Shown piece after piece: positions 1 through 64,000 of a stretch of 64,000 nt of DNA. The notes beneath the pieces were generated by a model that searched no databases, was not told the DNA's origin, and saw only the letters and a list, made by a program, of their open reading frames with translations. This stretch comes from Acorus gramineus (taxonomy: Eukaryota > Streptophyta > Magnoliopsida > Acorales > Acoraceae): NCBI GenBank assembly GCA_030737835.1, contig CM060855.1:15319438-15383437 (forward strand), given 5' to 3'. A program made the translations under genes and the position numbers. The first letter of the stretch is position 1. The number at the start of each line of letters is the position of its first letter.

Positions 1-81
1 ATATTTAACTAATGAACTATATTATTTGATAAAAGATAATGTAAATATTCATGCACATGTGTATATATATATATATATATA

Positions 82-485
82 GAGTTACGATATGCTGCGG
101 ACGAGCGGACGACCTCGCCGTGCGGATCTAATCTCGACCGTCCGATCGTGCTCGATCGGACGGTCCAAAAAAAAAAAAAAAAAATCACTCGACGACTCTC
201 TCTCTCGCGACTCTCTGTCTCTCTCTGACTCTCTCTCCCTCTCTCGAAAAAAAAAACATCGACGACCTCTGACTCTGCTCTCTCGCGACTCTCTCTCTCT
301 CTCTAACTCTCTCTCCCTCTCTCGACTCTCTCTCGACTCTGTCTCCCTCTCTCGACTCTCTTTGCCGGCGACCACCCGCGACACCCGCGAGCATCGGCGA
401 CCACCCGCGACCATCGGCGACCACCCGCGACCACCCGCGACCATCGGCGAGGTTGAGCTCTCTGTCTCTCTCTCTCTCTCTCTAT
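82..485 (+). repeat. Left terminal inverted repeat of the MULE
   Basis: This stretch is the reverse complement of 3,420-3,850. Outer to inner it holds a GC-rich tip, an inverted pair around CGATCGTGCTCGATCG, an A-run, CT dinucleotide-rich DNA, and a run of short units alternating CGACCACCCG and ACCATCGG. The open frames through it in several directions are simple-sequence artefacts (Ser/Leu or Arg/Glu runs), not genes. Confidence 0.85.
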
Positions 486-894
486 GATTAGGGACTGGCT
501 CCAAGAATTGCTGCCTAGTTTTTCATTCATTGAAGAAAACAAAACAATGCTGCAAACAGTAAGCACAAAATCCTGTGTGTCTTAAGGGCTAACAGAACAA
601 TCCAAAAAGTCATAACTTCAACCTAGTGAAGCACATCAATTAAACCATGCCTGGTTCCCAAATTCAAGGACATAAAGTAAGTACCCCTAAGGGGCCGTTA
701 ATGCACACGAATGACTGACTTGTACAATGCTCATCATCTTAAAGGGTGTCAATGCCAGAACAATTAAAGAAATGGCTACTCTCCATGCCCCAACAAACCA
801 AAACTCAAAAAGTCAATTAGATTTCAAGCACAAAGGTGAAACCAACTGACACTACATAGATTCTAGGGTCCAAGGTTCTTTTTCCCGGACATTC

Positions 895-1030
895 AAACCA
901 GCGAGAGCAGGAGGAGCAGGAGCATCAGCAGCAGGAGCAGCAGCAGCAGCAGGAGGAGCAGCAGCAGGAGCACTAGGAGGAGGAGCAGCAGGAGGAGCAG
1001 CAGCAGGAGCACTAGGAGCAGGAGCAACAT
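895..1030. repeat. GCA/GGA trinucleotide-rich repeat
   Basis: Imperfect repeats of AGCAGGAGGAGCAGCAGC type with interspersed CACTAGGAGG. On the minus strand this would read as an Ala/Pro-rich tract, part of a 72-codon open frame. I see no partner domain, so I treat it as low-complexity DNA inside the element rather than a gene. Confidence 0.7.
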
Positions 1031-1277
1031 GAAAATGAAAATTTGTACAAGCATCAATGCAGGGAGTCATGTTTTGTTCAAGTTTGTAACGAATACAAGA
1101 AATTCACTTAAGCCAACGAATAGTTTGTAGGTACCTCACAAAATGGTGGAATTTTGGGTGTCTCTATATACCGAGGATTCTTATTGTGTGTTTCGTGCTA
1201 ACCTGAAAAATATCAATTGTATCAACAAATTTAAAAAGTAGGTATATCAATCTTAATAGAGAGTGTTTAATTTAATC

Positions 1278-2307
1278 TTACATTTCTTTCAACATCGGAC
1301 AACTCCTTTTGTTATGCTTCTCTTTCTTGCCACACATGCTACACGTTCTCCTTTGCTTTTCCTTCTCCTCCATTGCTAATTCCATTCCCCCCTTCAACCT
1401 TTTTCCACTTCCTTTGGTCTTCGAAATGTTTGGAGGGCGGACATCTATGGAGGAAGGGATTGACATCGTGTTCCATGTTGTTGGATCATTGCTACCACAC
1501 GCACTAAGTGATTCTTTCTCTTTTTGAAGAGAATACACGAACTCCTTTGCTTTGTTGTATACTTCAGAAGGGGCATTGTTCATCTGCCCAAAAACAGTGT
1601 GTGAGCCGATTATCTTCGTCCACCTCATATGCAAAATAAAAAGAATGATTCATTTCAGCTTTTTCTTTAAAAGAATTAATAAACATCTGAGCATCATATT
1701 CTCTTATTTCATTCTGAATTCTTCCTTGGTAGTTTCGGATATCTCTTTCCGTACAACCAACTCTGTCATATCCTCCTGAATCCATCCCCAATATGGTCAT
1801 CGTCTGTGAAGGGCCAACATTTGCTTCTCGAAAGGAATGAATCAAGGATTTTTGAGTACCGGTAACCTCTCTATGGGACCTCAGAAGATGTGTTTTACGA
1901 GGCGTTGATAATACATGAACATGACCCTCAAAAAAATCATGTACTATCCATTTCCCATCTTCAGTTTTCCAAAATTGTATTCTGGCCTTACACCCCACTC
2001 TTATATGTCCTCTATTTCTTATTCTGATTTGTTTATCAACATCTGTGTTTTTGAATCCTTCTTTTGCACAAACCATATCTCTTTTAATCAACTCTTCTGT
2101 GCCCTTACGATACTTAGTAGTGGATTTCCGAACTCCAAATCCTGCTACTCTAGCATAAGAGGTATAAAATTTCTCTCCATCCTCAACTGTGTCAAAACAC
2201 ATTCCAATAACTGGTTTTACATTATCATCAGTATCTGGAATCCAAACCCCCTGTTCCTCAAATATCTGCTCAAAACTTTCAACTTCCTCTCCCACATTAA
2301 TGCTCAT
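1278..2307 (-). pseudogene. FAR1-type MULE transposase, internally deleted
   Basis: The minus-strand frame from 2,307 to 1,564 (247 aa) opens with an acidic leader and then a FAR1 DNA-binding domain: FDTVEDGEKFYTSYARVAGF near residues 38-57, followed by the basic and Cys/His-containing part. It continues into the start of the transposase region, with DAQMFINSFKEKAEMN and FYFAYEVDEDNRLTHCFWAD. The protein then stops where the MULE catalytic domain should begin. A second frame (1,634 to 1,278) carries a typical FAR1 C-terminal tail with a zinc-knuckle-like CSMCGKKEKHNKRSCP. The whole MULE domain and the SWIM zinc finger between them are missing. It lies inside the inverted ends of the element. 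A host FAR1-RELATED gene captured by the element is an alternative, but the context favours an element-encoded remnant. Confidence 0.75.
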
Positions 2308-2699
2308 CTATATGAAATCAGACAACAAAAAATTAGCAATTAAATCAATCATGTACTATCACATTCATGCACTGTCCATAGAGTTTACAAATTGAAAAGC
2401 AAGCAATTTTTTTTTTTTTTAATTCAGTAAAAACAGTTTTGGGTTTTTTTTTTAATGTGTGGATCTGACATAGCATGGTGAGTCTATATTTCTTAATTAA
2501 CCCTTCCTCCTCCTAGTGATTTGAAATAAGCTCAACATGTTGTATGTGTAACTTTTCATATATTGTAGAATTAGAATACAGTGATTACTTAAAAGAGGGT
2601 ACATAGTTTAATAAGATTTTTAGTCACGGGGAAGGGATTAATATGATTCCTTCAATTTATTGGTCCTTTCACTGCATCCGGTTTTATATGATTCTCAGT

Positions 2700-2901
2700 A
2701 GTTTAAATGTTTTACAGGAAGTCAGCTAGATAACAAGATAGAGTTTGTGTGGTTTAATCAGGAGGATGAAGCTGAGGTATGTTATAGCGTCTATTAAGGA
2801 TATGGTGCATATCTGATTTTCATTGCTTGAGTGGATTGATAGCCTGGTTCACTGATTCTGTGAGTTTCTATCTTTGCAGGAAACAGCAATTGGAGGATAA
2901 C
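2700..2901 (+). other. Possible captured exon pair inside the MULE
   Basis: Two short stretches look like exon ends. One reads QLDNKIEFVWFNQEDEAE up to a GGTATG donor-like site near 2,777. The other starts after TTTGCAG at about 2,880 and reads ETAIGG before a stop. The intervening DNA is T-rich like an intron. I do not recognise the protein. Mutator-like elements often carry host gene fragments, so capture is possible, but the evidence is only reading frame and splice-like signals. Confidence 0.3.
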
Positions 2902-3261
2902 ATGTTAATCATGTCAATGATTCATTTTGAAATTTGAATTCTATTAAAAGACATTTTTTATAATTAGCTGAAATTGTTAACATGCAGTTTTACCTACAAT
3001 AGGTTTACTCATCTTTACACTTACGTTGTATTTGATCAAATCCAACAATATTTGACAATGAATAAAGATTTTTTTTGAAGGAAATCTTCTCCCAAGTGTC
3101 ATCTAATTATAGGTTACCACTGTTGTGGATTTCTTTCAAGTGGTCATTGTTACGACTCATGGGAAAATTGTTGCATGAAAGATGCTTGCTTTAAAAAAAT
3201 AATCTATTACCATTATCCCCAATCAAGATAAAAATATTTTTTCAAGACATAAAAAATCCAC

Positions 3262-3418
3262 AATCATCACAAACCCTAGATGAAAAACCCCAATCATCAC
3301 AAACCCTAAAGGATGAAACCCTAATCATCACAAACCCTAAAGGATGAAACCCTAAACATCACAAACCCTAAAGGATGAAACCCTGAACATCACAAACCCT
3401 AGATAAAAACCCTAATCA
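3262..3418 (+). repeat. 31-bp minisatellite with telobox motifs
   Basis: About five tandem units, spaced 31 bp (first spacing 30 bp), of the type CACAAACCCTAAAGGATGAA. Most units hold two AAACCCTA or AACCCTAA motifs, matching the plant telobox/telomere word. The array abuts the inner edge of the right inverted repeat of the element. Confidence 0.85.
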
Positions 3419-3419
3419 T

Positions 3420-3850
3420 AGAGAGAGAGAGAGAGAGACAGAGAGCTCAACCTCGCCGATGGTCGCGGGTGGTCGCGGGTGGTCGCCGATGGTCGCGGGT
3501 GGTCGCCGATGCTCGCCGATGCTCGCGGGTGTCGCGGGTGGTCGCCGATGGTCGCCGGCAAAGAGAGTCGAGAGAGGGAGACAGAGTCGAGAGAGAGTCG
3601 AGAGAGGGAGAGAGAGTTAGAGAGAGAGAGAGTCGCGAGAGAGCAGAGTCAGAGGTCGTCGATGTTTTTTTTTTCGAGAGAGGGAGAGAGAGTCAGAGAG
3701 AGACAGAGAGTCGCGAGAGAGAGAGTCGTCGAGTGATTTTTTTTTTTTTTTTTTTTTTTTTTTGGACCGTCCGATCGAGCACGATCGGACGGTCGAGATT
3801 AGATCCGCACGGCGAGGTCGTCCGCTCGTCCGCAGCATATCGTAACTCTA
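3420..3850 (-). repeat. Right terminal inverted repeat of the MULE
   Basis: Reverse complement of 82-485, with a slightly longer poly-T run (about 3,737-3,763) and the same CT/GA and GCGGGTGGTCG-type repeats. The terminal sequence ends in CAGCATATCGTAACTC and is followed by a TA microsatellite. Confidence 0.85.
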
Positions 3851-3869
3851 TATATATATATATATATAT

Positions 3870-4260
3870 TTATAAGAGGATATATATTGAGATAATATGA
3901 TAAACACTCTATGGGCACTTTTGTAATTGAACCCCAGCAAGAGTGGAATTGTGGAGGAGCCGGCGGTGCCCTCCACAGCAGGGCATTCCGAAGGACCACA
4001 TCGGTGTCAGACGGCGATAAGGGGTTCCTGCATTTCGACGACACGTGGACGGTCCAAATTGAACCACGTACGTGACCACGTGAGTGTCACGGGTCTCTGT
4101 CCTTCCAGTCTTTTTTATCTTTGTCTCCCAATCGTCGACTTACACGTGTTCCTGGTCTTTCGTTAATCAATGCTCGGCGCATCTGCAGCCGTCCATTCGG
4201 TAGGCTCCGCAACCAAATCAGCTGAGTTTGACTGACTCGGGTCGAACTACCTCGGAATTT
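3870..4260. promoter_or_regulatory. G-box (CACGTG) cluster, promoter-like DNA without a gene
   Basis: Three CACGTG palindromes lie at 4,042-4,047, 4,077-4,082 and 4,143-4,148, with a CCACGTACGTGAC double ACGT core at about 4,064-4,076. The stretch is clearly more GC-rich than its flanks. ACGT cores are binding sites for plant bZIP and bHLH factors and ABRE-like elements. No coding region that it could serve is visible within several kilobases, so it may be a relic promoter or part of a mobile element. The longest frame here (79 codons) has no recognisable features. Confidence 0.45.
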
Positions 4261-4411
4261 TGGATTTTGTTGCGTATCAAAAATATATATATAAATTATA
4301 CAGCCAAAATATCCTCTTAAAACTCTATACTACCAATATTTCTCAAAAATTTAAAAATTAGACATGAATGTTTTTTTTTTTTTAAGTATTCATTTACATT
4401 ATAATTTATAA

Positions 4412-4926
4412 TGGAAAAATCCACTCGTAAACTGACTGAAATTCATATAACCTCCTGACTTTTCTTAAAATTCGTATAACCTCCTGCAAATACCTAATAA
4501 ATCCAAATAAACCCCTGAATAAAATTTATGATTACGGATGATGAATATTTTGTGAATATTATGTTTGGTTAACCCTGATAGAGAACACAGTATACTAAAA
4601 AATCTTACAATGTGTTAAAAATATGAAACATCTTCTGTAAATGACGATTTTATCAATCTGAATAGGGTTTTATAAAAATCATCATTTTTATAGGATTTTT
4701 CGCATTATAAACACATTGTAGGTTTTTTTTATTATTATATTGTGCTTTCAATCAGAGTTAACCAAACAAGATATTCATTAAATATTCATCATCTGTCAAC
4801 AGAAATTTTATTCAGTGAGTTACTTGGATTTACTGGGTGTTTTCAGAGGGTTATATAGATTTTAAGAAAAGGCAGGGGGTTATATGGATTTCAATAAGAT
4901 TTCAGGGGGGTGTATTGATTTTTCCC
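4412..4926. mobile_element. Foldback MITE with 9-bp target duplication
   Basis: Nearly the whole 515 bp folds on itself. The left arm begins TGGAAAAATCCACTCG and includes CATATAACCTCCTG. The right arm ends GGGTGTATTGATTTTTCCC and includes the matching GGGGGTTATATGG. It is flanked by a perfect AATTTATAA direct repeat at 4,403-4,411 and 4,927-4,935. A 9-bp duplication fits a Mutator-related MITE. It encodes nothing. Confidence 0.85.
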
Positions 4927-4935
4927 AATTTATAA

Positions 4936-6630
4936 ATATTTAAAGTTCTGGAGAAGTACCTCACAAAAGAGTATTAGTGCGTCGTTTATGCTCTTTTGAG
5001 AGATATTGTTGGTAATAATATTTTGGTGGGGGTGATGAAATGAGATTTTTTCCAAGTGTACGTGTGCAAAAATACCATTTTGAAACTCGATCGTGTACGT
5101 AATTGATAAACGAGGCAAAAATAAAGTTTTTCTTTCATTTGATTCATTTGTTTTTTTTAATTCTTTTGTTTTTTTTGTGTTTTTTTTTGTGTTTGTGTCA
5201 AATTCTTTTGTTTTTTTTGTGTTTTTTTTTATAAAATTAAACTAGTAGACCTTTCTATTGTGATTTCATTACTGAAAAATTGAAATACATGTATGAAGGG
5301 GAAAGAGAGATATAGAGCAAACTAAACAAAATGGTAAACAAGAAAAACAACTAAACCACACACAACATATGTACCCTGTTAAAATTTTCAATATTTGTTG
5401 AAAATGAGTACATTTAATTTGTCATGAAGAGACATATTTATACTTTTTTCATTACAGCATACACCTCATCAAAACATATATATTATTTTATAAAAATTAA
5501 AAATTATTCATATTGCAAGTGGACTATTCGTAAAATTATTCTTTCCATATACACCCTCGCCGTCGCGTCTTTGCATATGACCGCCTTTTTTTTATATTAT
5601 AATCAGGTGTTACATTTTTGTTTTTGTTTTTATTTTTATTTTTAAAAATTAAATTTTATTCTATGAGCTAGAGTAAGATTCAATTGCAAGATTTTCAATG
5701 AAGAGAAGATACATATTATTTGTCAACTGTAAGCTGTAAATAGGTGTTTATTTTTTTTATTAAAAGATGTTTTTTTATCTATCATTCTTATCCAAAATCT
5801 ACCTTTTTATTGGAAAGTGTTTTACACCAAAACTCAAAATGAGTTGTACGGCAGTGTGATTCCTCCCACCACCAAGAGATGTCACTTTGGGCAAAAAAAA
5901 AAAGAAAAAGAAATTGAAGGAGGATAGATATCACATGTTCATTGCATCCATCAATGCAAAGCCACTTTGTTGGTCTCCTTTTACAAGTGCACGCATCCAT
6001 CTATGGACTATTGGTGGACTGTCATGCAAAGGGGCACTTCTTTTGTATGGTCCTCCTCCAACGTTGTTACACGTGGTCCTTGTATACTATTTCTACATAA
6101 AATTAATCTCATTCCATTTTTTTTTTTTGCTTTTATGAAATGTGCTACTTACAATTAATTCAAATAGATATTTCATCTTTATCATGAAATATATGTTTTG
6201 TTACATATACATTTAAACAAGAATTAAACTATGTAAAGACCGCACATAATACTTTATTCAAAACTGGTTTAATACTATCATTTTCTTTTTGGGTACCAGA
6301 GAATGAAAAAGAGAGCAAAACATATGACCTCAGAGAGCATATCATCATGTGACAGGATGTGTGAAAACATTTTTTGGTTTCGGGCAGTGTCACAGTCTAT
6401 TTGTAGCACTATTTGTAAACTGGGAACGTCGAATTTCAGTTGTCAAAATATGTATCCACTGTGTCTGTACCAGAGTTGATCTATATGCAAGTTGGTCCAA
6501 TAAATAATATAATTTTGGAAATGGAAATAGAGAGAATGATAACAAGCAAAACAAAGAAAATATATATAAACAATTGTAAAGAAAATGACCAATGCATCTT
6601 CTGCTACTGCATCAATTTTTTTTCAGATAA
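4936..6630. other. AT-rich intergenic DNA
   Basis: No gene, RNA gene or intact element recognised. T-rich runs (for example around 5,150-5,235 and 5,590-5,645) and short low-complexity tracts dominate. The open frames here are short and Phe/Tyr/Ile-rich, as expected from base composition. Confidence 0.6.
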
Positions 6631-6895
6631 TGTTACGTTCAACCTCATTTTCAGTCTCAATTCCAGTTTACATACGTTTTGAATTTTTTAAAAATAATAT
6701 ATCTCATCTAATGAGGTACATGTTTTTTTAAAAAATGAAGTATATACTCCAATGAATTGCATTGATACATTTATAGAAAATGTAATAAAATTCTTTCGAA
6801 TCATATGTCTTGTCAGCGTGAGCATATGTGTCATTAATTTTTTATCGATGCATATAGAACTGGAATTGAGACTGAAAATGAATATATGTGTAATA
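6631..6895. mobile_element. Small MITE (dispersed family)
   Basis: The inverted ends share TTTTCAGTCTCAATTCCAGT: direct on the left at about 6,648-6,669 and inverted on the right at about 6,858-6,880. Internally it contains the family words ATGAAGTATATACTCC and GAATTGCATTGATAC, which recur in related copies near 9,398, 14,935, 25,108, 36,479 and 43,383. The target duplication is not certain. Confidence 0.65.
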
Positions 6896-7744
6896 ATGGG
6901 GCTGAAAGTGTGAGATTGCTTGAATGATCAACAGTAGAATATATAATCAACAAACACACACACATATATTTATGGATTCATTGCTAATAAGTGATGCTGA
7001 ATGTTCAGAAGACTGTCACACTATAAGTTGATGATTAATGTGTGTTTAATATGCGTTTATAATAACCCAGCAAAAAAAAAAGCGTTTAATAAGTGCACAA
7101 ATTTAAGTGTCACTTGTAAACTGTAATCAGAAACTTTTTATTAGTTCATTGTGGCATCAATTTTTTTTTTCTGAAGGAAAAATGTAGATATATCTATTTC
7201 AATGTAGAATCAAAATAAACAAAACCTGAATTGAAGATTAGGACATATTATTGTGTTAGAATATTCTAATTAGAACCAGTGGATCAAGTTTCTTCCAACG
7301 GCTGATGATTTGATTATATTTGCGTTGACCTTAATGAAATGACATTGCCACTGCATGTGAGGATGCATAAGGATAGCATATAACAACTCCCAAAGAATAA
7401 AAAGAACATCTTTTGATGGATAATTATGGCCAAGAGAGTTCATAATCTCTAATATTAGCCCCTTTTCAAGTCAATTTTGCATATGCTACGTCACCAATGT
7501 AATATATGAAATCACTTTTTTTAATAAGGTGATAGACACTCGTCCTCAATTTTAATCAAAGAAAGACAATGCCCAATTTAGAAAAACAATTATAAGAGAT
7601 ATCTACATAAAAACCCATTGGCAAGGAAGAAGTAGAAGAGATATCTACTCCTCTTCCTAATAGTATCCCTTGTAAATAGAAACATAAGTACAACTTCTAA
7701 CTACTCAATAAAAAATAAAACCCCTTCCGATCGAAACACTGCTC
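6896..7744. other. Intergenic DNA
   Basis: AT-rich; I see no gene, RNA or clear element. Confidence 0.5.
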
Positions 7745-8260
7745 TCCCCAGGCCCTAGCGCAAGAAACACTCCAATCCTATATGAGATGCATGATCATGT
7801 CCCAAATATTCTCTACATAGACTGGAGTTCTTTAAAAAACATGATGATTTCGAGCAATTCACAAACCCAAAGCAACTGTAGGAACCAGCTATTGCGTGAC
7901 CTTGGCTTTCATTCCCTTGTCCCCCCTCGCCCTCAATTGCTTTCCCACCCTCCACAGCTCTTCTAACGAGGAGCAGGTATCCCTGAAATCGGTCATTCCC
8001 ATGAGTTGCTGCCAAATCCACTTCGCAGCCATGCATTCAAGCAAAATATGTGTTGTGGACTTCTCTCCTCTATGACATAAATAACAAGAAGTATCTGCCC
8101 GCGGAGTATCGGTACACCTTGGTAAGTGGTTTGTCCTGATACACGAGCCACAAGAAATTTTTTACTTTTAGCAGGATTTTTGGAGCTCAAATCTCGTTGA
8201 GTTTCTGAGCCATTTCTGTCGAGGAAGGCTGATTTCTACGCCACCATTCATAACAGCCAC
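7745..8260 (-). pseudogene. LINE fragment: reverse-transcriptase zinc-binding region
   Basis: On the minus strand one frame reads CYLCHRGEKSTTHILLEC followed by MAAKWIWQQLMGMTDFR, and further on ALGLWIARNHHVF. This is the C-x2-C ... H-x4-C pattern and the W.aRN..F tail of the zinc-binding domain found at the C-terminus of plant LINE reverse transcriptases (zf-RVT). At least one stop interrupts it and no reverse transcriptase core or tail is present, so this is a short dead fragment. Next to it, an 18-bp direct repeat (CAGCCACCATTCATAA type) lies near 8,238-8,270. Confidence 0.7.
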
Positions 8261-8689
8261 CATTCATAACAGCGTTTGACACTTAACACAATATAAAACT
8301 CTACTACATTAGTACACCATCTATAATGAAAAAATTAAAACTTATGCATTCAATTCATATAAGCATGTTATGCACTTTGTGTACGTTGTCAACTCTCATT
8401 TTCATCTCCTTTTCATTGCTTACTCTTTTTTATTCTTTTTTTCTTACATTATTATGCATTTTGTTCACTTTATCAACTTGTACATTGTTATTCATCCGCT
8501 GACATTGTTATATCAATTATGTATATTATTATGTATCTATTATACATTGTTGAATCTCGTATGCTGTTATCCATTCTAGTACATTGTTACGTAACAAAGA
8601 TGATATTTGGATAGAAGGAGAAAAAAATGCAACTGTTAACTCTAGCTTGAATGTGTTCTAATATGCTAAAAAGTTGGGGTACCTAAAAA
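8261..8689. other. AT-rich spacer
   Basis: No gene recognised. TTATTATG/ACATTGTTA-type words recur at about 8,450-8,590 without a clear repeat unit. Confidence 0.5.
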
Positions 8690-9397
8690 ACATATGGTCT
8701 AACATTTTCCATCTTCTAATTCCATTTTCAGGGTGGAGCCAAATTGATGGAAATCAGAACATTGGTAGATTTTTTTTTATCAATAAGATTTTATTCAAAT
8801 AGATTTATTCATGGTGCATTTGTCTTACATAACGCATTTTCATTGGCTACCACATGGTTGTTCCTTATATAGCTACAAATGATCCCATTATCATTGACAG
8901 AGACTTTGAGATATACAATAAGGTCATGCATACATGATATCTCTTTCTCACATCGACCTCCTTGTATATTATAGGCATTTTGTCAACAGTTTTGTTACTA
9001 GTTCCATATATATACTATATTATGAAAATAATAAAAATATATAAATTAAATGAGTATGTTTTTTATTTATTTTTTATAATAAAATATAATTTATTATTGG
9101 AGTATATACTTTAAACAAATAAAATCATGTACGGGTTGCAAATGACGTTGAACATAACATTTGTAAAATGTTACATCGAGCCTTGTTTGTAGCCCAATTT
9201 GTAGGTCACACATGTTTTAAATTTTTTTATTGAAGTATATTCTTAACTATTGTGTACTTCTATGAAAGATGATGCACATGCTTAAAGTGAAAGATTTATT
9301 TTCAACAACTTGAGTTGGGTCAGTCCATGACCGGAATAACTTGTCCTATTATTTAGTATGTTCCGATACCTTCTAATAAGTTTATTTTAAGAATAAT

Positions 9398-9627
9398 GTT
9401 ACGTACAGTCCTATTTTTAACATCAATTATAGATTACATGTTTTTACAAAAAATGAAGCATATACTCTGATGAATTGCATAGATGCATTTATGAAAAATA
9501 TAAAAAAATTCTTTTGAAACATATGCCTTGTTAATGTGAGTACATGCGTCGTTAATTTTCTATCAATGCATATAAAGCTGAAATTGGGGCTGGAAACAGA
9601 TCTAGGTGTAGCAACGCCCTTATTTTA
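9398..9627. mobile_element. Small MITE remnant (dispersed family)
   Basis: Shares ATGAAGCATATACTCTGATG, GAATTGCATAGATGC and an end resembling TATAAAGCTGAAATTGGGGC with the copy at 6,631-6,895. The ends are more degraded. Confidence 0.5.
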
Positions 9628-9775
9628 AATCCATAAATAAAAGTGATGTTACCTAATAAAAAATTATTAGCTAATATCTAATTAATTATCTAAATAATTT
9701 AATGATAAATAATAATAAATCGTATTGAATTTTCAATTTGCATAAACAATTCAATGGGTAAAAATCAATGTAAGT

Positions 9776-10011
9776 GTAGGTCTTGAGTTCGAGTGTAGTG
9801 TCCCCAGTGGTTATAGCACAACGGTTCAGGGCTTACCTGTGCTAAGGGTAGGTCTTGTATTCGAGTCTTGGCGCTGTGTTATACCTCCTGTTTGTTAGGC
9901 GAAATTCAAAAGAATTTTCTGTGGGACCAGAGACAAACAGGCGAAGATAGCTTTTCCAGCTTGACCATAAGGTCAACCACGAGGAATTCCTCCGATGTAA
10001 AAAAAAAAAAA
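9776..10011 (+). mobile_element. tRNA-derived SINE
   Basis: A Pol III box A (TAGCACAACGG, 9,814-9,824) and a box B-like TATTCGAGTCTT (about 9,859-9,870) are followed by a tRNA-unrelated body and an A-run. The insert is bounded by the direct repeat AAAATCAATGTAAGT (9,761-9,775 and 10,012-10,026). The paralogous site in block B (about 39,125-39,140) has a single copy of this target and no insert, so this is a true insertion after the duplication or one lost cleanly. An extra box B-like GGTCTTGAGTTCGAGT at the 5' edge hints at a partial dimer. Confidence 0.85.
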
Positions 10012-10026
10012 AAAATCAATGTAAGT

Positions 10027-10848
10027 TGTTACACTCAGTCTTTTTGACATTTTTTTTTTTAGCCCACACATATTTTCAAAATTTTTAAACATCCGAATTT
10101 CAATGTTGCTTAAGTTGAAATGAAATTTTCAAACTCGTTCTAAAGAATATTTTAGTGATTTTGTCACCCCTCCACGAACACTGTTACACTTAGGCCATTT
10201 CTGCAGCCCCACTAACTTTCTCTAACCTAGTATATGTTTATCTACTAGATTAAAAAGTATAAAAAATATATTTAATTTATTCGAACAACATATTTTAGGA
10301 AAATAATAAGAAATTTAAAATAAAAATTACAAGGTTGATTGTAATAAGGATTTTAATTTTCAATTATACCCTCTGGATCTCAATCTCGATCATATACTTC
10401 ATCGTAGCCTCAAATACCGTCCATTAACATCATAATTTCAAAAGGAAATAGTTAGAATCAGCCTCATTTCCTACTCTAAATGCAGTTCACATCATTTTAA
10501 ATTTATTTTAAAACAATAATATATCTAATGTAATAAAATTTATATCTAGATCTGTCAATGTGTCGTAGGTCGACCCGGACCCGACCGGATAAAAAATCTA
10601 AATGCCTGACTCGAATGACACGACAATTAAAACCATTCGGGCATGGGTCCACCTCGATCCGATTGATCTCATGCAAATACTATGTGATTTTTTTTTGTGA
10701 TTCAACCCAATACCTATAATCAAACCCAATATGAAAAAAAATCAGCTGACTCATATTTAAAAGTGTTATGGTACCATGTTATTTTTTTTTTCAAGTTGGA
10801 GTAATTAGATCAAATTTAGATTACTGGATTGATATATTTCCCCGCAAG
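10027..10848. other. Block A upstream spacer, missing in block B
   Basis: No gene. It holds short remnants: a Gly/Asp-style GACCCGGACCCGACC stretch (about 10,570-10,680), like the inner repeats of the hAT element at 37,309, and a MITE-like piece near 10,442. The 3' part (about 10,750-10,848) matches sequence at about 34,770-34,870 and 36,025-36,110. Block B has only a short join here (about 39,145-39,168). Confidence 0.5.
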
Positions 10849-11203
10849 CCGTGAGGGCTAGTCAAGGTCAAACCATGAATATGATAGTCCCAAATGAATT
10901 ATTGAATTAAAGACTTTTGTTTAATTTCACAGCCCCTACTCTCACGTTAATGAGTCTCTGAATGAGATTTTGAAATGACATTTTTTGTCTTCTTCTCTCC
11001 CCACCCCAACCCCCACGCAATGTTAAGGACTTTAAACGTCAACTGACCAGAATTTGTGGAGCATAAAAAACTATACATAAAAAAGGAATTTTTAAAAGTT
11101 AGAATTTCAATATTTTCAAGTGAAATAAAATTTTCAAATTTTTAAGCTCAGTTTTAAAAAAGTGTGTTAGACAAAACCTTTTCGAGCCTCAATTTTGGTA
11201 TGA
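10849..11203 (+). promoter_or_regulatory. Orphan copy of the RLP promoter module
   Basis: Contains the ordered words GATAGTCCCAAATGAATTAT, GAATTAAAGAC, TCTCACGTTAATGA, CTTCTCTCCCCACCCCAACC and AAAAACTATACATAAA, the same series found directly before the RLP start codons (15,612-15,867 and 44,047-44,300). Here no RLP exon follows; a Mutator-like element sits just downstream. I read it as a duplicated promoter separated from its gene. Activity is unknown. Confidence 0.6.
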
Positions 11204-11212
11204 TATGATTTA

Positions 11213-14200
11213 GGGGGAATTGTCCAAATACCCCTGGACCAAGCCTCCCATTATTTTCATACCCCCTGACTTTGTAGAATTTTTTTTTTTACCCCTGCAA
11301 AGATGTCCCCTTTTTTTTGTACCCATCACCCTTGCCACATCACCTTTCATTACCTAAATTACCCTCTCTACTTTATTTTTCCCCCAAAACCTTTGGAATT
11401 TCCCCTCAAAACCCTCTCTCTCCCCAATTCACTATCTGTCTCACCTGATACTCCGTCGACCGCCTTGTCACCGCCATCATCACCTTTGTTAAGGGCCTGC
11501 CAGAAGCAATCAGAGACGTTCATGTAGTGGGAGAGGCCGAGCAAGATCTTGCCTTTTATGGTGAACGTCTATAGGTGGTTAGATTCGATCTTCAAAGCTC
11601 GATCTCAACTGTTTTGGATCTCAGCTGCTGCATCTGAAGGTCCTCCGCATCTTCTTCTTCTTCTCTTCTTTTTCTTCTTCTTCTCTTCTTTTTTTTCTTC
11701 TTCTTCTACTGCTGCAGATTCTCTCTCATCTCCCATTGTTTCAGATGAATTTCACTTTTGGGTTCTTCTTGATCAGGTTAATTTAAATATTGGGTTTTGA
11801 TGTTTGTTTGGTTTACCTTTAATTTAAAATTATTTATTGTACTTGTTAATTCTGTAATTGCTTATAAAAATTCTGTAATTGGTCATTTACATATCTATAG
11901 ATTGATAATACATTTCTATAATTCATTATTACATTTCTATAATGTTGTATGTCCTTAGTTTAAATACATAAATGATATTACATTTCTGTTCAGTAGATAA
12001 TAGTTTTTGTAGTTTCTGTTATAGTTGTTATGCAAATGATGGATGATATTACATTTTTGTTCTGTAAATGGTAGTTTATGTTATTATTGGGCATTACATT
12101 GATAGTTATTTTGTTGTAGTCGTTATATTGGTATACATTGCTGTTATTGGTCATTATATTTCTGTAAAGTTGTATGTCCTTTGTTTAATTCCATTAGTAG
12201 TTTTTACAATTATTTATGTGATGTTGTAGTTTCTTTAATATTGTTTAGGTGGTTGACTGATCGTTGCATCTTTATATAGATTGAATAGCGCGTTCTTCCT
12301 TATGGAGTACGTTGGATGCCTAGTTTGAAAGCCTTTAGTGAGTTCGATTTCATTTAAGAGGACATGAAGAGGATCAGAGGGGAGACAACAACTGATTTCA
12401 TTAGGATATGAAGACAGCGTTACAATTCAAACAATTGATGTATCTATTTTAATGACACTTTGAGAAAATATTTATAACTATATCATATCAATTCATTTTG
12501 TGGACGTTGAATACACTTACATATGATAATGATAAGACTTACAGTTCATGAATTTATTGTAATGACACTGAGAATATATTTGTAACCATTTATGTTTAAA
12601 CATATTTGTGTATGTTAAATGCTCTCTGTAGGTAACTATGAAATACCTGTAACTATTTGTATAATTTCTGTAATTGGCCATGGTCAGACATCTTATGTCC
12701 CTCATTGCAAAGACTCAATTCTATCATTGCTGGATATGCTAGACATCCACTGTGAGGGGCATCTCGTAGAAGTATCAAGGATTATATAGCTATGTGTATA
12801 CTTTCTATATGTATCATTGTGTGTTTCTATGAGCACACCAGACTACGAAAGCTCTCAACCTATGGTAAAGTTTCAAGGATTTTCCGATGGGAGAGGATGG
12901 AAGACAAAAGCCCCCTCATTTGCTACTCTAAATAATTCCATTTCCTCATAGTAGAGCATGCAACTCATAATGTTTATGTGATCATGAACTCATTCATGGA
13001 AGAGACATAAGAATAATTCTAAGCTATCTTTAACTGTTTGGTAGCTCATTTAGCTCTTCAGTGGTGATTTTCTCCTCACTGGATGGTTATTTTAATTTCA
13101 TACTCTATAGACATGCACTATAACTCAAACGTTAATTGATTAGAACCACTTGATACATGATTATTCTAGTATTATTGGAGCTCAAATTAATCATCATTAA
13201 ATAGTCCTAGTTAGTTATGTTATATATATTATAGTTATGTTGTAGTTGTTACATCGGGCATTGTTAGTTATGTTGTAGTTGTTACATTAGATATATAATG
13301 TTAGTTTCTTACTGGTCTTTGTAATTAGATTGTTTCTGTTTTGTAAATGGTAGTTTCAATTATGTAAATGATATTTTATATTATGTATATGGTAGTTTCT
13401 GTTCTATAAATAGTATTTCTGTAATTTATGAGTAAAATGCTGTAAATCGTAATTATATTTTTGTGATTGGACATTAGATTTTTGTATTAATATGATTTGC
13501 ATATATTTTACACAGAGAAGGTCAACCATAGATGCTACACGTTGACTATGATCAGACCCAACACATACCATCTATTCCTCCTTGAAAAACATAACCAATT
13601 CTACAATCTGCTGGACATGTGAAAAATTTACTAGATGTTAAGTACTATTTTTTATCGTTTCTTTTTGTACATGACTTATTGTTCTTGTATCTATTGTAAA
13701 TACACTCTGGAATGTGTGTATAATCATTTTGTGTTTAACCATCATTGTGCACACTAAATGCTATCTCTAGGTAAAAATTAAGTATCTGTAACTATGCATA
13801 TCATATCTGTATGTATCATGTTGTAGTTCTGTATTTCTGTAACTCTTTATGTAAGTACATTTGATAGTTATTGTAAATCATAAATATATTGATCTAATTA
13901 ACATATAATGTTTTTGTATATGTAATTAACATATATTGATGTAACTAACATTCTCTAAGTTGGATTCTCATATCCTGTGCGCCGAAGTGATCCACATTTT
14001 TCTAAGTGATCCACATTGCGAAATATTTGACCAGATTGTCTAATGAGGCTATGAGCTTTATTAAATTAAGTTATTTGGATGTTCACCAATTCCCGAGCAT
14101 TTGATTGCTCGATTGCGTTTTCATTATCACCTTCTTGTGAGTCATTCACGTGAATGAGATCCGCTTCAGGTCCATATGTACTTACAAAAAACATAGCATA

Positions 14201-14918
14201 AGTTATAAAATATAAGAGTAAACGCACAGAATTAACATATCAATTTACGTGAAACTATGATAAAATTGTATGACGATAGAAATTACATATATTATGTATG
14301 ATATCTATCTTTGTCAAAAGCCTTTAATGGCTTCCATGAATAACTGGTTGACCTTCTCTCTATCCCACAAGAGCTTCCTCAACATACCCAATCACAGTTA
14401 GTCTCTCGTGGGGATCTCGGATTCGGATCGAACAACGAACCTTCTCTAAACATCCCAACACTCAGATTAAATGGTTCTTTTGGTATCCTTGAAGCTTTCA
14501 ATAGACCCCATTCTTTAGAAGAGCAAAAATACCTAAACAGTAATAAAAGCCTTCCTTTGATCCTTGTTTTTTTGATAGGTTTGTTGTTCTCTTTTCAATG
14601 TATCAATTCATCTCAAGCTTCTCTCCTTTTTTTTCTTTGGATATAACCCATTATTTCATAAGCATCGACGGATCGGAACGAACTCATCCGAGGAAGAAGA
14701 AGGAGAAAGTGATGGTTTGGAGAAGAAGAAGAAAAAGAAAAAGAAAGTGGAATATCATTTTTATTTGTCTTATATGAAGGGGTATTACTGGTATTAAGAA
14801 AAAACAGGGATAAAAGAAAAAAGGGACAACTCTGCAGTGGTAAAAAAAAAATTATTTAAAGTCCAGGGACACAGAAAAAATAAGGGGGTTGGTCTAGGGG
14901 TATTTGAACAATTCCCCC
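11213..14918. mobile_element. Non-autonomous Mutator-like element, block A copy
   Basis: 3,706 bp with inverted ends of about 110-130 bp starting GGGGGAATTGTCCAAATACC, flanked by the perfect 9-bp repeat TATGATTTA (11,204-11,212 and 14,919-14,927). Uninterrupted paralogous sequence without it occurs at about 35,230 and 36,472. It has no transposase that I can recognise. The interior alternates TTACATTTCTGTAA-like AT-rich DNA with coding-looking islands (about 11,480-11,800, 12,250-12,420, 12,680-12,960, 13,510-13,740, and minus strand 14,345-14,580), possibly captured gene exons. The same insertion is present in block B, so it predates the duplication. Confidence 0.85.
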
Positions 14919-14934
14919 TATGATTTATTAGCAT

Positions 14935-15145
14935 CATATACTCACATTAATGAAGTATATGTTTCATCAAAAAAAATTTACATTTTTATTATAAATGTAT
15001 CCATACAATTCATTGTAGTATATCTTTTATTTTTTAATAAAAATATGCATTTCACTAGATGAGGTATACTCTTTAAAAAAAATCTAAGCGTGTGTAGACT
15101 GAAATTGAGACTAAAAAATAAAATGTGCATAACAATATCCTCTAA
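14935..15145. mobile_element. Small MITE (dispersed family)
   Basis: Contains CATTAATGAAGTATATG, ACAATTCATTGTAGTATATC and the end TGTAGACTGAAATTGAGAC, shared with the copies at 36,479-36,690 and 43,383-43,595, the latter being its direct counterpart in block B. Confidence 0.6.
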
Positions 15146-15611
15146 AAAACTATTATAGTGCACTATTTGACCATGTTAACACTCGTCATTCTTGCAATCC
15201 CCACCTATCTATTATATATTAAATATGTACTATATTAAAAAGTGTCAAGAAAATATATTTAAGTCTCTTTTGACAACCCATTTTGGGTTATTTTTAGCTT
15301 CTTTAAAAGCTAAAAGTCTAAAACATATTACCAAAAAAATCCACTTAATTGAAAAACCGCCCTCATGATTATAACAAAAGTGCTTCGAAAATAAAATTTA
15401 TTTCAATAAAAGCAACTTCTGTTATCAGCAACAAATATAACAAATATGATTCTTTAAATAATTAAAAAACAGACCTCATAATTACATTCTAAAAAACTGT
15501 CTATAAAGTTAAAAGTTGTTTTTCTAAATGTGTTTTCAAATGGGGGGTAATTTATTTGATTATATGTTTTCGAGAAATAGTTAGAAACTCAAAAAAGAAA
15601 AAGAAAAAAAG
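15146..15611. other. Upstream region of the block A RLP
   Basis: No gene. A possible MITE lies between TTTTGACAACCCATTTTGGG (about 15,269) and TTTTCAAATGGGGGG (about 15,533), which are roughly inverted. The block B counterpart (43,700-44,040) has the same layout. Confidence 0.4.
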
Positions 15612-15867
15612 ATGATAGTCCCAAATGAATTATTGAATTAAAGACTTTGTTTAACTCCACAGCCCCAACTTTCACGTTAATGACTCCACATGAGATTTTG
15701 ATTGGACTGATTTTTCTTCTTCTTCTCTCCCCACCCCAACCCCCACGCCCACGTTAAGGACTCCAAGTCAAAACCAAACTTTGTGGAACATTAAAAACTA
15801 TATATGCATATAAAAAAGAAGTCTGTGAGCACTTCAAAAAAACAAAACAAAACACAAAGTTGTGAGT
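15612..15867 (+). promoter_or_regulatory. Proximal promoter and 5' leader of the block A RLP
   Basis: Holds the RLP promoter module: GATAGTCCCAAATGAATTAT, a CTTCTTCTCTCCCCACCCC pyrimidine tract, and a TATA-like CTATATATGCATATAAAA at about 15,799. This is 55-70 bp before the ATG at 15,868, with a CAAAAAAACAAAACAAAAC leader. Nearly identical to 44,047-44,300. Confidence 0.65.
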
Positions 15868-18021
15868 ATGGGAGGATCATGTGGTGCTTCGGTGACACTA
15901 CTAATTGGGTGTCTGATTATATGTTGTTGTTGGTGCTGTGTTGATGTCAATGGGTGTGTGGAGGAGGAGAGGAGGGCACTCTTAGACATCAAACACTCTC
16001 TCCATTCAGTAGGTTATAACTCTATTGTACTTGAAGATTGGGTTGTTGGAGGTGGAGATTGTTGCAATTGGACTCGAGTAGAGTGTGATGCATTATCTTA
16101 CCCATATAGAGCCGTTTCAAAAATCGATCTTTCAGGTGTGAGATCGGGATTTTCTCAAAAATGGTATCCGAATGCCAGTCTGTTTGGCCAATTCACGAAA
16201 CTAAATGAGCTTTATTTGTGGGGTAATGACATTGCGGGATGGGTCAACCCACAAGGTACACCCCCCCCCCTCTCGATTGTTATAATTTATATTTTTAAAT
16301 GATGAACACAACACAAAATAATAATAATGACTCAAATTAATATATGCTAAGATGTGTCCGTGCACAATCTTAATTCTTGAATGGAAGATGCATGATGGAA
16401 TGTGAAAGAATTTGGATTAGAAAAAATTAAATGATAGAATTTTTTTCTTTTGGTTAATTTTTATGTTGTTCATATGTGTGATGAAGTTACTTTTTCTTAC
16501 ATTTAATTTTTATGTATGTGATGGATAAATAAAGTTATCACAATCTAAATAAGACAAAATAGGTAAAGAGAATGGATGATATTTTTTTCTTTTTCTTTCT
16601 CATGTTTAACAAACAATTATTTTTTTGCATGTTCAAAGTATTTTTTTTTTTACATTTTTCCACACTATACTATGTGCACAAACATACCCTTAACAGTGTT
16701 TTGGCTGCTTTGTTTTACGGGCATCTAAAAAAATATAGTGTGGATTGATCTATTTTGTAATCCAATAAGCAGCCTCATTTGCTATGCATGATAGCGTAAT
16801 ATATACTGTGTTATTGTAGTTTATAGTGATCTATCATAGTGTATGGAGTAAAAAAAAATTTATTTTTCTAAAAGAATATATTATTGTATCTCATTATATA
16901 TTTCATTTCATATAACAGTATATACTTCAATAGAAGAGTGTACACTTAAAAAAAAAAAAAAACCTAGTTGTGATTGCAAATGAGCTGCACTTTTTCTTGT
17001 TACAATTGCACTCTGATGATATATTATTCATCCTTCAGTCATACAAGTTAAAATGATCGTTAATGTATTGGGATATATGATTAGATCATTTAAAACTGTT
17101 CAAAAGCTCATCTTTTTTTTTCTTCTTTATTTCCTATGTCATATTTATTTTTTAAAAATATAAATTGTGATGTAGATATTTGGCATTTACAAAAAGTTCA
17201 ACAGCTGGACCTGAGCGGCAATCACTTAAATGATGAAAGCATTGCTCGATTAATTGTACCATGGATTCACAATTTGACTTCATTATTCGAACTTTATATC
17301 AATGGTAACAATTTGAAAGAGATACGTTGGATTTCCAACATCACTTCTCTGAGTTCGCTCGACTTATCAAATACTCAAATAAAAGATTTCTCAGGTACGT
17401 ATTTCCTTAACACTTTTTAAAATTTCTTTTTATTTATGTCATGAAAATAAATTTGTTTCTTTAAAATGATGATATATTACAATAGTTTTACAATAACAAA
17501 AAAAACTGTGATATGCTGATGCAGAGATGAAAAGAGGTACTTTCGATGGATGGAAATTAGAGAGAGATTACAAATTTAAAAATTTCTTTTGTTTCAAAAA
17601 ATAGATATTTTTTAAACTAAAATATATATATATTTAAAAAACTGAATAATTTTTACAATCCTAGTGATGTCTATTAATAGAAATCTAAATATATTGAAAT
17701 GTGATAATATCTTATCAAAATTTCAGTCATTTTAACTATAAATATAGTAATACTCTAACAACTAAATATATTTCTAGCAACGTGACTCTCTTTCTAAATC
17801 TAACAAATCCTAACAACCTTATTTTGAAATTCATAAATTTACGTCCAAAACTAATTATTTAATCTAATTAGTTAAATAAAATAATAATTATTTAACATAA
17901 TTATGGAAATCCATAGATTTATGCCCAAACTAATATAATATTGACATGGGCCGGGTTGTGAAGTTCATTTCATTTTTATTTTTTTATTTATTTTACTTCT
18001 AAGTATATACGTTGACACTTT

Positions 18022-18260
18022 AGGGTTTGTTTGGAAACGAGTTTGAGCAGCTTTTGATTTTGAATGAAGCAGTTTTTCTCAAATCAGTTTCCAAACAGAA
18101 AAATTAGGGTCAAAAGCTGTAAATAAATTTTTGTGAAAAAAATACTTAAAACTTGAGTTTTGCAGAAGCGGTAGAGAGACAGCTTTCTACAAAATTAGTT
18201 TTAAACTCATCTTTTTGCCTAGATCAATTTTGTAATCATGCAACCAAACGTAGCCTTATT
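18022..18260. mobile_element. MITE in RLP intron 2 (block A)
   Basis: A 240-bp unit from TTTAGGGTTTGTTTGGAAAC to GCAACCAAACGTAGCCTTA. These ends are imperfect inverted repeats of a style common in plant hAT or Harbinger MITEs. The same insertion lies at about 46,282-46,522 in block B. Confidence 0.55.
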
Positions 18261-18510
18261 AATAAGATTTTCCATCAAGTGTGCCATTGCATATTTTGTA
18301 CGTATATACTTTTTACATGAGATTATGAAGTTCGTTTCATTTATAATTTAGTCTCATGTTCATTGATGCTTTAGTCCATGCCTAAAAATTCCTAATCAAA
18401 ACATGATTACCATTAGTTGTTGGTAAAGTTGGATTAGGATGAACAATGGGCGTAATTTGTTTTGACAAAGATCAACAAGTCTTTTCTTCTAGCATGATCA
18501 TATGTTTATG

Positions 18511-19240
18511 AGCCAGAGATAAACATTGTTTGGATGTGATCGCTGATATAATATCATATTCACTTAATTATATAACTAAAGTTCATATATCAATAGATTC
18601 ATTAGTTTTCTTCACTGATTTAAATGAGTCAAATTTAGTATATGATGTTTTTTCTTTCATCTTTCTGTTAAAATAATAGTAGCAGTAACTAACCCCTCTT
18701 TTCAAGTTCTGTCATCAAAGATGATCAAAGAATATGTGCAAAAAAAGCTCTTGAACTGGGAAGTGTGGGCTTTTACCCACTGGGTATAGTGTCAACCTTA
18801 TCTGGGCAACCTTATTATATATGTATTGTGTATTGTGAGGAATACTGTCAACCTTATCCGGGCATCTGTACAAAATTTAGTGTATTGAGCTAGAGATAAA
18901 CATTGTTTAGATGTGATCGGTGATATAATACCATTTCCACTTAATTATATAACTAAAGTTAATAAATCAATAGATTCATTAGTTTTCTTCAATGATTTAA
19001 ATGAGTCAAATTTAGTATATAATATTTTCTTTCATCTTTCTATTCAAATAATAGTAGTAATAACCAACCTTTCTCTCTTCTAGTTCTATCATCTAACAAC
19101 GAAGATGATCAAAGAATATTGTGCAAAAAAAAGCCCTCTTGGGCTGGGAAATGTGGGCTTTTGCCCACTATTTATTTTGGGTATATATTATGTATTATGG
19201 AGAATAGTGTCAACCTTCTCCAGGCATTTGTACAAAAAAG
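18511..19240 (+). repeat. Tandem duplication of about 380 bp in RLP intron 2
   Basis: Two adjacent copies start at GAGCCAGAGATAAACATTG (18,511) and GAGCTAGAGATAAACATTG (about 18,889). Both run through GATTCATTAGTTTTCTTC, GATGATCAAAGAATAT and a GTGGGCTTTTRCCCACT inverted motif. Block B has the same pair (about 46,774-47,500), so it predates the block duplication. Confidence 0.75.
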
Positions 19241-22200
19241 AAAAAAGAAAAAAAAAGATGATTAGATGAAATTAATTAGGTTGATTGTCATGTACCTTTA
19301 TCAAAAACTTTGTTTATCAAAACATATATATGATTAGTTTTATTTTTTTATTGATCCCATGATGAATTTGATAATTTACTAATTAAGCATGATTAATTTT
19401 AAAAAAAAAAGGCCCCTTTTACCCGTTTAAATTAATAGATAAAGAAAGATAATGAAATCATTACTATTTTATGTGACTAGTAGATAAAGAAAGATAGTGA
19501 AATCATTACTATTTTCTGTGACTAGATTTTTTTTATATCATACATGAGATGCAACGGTTTAAAGCATAAGCCCGATAAAATATGGCTTCATTCAGTTGGA
19601 AAATTAACTTAATAATATGATGAAAAATATTTTTTTCTAGATATACGCGATTCGTTTTGCAGCCCTGTACACTATGATAGCATATTGTATAATGCACTAT
19701 TAGTGTATGAGATTTTATCATAGTGCACAATCAAAGTTTTTTTTTTTTTCCAAAGAGAAAAAAAATACACTATTATATCTTAGTATAAACTTCATTTTGT
19801 ATAACAATATGTACTTTATTTTGTGTAACAGTTTGTATTTCAATGAAGGAGTATAATTTTTTTTAAAACGAAAAACTGCATGGACTGCAAAATGAGGATG
19901 AATATATTGTTTTCCTTTTTTCTATAATGGTTTGTTATTTATTATTCTAAGCCATCCCAATTGCATATCTGCAGGTCTCTGGAGACTCCCTCATATTCAA
20001 GAATTAGACCTTGGTTCCAATGAGCTCACTGAAATTTCATGGCTTTCCAACCTAACATCCTTGACTTCTCTTTCTTTATTTAACAATACACTCAATGATT
20101 CCTCTATTATAAAAGGTAATATCACAGTTTACTTTTTGTCCTTTTTAGTGGTGGGCACTTGTTTAAGTATTCTAAAATTTTCAATCATGATATTGAGCGA
20201 TATGATCTATGTAATTTTTATGTTTAACAATGAGGAAGCCAAAAGATTTATATTTGATTTGGTTTTTATCGAATTTCTCATCTTACCTATTAAATTACAG
20301 TAGGGAGTTATCTACACTATATTTTTTTTGTTTAAATTTTGTTTTTTTAAGGAAGTGCATTTTGTTGAGCCTTGATGACCCCCTATTAGTATATAATTTT
20401 TTCTTGGAAAAAGATACACACCTATTGCAACCCCAATTGCAGTCATTTGTATTGCAGAGAATAGTGTCAACCTTGTCCAGGCATTTGTACAAAAAAGAAA
20501 AAAGAAAAAAGATGATTATATGAAATTAATCAGGTTGATTGTCATGTACCTTTATCAAAAACTTTGTTCATCAAAACATACATATGATTAGTTTTAATTT
20601 TTTTTATTGATCCCGTGATGAATTTGGTAATTTACAAATTAAGCATGATTAGTTTGAAAAAAGGCCCCTTTTGTTTGTTTAAATTAATAGATAAAAAAAA
20701 AATGAAATCATTACCATTTTTGTGACCAGATTTCGTTTTATATCATACATGAGATGCAACAGTTTAAATCATAGGCCCGATAAAATATGGCTTTATTCAG
20801 TTGGAAAATTAACTTAATAATATGATGAAAATATTTTTTTCTAGATATATGCGGTCCTTTTTCCAACCCTGTAGACTATGATTGCATATTGTATACTGCA
20901 TTATCAGTGAATGAGATTTTATCATAGTGCACAATCAAAGTTTTTTTTTCATTTTTCAAAGAGAAAATAAATACACTATTGTATCTTAAGATAAGGAGTA
21001 TAATATTTTAAAAAATGAAAAACTGCGTGGACTGCAAATGAGGATGAACATATCATTTTCCTTTTTTTCTATATTGCTTTGTTATTTATTGTTCTAAGCT
21101 ATCCCAATTGCATATCTGCAGGTCTCTGGAGACTCCCTTATATTCAAGAATTATACCTTGATTCCAATGAGTTCACTAAAATTTCATGGCTTTCCAACCT
21201 AACATCCCTTACTTCTCTTTTTTTACATGACAATACACTCAATGATTCCTCTATTATAAAAGGTAATATCACAGTTTACTTTCTGCATTTTTTAGTGGTG
21301 GACACTTGTTTAGGTATTATAAAATTTTCAATCATGATATTGAGCGATATGATTTATGTAGTTTTTATGTTTAATAATGAGAAAGTCAAAAGATTTATAT
21401 TTGATTTGACTTTTATCCAATTTCTCATCTTACCTATTAAATTACAGCAGGGATTATCTACACAATATCTTTGTGTTTTAATTTTTAAAAAAAAAGTGCA
21501 TTTTGTTGAGCCTTGATGACTATTCCAAAGTTGACAAAAATGTGTTCTGTTGTTATTCATCACACTTGATTTCCTCTGTTATGCAGATCTTTGCCAGCTA
21601 CAAGATTTACAAGTCTTAGATCTCTCGCAAAATTCAATGAAGGGCAACATTGATACGTGTTTGAAAAGTCTGTATTCCCTAGAAAGGCTAGATCTATCTT
21701 CCAATCAATTAGACGGTGCATTTCCATTTTCCACATTTGCCAACCTCTCCAACATATCCTTATTGATCTATCAAATAACGACCGACTAGAGGTTGAAACA
21801 GAGTCTCCATCATGGGTTCCATCATTCCAATTGGAGTTCCTTCTTCTAAGCAACTGTGTACTCAACAAACGTAGTGGCCGAAGGGTCCCTAGTTTCCTGT
21901 CCACACAAAATGCATTGACCTTCCTAGATTTGTCCCATAGTTCGATCATAGTGAGCAATCTGTCAGAGTTGATTAATAATGTTACTCAAAGATTATATTT
22001 GGGGGGAAATACATTTCATGGACCGTTCCTTCAGGATAACAAAAATAGCAGTTCATCACTCGAATTCCTAGACTTGTCTGATAGTAATATATGTGGAACA
22101 CTTCCCCCAAATTTTACAATCTTCTTTACTAAACTAGTTATGTTTAATATGTCTGGCAATGCCTTGCATGGGACTATCCCTCTCTCTCTTGGTGTCCATC

Positions 22201-23457
22201 CATCGCTGGTTTACTTAGATTTGTCCAGAAATAATTTTACAGGAGAGATACCACAATCAATAATGAAAAACCCAAATATGATTTATTTGAACTTGGCGGA
22301 CAATAACCTGAACGGGAAGATATCTTTTAGGAATTGCAGTATGCCCCGGCTACAATATTTCAATCTATATGACAATCACCTCACAGGGTCCATACCCATA
22401 AGCTTGTTTAATAGCTCAAATATAATGTTCTTGGATATTAGAAAGAATTTCTTCTCAGGTAATATTCATAGTTCATTATTTACACTTCACAATGTGGTAA
22501 TACTTCTCTTGTCTGAAAATAATTTTGAAGGTCCAGTTTCAACTCAAGTGTATCATATGAAAAATCTTCACATCTTAGATCTTTCAAATAACCATCTTTC
22601 TGGAACAATTCCTAGTTGCCTGAAAAATATCACTTCTTGGATCATAGATTCTCCAATTGACTACCCTTTGTACAGTGTTAATATATTATATTTTCTGATA
22701 TTTCTACCAACACAATTGTGTCTAGCTTAATTACAAAAGGTAGGTTTGATTCTTATATGGGCACTCCCCTCTCTCTAATGACTGCACTAGACTTATCCAA
22801 GAACCAGTTTTCTGGTCCCATCCCTTTTCAAATGGGATATTTGAGTGCACTTCACTCGTTAAACTTGTCAAACAACCACCTCACAGGACCAATTCCGAAT
22901 TCCTTTCAAAACTTGGAAAATATAGAGAGTTTGGACCTCTCTAATAATGATCTATCAGGTGAAATTCCTTCCCAGCTTGTCAAACTCCATTCGCTCTCTG
23001 TATTTCGAGTGGCCTACAATAACTTGTCAGGCATTATCCCATACAAAGATCAATTCTGCACATTCAATAAAAGTAGTTTTGAAGGTAATCCAGGCTTGTC
23101 TGGAGTATTGATAGAGAAGAATTGCTGGTCAATGCATGGGACTTCACAAACATACCATGACAGTAATATTGGTGATCATGAAGAGACGTCGAAGGCCATT
23201 GATAATGATGTGATCTTCTATTCGTTCATCGCGGCATCATTTGCGATTGGATTTTGGGGTTTCATTGCAGTGGTCGCCTTCAACAAGAATGGGCGGATCA
23301 AGTTTTTCATGGCGGCTGATGATTTTTGCTATGCATGCATGGATGTGATCTTGGGCCTCATAAAACGCATTGAAAAATGTATATGTAAATGAAAGAAGGC
23401 CAAAATAATATATGTTGCATCCAATCCAAGAAAACTTGTGCAACTTTGTAACTAGTG

Positions 23458-23463
23458 AATAAA
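23458..23463 (+). terminator. Poly(A) signal of the block A RLP
   Basis: AATAAA lies 66 bp after the stop codon at 23,390-23,392. The third RLP copy has the same sequence at 56,367-56,372. Confidence 0.5.
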
Positions 23464-23789
23464 TGCAATGGCATATATGAGAATTATATTTTTTAATGAA
23501 TGGGTATTTTGGAACAACTTGTCTTTTCCTTGAACAAGAATTAACATATGGAGTGGCACTGTGCGTTCTGAGAATCAGGGGTGGTAGAGAGATAGTGTTT
23601 CTACATCTTTTCAAAATGTGAAATAAAAATACCCTATAACATGATTTTTCATTTAAAACACAGACGTTGTATTTTTGTTTGGATATGCAGTTGCATTAAA
23701 CGGTGTTTCCCACCGCAGAATCCGCCTTGCTGTGTATCCAAACAAGGCCTAAGAAGAATCAAATCTATTGAGGAACTCATTGATTAAAG

Positions 23790-25107
23790 AGTTTTTTTTT
23801 TTTATTGGTAATCAAGATTTTGTATTTCTATACTATTGAAATTTGTACATATGCACAGCCCTTTTTACAAAAATAAGTGAAGAAAGAGCTTGAAAATGGA
23901 ATATAGATAGCATCCTATCAACTACTCCCTTTATCAATTATGCCAGGTTCACAAAATCATCACTGACAGTAGAAGAGATGTTAGACCCTCATGCACAATT
24001 CATCCATTGATCAATGATTGAAACTCTGATCTCCCCTGTTCATCCTCTTCATACACTATGTTAGCCATTACATTGATCAGCTGATGCGTTCATATCCTCT
24101 CATTAGCTTGTCCTCCTCAATGGCTGTTATGATCTCAGCCCAGAGATGGTGTGTACGAAGGAGTGTTTCTCCTCGAAAGGATCGATAACCAACGAGCAAA
24201 TCAGCAGGAGAGTTACCCTCCCTATGAATGTGTGTTGCCTTCCAGCAATTTAAATATTGCAATCCTTGATGGATTTGTCGAAGAGATCAAAGGGTAGTCC
24301 AGGGTATACAACCCCTACCATGTACCCAAGCAATTGCAGTGGTGGAGTCTGATTCAATCCATAAGTTAGTGGCTGCCTTAGACAATCCCAATTTTATCCC
24401 CCTCTCAATAGCTTTAAGTTCTAGGAGATTGATGGAAGGAAGGTCAAGTCTCCCTGCCAACCCAGCAATAAATTCAGCATTGTTGTTTCTTAGAAGAGCT
24501 CCATAACCACCACGATCATTTGTGTTTAATTTGAGCTAGCCAGAAGGGGGGACCAGCCACGTTACAATGGAGGCAGTCTTGACTTTCTCTATCACTGTCA
24601 ACCCAAAAGCTCTTGCAATACTGCTAACATCAAGCAAAGAGGGCACCATAAAAATCTTAAGCAGGGTCCTCACCTTAATGCTATCCTTAATTCGTTTGAG
24701 TACTATAGTCTTGTGTAGAGACTTTTTCGAAAATAGTCTATTGTTCCTCTCCGTCCAAAGATGCCAAATGGTGGTAGAAAGGATAAGATAGACCATTTCC
24801 TTTCGAAAGGGATCAGACACACATGACTCCAACCAGATTGGGAAGAGAAGTATGCTTCTAGGAAGGCCAGACTTGATATGGAGGTCCTTAAGAAGAAGAA
24901 TCCATATATACCTGGAGAAGGAGCAACCAAAGAGTAGATGATCTGCATCCTCGATACCAGAATTACATAATGGACAGGTAGTAGCTTGAGTGATTCCCCT
25001 TTTTTGTAGTCGAATGAGTGTGGGAAGTTTGTTGTGGAAAGCTTGCCATGCACAGAGGCAATGTTTCGGGGTTTGAATGGGGTGCCAAAGCCATTTTATA
25101 TTATTTT
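23790..25107 (-). mobile_element. 5'-truncated LINE, C-terminal end
   Basis: Read on the minus strand, the fragment starts near 25,100 with a zinc-binding region: TCPLCNSGIEDADHLLFGC, then FSRYIW and IWHLWTERNNRLFSKKS. It continues into a plant-type RNase H domain (GGYGALLRNNNAEFIAGLAG, LWIESDSTTAIAWVHG, THIHREGNSPADLLVGY). A short A-run (T-run at 23,792-23,803 on the plus strand) marks the 3' end. Stops and frame changes break the reading frame, and the endonuclease and reverse transcriptase core are absent, as usual for dead-on-arrival LINE copies. Target duplications were not found. It lies in the 6.2-kb stretch present only in block A. Confidence 0.85.
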
Positions 25108-25372
25108 GTTACACATAGTCCTTTTTTTATATTATTTTCTGTCTCATATGATTTGTTAGTCTAATGTATTTATATTAATGAAGTATATACCTTGTTACAA
25201 TTTTTTATTTTTTTTATTTATTATAAATGAGTTCATACAATTAGCTTGAATACATATACTTCTTTTATAAAAGTATATATACCCATAGATGAAATATATT
25301 ATTTAAAAAAAATTAAAATGGATGTGAACTAGAAAATGAGACTGAAAAATAAATAGATGTAACATTTTTCTT
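25108..25372. mobile_element. Small MITE (dispersed family)
   Basis: The ends GTTACACATAGTCC and the inverse of ATAAATAGATGTAAC bound the unit. The interior has TTAATGAAGTATATACC and GAAAATGAGACTGAAAAA, as in the other family copies. Confidence 0.6.
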
Positions 25373-25506
25373 GATTAAAATCAAACATCTCAAGAGTCTC
25401 AATGTACTCATTCTCAGTTAACATGTGGACATCAATTATTTATTTGTTCAACTTCATAAAAACATAAGCAATTAAATCAACAAAGAGTAGTCGCAGCGGG
25501 TTTTGA

Positions 25507-25700
25507 ATGGAGACCGTGGGCGTCTCCTCTATGTGCGAAGCGATCATGTTTGACATGGAAGTGGCGATGAAATATGGCTTTGGGAATCAATGTATATGCT
25601 CTGATTCTCAAGTGCTTATAAAATTGTTGCAGGGATAGGGTTTTGGCTTGATTCACATTCAGCAATGTGTAGCAGTCATTCGAAACTTAGCAAATAATAT
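25507..25700 (+). pseudogene. RNase H-like fragment
   Basis: A plus-strand frame reads ETVGVSSMCEAIMFDMEVAM and then CICSDSQVLIKLLQG before a stop. The spacing of the Glu-Ala helix and the SDSQ.L...L.G motif matches the RVT_3/RNase H domain of plant LINE-type or nuclease-like proteins (compare the WIESDSTTAIAW motif in the neighbouring LINE). It lacks the first and last parts of the domain. Its strand is opposite to the LINE at 23,790-25,107, so it is a separate relic. Confidence 0.5.
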
Positions 25701-25735
25701 TATCAACGGTTAAATTTCACAAGGTTTTTAGAGAA

Positions 25736-25951
25736 ATGGTTAGGCTACCAGAGGTTCTGGTTAGATTTGCTCGACAGAATAGAAATTTTTGTCATACTTC
25801 CTTCTGGGCCTGGGAGGGTCCAGTCATCCAACAATTCATAGGTTATTACAATCACAGGGATCCTAGTCATTGGGCTTGTTATCAAAGCTTAGCTGTTTTG
25901 GGTGTGATGTATGATGATACAGGTGTATATAATCCTTTTTTGATGATATAA
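25736..25951 (+). other. Unrecognised 71-codon open frame
   Basis: The frame begins MVRLPEVLVRFARQNRNF and contains FWAWEGPVIQQFIGYYNH. Its composition is more protein-like than the surrounding spurious frames (Trp, His and Arg well used), but no family is recognised. It lies just after the RNase H-like relic and may be a neighbouring piece of the same dead element or gene. Confidence 0.25.
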
Positions 25952-25954
25952 TAT

Positions 25955-27812
25955 GGGGGAAAATCCATATAAAACACGTATGTAAATTTAAGAGTCATGA
26001 TACCCAGGCCCCATAATATAAGCCCCACTCACAAGCCCCATGAGGTGTCATCATTTCATTGGTTGGTTTTTTGGTTTGTTGACTTTTTCAAAAAATGGTA
26101 AAATGACAAAATACAAATTTACCCTTCATTAAAAATTTGTCTTATTAACCCAAATCCCCCCATTTTCTCTATTTAGTTATGACTCTTCCATGTAAATCTT
26201 AAAATCCTTACCTAATCTTAAAATCCTTAAAATCTTAAAATTATTTAGTTTGTTTACATTTATATTCAATCTTATCTTATTGATTTTAAGACTTAGTGTT
26301 TTCTGAATGTTTATCAAACAATTTAAAATGATTTGGACGTTTGGATATTCTGTTTCACCAAAAAAAGAAAAAGATCGGACGGTTGTTATTCAAATAGTTT
26401 GAATAACAACCGTTCGATCATTACCTAAATTTTGAAATTATTACTTAAATTATAATTGAACCTAGATTACACCAAAAATTACCGAAATTGTTTTCATTAA
26501 AATCCTTCAAACAACTCATTTTCTCTAGGTAGTTATTGTATTCAAATTTAAATAAAAAACACATATAGTTAACATATGAAACTGTTACATTTTATATTGG
26601 TAGTTACAAATACATTTCTTAAATGTTTACATCTCTCACAACGATTTGTTACATTTATATAAAAACTGTTACATTTATATAGATGGAACAAACAATTATA
26701 TTTACCTAAATGTCAAACAGTTACATTTACTATTTAAAATTATCTATTTCAATTTCTAGTGCACTGCCTTCCAAAGAAAATGTATCAGAATCCTCTGTAA
26801 AAGTATGTACTTCACTATTACATTTATACGTCATTTCTATTTGCATTGTTAAAAGAAATGCACAACATGAGATAATATTACATTTCAGAGTGTTACATTT
26901 ATGAATGTAACAAAATTGTGTAAATGAATATCCGAATTCGGGAGTCTAATATAAACATCACACGAACCAGTAATAATTAAATGTAACAATATCAAAATTA
27001 CATTTATGAAATTATAACGAAACAAATATAAAAAAAAGTGTGAAATAGTGATCAAAACATAAAAAAAATTCATTTTTTGAATTGAAACATGTAACATAGA
27101 TTGAATATTTGATCATCAAAAATTTAATTTCAAATTCGATGTGACTTTCATTCAATAAGATAAATAAAAAATAAAAAAAACAATTGACAAACCTGATCCG
27201 AAAGAGAGATCAATTTCGGGACTGCTATGAATAAATTATAGGGATTAATGATTTTACACAATGCAAGGAAGAAGAAATACAGTAATTAATGAAATCTCCA
27301 CAATCCTAGGAATAAATCAAACCGTTTTCCTTATTTAGAGGTGGTTATCAATTAGAAGGTATAATAGGTAATGTCCTATTGCCACATCATGGGGCCTGGA
27401 AAGTTGGGGTCTAGGAATCATTATCGGTAAATTTAAATAGCCTCCTGAGTTAAAATTTCTTTGATAAATTAGGATTATTCAAAAAATATTCCATCTGGTT
27501 AATTCTGGTTGAAAACATAGTATATCTAAAACCCCCAACAAAATGTTAAAAATGTAAAATTTCTGTAAGTGATGATTTTACCTCTCCAAATAGTGTTTTA
27601 TAATCTATATAGAGGGATAAAATCATCATTTACATAGGATTTTTTATATTTTAACAAATTGTTAGGAGTTTTTGGTATACTGTATTTTCACCAAATGAAA
27701 TATTCGCATAATATTCATCTTCTATCAATGGAAGTTTAACTCATAAAGTTATTTGAATTTATATATGTATTTTGAGGGGGTTATATGGTTTACAGGGGGT
27801 TATTTAGATAAG
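25955..27812. mobile_element. Foldback MITE split by a nested MULE
   Basis: The left piece (25,955-25,991, GGGGGAAAATCCATATAA) and the right piece (27,427 to about 27,812) together resemble the foldback MITE at 4,412-4,926. Shared words are AGCCTCCTGAGTT on one arm and GAGGGGGTTATATGG on the other, with TATACTGTATTTTCACCAAA in the middle. The younger element at 25,992-27,426 sits inside it. Its outer target duplication is unclear. Confidence 0.65.
25992..27426. mobile_element. Non-autonomous Mutator-like element, nested
   Basis: 1,435 bp flanked by the perfect 10-bp repeat GTAAATTTAA (25,982-25,991 and 27,427-27,436). The ends are imperfect inverted repeats rich in AGGCCCCATAAT / TGGGGCCTGGAAAG and AATGATTCCTAGACCCC. 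A 9-10 bp target repeat suits the Mutator superfamily. The interior is AT-rich with many TTACATTTAT-like words, similar in style to the interior of the 3.7-kb element, and has no transposase. Confidence 0.75.
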
Positions 27813-27970
27813 CCTCAACTTTTCACACACACGATAAGAAAAAGAAAACAACCGAGGTCATGTAGGCAGTTGAGATGGTCACCTAGGCCCCAAGTGGAGG
27901 GCACCAAAATATCTCAAAAGAAAATTGGGTGGCTCTATTAATGTCCCTCAAATTTATAAGTATGCTCCAT

Positions 27971-27986
27971 CCCCCCCCCCCCCCCC
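27971..27986 (+). repeat. Poly-C run of 16
   Basis: Uninterrupted C16 on the plus strand. This length is prone to sequencing and replication slippage. Confidence 0.9.
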
Positions 27987-28269
27987 TCCTAAATGGATCG
28001 TGATACTAAAAATCCATTTAAATTTATCTGATTCGTACACCTCCATTCTTGAAAAAACAAACAATGAAAAAGTCAAAAACCTAAGAAGCAAATCTGCATA
28101 AACAAACAACGAAGAGATCTTATACTCAAAATTCCATGTTTCAAGGTTGTTCATACATATAATTCAATATTGTTTTATTAAATAACAAAATATACATTTG
28201 AGAAAAATTAAAACCAAATTTAACATTTTAAGAAAAATTAAAACTGAATCTAACATTTTAAGAGAGAGA

Positions 28270-28640
28270 GAGATAAGGCAGCAACTTGGGTCAGGTTGAA
28301 TCTGATTTTTATACGGGTTGGGTTGGCCAAATCGGGTTTTGGTTCAAATTGACTCACAAATCGGGTTGAGTTCGGGTTAGCCTCACTCATAAACCGACTT
28401 AACCCGAACCCGTAAACTAATAGTAAAAAAAAAATGATGGTCGTTCATTTTGTAACTTCTAATCTGGACCGTTCAAATTTTAGGTAAACCTAACTAATCT
28501 TATGGGTTGGGTCGGGTTGGTTCATTTAATTTGCACATCATATTTAAAAATTGGATTGGGTCAGGTTGATTTATTTAATTATGGGTTGGGTTTGAGTTAG
28601 TCCAATCCGAGTTGAAAATCGAATTAGATCGGATTAGGAT
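28270..28640. repeat. GGGTTGGGTT-rich degenerate repeat, likely hAT remnant
   Basis: Multiple imperfect repeats of GGGTTGGGTCGGGTTGG and their complements (ACCCGAACCCG near 28,403). They resemble the inner repeats of the hAT element at 37,309-38,133. Clear ends and target repeats were not found. Confidence 0.45.
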
Positions 28641-28928
28641 TGAGTAATTTAGAAGAGAGAGGGGACAGCACCCCCCGTTTGTTCTCTCTTGTTTTCACAG
28701 GATCAAGACCCACAACAGCAAGAGAAGCTCTTTAGATCAAAATTAAGAGATGGTCTTGTCCGCTCAATAAAAAAACCTGAACATCATATGATTTAACATT
28801 AGGTTTAAATATGTGGGCTTTTAAATTAGATCAATGGGGCATACAGTCATACACCAAAAAAACAGAGGAGCATATTTACAAATTTTTACAAATCTGAGAG
28901 ATGCAATATTTTTTGGGCAATCTACTCC
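28641..28928. other. Spacer
   Basis: No gene or element recognised. Confidence 0.4.
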
Positions 28929-29993
28929 CACCAACCATTTGCTTAACAACACCAACTAAAAAAATAAAAAAATATTTATAAATTTAATTTGAACATCACT
29001 AATCTCACCAACCATTTGACGGTCGATATCAACCTTCTTTTAAAACAATCGATAGTTGGTCTGTCAACCTTTATTTAATAAATTCGACAATTACCCTGTC
29101 AACCTTACTTTATAATCTTCGACAGTTTCTCTGTCAACCTTCCTTTACAAACTTTGACAGCAGCTCTGTCAACCTTTCTTTACAGCATTTGATAGAATCT
29201 CTATTTATTTTCCTTTACAATCTTCGATCTTAACAGTGTCGAATCGAACATATTTTCAAAAGAAAATCTAAGATACATTTGATCACATTCAACATTAAAA
29301 GTAAAGTAAAATCATCAATTGTTTATGGCTTTGTGAGGATCGGGTTAATGGGAATGGCTATTTAGTTGTAAGATTTTAGAAAAACTCAGGGAGTGAGGAT
29401 TTTGAAATAGATGGTATTTTTAAAAAAATGTCTTAATGTGAAATTTTGGTTTTAGATTAGAGTATGCGGATTGGATTAATTGGTTTTGATTTTTTGCAAT
29501 AACTTTGCATGCAAATACAAGGAGGTTGAAAAAATTATTTGTTGCTTTTGGTTCAAGTGTTTTTATTAGTAGTCATGTGATAATTGTAATGTGAGTGTTG
29601 AATGTAACATGAATGTGTTAATATTTTGATATACATTGAATGTCGTATGTGATCGAATGTGTCTCAAGTTTTTTTTTGAAAAAATATTCGGTTTGACACT
29701 GCGAAGGTCGAACAATCTCTCCTAAGTCGACAGACCAACTGTGATCAAGTTGTAAAGGAAGGTTGACAAAGTTGTTTGTAAAGGAAGATTGACAGAGAGA
29801 CTGTTGAAGGTTGTAAAGAAAAATTGACAAAGTGACTGTCGAATTTATTAGATAAATGTTGATAGATCAACTATCAATTGTTATACATGAAGGTTAACCA
29901 ATCGACCGTCGAATGGTTGATGGGATTAAGGATGTTCAAATTAAATTTATATATGTGTTTTTGTTTTTTTTGTTGGTGTTAGACAAATGGTGT
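28929..29993. mobile_element. Foldback element with subrepeats in its arms
   Basis: About 1.06 kb. The left arm starts CACCAACCATTTGCTTAAC; the right arm ends GTTGGTGTTAGACAAATGG. Both contain, in mirror order, TAAATTTAATTTGAACATC, a GACGGTCGAT motif and several roughly 40-bp subunits of the CTGTCAACCTTNCTTTACAA / TTCGACAG type. The arms are about 300 bp each. It ends directly at the promoter of the truncated DONSON copy. The superfamily is uncertain. Confidence 0.7.
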
Positions 29994-30830
29994 GTGTGGG
30001 GATACACGTGCCTTTTTTTTCATGATCCGGCCCGACCCGGCTGCTGCAGACGGATGCCTGCGTAAAAAATTGACGGCGTGAGAGTCCTTTTCGTACTTTC
30101 GGAGGGAACCATCGCGTTTTCAAAACCCCAATCGAAATTTTTTCATCTCTCAAAAAGTTCCCCTTTTGATAATCTCTCTATTTCTCTCTCCCTCTCTCTC
30201 TCTCTCTCTTCGAAGATCTGCCCTAAAAGCCCTCGATCTGGGGAAAAATCGATTCGAAAACGTGAATCTAGGGTTTCAGTTCCCCCGAGTCGCGGAGTCG
30301 AAGGTATCACTCGCTTCATATCATTGGATTGGAAATTTTCGGGTTCTCTGATCTGTTCTAGCTTCTGTATATTTTACATTTTCGATTTTTGTTAGGATTG
30401 CATATGTTTGACGGTGGAGTTTGATGATGCATGCATAGAAAAATCACTGCGTTTGGTTTTATATGACCCATTTCTGTAATCAAAGTTTGTGTTAGGGTTT
30501 TGATGTTGCTCCATTAAAAATAACGAACCTTTTTTTTATTTTTCTATTGGATTTTATATTAATGTGGATATTTGCATTATTTATGGAGAAATATATAGGT
30601 TGCCGGGGAACTTTATGCTTATAGAAACCAAGGGAGCAGCTATTAATGGCGAAGGTTGGCGTTCAGGAGCCTCTACCGCCGAATTCCTTTCCGTTTGGGA
30701 AAGTCAAATCTGATGCCCCGAAGAAGCGCAAGACGCCCTCTGAACTCAGAGTAAGTCTTCTCTACACAGTTGGTGCTCAAATAGATAGGCTTGGTTTTTA
30801 TGAAGTAGTCGTCGAAGTTTTTTGGTCTCA

Positions 30831-31148
30831 TAAGGCCATCCTCAGCCCTCAATCAAACTTATACCCAAATTTCACTAAAACTTTGAGTAAAAACTTCATT
30901 TGATATGATGTATCTCCAACCATCATTTTCTATTTTACTCAAATCTTTTTAAAATTTGGAGTTTGAAGAAAAAAAATAGTATTTGAAAATTTGGATAAAG
31001 GTTTGGGTCTCCATTGATTTGAGTAAACGTTTGAGTAAAAACTAAATTTGACATGAGTATAGGTAAATGGTTCAAGAGACTTTTGAATAACTTTTACTCA
31101 AATTTAAATTTGGGTAGACATTTGGATATAGAATTGAAAATGTTTTAT
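30831..31148. mobile_element. Harbinger/Tourist-like foldback MITE in DONSON intron 1 (block A)
   Basis: Starts TAAGGCCATCCTCAGCCC and ends near ATAGAATTGAAAATG, with matching inner words CCCAAATTTCACTAAAA and TTTTACTCAAATTTAAATTT in inverted order. The same insertion lies at 57,491-57,808 and a related copy at 38,321-38,957. Confidence 0.6.
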
Positions 31149-31159
31149 GAAGATCTATT

Positions 31160-31385
31160 AATGATTTGTTTGGAACCAATTGTCAAACTGATTATGCTTA
31201 TGCAATATTAGTTTTCAAATAATCGGTTTTAAACATGTGTTCTTTCATTTAAGTGGAGTTTGGTTTTTTATCTGTTAAAAGTGAAGAAAAAAACTTTTTT
31301 TTAATGAAAAAGCTGGTTGAGTGTAGTTTTCATGAAAAAGGTGGTTAGCTACTTAACTGTTTTTCAAATTTGGTTCCCAATGGGA
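31160..31385. mobile_element. Second MITE in DONSON intron 1 (block A, end deleted)
   Basis: From GATTTGTTTGGAACCAATTG to TTGGTTCCCAATGGG; the ends are inverted relative to each other. The intact counterpart is about 57,823-58,040. The deletion that removed the exon 2 acceptor also removed this element's right edge. Confidence 0.5.
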
Positions 31386-34300
31386 ACAGTTGAAGCGGAG
31401 GAAACTTGAAAAGCCTAGGAATGAAGCTTTGTCTCCGTCGGCCAATTCAGACAAGTGGGCATTTCTAACCATCTATTCGTTTTTTTTATTCCATGACCTG
31501 CTGTACTTATGCGTTGGCTTTTTAGAGTTACTGGGGGAACGGCTTCTTGGCCTAAAAAAATGGAGTCATAAAAAACAACAAGATACATTGATACACGTGT
31601 GGATGAAGTGTTTCCTGTTAGGAAATTCAGTGATGTGTTCTTGATGGTCCCTGGAAAGAATAAGAAGGTTGTAGCTTTTGGACCAAAAGATTTTGAAAAC
31701 ATGCAACATAGAGTGATGTTGATTTCAAAGTTATTCACCAATTAGTGTTGTTTACGTTTTTTCCCATATTTGATGTGAGCAGGATATTTCTACAATCAGA
31801 GGCCATGTCGATGCTACAATGACTAGTCAATACAAAAATCCGTGGTAAATCTGTTCCCATCCATTGTCCTTTATTTCGACTGAGATATTCATTATCTTAT
31901 AAAACCTAATTTTAATCTTGTTGGGTCCAGTGGAGGAGTTGGAACATGCACTGGTTCTGAAAGGTCTGTTCTTCCAAAAAAAAGATAATGCAGACAAGTC
32001 TTATCAGAAGCTGGAAAAATGTAGCCAAAGCACCTTTCGTAGTGTTGCTGAAATCTCACTGGGTAGTTTAATGCCTTCTGATCTTGTTGGTATTGATATG
32101 GTAACCTCTTCTCAGCAGCTTCTTATTATAGCATCGTTTGTTTTTAGTGTTCTTTCATTGAAAGAAACTTCTGACGTATTACAGGATAAAGCACTGAAAG
32201 GATTGGTTGCTCGTGACCCTCCTGTTTCTTCTGTTTCTAATATTGAATATTCAGAAAAAGTTGGTGATCTTCCTTCTATATCTTCTGGGAAATTTTGTTC
32301 CGAATTTCACGTATCAGGGAATAGAATTCCTCAGGATCTGACATTGAAAACCACCATGCGTCTGGTCTCTTCTTCTTCTGTGAAATGGGCAGTGCAATGT
32401 TTTCTTTTTCTTCATTGTGCTAACCTTATTTCGTTTTCCGTCTTTCACAGTTTTGTTCCAAATTTTCCCAACATTCTCTTCCTTCTTTCACAATTTTGTT
32501 CCGAATGCAGTGTTCACAACATCAAATAATCTAAAATAAGATGACAATGTGATTTCAGTTTATTTTGCTTAACTATGAATTTCATTATATAGGCATTGAT
32601 TGTATTACTTCATAAACTGCTTTCTTTAATTTTTTTTATTGATTGTAGGTGTCATAGGTTAAGTACTTGTGGCTCAAACAATGGTTCGGGCCGCTATGCT
32701 TCTCCATTTGACTGCACAAAAAGTCAGAATGTTGGCTGCTCATCAGGGATAATTCCTACGGCTGAGGCTCTGTATACAAATTCTTTACGTTCATGGAAGT
32801 GTCCAAATTCTTCTCTGCCATCTTATTTGATATCAGCAATGACTAAAGCAGCTGGAAGTGGAGGTCTAATTTCGTGCAGATGGCTTTGTTATTTTGATTG
32901 AGTCACACTAGGAATGAAGAATTGATTTGTATTTGCATGTGTAGAAATGGATTTCTTACTGGGAAGGCAGCGGGATTGGGAAGATTCATTTCGAGACATC
33001 TACTACATGCTCAGAAAGAATATGTGCAACATCTTCTATGGTATTCATCTTGATCACTCATTAAGAATTACTTTCATAGAGAATGTGTGACAAATGATAA
33101 ATACTAGTGAGGACTTGAAGTCATGCTTAAGTCTTGATTCGTTGAGCTCTTGGCTTAGTTATACGCTTCATAGAGTCAGATTCTCCATAGGCATAAAATG
33201 TAGAACATACTGTTTAAATAATTTTATTCACTGGCAAACGAGTTTCTTAGGAATTAATATGAAATCGGCTGGATGGGTAAATGATTTTATGTCTGAAGCA
33301 ACAATGATCATGGAAACAAGATAGCATGAGTTGAGGAAATTATTTTCTGGGTTCATGAATTTTGATAACTTGTCTTTAACGCAGATCTGTGGGATGACAG
33401 TTCTGTAGTTGTACCAGGCTTTTGCAAGTTATCTTTCCTTAGTGGATGCACAAAATGTTATTCTTGCATTCTTGCCTTTTTTTGGTGGTCTTTAATATTA
33501 TACTTATTATTCATCATGCAATGAGCATGAAACTCGCTAATTAGTTGCGTGGGTCTATAGGTTGTCTGTTATCAAAGGTTGCATTTCATCAAAATATACC
33601 AATCCTCCATGATTATTAATTAATGTGATGGTTTAGTTCATGCTTGAGCCCCTTCTATAAGTTTTATCATCCTACATGATTTTCTAGGACAATGGCTGTT
33701 TAAGCTGTGAATTTTGTATTTATGTAAATGCAAATGTCTTTTATCCTATTATATTTCTAGATTTTGTTTTCTTCTAATCTGTGGTGCATGGTTTATGCAT
33801 GGATATCCATGTTTTCTTGGAACCAATGATATCAAAATATTCCTTTTTTTATTATTATGACAATTTATTTATGGCTTTCTATGGAGATCTGCAGTGTACA
33901 CTTCACTTTTTGTGGTGATGTTCACCTGGCCACAAAGCTTTGGGGAAGAAGTGGATATGCAATGCGTATATTTCACGGTCAACTCATGGTTTGCGCTCCT
34001 TACTGAGAGAACATGTATAGTGTGAAGTTCCCGATTTTTTAAGTGACTTACTGTGTTTTTAATCTTAACTTTTTTTTGTCTTTGATATAGTGTTATTTGT
34101 TGTTTTATTTTATATTAAAAACTCTATATATTATGAATTTTTTTACTCCACGTAAAAGCTTAATATTTCAAACTGTATTTTAAATGTTTCCTCATAAAAC
34201 ATTAAAAAATCAAAATAGTGAATAATTATTTATAATAGACTCTATTAAAAAATAAATAAAGTCCTTGTAAACCCTTAAAAGTTCTTTGACCACTCTTGGT

Positions 34301-34871
34301 CTAACCTAGATCTATTATGGGGTCGACCAGACCTGAATCGACCTCACCTAAGATTCGATATGGACTTGACAATCAAATGGGTTGTATTTGGGCTCACCAC
34401 AATCCGACTCGAACCTGACCCGTTGATACGTCTTTTTGTACTTTTGTAAAAAATCATGTCTAGATTCTAATGAATTATATGGTTTCATTTATAGAATGTG
34501 CTAAAAAATTTATAATGAGGTATTTACTTCATCATAGTGAGTGTAAGTAGTTAATGAGATATATAAGGCTATAATTAGCGCTGTAAAATGATTCAAGTGT
34601 AACAACTATTTCATAAAGGTTCAGACTTTTAAATCGGGCTGAACACTGGCACATAACAAATTGCCTTCACTTGCATATGAACAGATCCGATGATCTAAAA
34701 TTTCACAAAAGAAATTTGATCTTAAACCACTAAGAAAAAAAACTGACTCATACATTTAAAAGTGATATGGATCATGTTATTTCTTTTTCATATGGTGTCA
34801 TGCTATATTTTTTCAAGTTGGATTAATTAGATCAAAATTAGATTACTGGTTTGATATATTTCCTCGCAAGC

Positions 34872-35115
34872 AGTGAGGGCTAGTCAAGGTCAAGATATGA
34901 ATATGATAGTCGTCCCAATTAAATTTATTGAATTAAAGACTTTGTTTTAATTCCACATCCCCTACTCTCACGTAGTCTCGTTAATGACTCATGATATTTT
35001 TGAAATACCTGATTTTTTGTCTTCTTCTCTCCCCACCCCAAACCACACGCCAACGTTAAAGACTTTAAAATGTCAACTGACCAGACTTTGTGAAACATTA
35101 AAAACTATACATGTA
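34872..35115 (+). promoter_or_regulatory. Orphan RLP promoter module, repeat unit 1
   Basis: Contains GTGAGGGCTAGTCAAGGTCA, GAATTAAAGACTTTG, CTTCTTCTCTCCCCACCCC and TAAAAACTATACATGTAAAA in the same order as before the RLP genes. No RLP exon follows. Confidence 0.5.
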
Positions 35116-36112
35116 AAAATTTTTTTTTAAAAAAAGTTAGATTTTCAATATTTTAAAGTGAAATCAAATTTTTGAACTCAATTTTAAAAAAGTGTATTGT
35201 TACACAAAACTTTTTCGAGCCTTAATTTTGGTATGATATGCTTTATTTGTATCATATACTTACACTAATAAAGTATATGTTTTATCATAAATTTTTTACA
35301 TTTTTTTATAAACGCATTCATACAATTCATTATAGTATATCTTTCATTAACTAGTGTTATTTGTTGTTTTATTTTATATTAAAAACTCTATATATTATGA
35401 ATTTTTTTATTTTACGTAAAAGCTTAATATTTCAAACTGTATTCTAAATATTCTTTCATAAAACATTAAAAAATCAAAATAGTGAATAATTATTTATAAT
35501 AGACTCTATTAAAAAATAAATAAAGTCCTTGTAAACCCTTAAAAGTTCTTTGACCACTCCTGGTCTAACCCAGACCTATTATGGGGTTGACCCGACCTGA
35601 ATCGACCACACCTAAGATTCAATATGGACTTAACAATCAAACGTATTGTATTCGGGTTCATCACAATCCGATTCGGACCTGACCCGTTGACATGTCCTTT
35701 TGTACCTTTGTAAAAAATTATGTCTAGACTCTAATGAATTATATGGTTTCATTTATAGAATGTGCTAAAAAAATTATAATGAGGTATTTACTTCATCATA
35801 GTGAGTGTAAGTAGTTAATGAGATATGGAAGGCTATAATTAGCGTTGTAAAATGATTCAAGTGTAACAACTATTTCATAAAGGTTCAGACTTTTAAATCG
35901 GGCTGAACACTGGCACATAACAAATTGCCTTCACTTGCATATAGACAGATCCAATGATCCAAAATTTGACAAAAAAAAATTGATCTTAAACCAATAAGAA
36001 AAAAAATTGACGACTCATACATTTAAAAGTGGTATGGTATCACATTATTTCTTTTCAAGTTGGATCAATTAAATCAAAATTAGATTATTGGATCGATATA
36101 TTTCCTCGCAAG

Positions 36113-36358
36113 CAGTGAGGGCTAGTCAAGGTCAAGCCATGAATATGATGGTTCCAAATGAATTTATTAAATTAAAGACTTTTGTTTTAACTCCACAGCT
36201 ACTACTCTCACGTAGTCTCGTTAATGACTCATGATATTTTTGAAATACCTGATTTTTTGTCTTCTTCTCTCCCCACCCCAAACCACACGCCAACGTTAAA
36301 GACTTTAAAATGTCAACTGACCAGACTTTGTGAAACATTAAAAACTATACATGTAAAA
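36113..36358 (+). promoter_or_regulatory. Orphan RLP promoter module, repeat unit 2
   Basis: Copy of the module at 34,872-35,115, nearly identical in the CTTCTTCTCTCCCCACCCC and TATA-like parts. No RLP exon follows. Confidence 0.5.
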
Positions 36359-36478
36359 ATTTTTTTTTAAAAAAAGTTAGATTTTCAATATTTTAAAGTG
36401 AAATCAAATTTTTGAACTCAATTTTAAAAAAGTGTATTGTTACACAAAACTTTTTCGAGCCTTAATTTTGGTATGATA

Positions 36479-36690
36479 TGCTTTATTTGTATCATATACT
36501 TACACTAATAAAGTATATGTTTTATCATAAATTTTTTACATTTTTTTATAAACGCATTCATACAATTCATTATAGTATATCTTTCATTTTTCAATATTAA
36601 AAATGGGTATCTTACTATATGAGGTATACTATTTTAAAAAAAACTAAAGTGTGCGTAGACTGGAATTGAAATTGAAAGCTAAATTTTATT
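36479..36690. mobile_element. Small MITE (dispersed family)
   Basis: Complete-looking copy with ACTAATAAAGTATATG, ATTCATTATAGTATATC and GCGTAGACTGGAATTGAAAT. Only its first part (about 35,237-35,350) is repeated in tandem unit 1. Confidence 0.55.
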
Positions 36691-37308
36691 ATCACATTTT
36701 CGAACGAGAATAATTCAAAACACAATTAAACAAAAAATCACTTTATTCTTATTTATACAAGAATACTCATAAACATCAGAATAACTTAATTCTCAAATAA
36801 AACATGAACATGAGGTCTAACATTTTTCAACTTCTAATTTCATTTTCTGAGTGGAGCCAAAGTGATGGAAGTCAGTTCATTGGTAGATCTTTTTTTTTCT
36901 TTTTCCAGTAGGAGCTTATTCAAATATATTTTGTTCACGGTGGATTTGTCTTATATGACGCATTTTTATTGGCTACTATAATGTTATTCCATGTAGTTAG
37001 CCACAGATGATCCCATTCCCATTGACAGAGACTTTGAGATATATAATAAGGTACATGCATACATGATATCTCTTTCTCACATCTATCTCCTTATATATTA
37101 TAGGCATTTTGTCTACAATTTTGTTACTATTTTCATATATATACTATATTATGAAATAAGAAAAATATATAAATTAAATGAGTATTTATTTATTTATTTA
37201 TTAATAAAAAATATAATTTATTATTGAAATATATACTTTAAACAAATAAAATCATTGGTGTGTTCCAAATGAGATTGAACACAACATTTGTAAAATCTTA
37301 TATGGAGC

Positions 37309-38133
37309 TAGGCCTGTCAACGGGTCGGGTCCGGGTCGGGTCGGGGTGGACCCGGACCCGACCCGTGACAGGACCCGGTGGGTCTAGGTCCAACCCAGGA
37401 CCCGGCGGGTCCGGAGAAATGTGGACCCGGACCCGGACCTGTCGCCCGACCCGGATGGTTGGGTAAAAAAAAAAAAAAAGAGACAGAAGAGCTCATGTAT
37501 TTGTTTGTCTTATCATCATTCTATTTGAAATTTTTTGTAATAAAACATTATTGTTAATGAGACTATGTTTGAATATAATTTTATACAATTCAAAAGAAGT
37601 AAATGAATTATTAAACAACATCCAAAACAATAATCACTAACATAAAAAACATATTAACCTAAATAATAAACATAACTAACCTAAACAACATTCAAAACAA
37701 TATTAACCTAAACAACATTCAAAATAATAAACACTAACATATTAATTTAAATAATAAACATAAATCATGCAACAAACTAATTAATCATACAAATTCAAAT
37801 GCTAATAAGTTAATTGTCCAAAACAAACCGATTTATAGGCTTGTTATGATTATGATTTATGAACTTGTAGATACAAAAATAAGTTAAGTAAGAAATAAAA
37901 TTATGTATCAACTAATACTAATGGTCTTATAATATATGAACATATATTAAAAAAAACAGTCGGGTCCAACGGGTCGGGGCGGGGTGGACCCGGACCCGAC
38001 CCGTTTGTTTGTTCGGGTCCGCCGGGTCGGGTCCAACTCGGGTCGGGTCCAAATTGGATCCGGTATATTACACGTGTAATCGGGTCCGGGTCAGGTCGGG
38101 TCCGGGTCTGGACCCGACCCGTTGACAGGCCTA
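37309..38133. mobile_element. Non-autonomous hAT element
   Basis: 825 bp with ends TAGGCCTGTCAACGGGTCGG and its inverse ACCCGTTGACAGGCCTA. It is flanked by an 8-bp repeat, TATGGAGC at 37,301-37,308 and TATGGAGT at 38,134-38,141. Subterminal GGGTCGGGTCCGGGTCGGG repeats occupy both ends and the middle is AT-rich. Eight-bp repeats and a TAGGC..GTCAA tip are hAT traits. Block A (about 9,163-9,180) has the empty site. The frame through the left end (68 codons, Gly/Arg/Pro) is an artefact of the repeats. Confidence 0.9.
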
Positions 38134-38320
38134 TATGGAGTCTTGTTTGTAGCCCAATTTATATAGATCACACATGTTTTGAATTTTTTTCTATTAAAGT
38201 ATATTCTTAACTATTATGTACTTTTATGAAAGAGGATGCACATGCTTAAAATGAAAAATTATTTTCAAATTTCAATAACTTGTGTTGTGTCAGCCCATGG
38301 CCCGAATAACTTGTCCTAGT

Positions 38321-38957
38321 AGGCCATCTCTAATCCTTACTCAAATCTATATCTAAATTTCACTTAAAATTTGAGTAAAAGTTTGATTTGATACGATGTG
38401 TTTCCAACCATCACTTTGTGTTTTACTCAAATCTTTTTTAAAAAATCACATCTTCTTCTAATTATTTCATATAAACATTTTCAAAGTCCTTTCCCCAAAT
38501 ATTTTTACTGCTCAATTTTTCTTTTCTTCAAAATATTTAAAATTAAAAATTATTATCATCCAATTTTTGAAAAAAAAGTAAAAATAATATTTTTTTAAGA
38601 GTAAAAATAAGAAGTTAAAAATCAAAGATGAAGACTTAAGAAAGAAGACCATTATTTTTTTATTTTTTATTTTTTGTTTCAAGAGATGGTGAAAATTTTG
38701 AAGGGTGGGAAGACATCTAATATAATTCAACTAAATGTGAAGTTGAAGAAAAAAAATATCACATTTGAAAGAAAATGTAGAGAAAAAAGAGAGGTTAAAA
38801 ATTTGGGTAAAGATTTGAGTCTCCTTTGATTTGGGTAAAAGTTTGGGTAAAAGCTTATTTGGTATAGGTAAGGGTAAATGATTGGAGAGAGTTTTTGGTG
38901 ACTTTTACTCAAATTTGAATTTGAGTAAAGGTTTGGGAAGAGGATTGAAGATGCTCT
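38321..38957. mobile_element. Harbinger/Tourist-like foldback MITE, block B only
   Basis: Starts GGCCATCTCTAATCC and ends GGATTGAAGATGCTCTTAG, with inverted inner arms ACTCAAATCTATATCTAAAT / TTGAATTTGAGTAAAGG. Flanked by a short TAG-type repeat. Block A at about 9,343-9,355 reads straight through without it. Related copies sit in DONSON intron 1. Confidence 0.75.
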
Positions 38958-39168
38958 TAGTATGGCTCAATGCTTTTAAATAAGTTTATTTTAAATCCAT
39001 AAATAAAAGCGATGGTTAGCTAATAAAAAAATATTAACTAATATCTAATTAATTATCTAAATAATTTAATAGTAAATAATAAAAATTGTATTGAATTTTC
39101 AATTTGCATAAACAACTCAATGGGTAAAAATCTATGTAATGTTGTTAACACTCGGTCTATTACGATAA

Positions 39169-39535
39169 TTAGCCGTGAGGGCTAGTCAAGGTCAAACCAT
39201 GAATATGATAGTCCCAAATGAATTATTGAATTAAAGACTTTTGTTTAATTTCACAGCCCCTACTCTCACGTTAATGAGTCTAATGAGATTTTGAAATGAC
39301 ATTTTTTGTCTTCTTCTCTCCCCACCCCAACCCCCACGCAATGTTAAGGACTTCAAACTAACCAGAATTTGTGGAGCATAAAAAAACTATACATATAAAA
39401 AAGGAATTTTTTTAAAAGTTAGAATTTCAATATTTTCAAGTGAAATAAAATTTCCAAGTTTTTAAGCTCAGTTTTTAAAAAGTGTGTTGTTAGACAAAAC
39501 CTTTTCAAACCTCAATTTTGGTATGATAAGATTTA
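39169..39535 (+). promoter_or_regulatory. Orphan RLP promoter module, block B
   Basis: Counterpart of 10,849-11,203, with the same ordered words and TATA-like ACTATACATATAAAA. It runs into the Mutator-like element instead of a gene. Confidence 0.6.
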
Positions 39536-42500
39536 GGGGGAATTGTCCAAATACCCCTGGACCAAGCCTCCCATTATTTTCATACCCCCTGACTTTGTAG
39601 AATTTTTTTTTTACCCCTGCAAAGCTGTCCCCTTTTTTTTGTACCCCTCACGTTTGCCACATCACCTTTAACTACCTAAATTACCCTCTCTACTTTATTT
39701 TCTCCCAAAACCTTTGGAATTTCCCCCCAAAACCCTCTCTCCCCCAAATTACTCTCTCCCCCCCCCCCCCAAACCCCTCTCTCCCCAAATCACTATCTGT
39801 CTCACCTGATACTCCGTCAACCGCCTTGTCACCGCCATCATCACCTTTGTTAAGGGCCTGCCAGAAGCAATCAGAGACGTTCATGTAGTGGGAGAGGCCG
39901 AGCAAGATCTTGCCTTTTATGGTGAACGTCTATAGATGGTTAGATTCGATCTTCAAAGCTCGATCTCAACTGTTTTGGATCTCAGCTGCTGCATCTGAAG
40001 GTCCTCCACATCTTCTTCTTCTTCTCTTCTTTTTCTTCTTCTTCTCTTCTTTTTTTTCTTCTTCTTCTACTGCTGCAGATTCTCTCTCATCTCCCATTGT
40101 TTCAGATGAATTTCACTTTTGGGTTCTTCTTAATCAGGTTAATTTAAATATTGGGTTTTGATGTTTGTTTGGTTTACCTTTAATTTAAAATTATTTATTG
40201 TACTTGTTAATTCTGTAATTGCTTATAAAAATTCTGTAATTGGTCATTTACATATCTATAGATTGATAATACATTTCTATAATTCATTATTACATTTCTA
40301 TAATGTTGTATGTCCTTAGTTTAAATATATAAATGATATTACATCTCTGTTCAGTAGATAATAGTTTTTGTAGTTTCTGTTATAGTTGTTATGCAAATGA
40401 TGGATGATATTACATTTTTGTTCTGTAAATGGTAGTTTATGTTATTATTGGGCATTACATTGATAGTTATTTTGTTGTAGTCGTTATATTGGTATACATT
40501 CTGTAATTGTTTATAAAGTTTTTGTAATTAGGAATTTACATATATGTAAATTGTAATACATTGCTGTTATTGGTCATTATATTTCTGTAAAGTTGTATGT
40601 CCTTTGTTTAATTCCATTAGTAGTTTTTACAATTATTTATGTGATGTTGTAGTTTCTTTAATATTGTTTAGGTGGTTGACTGATCGTTGCATCTTTATAT
40701 AGATTGAATAGTGCGTTCTTCCTTATGGAGTACGTTGGATGCCTAGTTTGAAGGCCTTTAGTGAGTTCGATTTCATCCAAGAGGACATGAAGAGGATCAG
40801 AGGGGAGACAACAACTGATTTCATTAGGATATGAAGACAACGTTATAATTCAAACAATTGATGTATCTATTTTAATGACACTTTGAGAAAATATTTATAA
40901 CTATATCATATCAATTCATTTTGTGGACGTTGAATACACTTACATATGATAATGATAAGACTTACAGTTCATGAATTTATTATAATGACACTGAGAATAT
41001 ATTTGTAACCATTTATGTTTAAACATATTTGTGTATGTTAAATGCTCTCTGTAGGTAACTATGAAATACCTGTAACTATTTGTATAATTTCTGTAATTGG
41101 CCATGGTCAGACATCTTATGTCCCTCATTGCAAAGACTCAATTCTATCATTGCTGGATATGCTAGACATCCACTGTGAGGGGCATCTCGTAGAAGTATCA
41201 AGGATTATATAGCTATGTGTATACTTTCTATATGTATCATTGTGTGTTTCTATGAGCACACCAGACTACGAAAGCTCTCAACCTATGGTAAAGTTTCAAG
41301 GATTTTTCGATGGGAGAGGATGGAAGACAAAAGCCCCCTCATCTGCTGCTCTAAACAATTCCATTTCCTCATAGTAGAGCATGCAACTCATAATGTTTAT
41401 GTGATCATGAACTCATTCATGGAAGAGACATAAGAATAATTCTAAGCTATCTTTAACTGTTTGGTAGCTCATTTAGCTCTTCAGTGGTGATTTTCTCCTC
41501 ACTGGATGGTTATTTTAATTTCATACTCTATAGACATGCACTATAACTCAAACGTTAATTGATTAGAACCACTTAATACATGATTATTCTAGTATTATTG
41601 GAGCTCAAATTAATCATCATTAAATAGTCCTAGTTAGTTATGTTATATATATTATAGTTATGTTGTAGTTGTTACATCGGGCATTGTTAGTTATGTTGTA
41701 GTTGTTACATTAGATATATAATATTAGTTTCTTACTGGTCTTTGTAATTAGATTGTTTCTGTTTTGTAAATGGTAGTTTCAATTATGTAAATGATATTTT
41801 ATATTATGTATATGGTAGTTTCTGTTCTATAAATAGTATTTCTGTAATTTATGAGTAAAATGCTGTAAATCGTAATTATATTTTTGTGATTGGACATTAG
41901 ATTTTTGTATTAATATGATTTGCATATATTTTATACAGAGAAGGTCAACCATAGATGCTACACGTTGACTATGATCAGACCCAACCCATACCATCTATTC
42001 CTCCTTGAAAAACATATCCAATTCTATAATCTGCTGGACATGTTAAAAATTTACTGGATGTTAAGTACTATTTTTTATCGTTTCTTTTTGTACATGACTT
42101 ATTGTTCTTGTATCTATTGTAAATACACTATGGAATGTGTGTATAATCATTTTGTGTTTAACCATCATTGTGCACACTAAATGCTATCTCTAGGTAAAAA
42201 TTAAGTATCTGTAACTATGCATATCATATCTGTATGTATCATGTTGTAGTTCTGTATTTCTGTAACTCTTTATGTAAGTACATTTGATAGTTATTGTAAA
42301 TCATAAATATATTGATCTAATTAACATATAATGTTTTTGTATATGTAATTAACATATATTGATGTAACTAACATTCTCTAAGTTGGATTCTCATATCCTG
42401 TGCGCCGAAGTGATCCACATTTTTCTAAGTGATCCACATTGCGAAATATTTGACCAGATTGTCTAATGAGGCTATGAGCTTTATTAAATTAAGTTATTTG

Positions 42501-43366
42501 GATGTTCACCAATTCCCGAGCATTTGATTGCTCGACTGCGTTTTCATTATCACCTTCTTGTGAGTCATTCACGTGAATGAGATCCGCTTCAGGTCCATAT
42601 GTACTTACAAAAAACATAGCATAAGTTATAAAATATAAGAGTAAACGCACAGAATTAACATATCAATTTACGTGAAACTATGATAAAATTGTATGACGAT
42701 AGAAATTACATATATTATGTATGATATCTATCTTTGTCAAAAGCCTTTAATGGCTTCCATGAATAACTGGCTGACCTTCTCTCTATCCCACAAGAGCTTC
42801 CTCAACATACCCAATCACAGTTAGTCTCTCGTGGGGATCTCGGATTCGGATCGAACAACGAACCTTCTCTAAACATCCCAACACTCAGATTAAATGGTTC
42901 TTTTGGTATCCTTGAAGCTTTCAATAGACCCCATTCTTTAGAAGAGCAAAAATACCTAAACAGTAATAAAAGCCTTCCTTTGATCCTTGTTTTTTGATAG
43001 GTTTGTTGTTCTCTTTTCAATGTATCAATTCATCTCAAGCTTCTCTCCTTTTTTTTCTTTGGATATAACCCATTATTTCATAAGCATCGACGGATCGGAA
43101 CGAACTCATCCGAGGAAGAAGAAGAAATAATTTGGGGAAGAAGAAGAGAAAGTGATGGTTTGGAGAAGAAAAAGAAAAAGAAAAAGAAAAAGAAATGGAA
43201 TATAATTTTTATTTGTCTTATATAAAGGGGTATTACTAGTATTAAGAAAAAACAGAGATAAAAGAAAAAAGGGACAGCTCTGCAGGGGTAAAAAAAAAAT
43301 TATTTAAAGTCCAGGGACACAGAAAAAATAAGGGGGTTGGTCCAGGGGTATTTGAACAATTCCCCC
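39536..43366. mobile_element. Non-autonomous Mutator-like element, block B copy
   Basis: Same insertion as 11,213-14,918. It has GGGGGAATTGTCCAAATACC ends and the right target repeat TATGATTTA at 43,367-43,375; the left repeat has drifted to AAGATTTA. It is slightly longer (3,831 bp), mainly from an extra C-rich and a 70-bp AT-rich segment (near 39,750 and 40,500). The coding-looking islands match those of the A copy. Confidence 0.85.
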
Positions 43367-43382
43367 TATGATTTATTAGCAT

Positions 43383-43595
43383 CATATACTCACATTAATG
43401 AAGTATATGTTTCATAAAAAAAAATTTACATTTTTGTTATAAATGTATCCATACAATTCATTGTAGTATATCTTTCATTTTTTAATAAAAATATGCATTT
43501 CACTAGATGAGGTATACTCTTTAAAAAAAATCAAAGAGTGTGTAGACTGAAATTGAGACTAAAAAATAAAATGTGCAAAACAATATCCTCTAAAA
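43383..43595. mobile_element. Small MITE (dispersed family)
   Basis: Direct counterpart of 14,935-15,145. Confidence 0.6.
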
Positions 43596-44046
43596 AACTA
43601 TTATAGTGCACTATTTGACCATGTTAACACTCGTCATTCTTGCAATCCCCACCTATCTAGTATATATTAAATATGTACTATATTAAAAAGTGTCAAAAAA
43701 ATATATTTAAGTCTTTTTTGACAACCCATTTTGGGTTGTTTTTAACTTCTTTAAAAATAAAAAAATATGAGACATATTACCAAACAAATCCACTTAATTG
43801 AAAAACTAACTTCATGATTATAACAAAAGTGCATCGAAAACAAAATTTATTCCAACAAAAGTAACTTCTGTTATCAGCAATAAACATGATTCTTTAATTA
43901 ATTAAAAAGCAGACCTCATGATTACATTTTAAAAAATTGTCTATAAAGTTAAAAGTTGTTTTTCTAAATGTGTTTTCAAATGGGGGTAATTTATTTGAGT
44001 ATATGTTTTAGAGAAATAGTTAGAAACTCAAAAAAAAAAAAAAAAA

Positions 44047-44300
44047 GATGATAGTCCCAAATGAATTATTGAATTAAAGACTTTGTTTAACTCCACAGCC
44101 CCAACTTTCACGTTAATGACTCCACATGAGATTTTGATTGGACTGATTTTTCTTCTTCTCTCCCCACCCCAACCCCCACGCCCACGTTAAGGACTCCAAG
44201 TCAAAACCAAACTTTGTGGAACATTAAAAACTATATATGCATATAAAAAAGAAGTCTGTGAGCACTTCAAAAAAACAAAACAAAACACAAAGTTGTGAGT
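44047..44300 (+). promoter_or_regulatory. Proximal promoter and leader of the intact RLP
   Basis: GATAGTCCCAAATGAATTAT and the CTTCTTCTCTCCCCACCCC tract are followed by a TATA-like CTATATATGC at 44,231-44,240, about 60 bp before the ATG at 44,301. The short leader is CAAAACAAAACACAAAG-like. Confidence 0.7.
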
Positions 44301-47300
44301 ATGGGAGGATCATGTGGTGCTTCGGTGACACTACTAATTGGGTGTCTGATTATATGTTGTTGTTGGTGCTGTGTTGATGTCAATGGGTGTGTGGAGGAGG
44401 AGAGGAGGGCACTCTTAGACATCAAACACTCTCTCCATTCAGTAGGCTATGACCCTATTATGCTTGAAGATTGGGTTGTTGGAGGTGGAGATTGTTGCAA
44501 TTGGACTGGAGTAGAGTGTGATGCATTATCTTACCCATATAGAGCCGTTTCAAAAATCGATCTTTCATTTGTGAGATTGGGATTTTCTCAAAAATGGTAT
44601 CCGAATGCCAGTCTGTTTGGTCAATTCAAAGAACTAAAGAAGCTTTATTTGGGACATAATGGCATTGCGGGATGGGTCAACCCACAAGGTATAAAAAAAC
44701 AATCATTTTTTCCCCCCTCCCCCGATTGTTATAATTTATATTTTTAAATGATGAACACAACACAAAATAATGACTCAAATTAATGTATGCTAAGATGTGT
44801 ATGTGCACAATCTTAATTCTTGAATAGAAGATGCATGATGCAATGTGAAAGAATTTGGATTAGAAAAAAATTAGATGATAGAATTTTTTTTCTTTTGGTT
44901 AATTTTTATGTTGTTCATGTATGTGATGGAGTTACTTTTCCTTACATTTAATTTTTATGTATGTGATGGATAAATAAAGTTATCACAATCTAAATAAGAC
45001 AAAATAGGTAAAGAGAATGGATGATTTTTTTTTTCTTTTTCATGTTTAACAAACAATTATTTTTTTGCATGTTCAAAGTATTTTTTTTTACCTTTTTCCT
45101 CACTATACTATGTGCACAAACATACCCTTAACAATGTTTCGGCTGCTTTGTTTTACGGGTATCTAAAAAAATATAGTGTGGATTGATACACTCAATCTAT
45201 TTTGTAATCCAATATGCAGCCTCATTTGCTATGCATGATAGCGTAGTATATACTGTGCTATTGTAGTTTATAGTGTTCTATCATAGTGTACGGAGTAAAA
45301 AAAAATTATTTTTCTAAGAGAATATATTATTGTATCTCAGTATATATTTCATTCATATAACAATATGTATTTCAATAGAAGCTCATCTTTTTTTTTTCTT
45401 TATTTCCTATGTCATACTTATTTTTTAAAAATATAAATTGTGATGTAGATATTTGGCATTTACAAAAAGTTCAACAGCTGGACCTGCGCGCCAATCACTT
45501 AAATGATGAAAGCATTGCTCGATTAATTGTACCATGGATTCACAATTTGACTTCATTATTCGAACTTTATCTCGGTTGGAACAATTTGAAAGAGATACGT
45601 TGGATTTCCAACATCACTTCTCTGAGTTCGCTCGACTTATCAAATACTCAAATAAAAGATTTCTCAGGTACGTATTTCCTTAACACTTTTTAAAATTTCT
45701 TTTTATTTATGTCATGAAAATAAATTTGTTTCTTTAAAATGATGATATATTACAATAACAAAAAAAACTGTAATATGCTGATGCAGAGATGAAAAGAGGT
45801 ACTTTCGATGGATGGAAATTAGAGAGAGATTACAAATTTAAAAATTTCTTTTGTTTCAAAAAATAGATATTTTTTAAACTAAAATATATATATTTTAAAA
45901 AAAACTGAATAATTTTTACAATTCTAGTGATGTCTATTTATAGAAATCTAAATATATTGAAATGTGATAATATCTTATCAAAATTTCAGTCATTTTAACT
46001 ATAAATATAGTAATACTCTAACAACTAATTATATTTCTAGCAACGTGACTCTCTTTCTAAATCTAACAAATCCTAACAACCTTATTTTAAAATTCATAGG
46101 TTTATGCCCAAAACTAATTATTTAATCTAATTATTTAAATAAAATAATAATTATTTAACATAATTATCGAAATCCATAGATTTATGCCCAAACTAATATG
46201 ATATTGACATGGGCCGGGTTGTGAAGTTCTTTTATTTTATTTTATTTATTTATTTTACTTCCAAGTATATATGTTGACATTTTAGGGTTTGTTTGGAAAC
46301 GAGTTTGAGCAGCTTTTGATTTTGAATGAAGCTGTTTTTTTCAAACCAGTTTTCAAACAGAAAAATTAGGGCCAAAAGCTGCAAACAAATTTTTGTGAAA
46401 AAAATACTTAAAACTTGAGTTTTGCAAAAGCTGTGGAGAGGCAGCTTTCTACAAAATTAGTTTAAATTTATCTTTTTGCCTAGAATCAATTTTGTAATCA
46501 TGCAACCAAACGTAGCCTTATTAATAAGATTTTCCATCAAGTGTGCCATTGCATATTTTGTACGTTTATACTTTTTACATGGATCATGAAGTTCGTTTCA
46601 TTTATAATTTAGTCTCATGTTCATTGATGCTTTAGTCCATGCCTAAAAAATTCCTAATCAAAGCATGATTACCATTAGTTGTTGGTAAAGTTGGATTAGG
46701 ATGAACAATGGGCGTAATTTGTTTTGACAAAGATCAACAAGTCTTTTCTTCTAGCATGATCATATGTTTATGAGCCAGAGATAAACAATGTCTGGATGTG
46801 AACGATGATATAATACAATATCCACTTAATCATATAACAAAAGTTCATATATCAATAGATTCATTAGTTTTCTTCAATGATTTAAATGAGTCAAATTTAG
46901 TATATGATTTTTTTTCTTTCATCTTTCTGTTAAAATAATAGTAGTAGTAACTAGTAACCAACCCTCTCTTTTCAAGTTCTATCATCAAAGATGATCAAAG
47001 AATATGTGCAAAAAAAGCCCTTTTGGGCTGGGAAGTGTGTGCTTTTACCCACTGGTTATAGTGTCAACCTTATCCGGGCAACCTTATTATGTATGTATTG
47101 TGTATTGTGAGGAATACTGTCAACCTTATCCGGGCATCTGTACAAAATTTAGTGTATTGAGCTAGAGATAAACATTGTTTAGATGTGATCGGTGATATAA
47201 TACCATTTCCACTTAATTATATAACTAAAGTTAATAAATCAGTAGATTCATTAGTTTTCTTCAATGATTTAAATGAGTCAAATTTAGTCTATAATATTTT

Positions 47301-50300
47301 CTTTCATCCTTCTATTCAAATAATAGTAGTAATAACCAACCTTTCTCTCTTCTAGTTCTATCATCTAACAACGAAGATGATCAAAGAATATTGTGCAAAA
47401 AAAGCCCTCTTGGGCTGGGAAATGTGGGCTTTTGCCCACTATTTATTTTGGGTATATATTATGTATTATGGAGAATAGTATCAACCTTCTCCAGGCATTT
47501 GTACAAAAAAGAAAAAAGAAAAAAAAAGATGATTAGATGAAATTAATTAGGTTGATTGTCATGTACCTTTATCAAAAACTTTGTTTATCAAAACATACAT
47601 ATGATTAGTTTTATTTTTTTATTGATCCCATGATGAATTTGATAATTTACTAATTAAGCATGATTAGTTTGAAAAAAAAGGCCCCTTTTACCCGTTTAAA
47701 TTAATAGATAAAGAAAGATAATGAAATCATTACTATTTTATGTGACTAGTAGATAAAGAAAGATAATGAAATCATTACTATTTTATGTGACTAGATTCTT
47801 TTTATATCATACATGAGATGCAACGGTTTAAAGCACAAGCCCGATAAAATATGGCTTCATTCAGTTGGAAAATTAACTTAATAATATGATGAAAAATATT
47901 TTTTTTTAGATATACGCGATTCGTTTTGCAGCCCTGTACACTATGATAGCATATTGTATAATGCACTATTAGTGTATGAGATTTTATCATAGTGCACAAT
48001 CAAAGTTTTTTTTTCATTTTTCCAAAGAGAAAACAAATACACTATTATATCTTAGTATATACTTCATTTTGTATAACAATATGTACTTTATTTTGTATAA
48101 CAATATGTACTTCAATGAAAGAGTATAATTTTTTAAAAATGAAAAACTGTGTGAATTGTAAATGAGGACGAACATATCATTTTCCTTTTCTATAATGGTT
48201 TGTTATTTATTATTCTAAGCCATCCCAATTGCATATCTGCAGGTCTCTGGAGACTCCCTCATATTCAAGAATTAAACCTTGGTTCCAATGAGCTCACTGA
48301 AATTTCATGGCTTTCCAACCTAACATCCTTGACTTCTCTTTTTTTAGATGACAATACACTCAATGATTCCTCTATTATAAAAGGTAATATCACAGTTTAC
48401 TTTTTGTCCTTTTTAGTGGTGGGCACTTGTTTAAGTATTCTAAAATTTTCAATCATGATATTGAGCGATATGATCTATGTAATTTTTATGTTTAACAATG
48501 AGGAAGCCAAAAGATTTATATTTGATTTGGCTTTATCCAATTTCTCATCTTACCTATTAAATTACAGTAGGGGTTATCTACACAATATCTTTGTGTTTTA
48601 AATTTTTTTTTTTTAAAAGTGCATTTTGTTGAGCCTTGATGACCCCCTATTAGTATATAATTTTTTCTTGGAAAAAGATACACACAGCCCCTATTGCAAC
48701 CCCAATTGCAGTCATTTGTATTGCGGAGAATAGTGTCAACCTTGTCCAGGCATTTGTACAAAAAAGAAAAAAGAAAAAAGATGATTAGATGAAATTAATC
48801 AGGTTGATTGTCATGTACCTTTATCAAAAACTTTGTTCATCAAAACATACATATGATTAGTTTTATTTTTTTTATTGATCCCGTGATGAATTTGGTAATT
48901 TACAAATTAAGCATGATTAGTTTAAAAAAAAGGCCCATTTTGCTAGTTTAAATTAATAGATAAAAAAATAAAATGAAATCATTATCATTTTTTGTGACCA
49001 GATTTCTTTTTATATCATACATGAAATGCAACAGTTTAAAGCATAGGCACGATAAAATATGGCTTTATTCAGTTGGAAAATTAATTTATTAATATGATGA
49101 AAAATATTTTTTTCTAGATATATGCGGTCCTTTTTCCAACCCTGTAGACTATGATTGCATATTGTATACTGCATTATCAGTGAATGAGATTTTATCATAG
49201 TGCACAATTAAAGTTTTTTTTTCATTTTTTCAAAGAGAAAACAAATACACTCTTGCATCTTAGGATATACTTCATTTTGTATAACAGTATGTACTTCAAT
49301 GAAGGAGTATAATTTTTAAAAAAATGAAAAACTGTGTGGATTGCAAATGAGGATGAACATATCATTTTTCCTTTTCTATAATGGTTTGTTATTTATTGTT
49401 CTAAGCTATCCCAATTGCATATCAGCAGGTCTCTGGAGACTCTCTCATATTCAAGAATTAGACCTTGGTTCCAATGAGCTCACTGAAATTTCATGGCTTT
49501 CCAACCTAACATCCTTGATTGATCTCGATTTATCTAACAATACACTCGATGATTCCTCTATTATAAAAGGTAATATCACAGTTTACTTTCTGCCCTTTTT
49601 AGTGGTGGGCAATTGTTTAGATATTTTAAAATTTTCAATCATGATATTGAGCGATATGATCTATGTAGTTTTTATGTTTAATAATGAGGAAGCCAAAAGA
49701 TTTATATTTGATTTGGCTTTTATTGAATTTCTCATCTTACCTATTAAATTACAGTAGAGGGTTATGTACACAATATTTTTTTGTTTAAAATGTTTTATTT
49801 TTTAAAAAGTGCATTTTGTTGAGCCTTGATGACCCCCTATTAATATATAATTTTTTTTGGAAAAAGATACACATAACCCTCATTGCAGCACCAATTGCAG
49901 TCATTTGTATCGTGAAGAATAGTGTCAATCTTGTCCATGCATTTGTACAAAAATAAAAAGAAAAAAAGATGATTAGATGAAATTAATCAGGTTGATTGTC
50001 ATGTACCTTTATCAAAAACTTTGTTTATCAAAACATACGTATGATTAGTTTTATTTATTTTTTATTGATCCCGTGATGAATTTGATAATTTACTAATTAA
50101 GCAATGATTAGTTTGAAAAAAGGCCCCTTTTGCCTGTTTAAATTAATAGATAAAAAAAGAAAATGAAATCATTACCATTTTTGTGACCAGATTTCTTTTT
50201 ATATCATACATGAGATGCAACAGTTTAAAGCATAAGCCGAATAAAATATGGCTTTATTAAGTTGAAAAATTAACTTAATAATATGATGAAAAATATTTTT

Positions 50301-53300
50301 TTCTAGATATGTGCGGTCCGTTTTGCAGTCCTGTACACCATGATAGCATATTGTATAATGCACTATCGGTGTATGAAATTTTATCATAGTGTACAATCAA
50401 AGTGTTTTTTTTCATTTTTCCAAAGAGAAAATAAATACACTATTGTATCTTAAGATAAGGAGTATAATATTTTAAAAAATGAAAAACTGCATGGACTGCA
50501 AAATGAGGATGAATATATCATTTTCCTTTTTTTTATATTGGTTTGTTATTTATTGTTCTAAGCTATCTCAATTGCATATCTGCAGGTCTCTGGAGACTCC
50601 CTCATATTCAAAAATTATACCTTGATTCCAATGAGCTCACTGAAATTTCATGGCTTTCCAACCTAACATCCTTGACTACTCTTTTTTTAGATGACAATAC
50701 ACTCAATGATTCCTCTATTATAAAAGGTAATATCACAGTTTACTTTTTATCCTTTTTAGTGGTGGGCACTTGTTTAGGTATTCTAAAATTTTCAATCATG
50801 ATATTGAGCGATATGATCTATGTAGTTTTTATGTTTAATAATGAGGAAGCCAAAAGATTTATATTTGATTTGGCTTTTATTGAATTTCTCATCTTACCTA
50901 TTAAATTAAAGTAGAGGGTTATCTACACAATATTTTTTTGTTTAATTTTTTTTTTTTAAAATGCATTTTGTTGAGCTTGATGACCCCCCTATTGATATAT
51001 AATTTTTTTTTGGAAAAAGATACACACAGCTCCCATTGCAACACCAATTGCAGTCATTTGTATCGTGAAGAATAGTGTCAATCTTGTCCATGCATTTGTA
51101 CAAAAAAAAAAAAAAGATGATTAGATGAAATTAATCAGGTTGATTGTCATGTACCTTTATCAAAAACTGTGTTTATTGAAACATACATATGATTAGTTTT
51201 ATTTTTTTTATTGATCTCGTGATGAATTTGAAAATTTACAAATTAAGCATGATTAGTTTGAAAAAAGGCCCCTTTTGCCTGTTTAAATTAATAGATAAAA
51301 AAAGAAAATGAAATCATTACCATTTTCTGTGACTAGATTTCTTTTTATATCATACATGAGATGCAACAGTTTAAAGCATAAACCCGTTAAAATATGGCTT
51401 TATTAAGTTGAAAAATTAACTTAACAATATGATGAAAAATATTTTTTTTAGATATATGCGGTCCGTTTTACAGCTCTGTACACTATGATAGCATATTGTA
51501 TAATGCACTATCAATGTATGAGATTTTATCATAGTGTACAATCAAAGTGTTTTTTTTTTTTTTTTCATTTTTCCAAAGAGAAAACAAATACACTATTATA
51601 TCTTAAGATAAGGAGTATAATATTTTAAAAAATGAAAAACTGCATGGACTGCAAAATGAGGATGAATATATCATTTTCCTTTTTTTTATATTGGTTTGTT
51701 ATTTATTGTTCTAAGCTATCTCAATTGCATATCTGCAGGTCTCTGGAGACTCCCTCATATTCAAAAATTATACCTTGGTTCCAATGAGCTCACTGAAATT
51801 TCATGGCTTTCCAACCTAACATCCTTGACTACTCTTTTTTTAGATGACAATACACTCAATGATTCCTCTATTATAAAAGGTAATATCACAGTTTACTTTC
51901 TGCCCTTTTTAGTGGTGGGCACTTGTTTAGGTATTCTAAAATTTTCAATCATGATATTGAGCGATATGATTTATGTAGTTTTTATGTTTAATAATGAGGA
52001 AGTCAAAAGATTTATATTTGATTTGACTTTTATCCAATTTCTCATCTTACCTATTAAATTACAGTAGGGGTTATCTACACAATATCTTTGTGTTTTAAAT
52101 TTTTTTTTTTAAAAAAAAGTGCATTTTGTTGAGCCTTGATGACTATTCCAAAGTTGACAAAAATGTGTTCTGTTGTTATTCATCACACTTGATTTCCTCT
52201 GTTATGCAGATCTTTGCCAGCTACAAGATTTACAAGAGTTAGATCTCTCGAAAAATTCAATGAAGGGCAACATTGATACGTGTTTGAAAAGTCTGTATTC
52301 CCTAGAATTTCTAGATCTATCTTCCAATCAATTAGACGGTGCATTTCCATTTTCCACATTTGCCAACCTCTCCAACATATCCTTTATTGATCTATCAAAT
52401 AACGACCGACTAGAGGTTGAAACAGAGTCTCCATCATGGGTTCCATCATTCCAATTGGAGTCCCTTCTTCTAAGCAACTGTGTACTCAACAAACGTAGTG
52501 GCCGAAGGGTCCCTAGTTTCCTGTCCACACAAAATGCATTGACCGACATAGATTTGTCCCATAGTTCGATCATTGTGAGCAATCTGTCAGAGTTGATTAA
52601 TAATGTTACTCAAAGATTATATTTGGGGGGAAATACATTTCATGGACCGTTCCTTCAGGATAACAAAAATAGCAGTTCATCACTCGAATTCCTAGACTTG
52701 TCTGATAGTAATATATGTGGAACACTTCCCCCAAATTTTACAATCTTCTTTACTAAACTAGTTATGTTTAATATGTCTGGCAATGCCTTGCATGGGACTA
52801 TCCCTCTCTCTCTTGGTGTCCATCCATCGCTGGTTTACTTAGATTTGTCCAGAAATAATTTTACAGGAGAGATACCACAATCGATCATGAAAAATCAAAA
52901 TTTGATTTATTTGGACTTGGCGAACAATAACCTGATCGGGAAGATATCTTTTAGGAATTGCAGTATGCCCCGGCTACAATATTTCAATCTATATGATAAT
53001 CACCTCACAGGGTCCATACCTATAAGCTTGTTTAATAGCTCAAATATAATGTTCTTGGATATTAGAAAGAATTTCTTCTCAGGTAATATTCATAGTTCAT
53101 TATTTACACTTCACAATGCGGTAATACTTCTCTTGTCTGAAAATAATTTTGAAGGTCCAGTTCCAACTCAAGTGTGTCATATGCAAAATCTTCACATCTT
53201 AGATCTTTCAAATAACTATCTTTCTGGAACAATTCCTAATTGTCTGAAAAATATCAGTTCTTGGATCATAGATTCTCCAATTGACTACCCTATGTTCATG

Positions 53301-54008
53301 GTTGCCCATTTTAGACTTTTTCAAATTTCTACCAACACAGTTGTGACTAACTTAACGACAAAAGGTAGGTGCGATTCTTACAAGGGCACTCCCCTCTCTC
53401 TAATGACTGCACTAGACTTATCCAAGAACCAGTTTTCTGGTCCCATCCCTTTTCAAATGGGATATTTGAGGGCACTTCACTCGTTAAACTTGTCAAACAA
53501 CCACCTCACAAGACCAATTCCAAATTCCTTTCAAAACTTGGAAAATATAGAGAGTTTGGACCTCTCAAATAATCATCTATCAGGTGAAATTCCCTCCCAG
53601 CTTGTCAAACTCCACACGCTCTCCGTGTTTCGAGTGGCCTACAATAACTTGTCAGGCATTATCCCATACAATGATCAATTCTGTACATTCAATAAAAGCA
53701 GCTTTGAAGGTAATCCAGGCTTGTCTGGAGAATTATTGATAGAGAAGAAGTGCTGGTCAATGCATGGGACTTCACAAATATACCATGACAGCAGTCACAA
53801 CAGTAATGGTGATCAGGAAGATACGTCGAAGGCCATTGATAATGATGTGATCTTCTATTCGTTCATCGCAGCATCATTTGCGATCGGATTTTGGGGTGTC
53901 ATTGCGGTGCTTGCCTTCAACAAGAATGGGCGGCTCAAGTTTTTCATGGCGGCTGATTATTTTCTCTATGCATGCATGAAAAACAAGGCCAAAACAATAT
54001 ATGTGTGA
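44301..54008 (+). CDS. LRR receptor-like protein (RLP), intact, 989 aa
   Basis: Seven exons: 44,301-44,688, 45,449-45,667, 48,243-48,383, 49,429-49,569, 50,586-50,726, 51,739-51,879 and 52,210-54,008. All introns are GT-AG and phase 1, and the exons sum to 990 codons with no internal stop. Residues 1-29 form a Cys-rich signal peptide. The cap follows (CVEEERRALLDIKHSL, GGGDCCNWTGVECD). LRRs fill most of the protein; exons 3-6 (residues about 203-390) are four copies of a 47-residue double LRR (GLWRLPHIQELNLGSNELTE type). An island near WIIDSPIDY...TTKGRCDSYKG separates the last LRRs. A membrane helix lies at about 936-960 (VIFYSFIAASFAIGFWG), with a basic tail of about 29 residues and no kinase. 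Closest known type: multi-exon RLPs and Cuscuta receptor-like proteins, which sense extracellular ligands at the plasma membrane through SOBIR1/BAK1-type kinases; ligand and partner here are inferred at best. Confidence 0.9.
46282..46522. mobile_element. MITE in RLP intron 2 (block B)
   Basis: Counterpart of 18,022-18,260, with the same TTTAGGGTTTGTTTGGAAAC and ACCAAACGTAGCCTTA ends. Confidence 0.55.
46774..47500 (+). repeat. Tandem duplication of about 380 bp in RLP intron 2 (block B)
   Basis: Same pair as at 18,511-19,240, starting at GAGCCAGAGATAAACAATG and GAGCTAGAGATAAACATTG. Confidence 0.75.
47500..51879 (+). repeat. Four intragenic exon-plus-intron units in the RLP
   Basis: A unit of about 1.15-1.19 kb repeats in tandem. 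Exon starts lie at 48,243, 49,429, 50,586 and 51,739, giving spacings of 1,186, 1,157 and 1,153 bp. Each unit carries the same intron landmarks (AGATGATTAGATGAAATTAA, GATACACACAGC-like, a MITE-like ACACTATGATAGCATATTG stretch, ATTGCATATCTGCAG acceptor) and the 141-nt exon. The last two exons differ by a single residue, so that duplication is the youngest. Block A has two units (19,975 and 21,122). Confidence 0.95.
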
Positions 54009-54479
54009 TCTTGGGCCTCATAAAATGCATTGAAAAAGAAGGCCAAAATAATATATGTTGCATCCAATTCAAGAAAACTTGTGCAACTTTTTAAATCATT
54101 CGCATGTATTTGAATTGTTTTTCTCCAATGAATGGGTATTTTGGAATAACTTGTCTTTCAAAATATTAAGAGAATTGATGATTTTTTTAGACATTGATGG
54201 AAATAGTCCATAGAAAATGCATGGATTTTCTTTCTTCAAGTCTTTGTTAATTTGAAGCGTTGGTGTAGTTGAGAACTATGATGGAAGTTGAATAAAACCC
54301 AAAAATCTGTTTATTTATGAGGAATAAGTGAATATAGCTATAACAAAATATGTGAGAATAAAATTTTTTTTTTTTTTTGTTGGGTAATTGATTTATATTG
54401 AAAAAAAGGAAGAAAATGTACAAAGCAGAAAGGATTACAGAGAATATGAAAAGAGAAGTAGGCTTTTCAATGTCTATAC
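54009..54479. other. RLP 3' region and spacer before the third RLP copy
   Basis: Right after the stop, GATCTTGGGCCTCATAAAAT and AAGGCCAAAATAATATATG repeat sequence also seen inside the coding end of the other copies. The B gene's short KNKAKTIYV ending therefore arose from a local duplication or deletion relative to the KRIEKCICK ending. A T-run lies at about 54,364-54,379. No gene or clear poly(A) signal. Confidence 0.5.
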
Positions 54480-56301
54480 CATCATGGGTTCCATCATGAG
54501 TCTCCATCATGGGTTCCATCATTCCAATTGGAACACCTTTTTCAATGAAGGGTAACATTGATACGTGTTTGAAAAGTCTGTATTCCCTAGAATTTCTAGA
54601 TCTATCTTTCAATCAATTAGACAGTGCATTTCCATTTTCCACATTTGCCAACCTCTCCAACATATCCTTAATTGATCTATCAAATAACGACCGACTAGAG
54701 GTTGAAACAGAGTCTCCATCATGGGTTCCATCATTCCAATTGGAACACCTTTTTCTGAGCAACTGTGTACTCAACAAACACAGTGGCCGAAGGGTCCTTA
54801 GTTTCCTGTCCACACAAAATGCATTGACCGACATAGATTTGTCCCATAGTTCGATCATTGTGAGCAATCTGTCAGAGTTGATTAATAATGTTACTCAAAG
54901 ATTAAATTTGAGGGGAAATACATTTCATGGACCGTTCCTTCCGGATAACAAAATAGCAGTTCATCACTCGAATTCCTAGACTTGTCTGATAGTAATATAT
55001 GTGGAACACTTCCCCCAAATTTTACAATCTTCTTTACTAAACTAGTTATGTTTAATATGTCTGGCAATGCCTTGCATGGGACTATCCCTCTCTCTCTTGG
55101 TGTCCATCCATCACTGGATTGGTTAGATTTGTCCAGAAATAATTTTACAGGAGAGATACCACAATCAATCATGAAAAACCCAAATATGATTTATTTGAAC
55201 TTGGCGGACAATAACCTGAACGGGAAGATATCTTTTAGGAATTGTAGTATGCCCCGGCTACAATATTTCAATCTATATGATAATCACCTCACAGGGTTCA
55301 TACCCATAAGCTTGTTTAATAGCTCAAATATAATGTTCTTGGATATTAGAAAGAATTTCTTCTCAGGTAATATTCATAGTTCATTATTTACACATCACAA
55401 TGTGGTAATACTTCTCTTGTCTGAAAATAATTTTAAAGGTCCAGTTTCAACTCAAGTGTGTCATATGAAAAATCTTCACATCTTAGATCTTTCAAATAAC
55501 CATCTTTCTGGAACAATTCCTAGTTGCCTTAAAAATATCACCTCTTGAATCATAGATTCTCTAATTGACTATCCTTCGTTCAGTGTTAATCATAATATAT
55601 TTTATGATATTTCTACCAACACAATTGTGTCTAGCTTAATTACAAAAGGTAGGTTTGATTCTTATAAGGGCACTCCCCTCTCTCTAATGACTGCACTAGA
55701 CTTATTTAAGAACCAGTTTTCTGGTCCCATCCCTTTTCAAATGGGATATTTGAGTGCACTTCACTCGTTAAACTTGTCAAACAACCACCTCAGAGGACCA
55801 ATTCCAAATTCCTTTCAAAACTTGGAAAATATAGAGAGTTTGGACTTCTCTAATAATGATCGATCAGGTGAAATTCCTTCCCTGCTTGTCAAACTCCACA
55901 CGCTCTCCGTATTTCGAGTGGCCTACAATAACTTGTCAGGCATTATCCCATACAAAGATCAATTCTGCACATTCAATAAAAGCAGCTTTGAAGGTAATCC
56001 AGGCTTATTTGGAGTATTGATAGAGAAGAATTGCTGGTCAATGCATGGGACTTCACAAACATACCATGACAGTGATATTGGTGGTCATGAAGATACGTGG
56101 AAGGCCATTGATAATGATGTGATCTTCTATTCGTTCATCGCGGCATCATTTGCGATCTGATTTTGGGGTGTCATTGCAGTGCTCGCCTTCAACAAGAATG
56201 GGCGGATCAAGTTTTTCATGGCAGCTGATGATTTTTGCTATGCATGCATGGATGTGATCTTGGGCCTCATAAAACGCATTGAAAAATGTATATGTAAATG
56301 A
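54480..56301 (+). pseudogene. Third RLP copy, 5'-truncated and broken
   Basis: Matches only the last exon of the RLP, from about codon SMKGNIDTCLKSLYSLEFLD to the stop at 56,299-56,301; no exons 1-6 precede it. It shows a frame change near 54,950 (in GGATAACAAAATAGC), a Trp-to-stop change at 55,546 in the island region, and a stop in the membrane helix at 56,158 (FAI followed by TGA). Just upstream, 54,477-54,541 repeats a piece of its own LRR region out of order. Its 3' end, including the KRIEKCICK tail and poly(A) region, is closest to the block A RLP. Confidence 0.9.
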
Positions 56302-56644
56302 AAGAAGGCCAAAATAATATATGTTGCATCCAATCCAAGAAAACTTGTGCAACTTTGTAACTAGTGAATAAATGCAATGGCATATATGAGAATTATATTT
56401 TTCAATGAATGGGTATTTTGGAACAACTTGTCTTTTCCTTGAACAAGAATTAACATATGGAGTGGCACTGCGCGTTCTGAGAATCAGGGGTGGTAGAGAG
56501 ACAGTGTTTCTATATCTTTTCAAAATGTGAAATAAAAATACCTTATAACATGATTTTTCATTTAAAACACAAACGTTGTATTTTTGTTTGGATATGTAGT
56601 TGCATTAAACGGTGTTTCCCACCGTAGAATCCACCTTGTGTATC

Positions 56645-57305
56645 CAAATGGTGTGTGGGAATACACGTGCCTTTTTTTCATGATCCGGCCCGACCCGGCT
56701 GGTGCAGACGGATGCCTGCGTAAAAAATTGACGGCGTGAGAGTCCTTTTCGTACTTTCGGAGGGAACCATCGCGTTTTCAAAACCCCAATCGAAATTTTT
56801 TCATCTCTCAAAAAGTTCCCCTTTTGATAATCTCTCTATTTCTCTCTCCCTCTCTCTCTCTCTCTCTCTCCGAAGATCTGCCCTAAAAGCCCTCGATCTG
56901 GGGAAAAATCAATTCGAAAACGTGAATCTAGGGTTTCAGTTCCCCCGAGTCGCGGAGTCGAAGGCATCACTCGCTTCATATCATTGGATTGGAAATTTTC
57001 GGGTTCTCTGATCTGTTCTAGCTTCTGTATATTTTACATTTTCGATTTTTGTTAGGATTGCATATGTTTGACGGTGGAGTTTGATGATGCATGCATAGAA
57101 AAATCACTGCGTTCGGTTTTATATGACCCATTTCTGTAATCAAAGTTTGTGTTAGGGTTTTGATGTTGCTCCATTAAAAATAACGAACCTTTTTTTTATT
57201 TTTCTATTGGATTTTATATTAATGTGGATATTTGCATTATTTATGGAGAAATATATAGGTTGCCGGGGAACTTTATGCTTATAGAAACCAAGGGAGCAGC
57301 TATTA
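56645..57305 (+). promoter_or_regulatory. DONSON promoter, leader and 5' UTR intron
   Basis: A GATCCGGCCCGACCCGGC motif near 56,681 is followed by a CT-rich leader tract (CTCTCTCTCTCTCTC about 56,848-56,869), common at plant housekeeping genes, and the GTGAATCTAGGGTTTCAG sequence. A 5' UTR intron is likely, ending at ATATATAG before GTTGCCGGGG (about 57,260). Its expected donor reads GGCATC here (56,963-56,968) but GGTATC in the block A copy. Confidence 0.5.
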
Positions 57306-60300
57306 ATGGCGAAGGTTGGCGTTCAGGAGCCTCTACCACCGAATTCCTTTCCGTTTGGGAAAGTCAAATCTGATGCCCCGAAGAAGCGCAAGACGCCCTC
57401 TGAACTCAGAGTAAGTCTTCTCTACACAGTTGGTGCTCAAATAGATAGGCTTGGTTTTTATGAAGTAGTCGTCGAAGTTTTTTGGTCTCATTAGGCCATC
57501 CTCAACCCTTAATCAAACCTATACCCAAATTTCACTAAAAATTTGAGTAAAAATTTCATTTGATATGGTGTGTCTCCAACCATCACTTTGTGTTTTGCTC
57601 AAATCTTTTAAAAAATATGGAGTTTGAAGAAAAAAATAGCATTTGAAAATTTGGGTAAAGGTTTGAGTCTCCCTTGATTTGGGTAAAAGTTTGAGTAAAA
57701 ACTTGATTTGATATGGGTATAGGTAAATGGTTGGAGAGATTTTTGGGTGACTTTTATTCAAATTTAAATTTAGGTAGGCATTTGAGTATAGAATTGGAGA
57801 TGCCATATGAGGATCTATTAAAGACCTGTTTGGAACCGATTCTCAAACTGATTATGCTTCTGCAATATCAGTTTTCAAATAATCGGTTCCGAACAGCTGT
57901 TTTTTCATTTAAGTGGAGTTTGGTTTTTATGTGTTAAAAGTGAAAACAATTTTTTTATGAAAAAGCTGGTTGAGTGTGGTTTTCATGAAAAAGATGGTTA
58001 GCTACTTAGCTGTTTTTCAAATTTGGTTCCCAATGGGGTCTAAGTGGAATGGGTTTTGCAGGGGGAACAGTTGAAGCGGAGGAATCATGAAAAGCCTAGG
58101 AATGAAGCTTTGGCTCCATCGGCCAATTCAGACAAGTGGGCATTTCTAACCGTCTATTGAGTTTTTTTTTTTTTATTCCATGACCTGTTGTACTTATGCC
58201 TTGGTTTTTTAGAGTTACTGGGGGAATGGCTTTTGGGCCTAAAAAAATGGAGTCATCAAAAACAACAAGATACATCGATACACGTGTGGATGAAGTGTTC
58301 CCTGTTAGGAAATTCAGTGGTGTGTTCTTGATGGTCCCTGGAAAGGATAAGAAGGTTGTAGCTTTTGGACCAAAAGATTTTGAAAACATGCAACATAGAG
58401 TGATGTTGATTTCAAAGTTATTCACCAATTAGTGTTGTTTATGTTTTTTCCCATATTTGATGTGAGCAGGATATTTCTACAATCAGAGACCATGTCAATG
58501 CTTTGAAGAATACCTCGACTGCTGTCGATGCTACAATGACTAGTCAATACAAAAATCTGTAGTAAATCTGTTCCCATTCATTGTCCTTTATTCCGACTGA
58601 GATTTTCATTATCTTATAAAACCTAATTTTAATCTTGTTGGGTCCAGTGGAGAAGTTGGAACATGCACTGGTTCTGAAAGGTCTGTTCTTCCAACCAAAG
58701 ATAATGTAGACAAGTCTTATCAGAAGCTGGAAAAATGTAGCCAAAGCACCTTTCGTAGTGTTGCTGAAATCTCACTGGGTGGTGTAATGCCATCTGGTCC
58801 CATTGGTATTGATATGGTAACTTCCTCTCAGCAGCTTCTTATTATAGCATCGTTTGTTTTTAGTGTTCTTTCATTGAAAGAAACTTCTGACGTACTACAG
58901 GATAAAGCACTGAAAGGATTGGTTGCTCGTGACCCTCCTCTTTCTTCTGTTTCTAATATTGAATATTCAGAAAAAGTTGGTGATCTTCCTTCTATATCTT
59001 CTGGGAAATTTTGTTCTGAATTTCACATATCAGGGAATAGAATTCCTCTGGATCTGACATTGAAAACCACCATGCGTCTGGTCTCCTCTTCTTCTGTGAA
59101 ATGGTCAGTGCAATGTTTTCTTTTTCTTCAATGTGCTAACCTTATTTCGTTTTCCGTCTTTCACAGTTTTGTTCGAATTTTCCCAACATTTTCTTCCTTC
59201 TTTCACAATTTTGTTCCGAATGCAGTGTTCACAACATCAAATAATCTAAAATAAGATGCTAAATATGATTTCAGTTTATTTTGCTAACTATGAATTTCAT
59301 TATATAGGCATTGACCGTATTACTTCATAAACTGCTTTTTTTTTTATTGATAGTAGGTGTCATAGGTTAAGTACTTGTGGCTCAAACAATGGTTCGGGCC
59401 ACTATGCTTCTCTTGACTGCACACAAAGTCAGAATGTTGGCTGCTCATCAGGGATAATTTCTACGGCTGAGGCTCTGTATACAAATTCTTTACATTCATG
59501 GAAGTATCCAAATTCTTCTCTGCCATCTTATTTGATATCAGCAATGACTAAAGCAGCTGGAAGTGGAGGTCTGATTTTGTGTAGATGGCTTTGTTATTTT
59601 GATTGAGTCACATTAGGAATGAAGAATTGATTTGTATTTGCATGTGTAGAAATGGATTTCTTACTGGGAAGGCAGCGGGATTGGGAAGATTCATTTCGAG
59701 ACATCTACTACATGCTCAGAAAGAATATGTGCAACATCTTCTATGGTATTCATCTTGATCACTCATTAACAATTACTTTTATATAGAATGTGTGATAAAT
59801 GATAAATACTAGTGAGGACTTGAAGTCATTCTTAAGTCTTGATTCGTTGAGCTCTTGGCTTAGTTATACGCTTCATATAGTCAGATTCTCCATAGGCATA
59901 AAATGTAGAACATACTGTTTAAATAATTTTATTTTAGATTGTTTTGTTGGAAAGATTTTACAAATAATGTCAATATATTGTGCCTCACCGATTTTTTCTC
60001 TATGCATTACATAGGACTATAAAAGTTACAAGAACAAAATACTCTCACTGGCAAACGAGTTACTTAGGAATTAATATGAAATCAGCTGGATGGGTAAATG
60101 ATTTCATGTCTGAAGCAACAATGATCATGGAAACAAGATAGCATGAGTCGAGGAAATTATATTCTGGGTTCATGAATTTTGATAACTTGTCTTTCACGCA
60201 GATCTGTGGGATGACAGTTCTGTAGTTACTCAATGCTTTTGCAAGTTATCTTTCCTTAGTGGATGCACAAAATGTTAATCTTGCATTCTTGCCGTTTTTG

Positions 60301-63300
60301 GTGATCTTTAATATTATACTTATTATTTGTCATGCAATGAGCATGAAACTCGCTAATTAGTTGCACGGGTCTACAGGTTGTGTTTTATCAAATGTTGCAT
60401 TTCATCAAAATAAACCAATGCTCCATGATTATTAGTAAATGTGATGGTTTAATTCATGCTTGAATAATTTTGGGTAGTGGCATGCCCTTTCTACAAGTTT
60501 TATCATCCTACATGATTTTCTAGGACAATTGCTGTTTAAGCTGTGAATTTTGTATTTAAGTAAATGCAAATGTCTTTTATCCTATTATATTTCAAGATTT
60601 TGTTTTTTTCTCATCTGTGGTGCATGGTTTATGCATAGATATCCATGTTTTCTTGGACCCAATAATATCAATATATTCCTTTTTTTTTATTATGACAATT
60701 TATTTATGGCTTTCTATTGAGATCTGCAGTGTACACTTCACTTTTTGTGGTGATGTTCACTGGCCACAAAGCTTTGGAGAAGAAGTGGATATGCAATGCA
60801 TATGTTTCACGGTCAACTCATGGTTTGCGCTCCTTACTAAGAGAACATGTATAGTGAAGTTCCCAATTTTTTAAGTGGCTTGCTGTGTTTTTAATCTTAC
60901 TTTTTTTCCCTTTGATTTAGTGTTATTTGTTGTCTTATTTTATATTAAAAACTCCATATATTATGAATTTTTTTCGTTTGTGGGCGCATCTGTACTATTT
61001 ATCTATATATACATATATTGTGCTTATTTTCCGCCCACATGTATGAATACTAGGATATTTGCTTTACGATGCCTCTGTGCCAATCTGAAGTGGAGAAGGA
61101 GCAAGCAGCTGCTGATGACCTTGTCGAGTTGTCTGAGATTGAGAAGTGGAACATGGGCCAGGTTATATTCACATATCTATTCCATCATATTTTCTAACAG
61201 TTATGACCTGTGCATTTCAATTAAGTTCTTCCTATTTTTGTAACTCTTTGTATGCTGATTTACCATGCTCTTTGCTGATCTCTTTTATGTTTCACAGACC
61301 CGTCGTGTGGATTCATTTTCTGCTGTGGACAACACCTCCGAATCTTTGCTGGCCTTTATGGGAAATGAAAATGTCCATTCTTTGTATGATTTCTTGTTAA
61401 ATGTTAGGTAAAATATGAACAAGTTTATTATATATATTCAATAGTTTCTCAATTTATTTTCCAGTGCATTAAAAAAAATCCAGTGAGGTTTCCCTGATGT
61501 CTTGGACACTGTTCTCAAAAGAATTTTCTGATTGTTGTCAGGTTTTTCTTGAGTTCTCTAAGTGCTGTGGATGTTCCAGTATTGTGTTCACCGGTGCCAT
61601 TCCAAAATGCCTCTCTTTGTGTACCAGAGGTGGGTAATAGCAGTTTATTTATTGCCAGTGCAGCAGTGATTTCTATAATATTTGTGTTGACAGCTGAGGG
61701 AAAAAAGAAAAATAACAAAATGTGTGTGGTCTCAAGCTTGGGCTTGGTATGAATTAAGTACTGTTTAAACTAATCTCAAAATAAACATGGCCTTTCCCTT
61801 TCCCTAGTTGTTAGGGTTGTTTCTCTGAATCCTAGAATGACATTCATTCTTTCATACCAAGTTATTAACTCCCTCTTTTTCCATGTTACTAATCATAGTT
61901 GATGAGATCCTCAACAGGTCAAGGGCTGGCCTAAAACTTTATTACATGTATTCCATATCTGATTAAAATTTTAAATATATCTCAAATCAAGGTAAGTGAT
62001 TGAGATGATGGGACCTTTATATTAGTATCCTGAAACCGCCTATTGAACATTTGGTGACATTTCAACATGGGAGCAAGTACTAGATCAGGTTAGTAACATC
62101 GCAAAAATTGCAGTTTATTTACAAATTATAATGATTGATAGCACTGTGGGAGAAATTTATATAAACATTCATGCTGACATCTCTATATGTCAAATATGGC
62201 CTTTTAGAGCAGAGTGTGTACTGCAAATGTGGCAACACTGGCTATGCATATAGAATAAACCGGAATGTCCATGCAGATATTGAACTTAACTTATGATGTC
62301 ATTTTACTTAATCTCATATTTTGAAGTAGTGAGATTATAGATCTATGGATAGAAAAACAGAAGTTTTATTGTAGTTGTAATGTATTCATTTGCAGGTGAG
62401 ATGCAAGGAGGTGAAGCGAGCTGACTTGGTGCTTCCTGCTTCAAGTGAATCGTCCATGGATTGTGGTGAACCCTTTCCTGAATTACCAGTCAGTGGCATT
62501 TGTTATAGCATTGAAATCAAGGATAATATTATTCCACCCTGGACTATTTCTGGAGTCTGTGCAGCCATGGGATTCGAAGGAAGAACCTTTGAGGCCAAGT
62601 ATGTATAATTTCCACATACACTTCTCCATTATATATGATCATACCTTTTTCATTTACAAAATGCCTATTTTCTATCTTAAACTCTCTCAACAGTTTCCTT
62701 TTGACACATTTAGAATTCTACGATGCAATATTCAGATTATCAATCCTCTTAGGGTTTGTTTACTAGAGATTCACACATTTATGGTTACTATATATGTACC
62801 AGTGCGGGAACTCTAGCTTAGATACACAAATCACCCACAAAATATTGTGCATCAGGTAAGTCTGTAGGGATTCAAACTCAAGACCTATTGGAAGCAAACC
62901 CATGGCTCTAGCCAAAAAGCTGACCCCGTGTGGTTTCTGTGAATTCTAGATTTAAATCCAGTAATCCATATTTCATTATTGTCTTGTTACAATCAACTTG
63001 ATGTGTTTTTAGTACTACTGGAAATGCAGTGTTCAGTTTATTGAATTTGAAACCATATAAGCCATCTTTTACAGGCAGAGTGTGCATGATATTACAGGAA
63101 GTTCTAACCATTCTCAATACATGCTATACCTGAGTTTCATAAACTTTGTATAATTCTATCTTGTGCAGCTTTATAGTGGATCCCCTCTCCCTCGGCCTGA
63201 ACATCGCCCTCGGATCTGCCAACCACAAGTCAAACCCTCCCAACGAGTCCACTGATAGCTCATCCAGAGACGACACATTCGGCATCCCCGAAGCCGTGGT

Positions 63301-63382
63301 GGTGCCTCATCTGCGGTCAGCCTCGTTGAGAGCGTTGAAATACTCTGGCGGATCTCTCGCGGCCTCAGTCAATCCAGTTTGA
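57306..63382 (+). CDS. DONSON homologue (downstream neighbour of Son), intact, 643 aa
   Basis: Fourteen coding exons: 57,306-57,410; 58,062-58,135; 58,213-58,354; 58,470-58,558; 58,648-58,816; 58,901-59,103; 59,357-59,568; 59,650-59,745; 60,730-60,848; 61,054-61,161; 61,298-61,407; 61,542-61,629; 62,396-62,598; 63,169-63,382. Lengths keep frame throughout (1,932 nt). Exon 3's donor (GTTGTA) is the least certain. The N-terminus is basic (KKRKTPSELRGEQLKRR). Conserved blocks follow: TLKTTMRLVSSSSVKW, RDWEDSFRDIYYMLRKN, YTSLFVVMFTGHK, DDLVELSEIEKWNMGQ, VDVPVLCSPVPFQNASL and the C-terminal FGIPEAVVVPHLRSASL, matching plant DONSON as I remember it. In animals DONSON helps load GINS during assembly of the CMG replicative helicase and protects forks; a similar nuclear role is inferred here. 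Confidence 0.88.
57491..57808. mobile_element. Harbinger/Tourist-like MITE in DONSON intron 1
   Basis: Starts TTAGGCCATCCTCAACCC and ends GAATTGGAGATGCCAT, with inverted inner arms. Counterpart of 30,831-31,148. Confidence 0.65.
57823..58040. mobile_element. Second MITE in DONSON intron 1
   Basis: Ends GACCTGTTTGGAACCGATT and TTTGGTTCCCAATGGGGTC are inverted copies. The unit stops about 20 bp before the exon 2 acceptor. A TAA-like repeat may flank it. Confidence 0.6.
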
Positions 63383-63582
63383 TTGTTCTGCTGCTCGTCA
63401 CAAATTTTGATTCTCTGTGAAGTGAAATGCAGTAGTTACTTCCTTTTGTATTCACTGATATGTTCATCCAAGGAAGAAAGTCCTGTTGGACTGTGTACGG
63501 ACCATCTGATCAATGGATTTTTAATTCATTTTTCCTATATCAACGTTTCTGATTTGCCCTGGGAGTTAGGGACTCTTATGTA

Positions 63583-63588
63583 AATAAA
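63583..63588 (+). terminator. Poly(A) signal of DONSON
   Basis: AATAAA about 200 bp after the stop, followed by TATATGCAATGGAC. A plausible far end of the 3' UTR. Confidence 0.55.
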
Positions 63589-63639
63589 TATATGCAATGG
63601 ACTTATATGGAAATTTCGCACCGTATAGTTTTGCCCGTT

Positions 63640-64000
63640 CGGGAGTTTCCATGGTTTTGCGTTTTTGGAATATCAACGGCTGTTGTTGCACGAAAACCCT
63701 AAAAAAAAAATTGGATTTAATTAAAGAATCTATGCATTACAAATTGAGTGATTGAACTCTCTCTCTCTCTATATGTATATATTTCTTTAAAAGGGATTCC
63801 TCTCTATTGGAAGATATGTTTATGATCTCTCACAACTGCAACCACTGCGTTCTTAGGGTTTGCCCAATCGTCCACCGCAAGGAACCCAATCGGCTATCCC
63901 CAGCTCCTTCGCCGCTCCAATCCGAGGTGATCTCCAAAAACCCTAAAAATCAAACCTTTCAAAACTAGGGTTTTTGATGAATCTCTCGTATCGGTCAGGA
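63640..64000 (+). promoter_or_regulatory. Likely 5' region of the next gene
   Basis: Several AAACCCTAA/TTAGGGTTT telobox-like words (about 63,693, 63,853, 63,935, 63,966) and a CTCTCTCTCTCT tract (63,757-63,770) are followed by GC-richer DNA (GTCCACCGCAAGGAACCC, CTCCTTCGCCGCTCC). This ends at a possible donor, CGAGGTGATC, near 63,926. Such sequence is typical of plant 5' UTRs of ribosomal or housekeeping genes. The window ends before any recognisable coding exon. Confidence 0.4.

Follow-up and report, generated by a model that had tools for sequence, protein, structure and literature searches.

A leucine-rich-repeat receptor-like protein cluster in Acorus gramineus with a frame-neutral tandem exon cassette whose unit number was probably altered by unequal exchange

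The window, the whole stretch of 64,000 nucleotides of Acorus gramineus DNA analysed here, contains a receptor gene with an open frame (gene B), a paralogue upstream of it (block A) and the remnant of a third copy downstream (block C). All features lie on the forward strand:

44,301-54,008, +: gene B, whole, seven inferred exons
44301..44688, +: gene B exon 1, 388 nt, ends in phase 1; start codon ATG seen in the sequence, donor GT
45449..45667, +: gene B exon 2, 219 nt, phase 1-1, leucine-rich repeats (LRRs); AG/GT borders and frame
47462..52143 (about), +: tandem unit array of gene B including introns, by self-alignment
48243..48383, +: gene B u1 exon, class alpha, 141 nt, phase 1-1, two LRRs
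49429..49569, +: gene B u2 exon, class beta, 141 nt, phase 1-1
50586..50726, +: gene B u3 exon, gamma exon with gamma-type 5' intron and beta-type 3' intron
51739..51879, +: gene B u4 exon, class gamma, 141 nt, phase 1-1
52210..54008, +: gene B last exon, C-terminal LRRs to stop codon; AG acceptor, 599-codon open frame
15868..16255, +: block A exon 1
17176..17394, +: block A exon 2
19975..20115, +: block A u1 exon, class alpha
21122..21262, +: block A u2 exon, gamma in the exon and on its 3' side, with the preceding intron largely beta-like
21587..23341, +: block A last exon, disrupted frame, with codon 68 of the exon as the first stop
54541..56250, +: block C, remnant of a last exon, interrupted by in-frame stops

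The unit searches gave no match to a unit exon beside the block C remnant.

The gene B model gives an uninterrupted translation of 989 amino acids. Exon 1 specifies a signal peptide, read by eye, an LRRNT_2 domain and the first LRR sequence; the last exon ends in a hydrophobic segment and a short tail, likewise judged by eye from the translation. In Pfam, LRRNT_2 (PF08263) covers residues 32-74 (E 1.6e-10) and LRR_8 and LRR_4 exceed the cut-off, with no kinase domain among nine families at E up to 0.01. With an N-terminal LRRNT_2 and LRRs present and the kinase absent, gene B is, by predicted domain content, a plant LRR receptor-like protein (RLP) of the immune type. The final 30 nt of its coding sequence are unlike those of the other copies. 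The last exon had no match in the plasmid collection.

Borders, frame and translation agree with the preliminary description that exons 3-6 of gene B are four 141-nt, phase 1-1 exons of two LRRs; each is preceded by AG and followed by GT and has phase 1 at both borders. The unit length of about 1.15 kb given there also holds, with start-to-start spacings of 1186, 1157 and 1153 nt. In self-alignment the array matches itself over 3.5 kb at 89%, far above chance, and since the repeat includes the introns, the array begins 5' of the first unit exon and finishes 3' of the last. Exons u3 and u4 are indeed one residue apart (1 of 141 nt), but their introns, earlier called near-identical, are not: those ending at u3 and u4 share 95.1% identity over 1002 aligned bases with eight indel events, compared with 91.1% and 91.5% for the two remaining inter-unit intron pairs. 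Along the Bu3-Bu4 alignment identity reaches 99-100% in columns 800-999, around the exon start, against 84-96% in most intron windows.

A genome search found 19 full units over six gene copies (A, B, P, Q, R and X), three on this chromosome (contig C9) and three on contig C79. The copies carry 2, 2, 3, 4, 4, and 4 units plus a fused fragment: two each in P and in block A, where the two earlier reported unit exons were recovered at 19975-20115 and 21122-21262, three in Q and four in B. All but two of the full units (17 of 19) are 141 nt long and phase 1-1, Xu4 and Ru4 measuring 140 nt; every one keeps its own AG, and 18 of the 19 keep the GT donor. The unit copies are 88-99% alike. At the corresponding place a distant relative on C5, 48% identical, has just one such exon, likewise 141 nt and phase 1-1, and in a C11 relative the best unit match by tblastn seems embedded in a longer coding stretch. 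The possibility that the unit is a mobile element was rejected: in a search that scored 40 of 1934 initial candidates, full-length copies of the whole unit intron came up only in this cluster. About 250 bp near the 3' end of the intron (query about 734-1001) have diverged matches (73-83%) at at least 15 other places, which points to an old dispersed element within the intron and not to transposition of the unit.

Open frames are kept by B, with four units and 989 aa, and by P, with two units and 899 aa; the other four copies are broken. X has a fused exon in which a 5' part of the last exon runs into a 3' part of a unit exon; an in-frame reading of this fusion was rejected, as correct placement of the acceptor leads into a stop codon, and X is therefore broken there, in addition to a 1-nt deletion in u4. 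A has a frameshifted last exon, and Q a 1-nt deletion in exon 1 and a mutated u3 donor. The sole lesion found in R is a 1-nt deletion in u4, an exon of 140 nt when begun at its AG acceptor. The earlier proposal that unequal exchange changes unit number without loss of frame is thus supported for B and P, the copies with open frames.

The units sort into position classes, alpha, beta and gamma, common to different genes. Ultrafast bootstrap separates alpha from the rest (100), beta (100), gamma (99) and the Au2/Pu2 pair (100) in trees that omit the partial unit of X, and FastTree is concordant; the pair itself falls with beta in one tree (0.849) and with gamma in the other (60). Gene Q has the order alpha-beta-gamma, and R a doubled alpha unit. 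Switches between classes were sought in eight units (Au2, Pu2, Bu3, Xu3, Qu3, Ru4, Xu2 and Bu2), with per-unit shuffle counts left uncorrected. Bu3 is gamma up to a switch point lying between exon nt 120 and intron nt 147, and beta beyond it (0/5000 shuffles); with its gamma exon and beta-type 3' intron it is read as a gain junction. Au2, mostly beta at first, turns gamma 144-166 bp ahead of the exon (4/5000), and Pu2 at the same place, more weakly (165/5000); the second unit of A and P is read as a loss junction, the weaker one in P. The gain and loss junctions have opposite polarity. The Xu3 signal (58/5000) comes from two beta sites at the far left end, Qu3 gave 1450/5000, and Ru4, Xu2 and Bu2 had zero or one discordant site, the shuffles covering the other five units. 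The intron between u3 and u4 of B is 94.1-95.5% identical to the four beta-gamma introns (X, B, Q and R) and 91.0-92.5% to the six introns located behind a first or alpha unit (those of X, B, Q, A and P, and the one after R u2). On their left sides Au2 (16 beta versus 9 gamma sites) and Pu2 (14 versus 11) are patchy, so gene conversion is likely to have shaped these units in addition to crossing-over; the 3' tail of B u1, part of which resembles gamma, again points to conversion.

The earlier view that the last duplication in B is very recent is not supported. The full units u3 and u4 are 95.2% identical, with introns 5% diverged; this figure and the presence of the same u3-u4 junction intron in X (99.4% identical) led to the rejection of a recent event. 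The two are no more alike than u3 of B and the gamma units of other genes (94.9-95.8%), whereas u4 of B shares 98.9% with u4 of X. The near-identical u3 and u4 exons give no date for the duplication. As one alternative, an exchange between already diverged gamma units would appear old from the outset, the 5% then being the divergence of the units and not the date of the event.

Amino-acid changes in the units concentrate at LRR positions predicted to face the solvent. When exposed positions are assigned from the LxxLxLxx motif, in 17 of the 19 full units (the 140-nt Xu4 and Ru4 excluded from this and the pN/pS counts), 9 of 10 exposed positions vary versus 7 of 36 others (Fisher 8.6e-5). Differences per site at codon positions 1+2 amount to 0.284 in exposed and 0.029 in other codons, a contrast that pools related pairs, and to 0.080 in introns. 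Third codon positions (0.030) lie below the introns, which are therefore an unmatched baseline, and pN/pS stays under 1 both within beta (0.64) and in the Au2-Pu2 pair (0.57). Exposed changes above and other 1+2 positions below the intron rate speak for past selection on the putative receptor units. As the preliminary description proposed, the array may face the ligand and supply new recognition specificities.

C79 is probably an alternative haplotype of the C9 region, with partners there at 96-99%; P sits outside its collinear part. X and Q, both broken, differ in unit number at matching places of the two probable haplotypes. It is the downstream flank that pairs them; on the upstream side, the flank of Q is about equally close to those of B and X, and exon 1 of Q is closest to that of B.

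The cluster is very probably one of LRR-RLP genes in which a frame-neutral exon cassette lies in tandem and unequal exchange has altered the number of units. One 141-nt, phase 1-1 exon of two LRRs, with an intron of about 1 kb, would have become a tandem cassette, the cluster likely starting from a three-unit gene, alpha-beta-gamma. Units would then have mispaired between sister or homologous chromosomes, or between neighbouring genes, giving the longer B (alpha-beta-gamma/beta-gamma) and the shorter A and P (alpha-beta/gamma). With symmetric borders, and with exchanges in introns or at the exon edge, frame and splice signals would be kept in B and P. Units, classes, junctions and open frames are read directly from the DNA; all units are presumably spliced into the transcript, and the extra LRRs may alter what the receptor binds.

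Other explanations account for parts of these data. False expansion or stitching of haplotypes by the assembler is conceivable with copies so alike, and the assembly does retain C79 alongside its C9 partners; yet the units are told apart by substitutions and indels, the arrays, found on two contigs, have little length (that of B about 4.7 kb), and X and B have the same junction intron, all of which makes an artefact highly improbable. Gene conversion, mainly keeping units alike after their number changed once or twice long ago and became stable, is a possible if doubtful account: the patchy Au2 and Pu2, the gamma-like tail of B u1, the peak of Bu3/Bu4 identity near the exon start and the third codon positions less diverged than introns would all fit, but conversion cannot by itself change unit number, and six copies differ in their counts, B has a whole extra inter-unit intron of beta-gamma type between u3 and u4, and R a doubled alpha unit. 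That the whole cluster is decaying, with unit number drifting neutrally among pseudogenes and recognition unaffected, is unlikely; the broken frames of four among the six copies and the divergent final 30 nt of the B coding sequence would fit, but the long open frames of B and P, and the excess of exposed changes over the intron rate with restraint at other 1+2 positions, argue against it.

The units might also be alternative cassettes, included or skipped so that one gene yields receptors of several lengths. Each is frame-neutral with its own AG, and nearly all have GT; omitting R u4, which holds the only lesion found there, leaves the remainder of R in frame; the u3 donor of Q is mutated, though its exon 1 is lesioned as well; and the passages on brown-algal LRR exons in PMC11378527, which report alternative splicing, offer a precedent. 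Against this, splice-site letters of intact units are alike, with no sign of mutually exclusive choice, and R and Q may be plain pseudogenes; the reading appears improbable. Equally a long shot is a ruler series, one RLP present with two, three and four cassettes across two haplotypes, its exposed residues outpacing introns and its cassettes perhaps skipped. If true, a single-unit lesion of the R type would be bypassed, one gene would give several solenoid lengths, and LRR number would be a recognition variable tunable through both germline and splicing.

Unequal exchange of cassettes would place the cluster within a known type of receptor evolution, here in unusually readable form. LRR-number variation is a recognised source of receptor diversity, and the usual evidence for the exchanges behind it comes from repeats within a single exon, as in tomato Hcr2, where the variable LRRs lie in one uninterrupted exon. 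In passages on the Hcr2/Cf-2 and Cf-5 RLPs, LRR number ranges from 25 to 38 via recombination and homologues have repeats in common (PMC10515242, PMC7468133). The homologues here likewise differ (2 to 4 full units), apparently by intragenic recombination with readable junctions. The Hcr2 repeats are, however, 24-aa LRRs, whereas here the unit is an exon of 47 aa and two LRRs with an intron of about 1 kb; each LRR pair has its own exon between 1.0-kb introns, and switches fall in introns or at the exon edge. The cluster thus works in an Hcr2-like manner without being filed as Hcr2.

Exons of equal length in tandem, with identical phase at both ends, are the likeness to two protist and algal systems. 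In Tetrahymena, tandem LRR exons of equal length and phase are attributed to unequal crossing-over within and between genes (PMC6564038), but at 90 bp, in phase 2 and in thousands of genes of a ciliate, as opposed to 141 nt, phase 1 and one plant cluster. For brown algae, parts of PMC11378527 describe LRR-ROCO genes with tandem symmetric LRR exons under diversifying selection and proposed immune specificities, and cite Zambounis et al. (2012) on LRR-ROCO exon shuffling; those exons are 72 bp, phase 2, one LRR each, in ROCO GTPases, as against phase 1 and two LRRs here. Haplotypes at banana RGA08 and the RPP5 complex differ by unequal and intragenic recombination of paralogues (PMC3017797, PMC4945094), but these are intracellular NB-LRR genes, and the portions cited describe gene number and chimaeric genes rather than an exon cassette. 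Within open-licence PMC literature, no paper on tandem exon duplication in plant leucine-rich repeat genes was found, and a search for receptor-like protein LRR exon duplication by unequal crossing returned Tetrahymena only.

Gain and loss products, their junctions marked, stand beside a probable three-unit precursor in the same cluster, which makes the mechanism directly readable and testable in a single plant. The two-unit and four-unit receptors, P and B, would form a pair at hand for asking whether solenoid length changes the response to a ligand.

Gene B, the intact LRR receptor-like protein gene of the window, is predicted to encode a protein of 989 aa whose Pfam matches comprise an LRRNT_2 domain and LRRs, with no kinase domain among them. 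All introns of the model are of phase 1 with GT-AG borders, and its exons are as follows.

44301-44688, plus strand: exon 1, 388 nt
45449-45667, plus strand: exon 2, 219 nt
48243-48383, plus strand: unit exon u1, 141 nt
49429-49569, plus strand: unit exon u2, 141 nt
50586-50726, plus strand: unit exon u3, 141 nt
51739-51879, plus strand: unit exon u4, 141 nt
52210-54008, plus strand: last exon

Each unit exon encodes 47 aa, i.e., two LRRs. The inter-unit introns measure 1045, 1016 and 1012 nt and the final intron 330 nt; in a self-alignment, homology among the units (exon plus intron) spans 47462-52143. Four such 141-nt phase 1-1 exons in B and two in its block A paralogue had been noted in the preliminary description, and are confirmed by the gene model and a genome search for units. 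A tandem repeat of ~387 bp (46771-47147 and 47158-47508) lies 5' of u1, overlapping the start of the unit homology, and may have been the start point of the first unit duplication. A ~250-bp stretch at ~49117-49384, near the 3' end of a unit intron, recurs in diverged form (73-83%) at no fewer than 15 other places in the genome (40 of 1934 candidates scored) and looks like an old dispersed element. Among the best 60 of 273 PDB sequence matches, those to residues 161-415 (exon 2 to the start of the last exon) are internalins and an LRR protein of bacterial type, entered as a Rab family protein, those to the last exon plant LRR receptor kinases; because of this difference, the LRR type may not be the same in both solenoid halves.

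In the 398.6-Mb assembly (137 contigs), the unit exon has at least 22 matches, a lower bound obtained by scoring the best candidates: 19 to full units, one to a partial unit and two, both short, to more distant genes on C9, the chromosome contig that holds the window at 15319438-15383437. The full units are distributed over six gene copies, three on C9 and three on a second contig, C79.

X, C9: four full units, with a further unit fragment joined to part of a last exon
A, C9: two units
B, C9: four units
P, C79, minus strand: two units
Q, C79: three units
R, C79: four units

An AG acceptor is present in all 19 units, a GT donor in 18 (Q u3 has AT), and the exact 141-nt length in 17, X u4 and R u4 each being one base short. 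The frames of B and P are open from end to end. In A the last exon is broken; Q lacks 1 nt of exon 1 and also has the mutated u3 donor; R has the 1-nt deletion in u4, and X several lesions. The window carries a tandem duplication of ~28 kb, whose blocks A (12124-23742) and B (40547-56648) share 94-96% identity over their two longest alignments, and a third last-exon remnant at 54541-56250. Minus-strand open frames at 1278-2307, flanked by inverted repeats (62-493 and 3410-3868, 93% identical), resemble those of a FAR1/Mutator-type transposon protein.

A distant relative on contig C5, with 48% identity over the last exon, carries a single unit exon, which reads as 141 nt and phase 1-1 and is preceded by an 81-nt intron. 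Four genes at C9 15.66-15.74 Mb, ~60% identical, retain no more than a degraded remnant of the unit exon; in two of these relatives, ~350-400 kb away, it contains a stop codon (reverse-complement coordinates of each locus).

L032, 3626-3748: stop-bearing unit-exon relic
L033, 4023-4121: stop-bearing unit-exon relic

The ancestral state was probably a single unit, and within the range of the search the array is confined to this one cluster of the genome.

A tree of the 19 full units clusters them by position rather than by gene, so three units seem older than the spread of these gene copies. Class alpha comprises the first units and R u2; beta, the second units of X, B and Q and the third of R; gamma, the last units of X, B, Q and R together with X u3 and B u3; A u2 and P u2 form a separate pair. 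Ultrafast bootstrap values are 100 for alpha versus the rest, 100 for beta, 99 for gamma and 100 for the A u2/P u2 pair (FastTree, 1.000, 1.000, 0.978 and 1.000). The pair groups with gamma in the ultrafast-bootstrap tree (60) and with beta in the FastTree one (0.849), as would a hybrid unit.

Junctions were sought in eight units by scoring switches at beta/gamma-distinguishing sites, in five of them against 5000 shuffles. B u3 is gamma in its 5' intron and exon (39/39 sites) and beta in its 3' intron (7/9 sites), a switch equalled by none of the shuffles; the B u3-u4 intron is 94.1-95.5% identical to the four beta-gamma introns versus 91.0-92.5% to the post-alpha introns of X, B, Q, A, P and R u2. 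The switch of A u2 runs in the opposite direction: mostly beta on the left (16 sites versus 9 gamma), it turns to gamma 144-166 bp before the exon and stays so from there on (0 versus 14; 4/5000 shuffles), and P u2 switches at the same place, more weakly (14 to 11, then 1 to 13; 165/5000). X u3 scores 58/5000 owing to a pair of beta sites at the extreme left, Q u3 scores 1450/5000, and R u4, X u2 and B u2 have at most one discordant site each. A gamma-to-beta exchange, of the B u3 type, would add one unit; a beta-to-gamma exchange, of the A u2/P u2 type, would take one away. In R the alpha unit is doubled, with an unusual 1134-nt intron between the copies. The extra part of X is nearly identical to B (u3-u4 intron 99.4%, u4 98.9%), and at C9:15290794-15291100 (L011) a 5' last-exon segment runs straight into a 3' unit-exon segment, the fused frame containing a stop codon; this extra part is read as the product of a faulty exchange. 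The 3' tail of B u1 includes a gamma-like stretch, read by eye, and short conversion tracts thus also occur among the units.

The LRR exon array of the B cluster is real and well documented in sequence, and in part it bears out the preliminary interpretation. The very recent last duplication earlier deduced from exons 5 and 6 of B, which differ by one residue, is not supported, as the whole units u3 and u4 differ by 4.8%: at 38/759 sites in the 5' introns, 16/253 in the 3' introns and 1/141 in the exons. B u3 matches the gamma units of other genes (94.9-95.8%) just as well as it matches B u4 (95.2%), and B and X diverge by 1.1-1.9% in units 1, 2 and 4 versus 5.1% in u3. Either the B duplication predates the B-X exchange or the units it joined were already diverged.

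Among 17 intact unit exons, the amino acid varies at 16/46 codon positions: at 9/10 predicted solvent-facing positions of the two LxxLxLxx motifs versus 7/36 elsewhere (Fisher 8.6e-5). Codon positions 1+2 show 0.284 differences per site at exposed codons versus 0.029 at the others. Third positions (0.030 per site) fall below introns (0.080), so the introns are no matched neutral baseline. Pairwise pN/pS, from non-independent pairs, is 1.51 over all 136 pairs, 1.33 within alpha, 0.64 within beta and 0.57 for A u2-P u2; gamma has zero silent changes. The large exposed-versus-other contrast points to diversifying selection on the unit exons.

C9 and the 1.0-Mb C79 are probably two haplotypes. All three cluster-edge probes (two from C9, one from C79) match the opposite contig at 96-99%, and the partners are collinear; the upstream C9 probe has further, partial copies on C9 itself (93-97%). 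One of three farther C79 probes has a low-copy C9 partner (14.22-14.23 Mb, inverted, 96-99%). The remaining two, repeat-rich or lacking a long C9 partner, are little informative. Allelism is likely for C79 as a contig and at most tentative gene by gene: P (97% identical to A over 16 kb) is inverted and outside the collinear stretch, the C79 copy closest to the B last exon (98% over residues 83-599) had no unit exon match nearby among the best candidates scored in the genome search, and X and Q have exchanged parts. X and Q share a downstream flank at 99.0-99.5% and are paired on this basis; the Q upstream flank (96.6% to X versus 96.2% to B, non-decisive for pairing) and Q exon 1 (99.7% identical to B exon 1) suggest the exchange. 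The strongest example of differing length at matching places is X versus Q, two broken genes with exchanged parts.

Mispaired units would exchange within introns or at the exon edge, where symmetric phase 1-1 borders would preserve frame and splice signals, and the products would differ by 47 aa, two LRRs, per predicted exon unit. LRR number is reported to vary by intragenic recombination in Hcr2 receptors (PMC7468133, PMC10515242), and unequal crossing-over to produce arrays of equal LRR exons in Tetrahymena (PMC6564038) and, with alternative splicing, in brown-algal ROCO genes (PMC11378527); the Tetrahymena paper gives the same model as proposed here for the B cluster. Among the open-licence papers listed, there was no earlier case of a plant receptor with such an array, which is weak evidence of absence. 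The B cluster combines the plant receptor class with an exon-array design.
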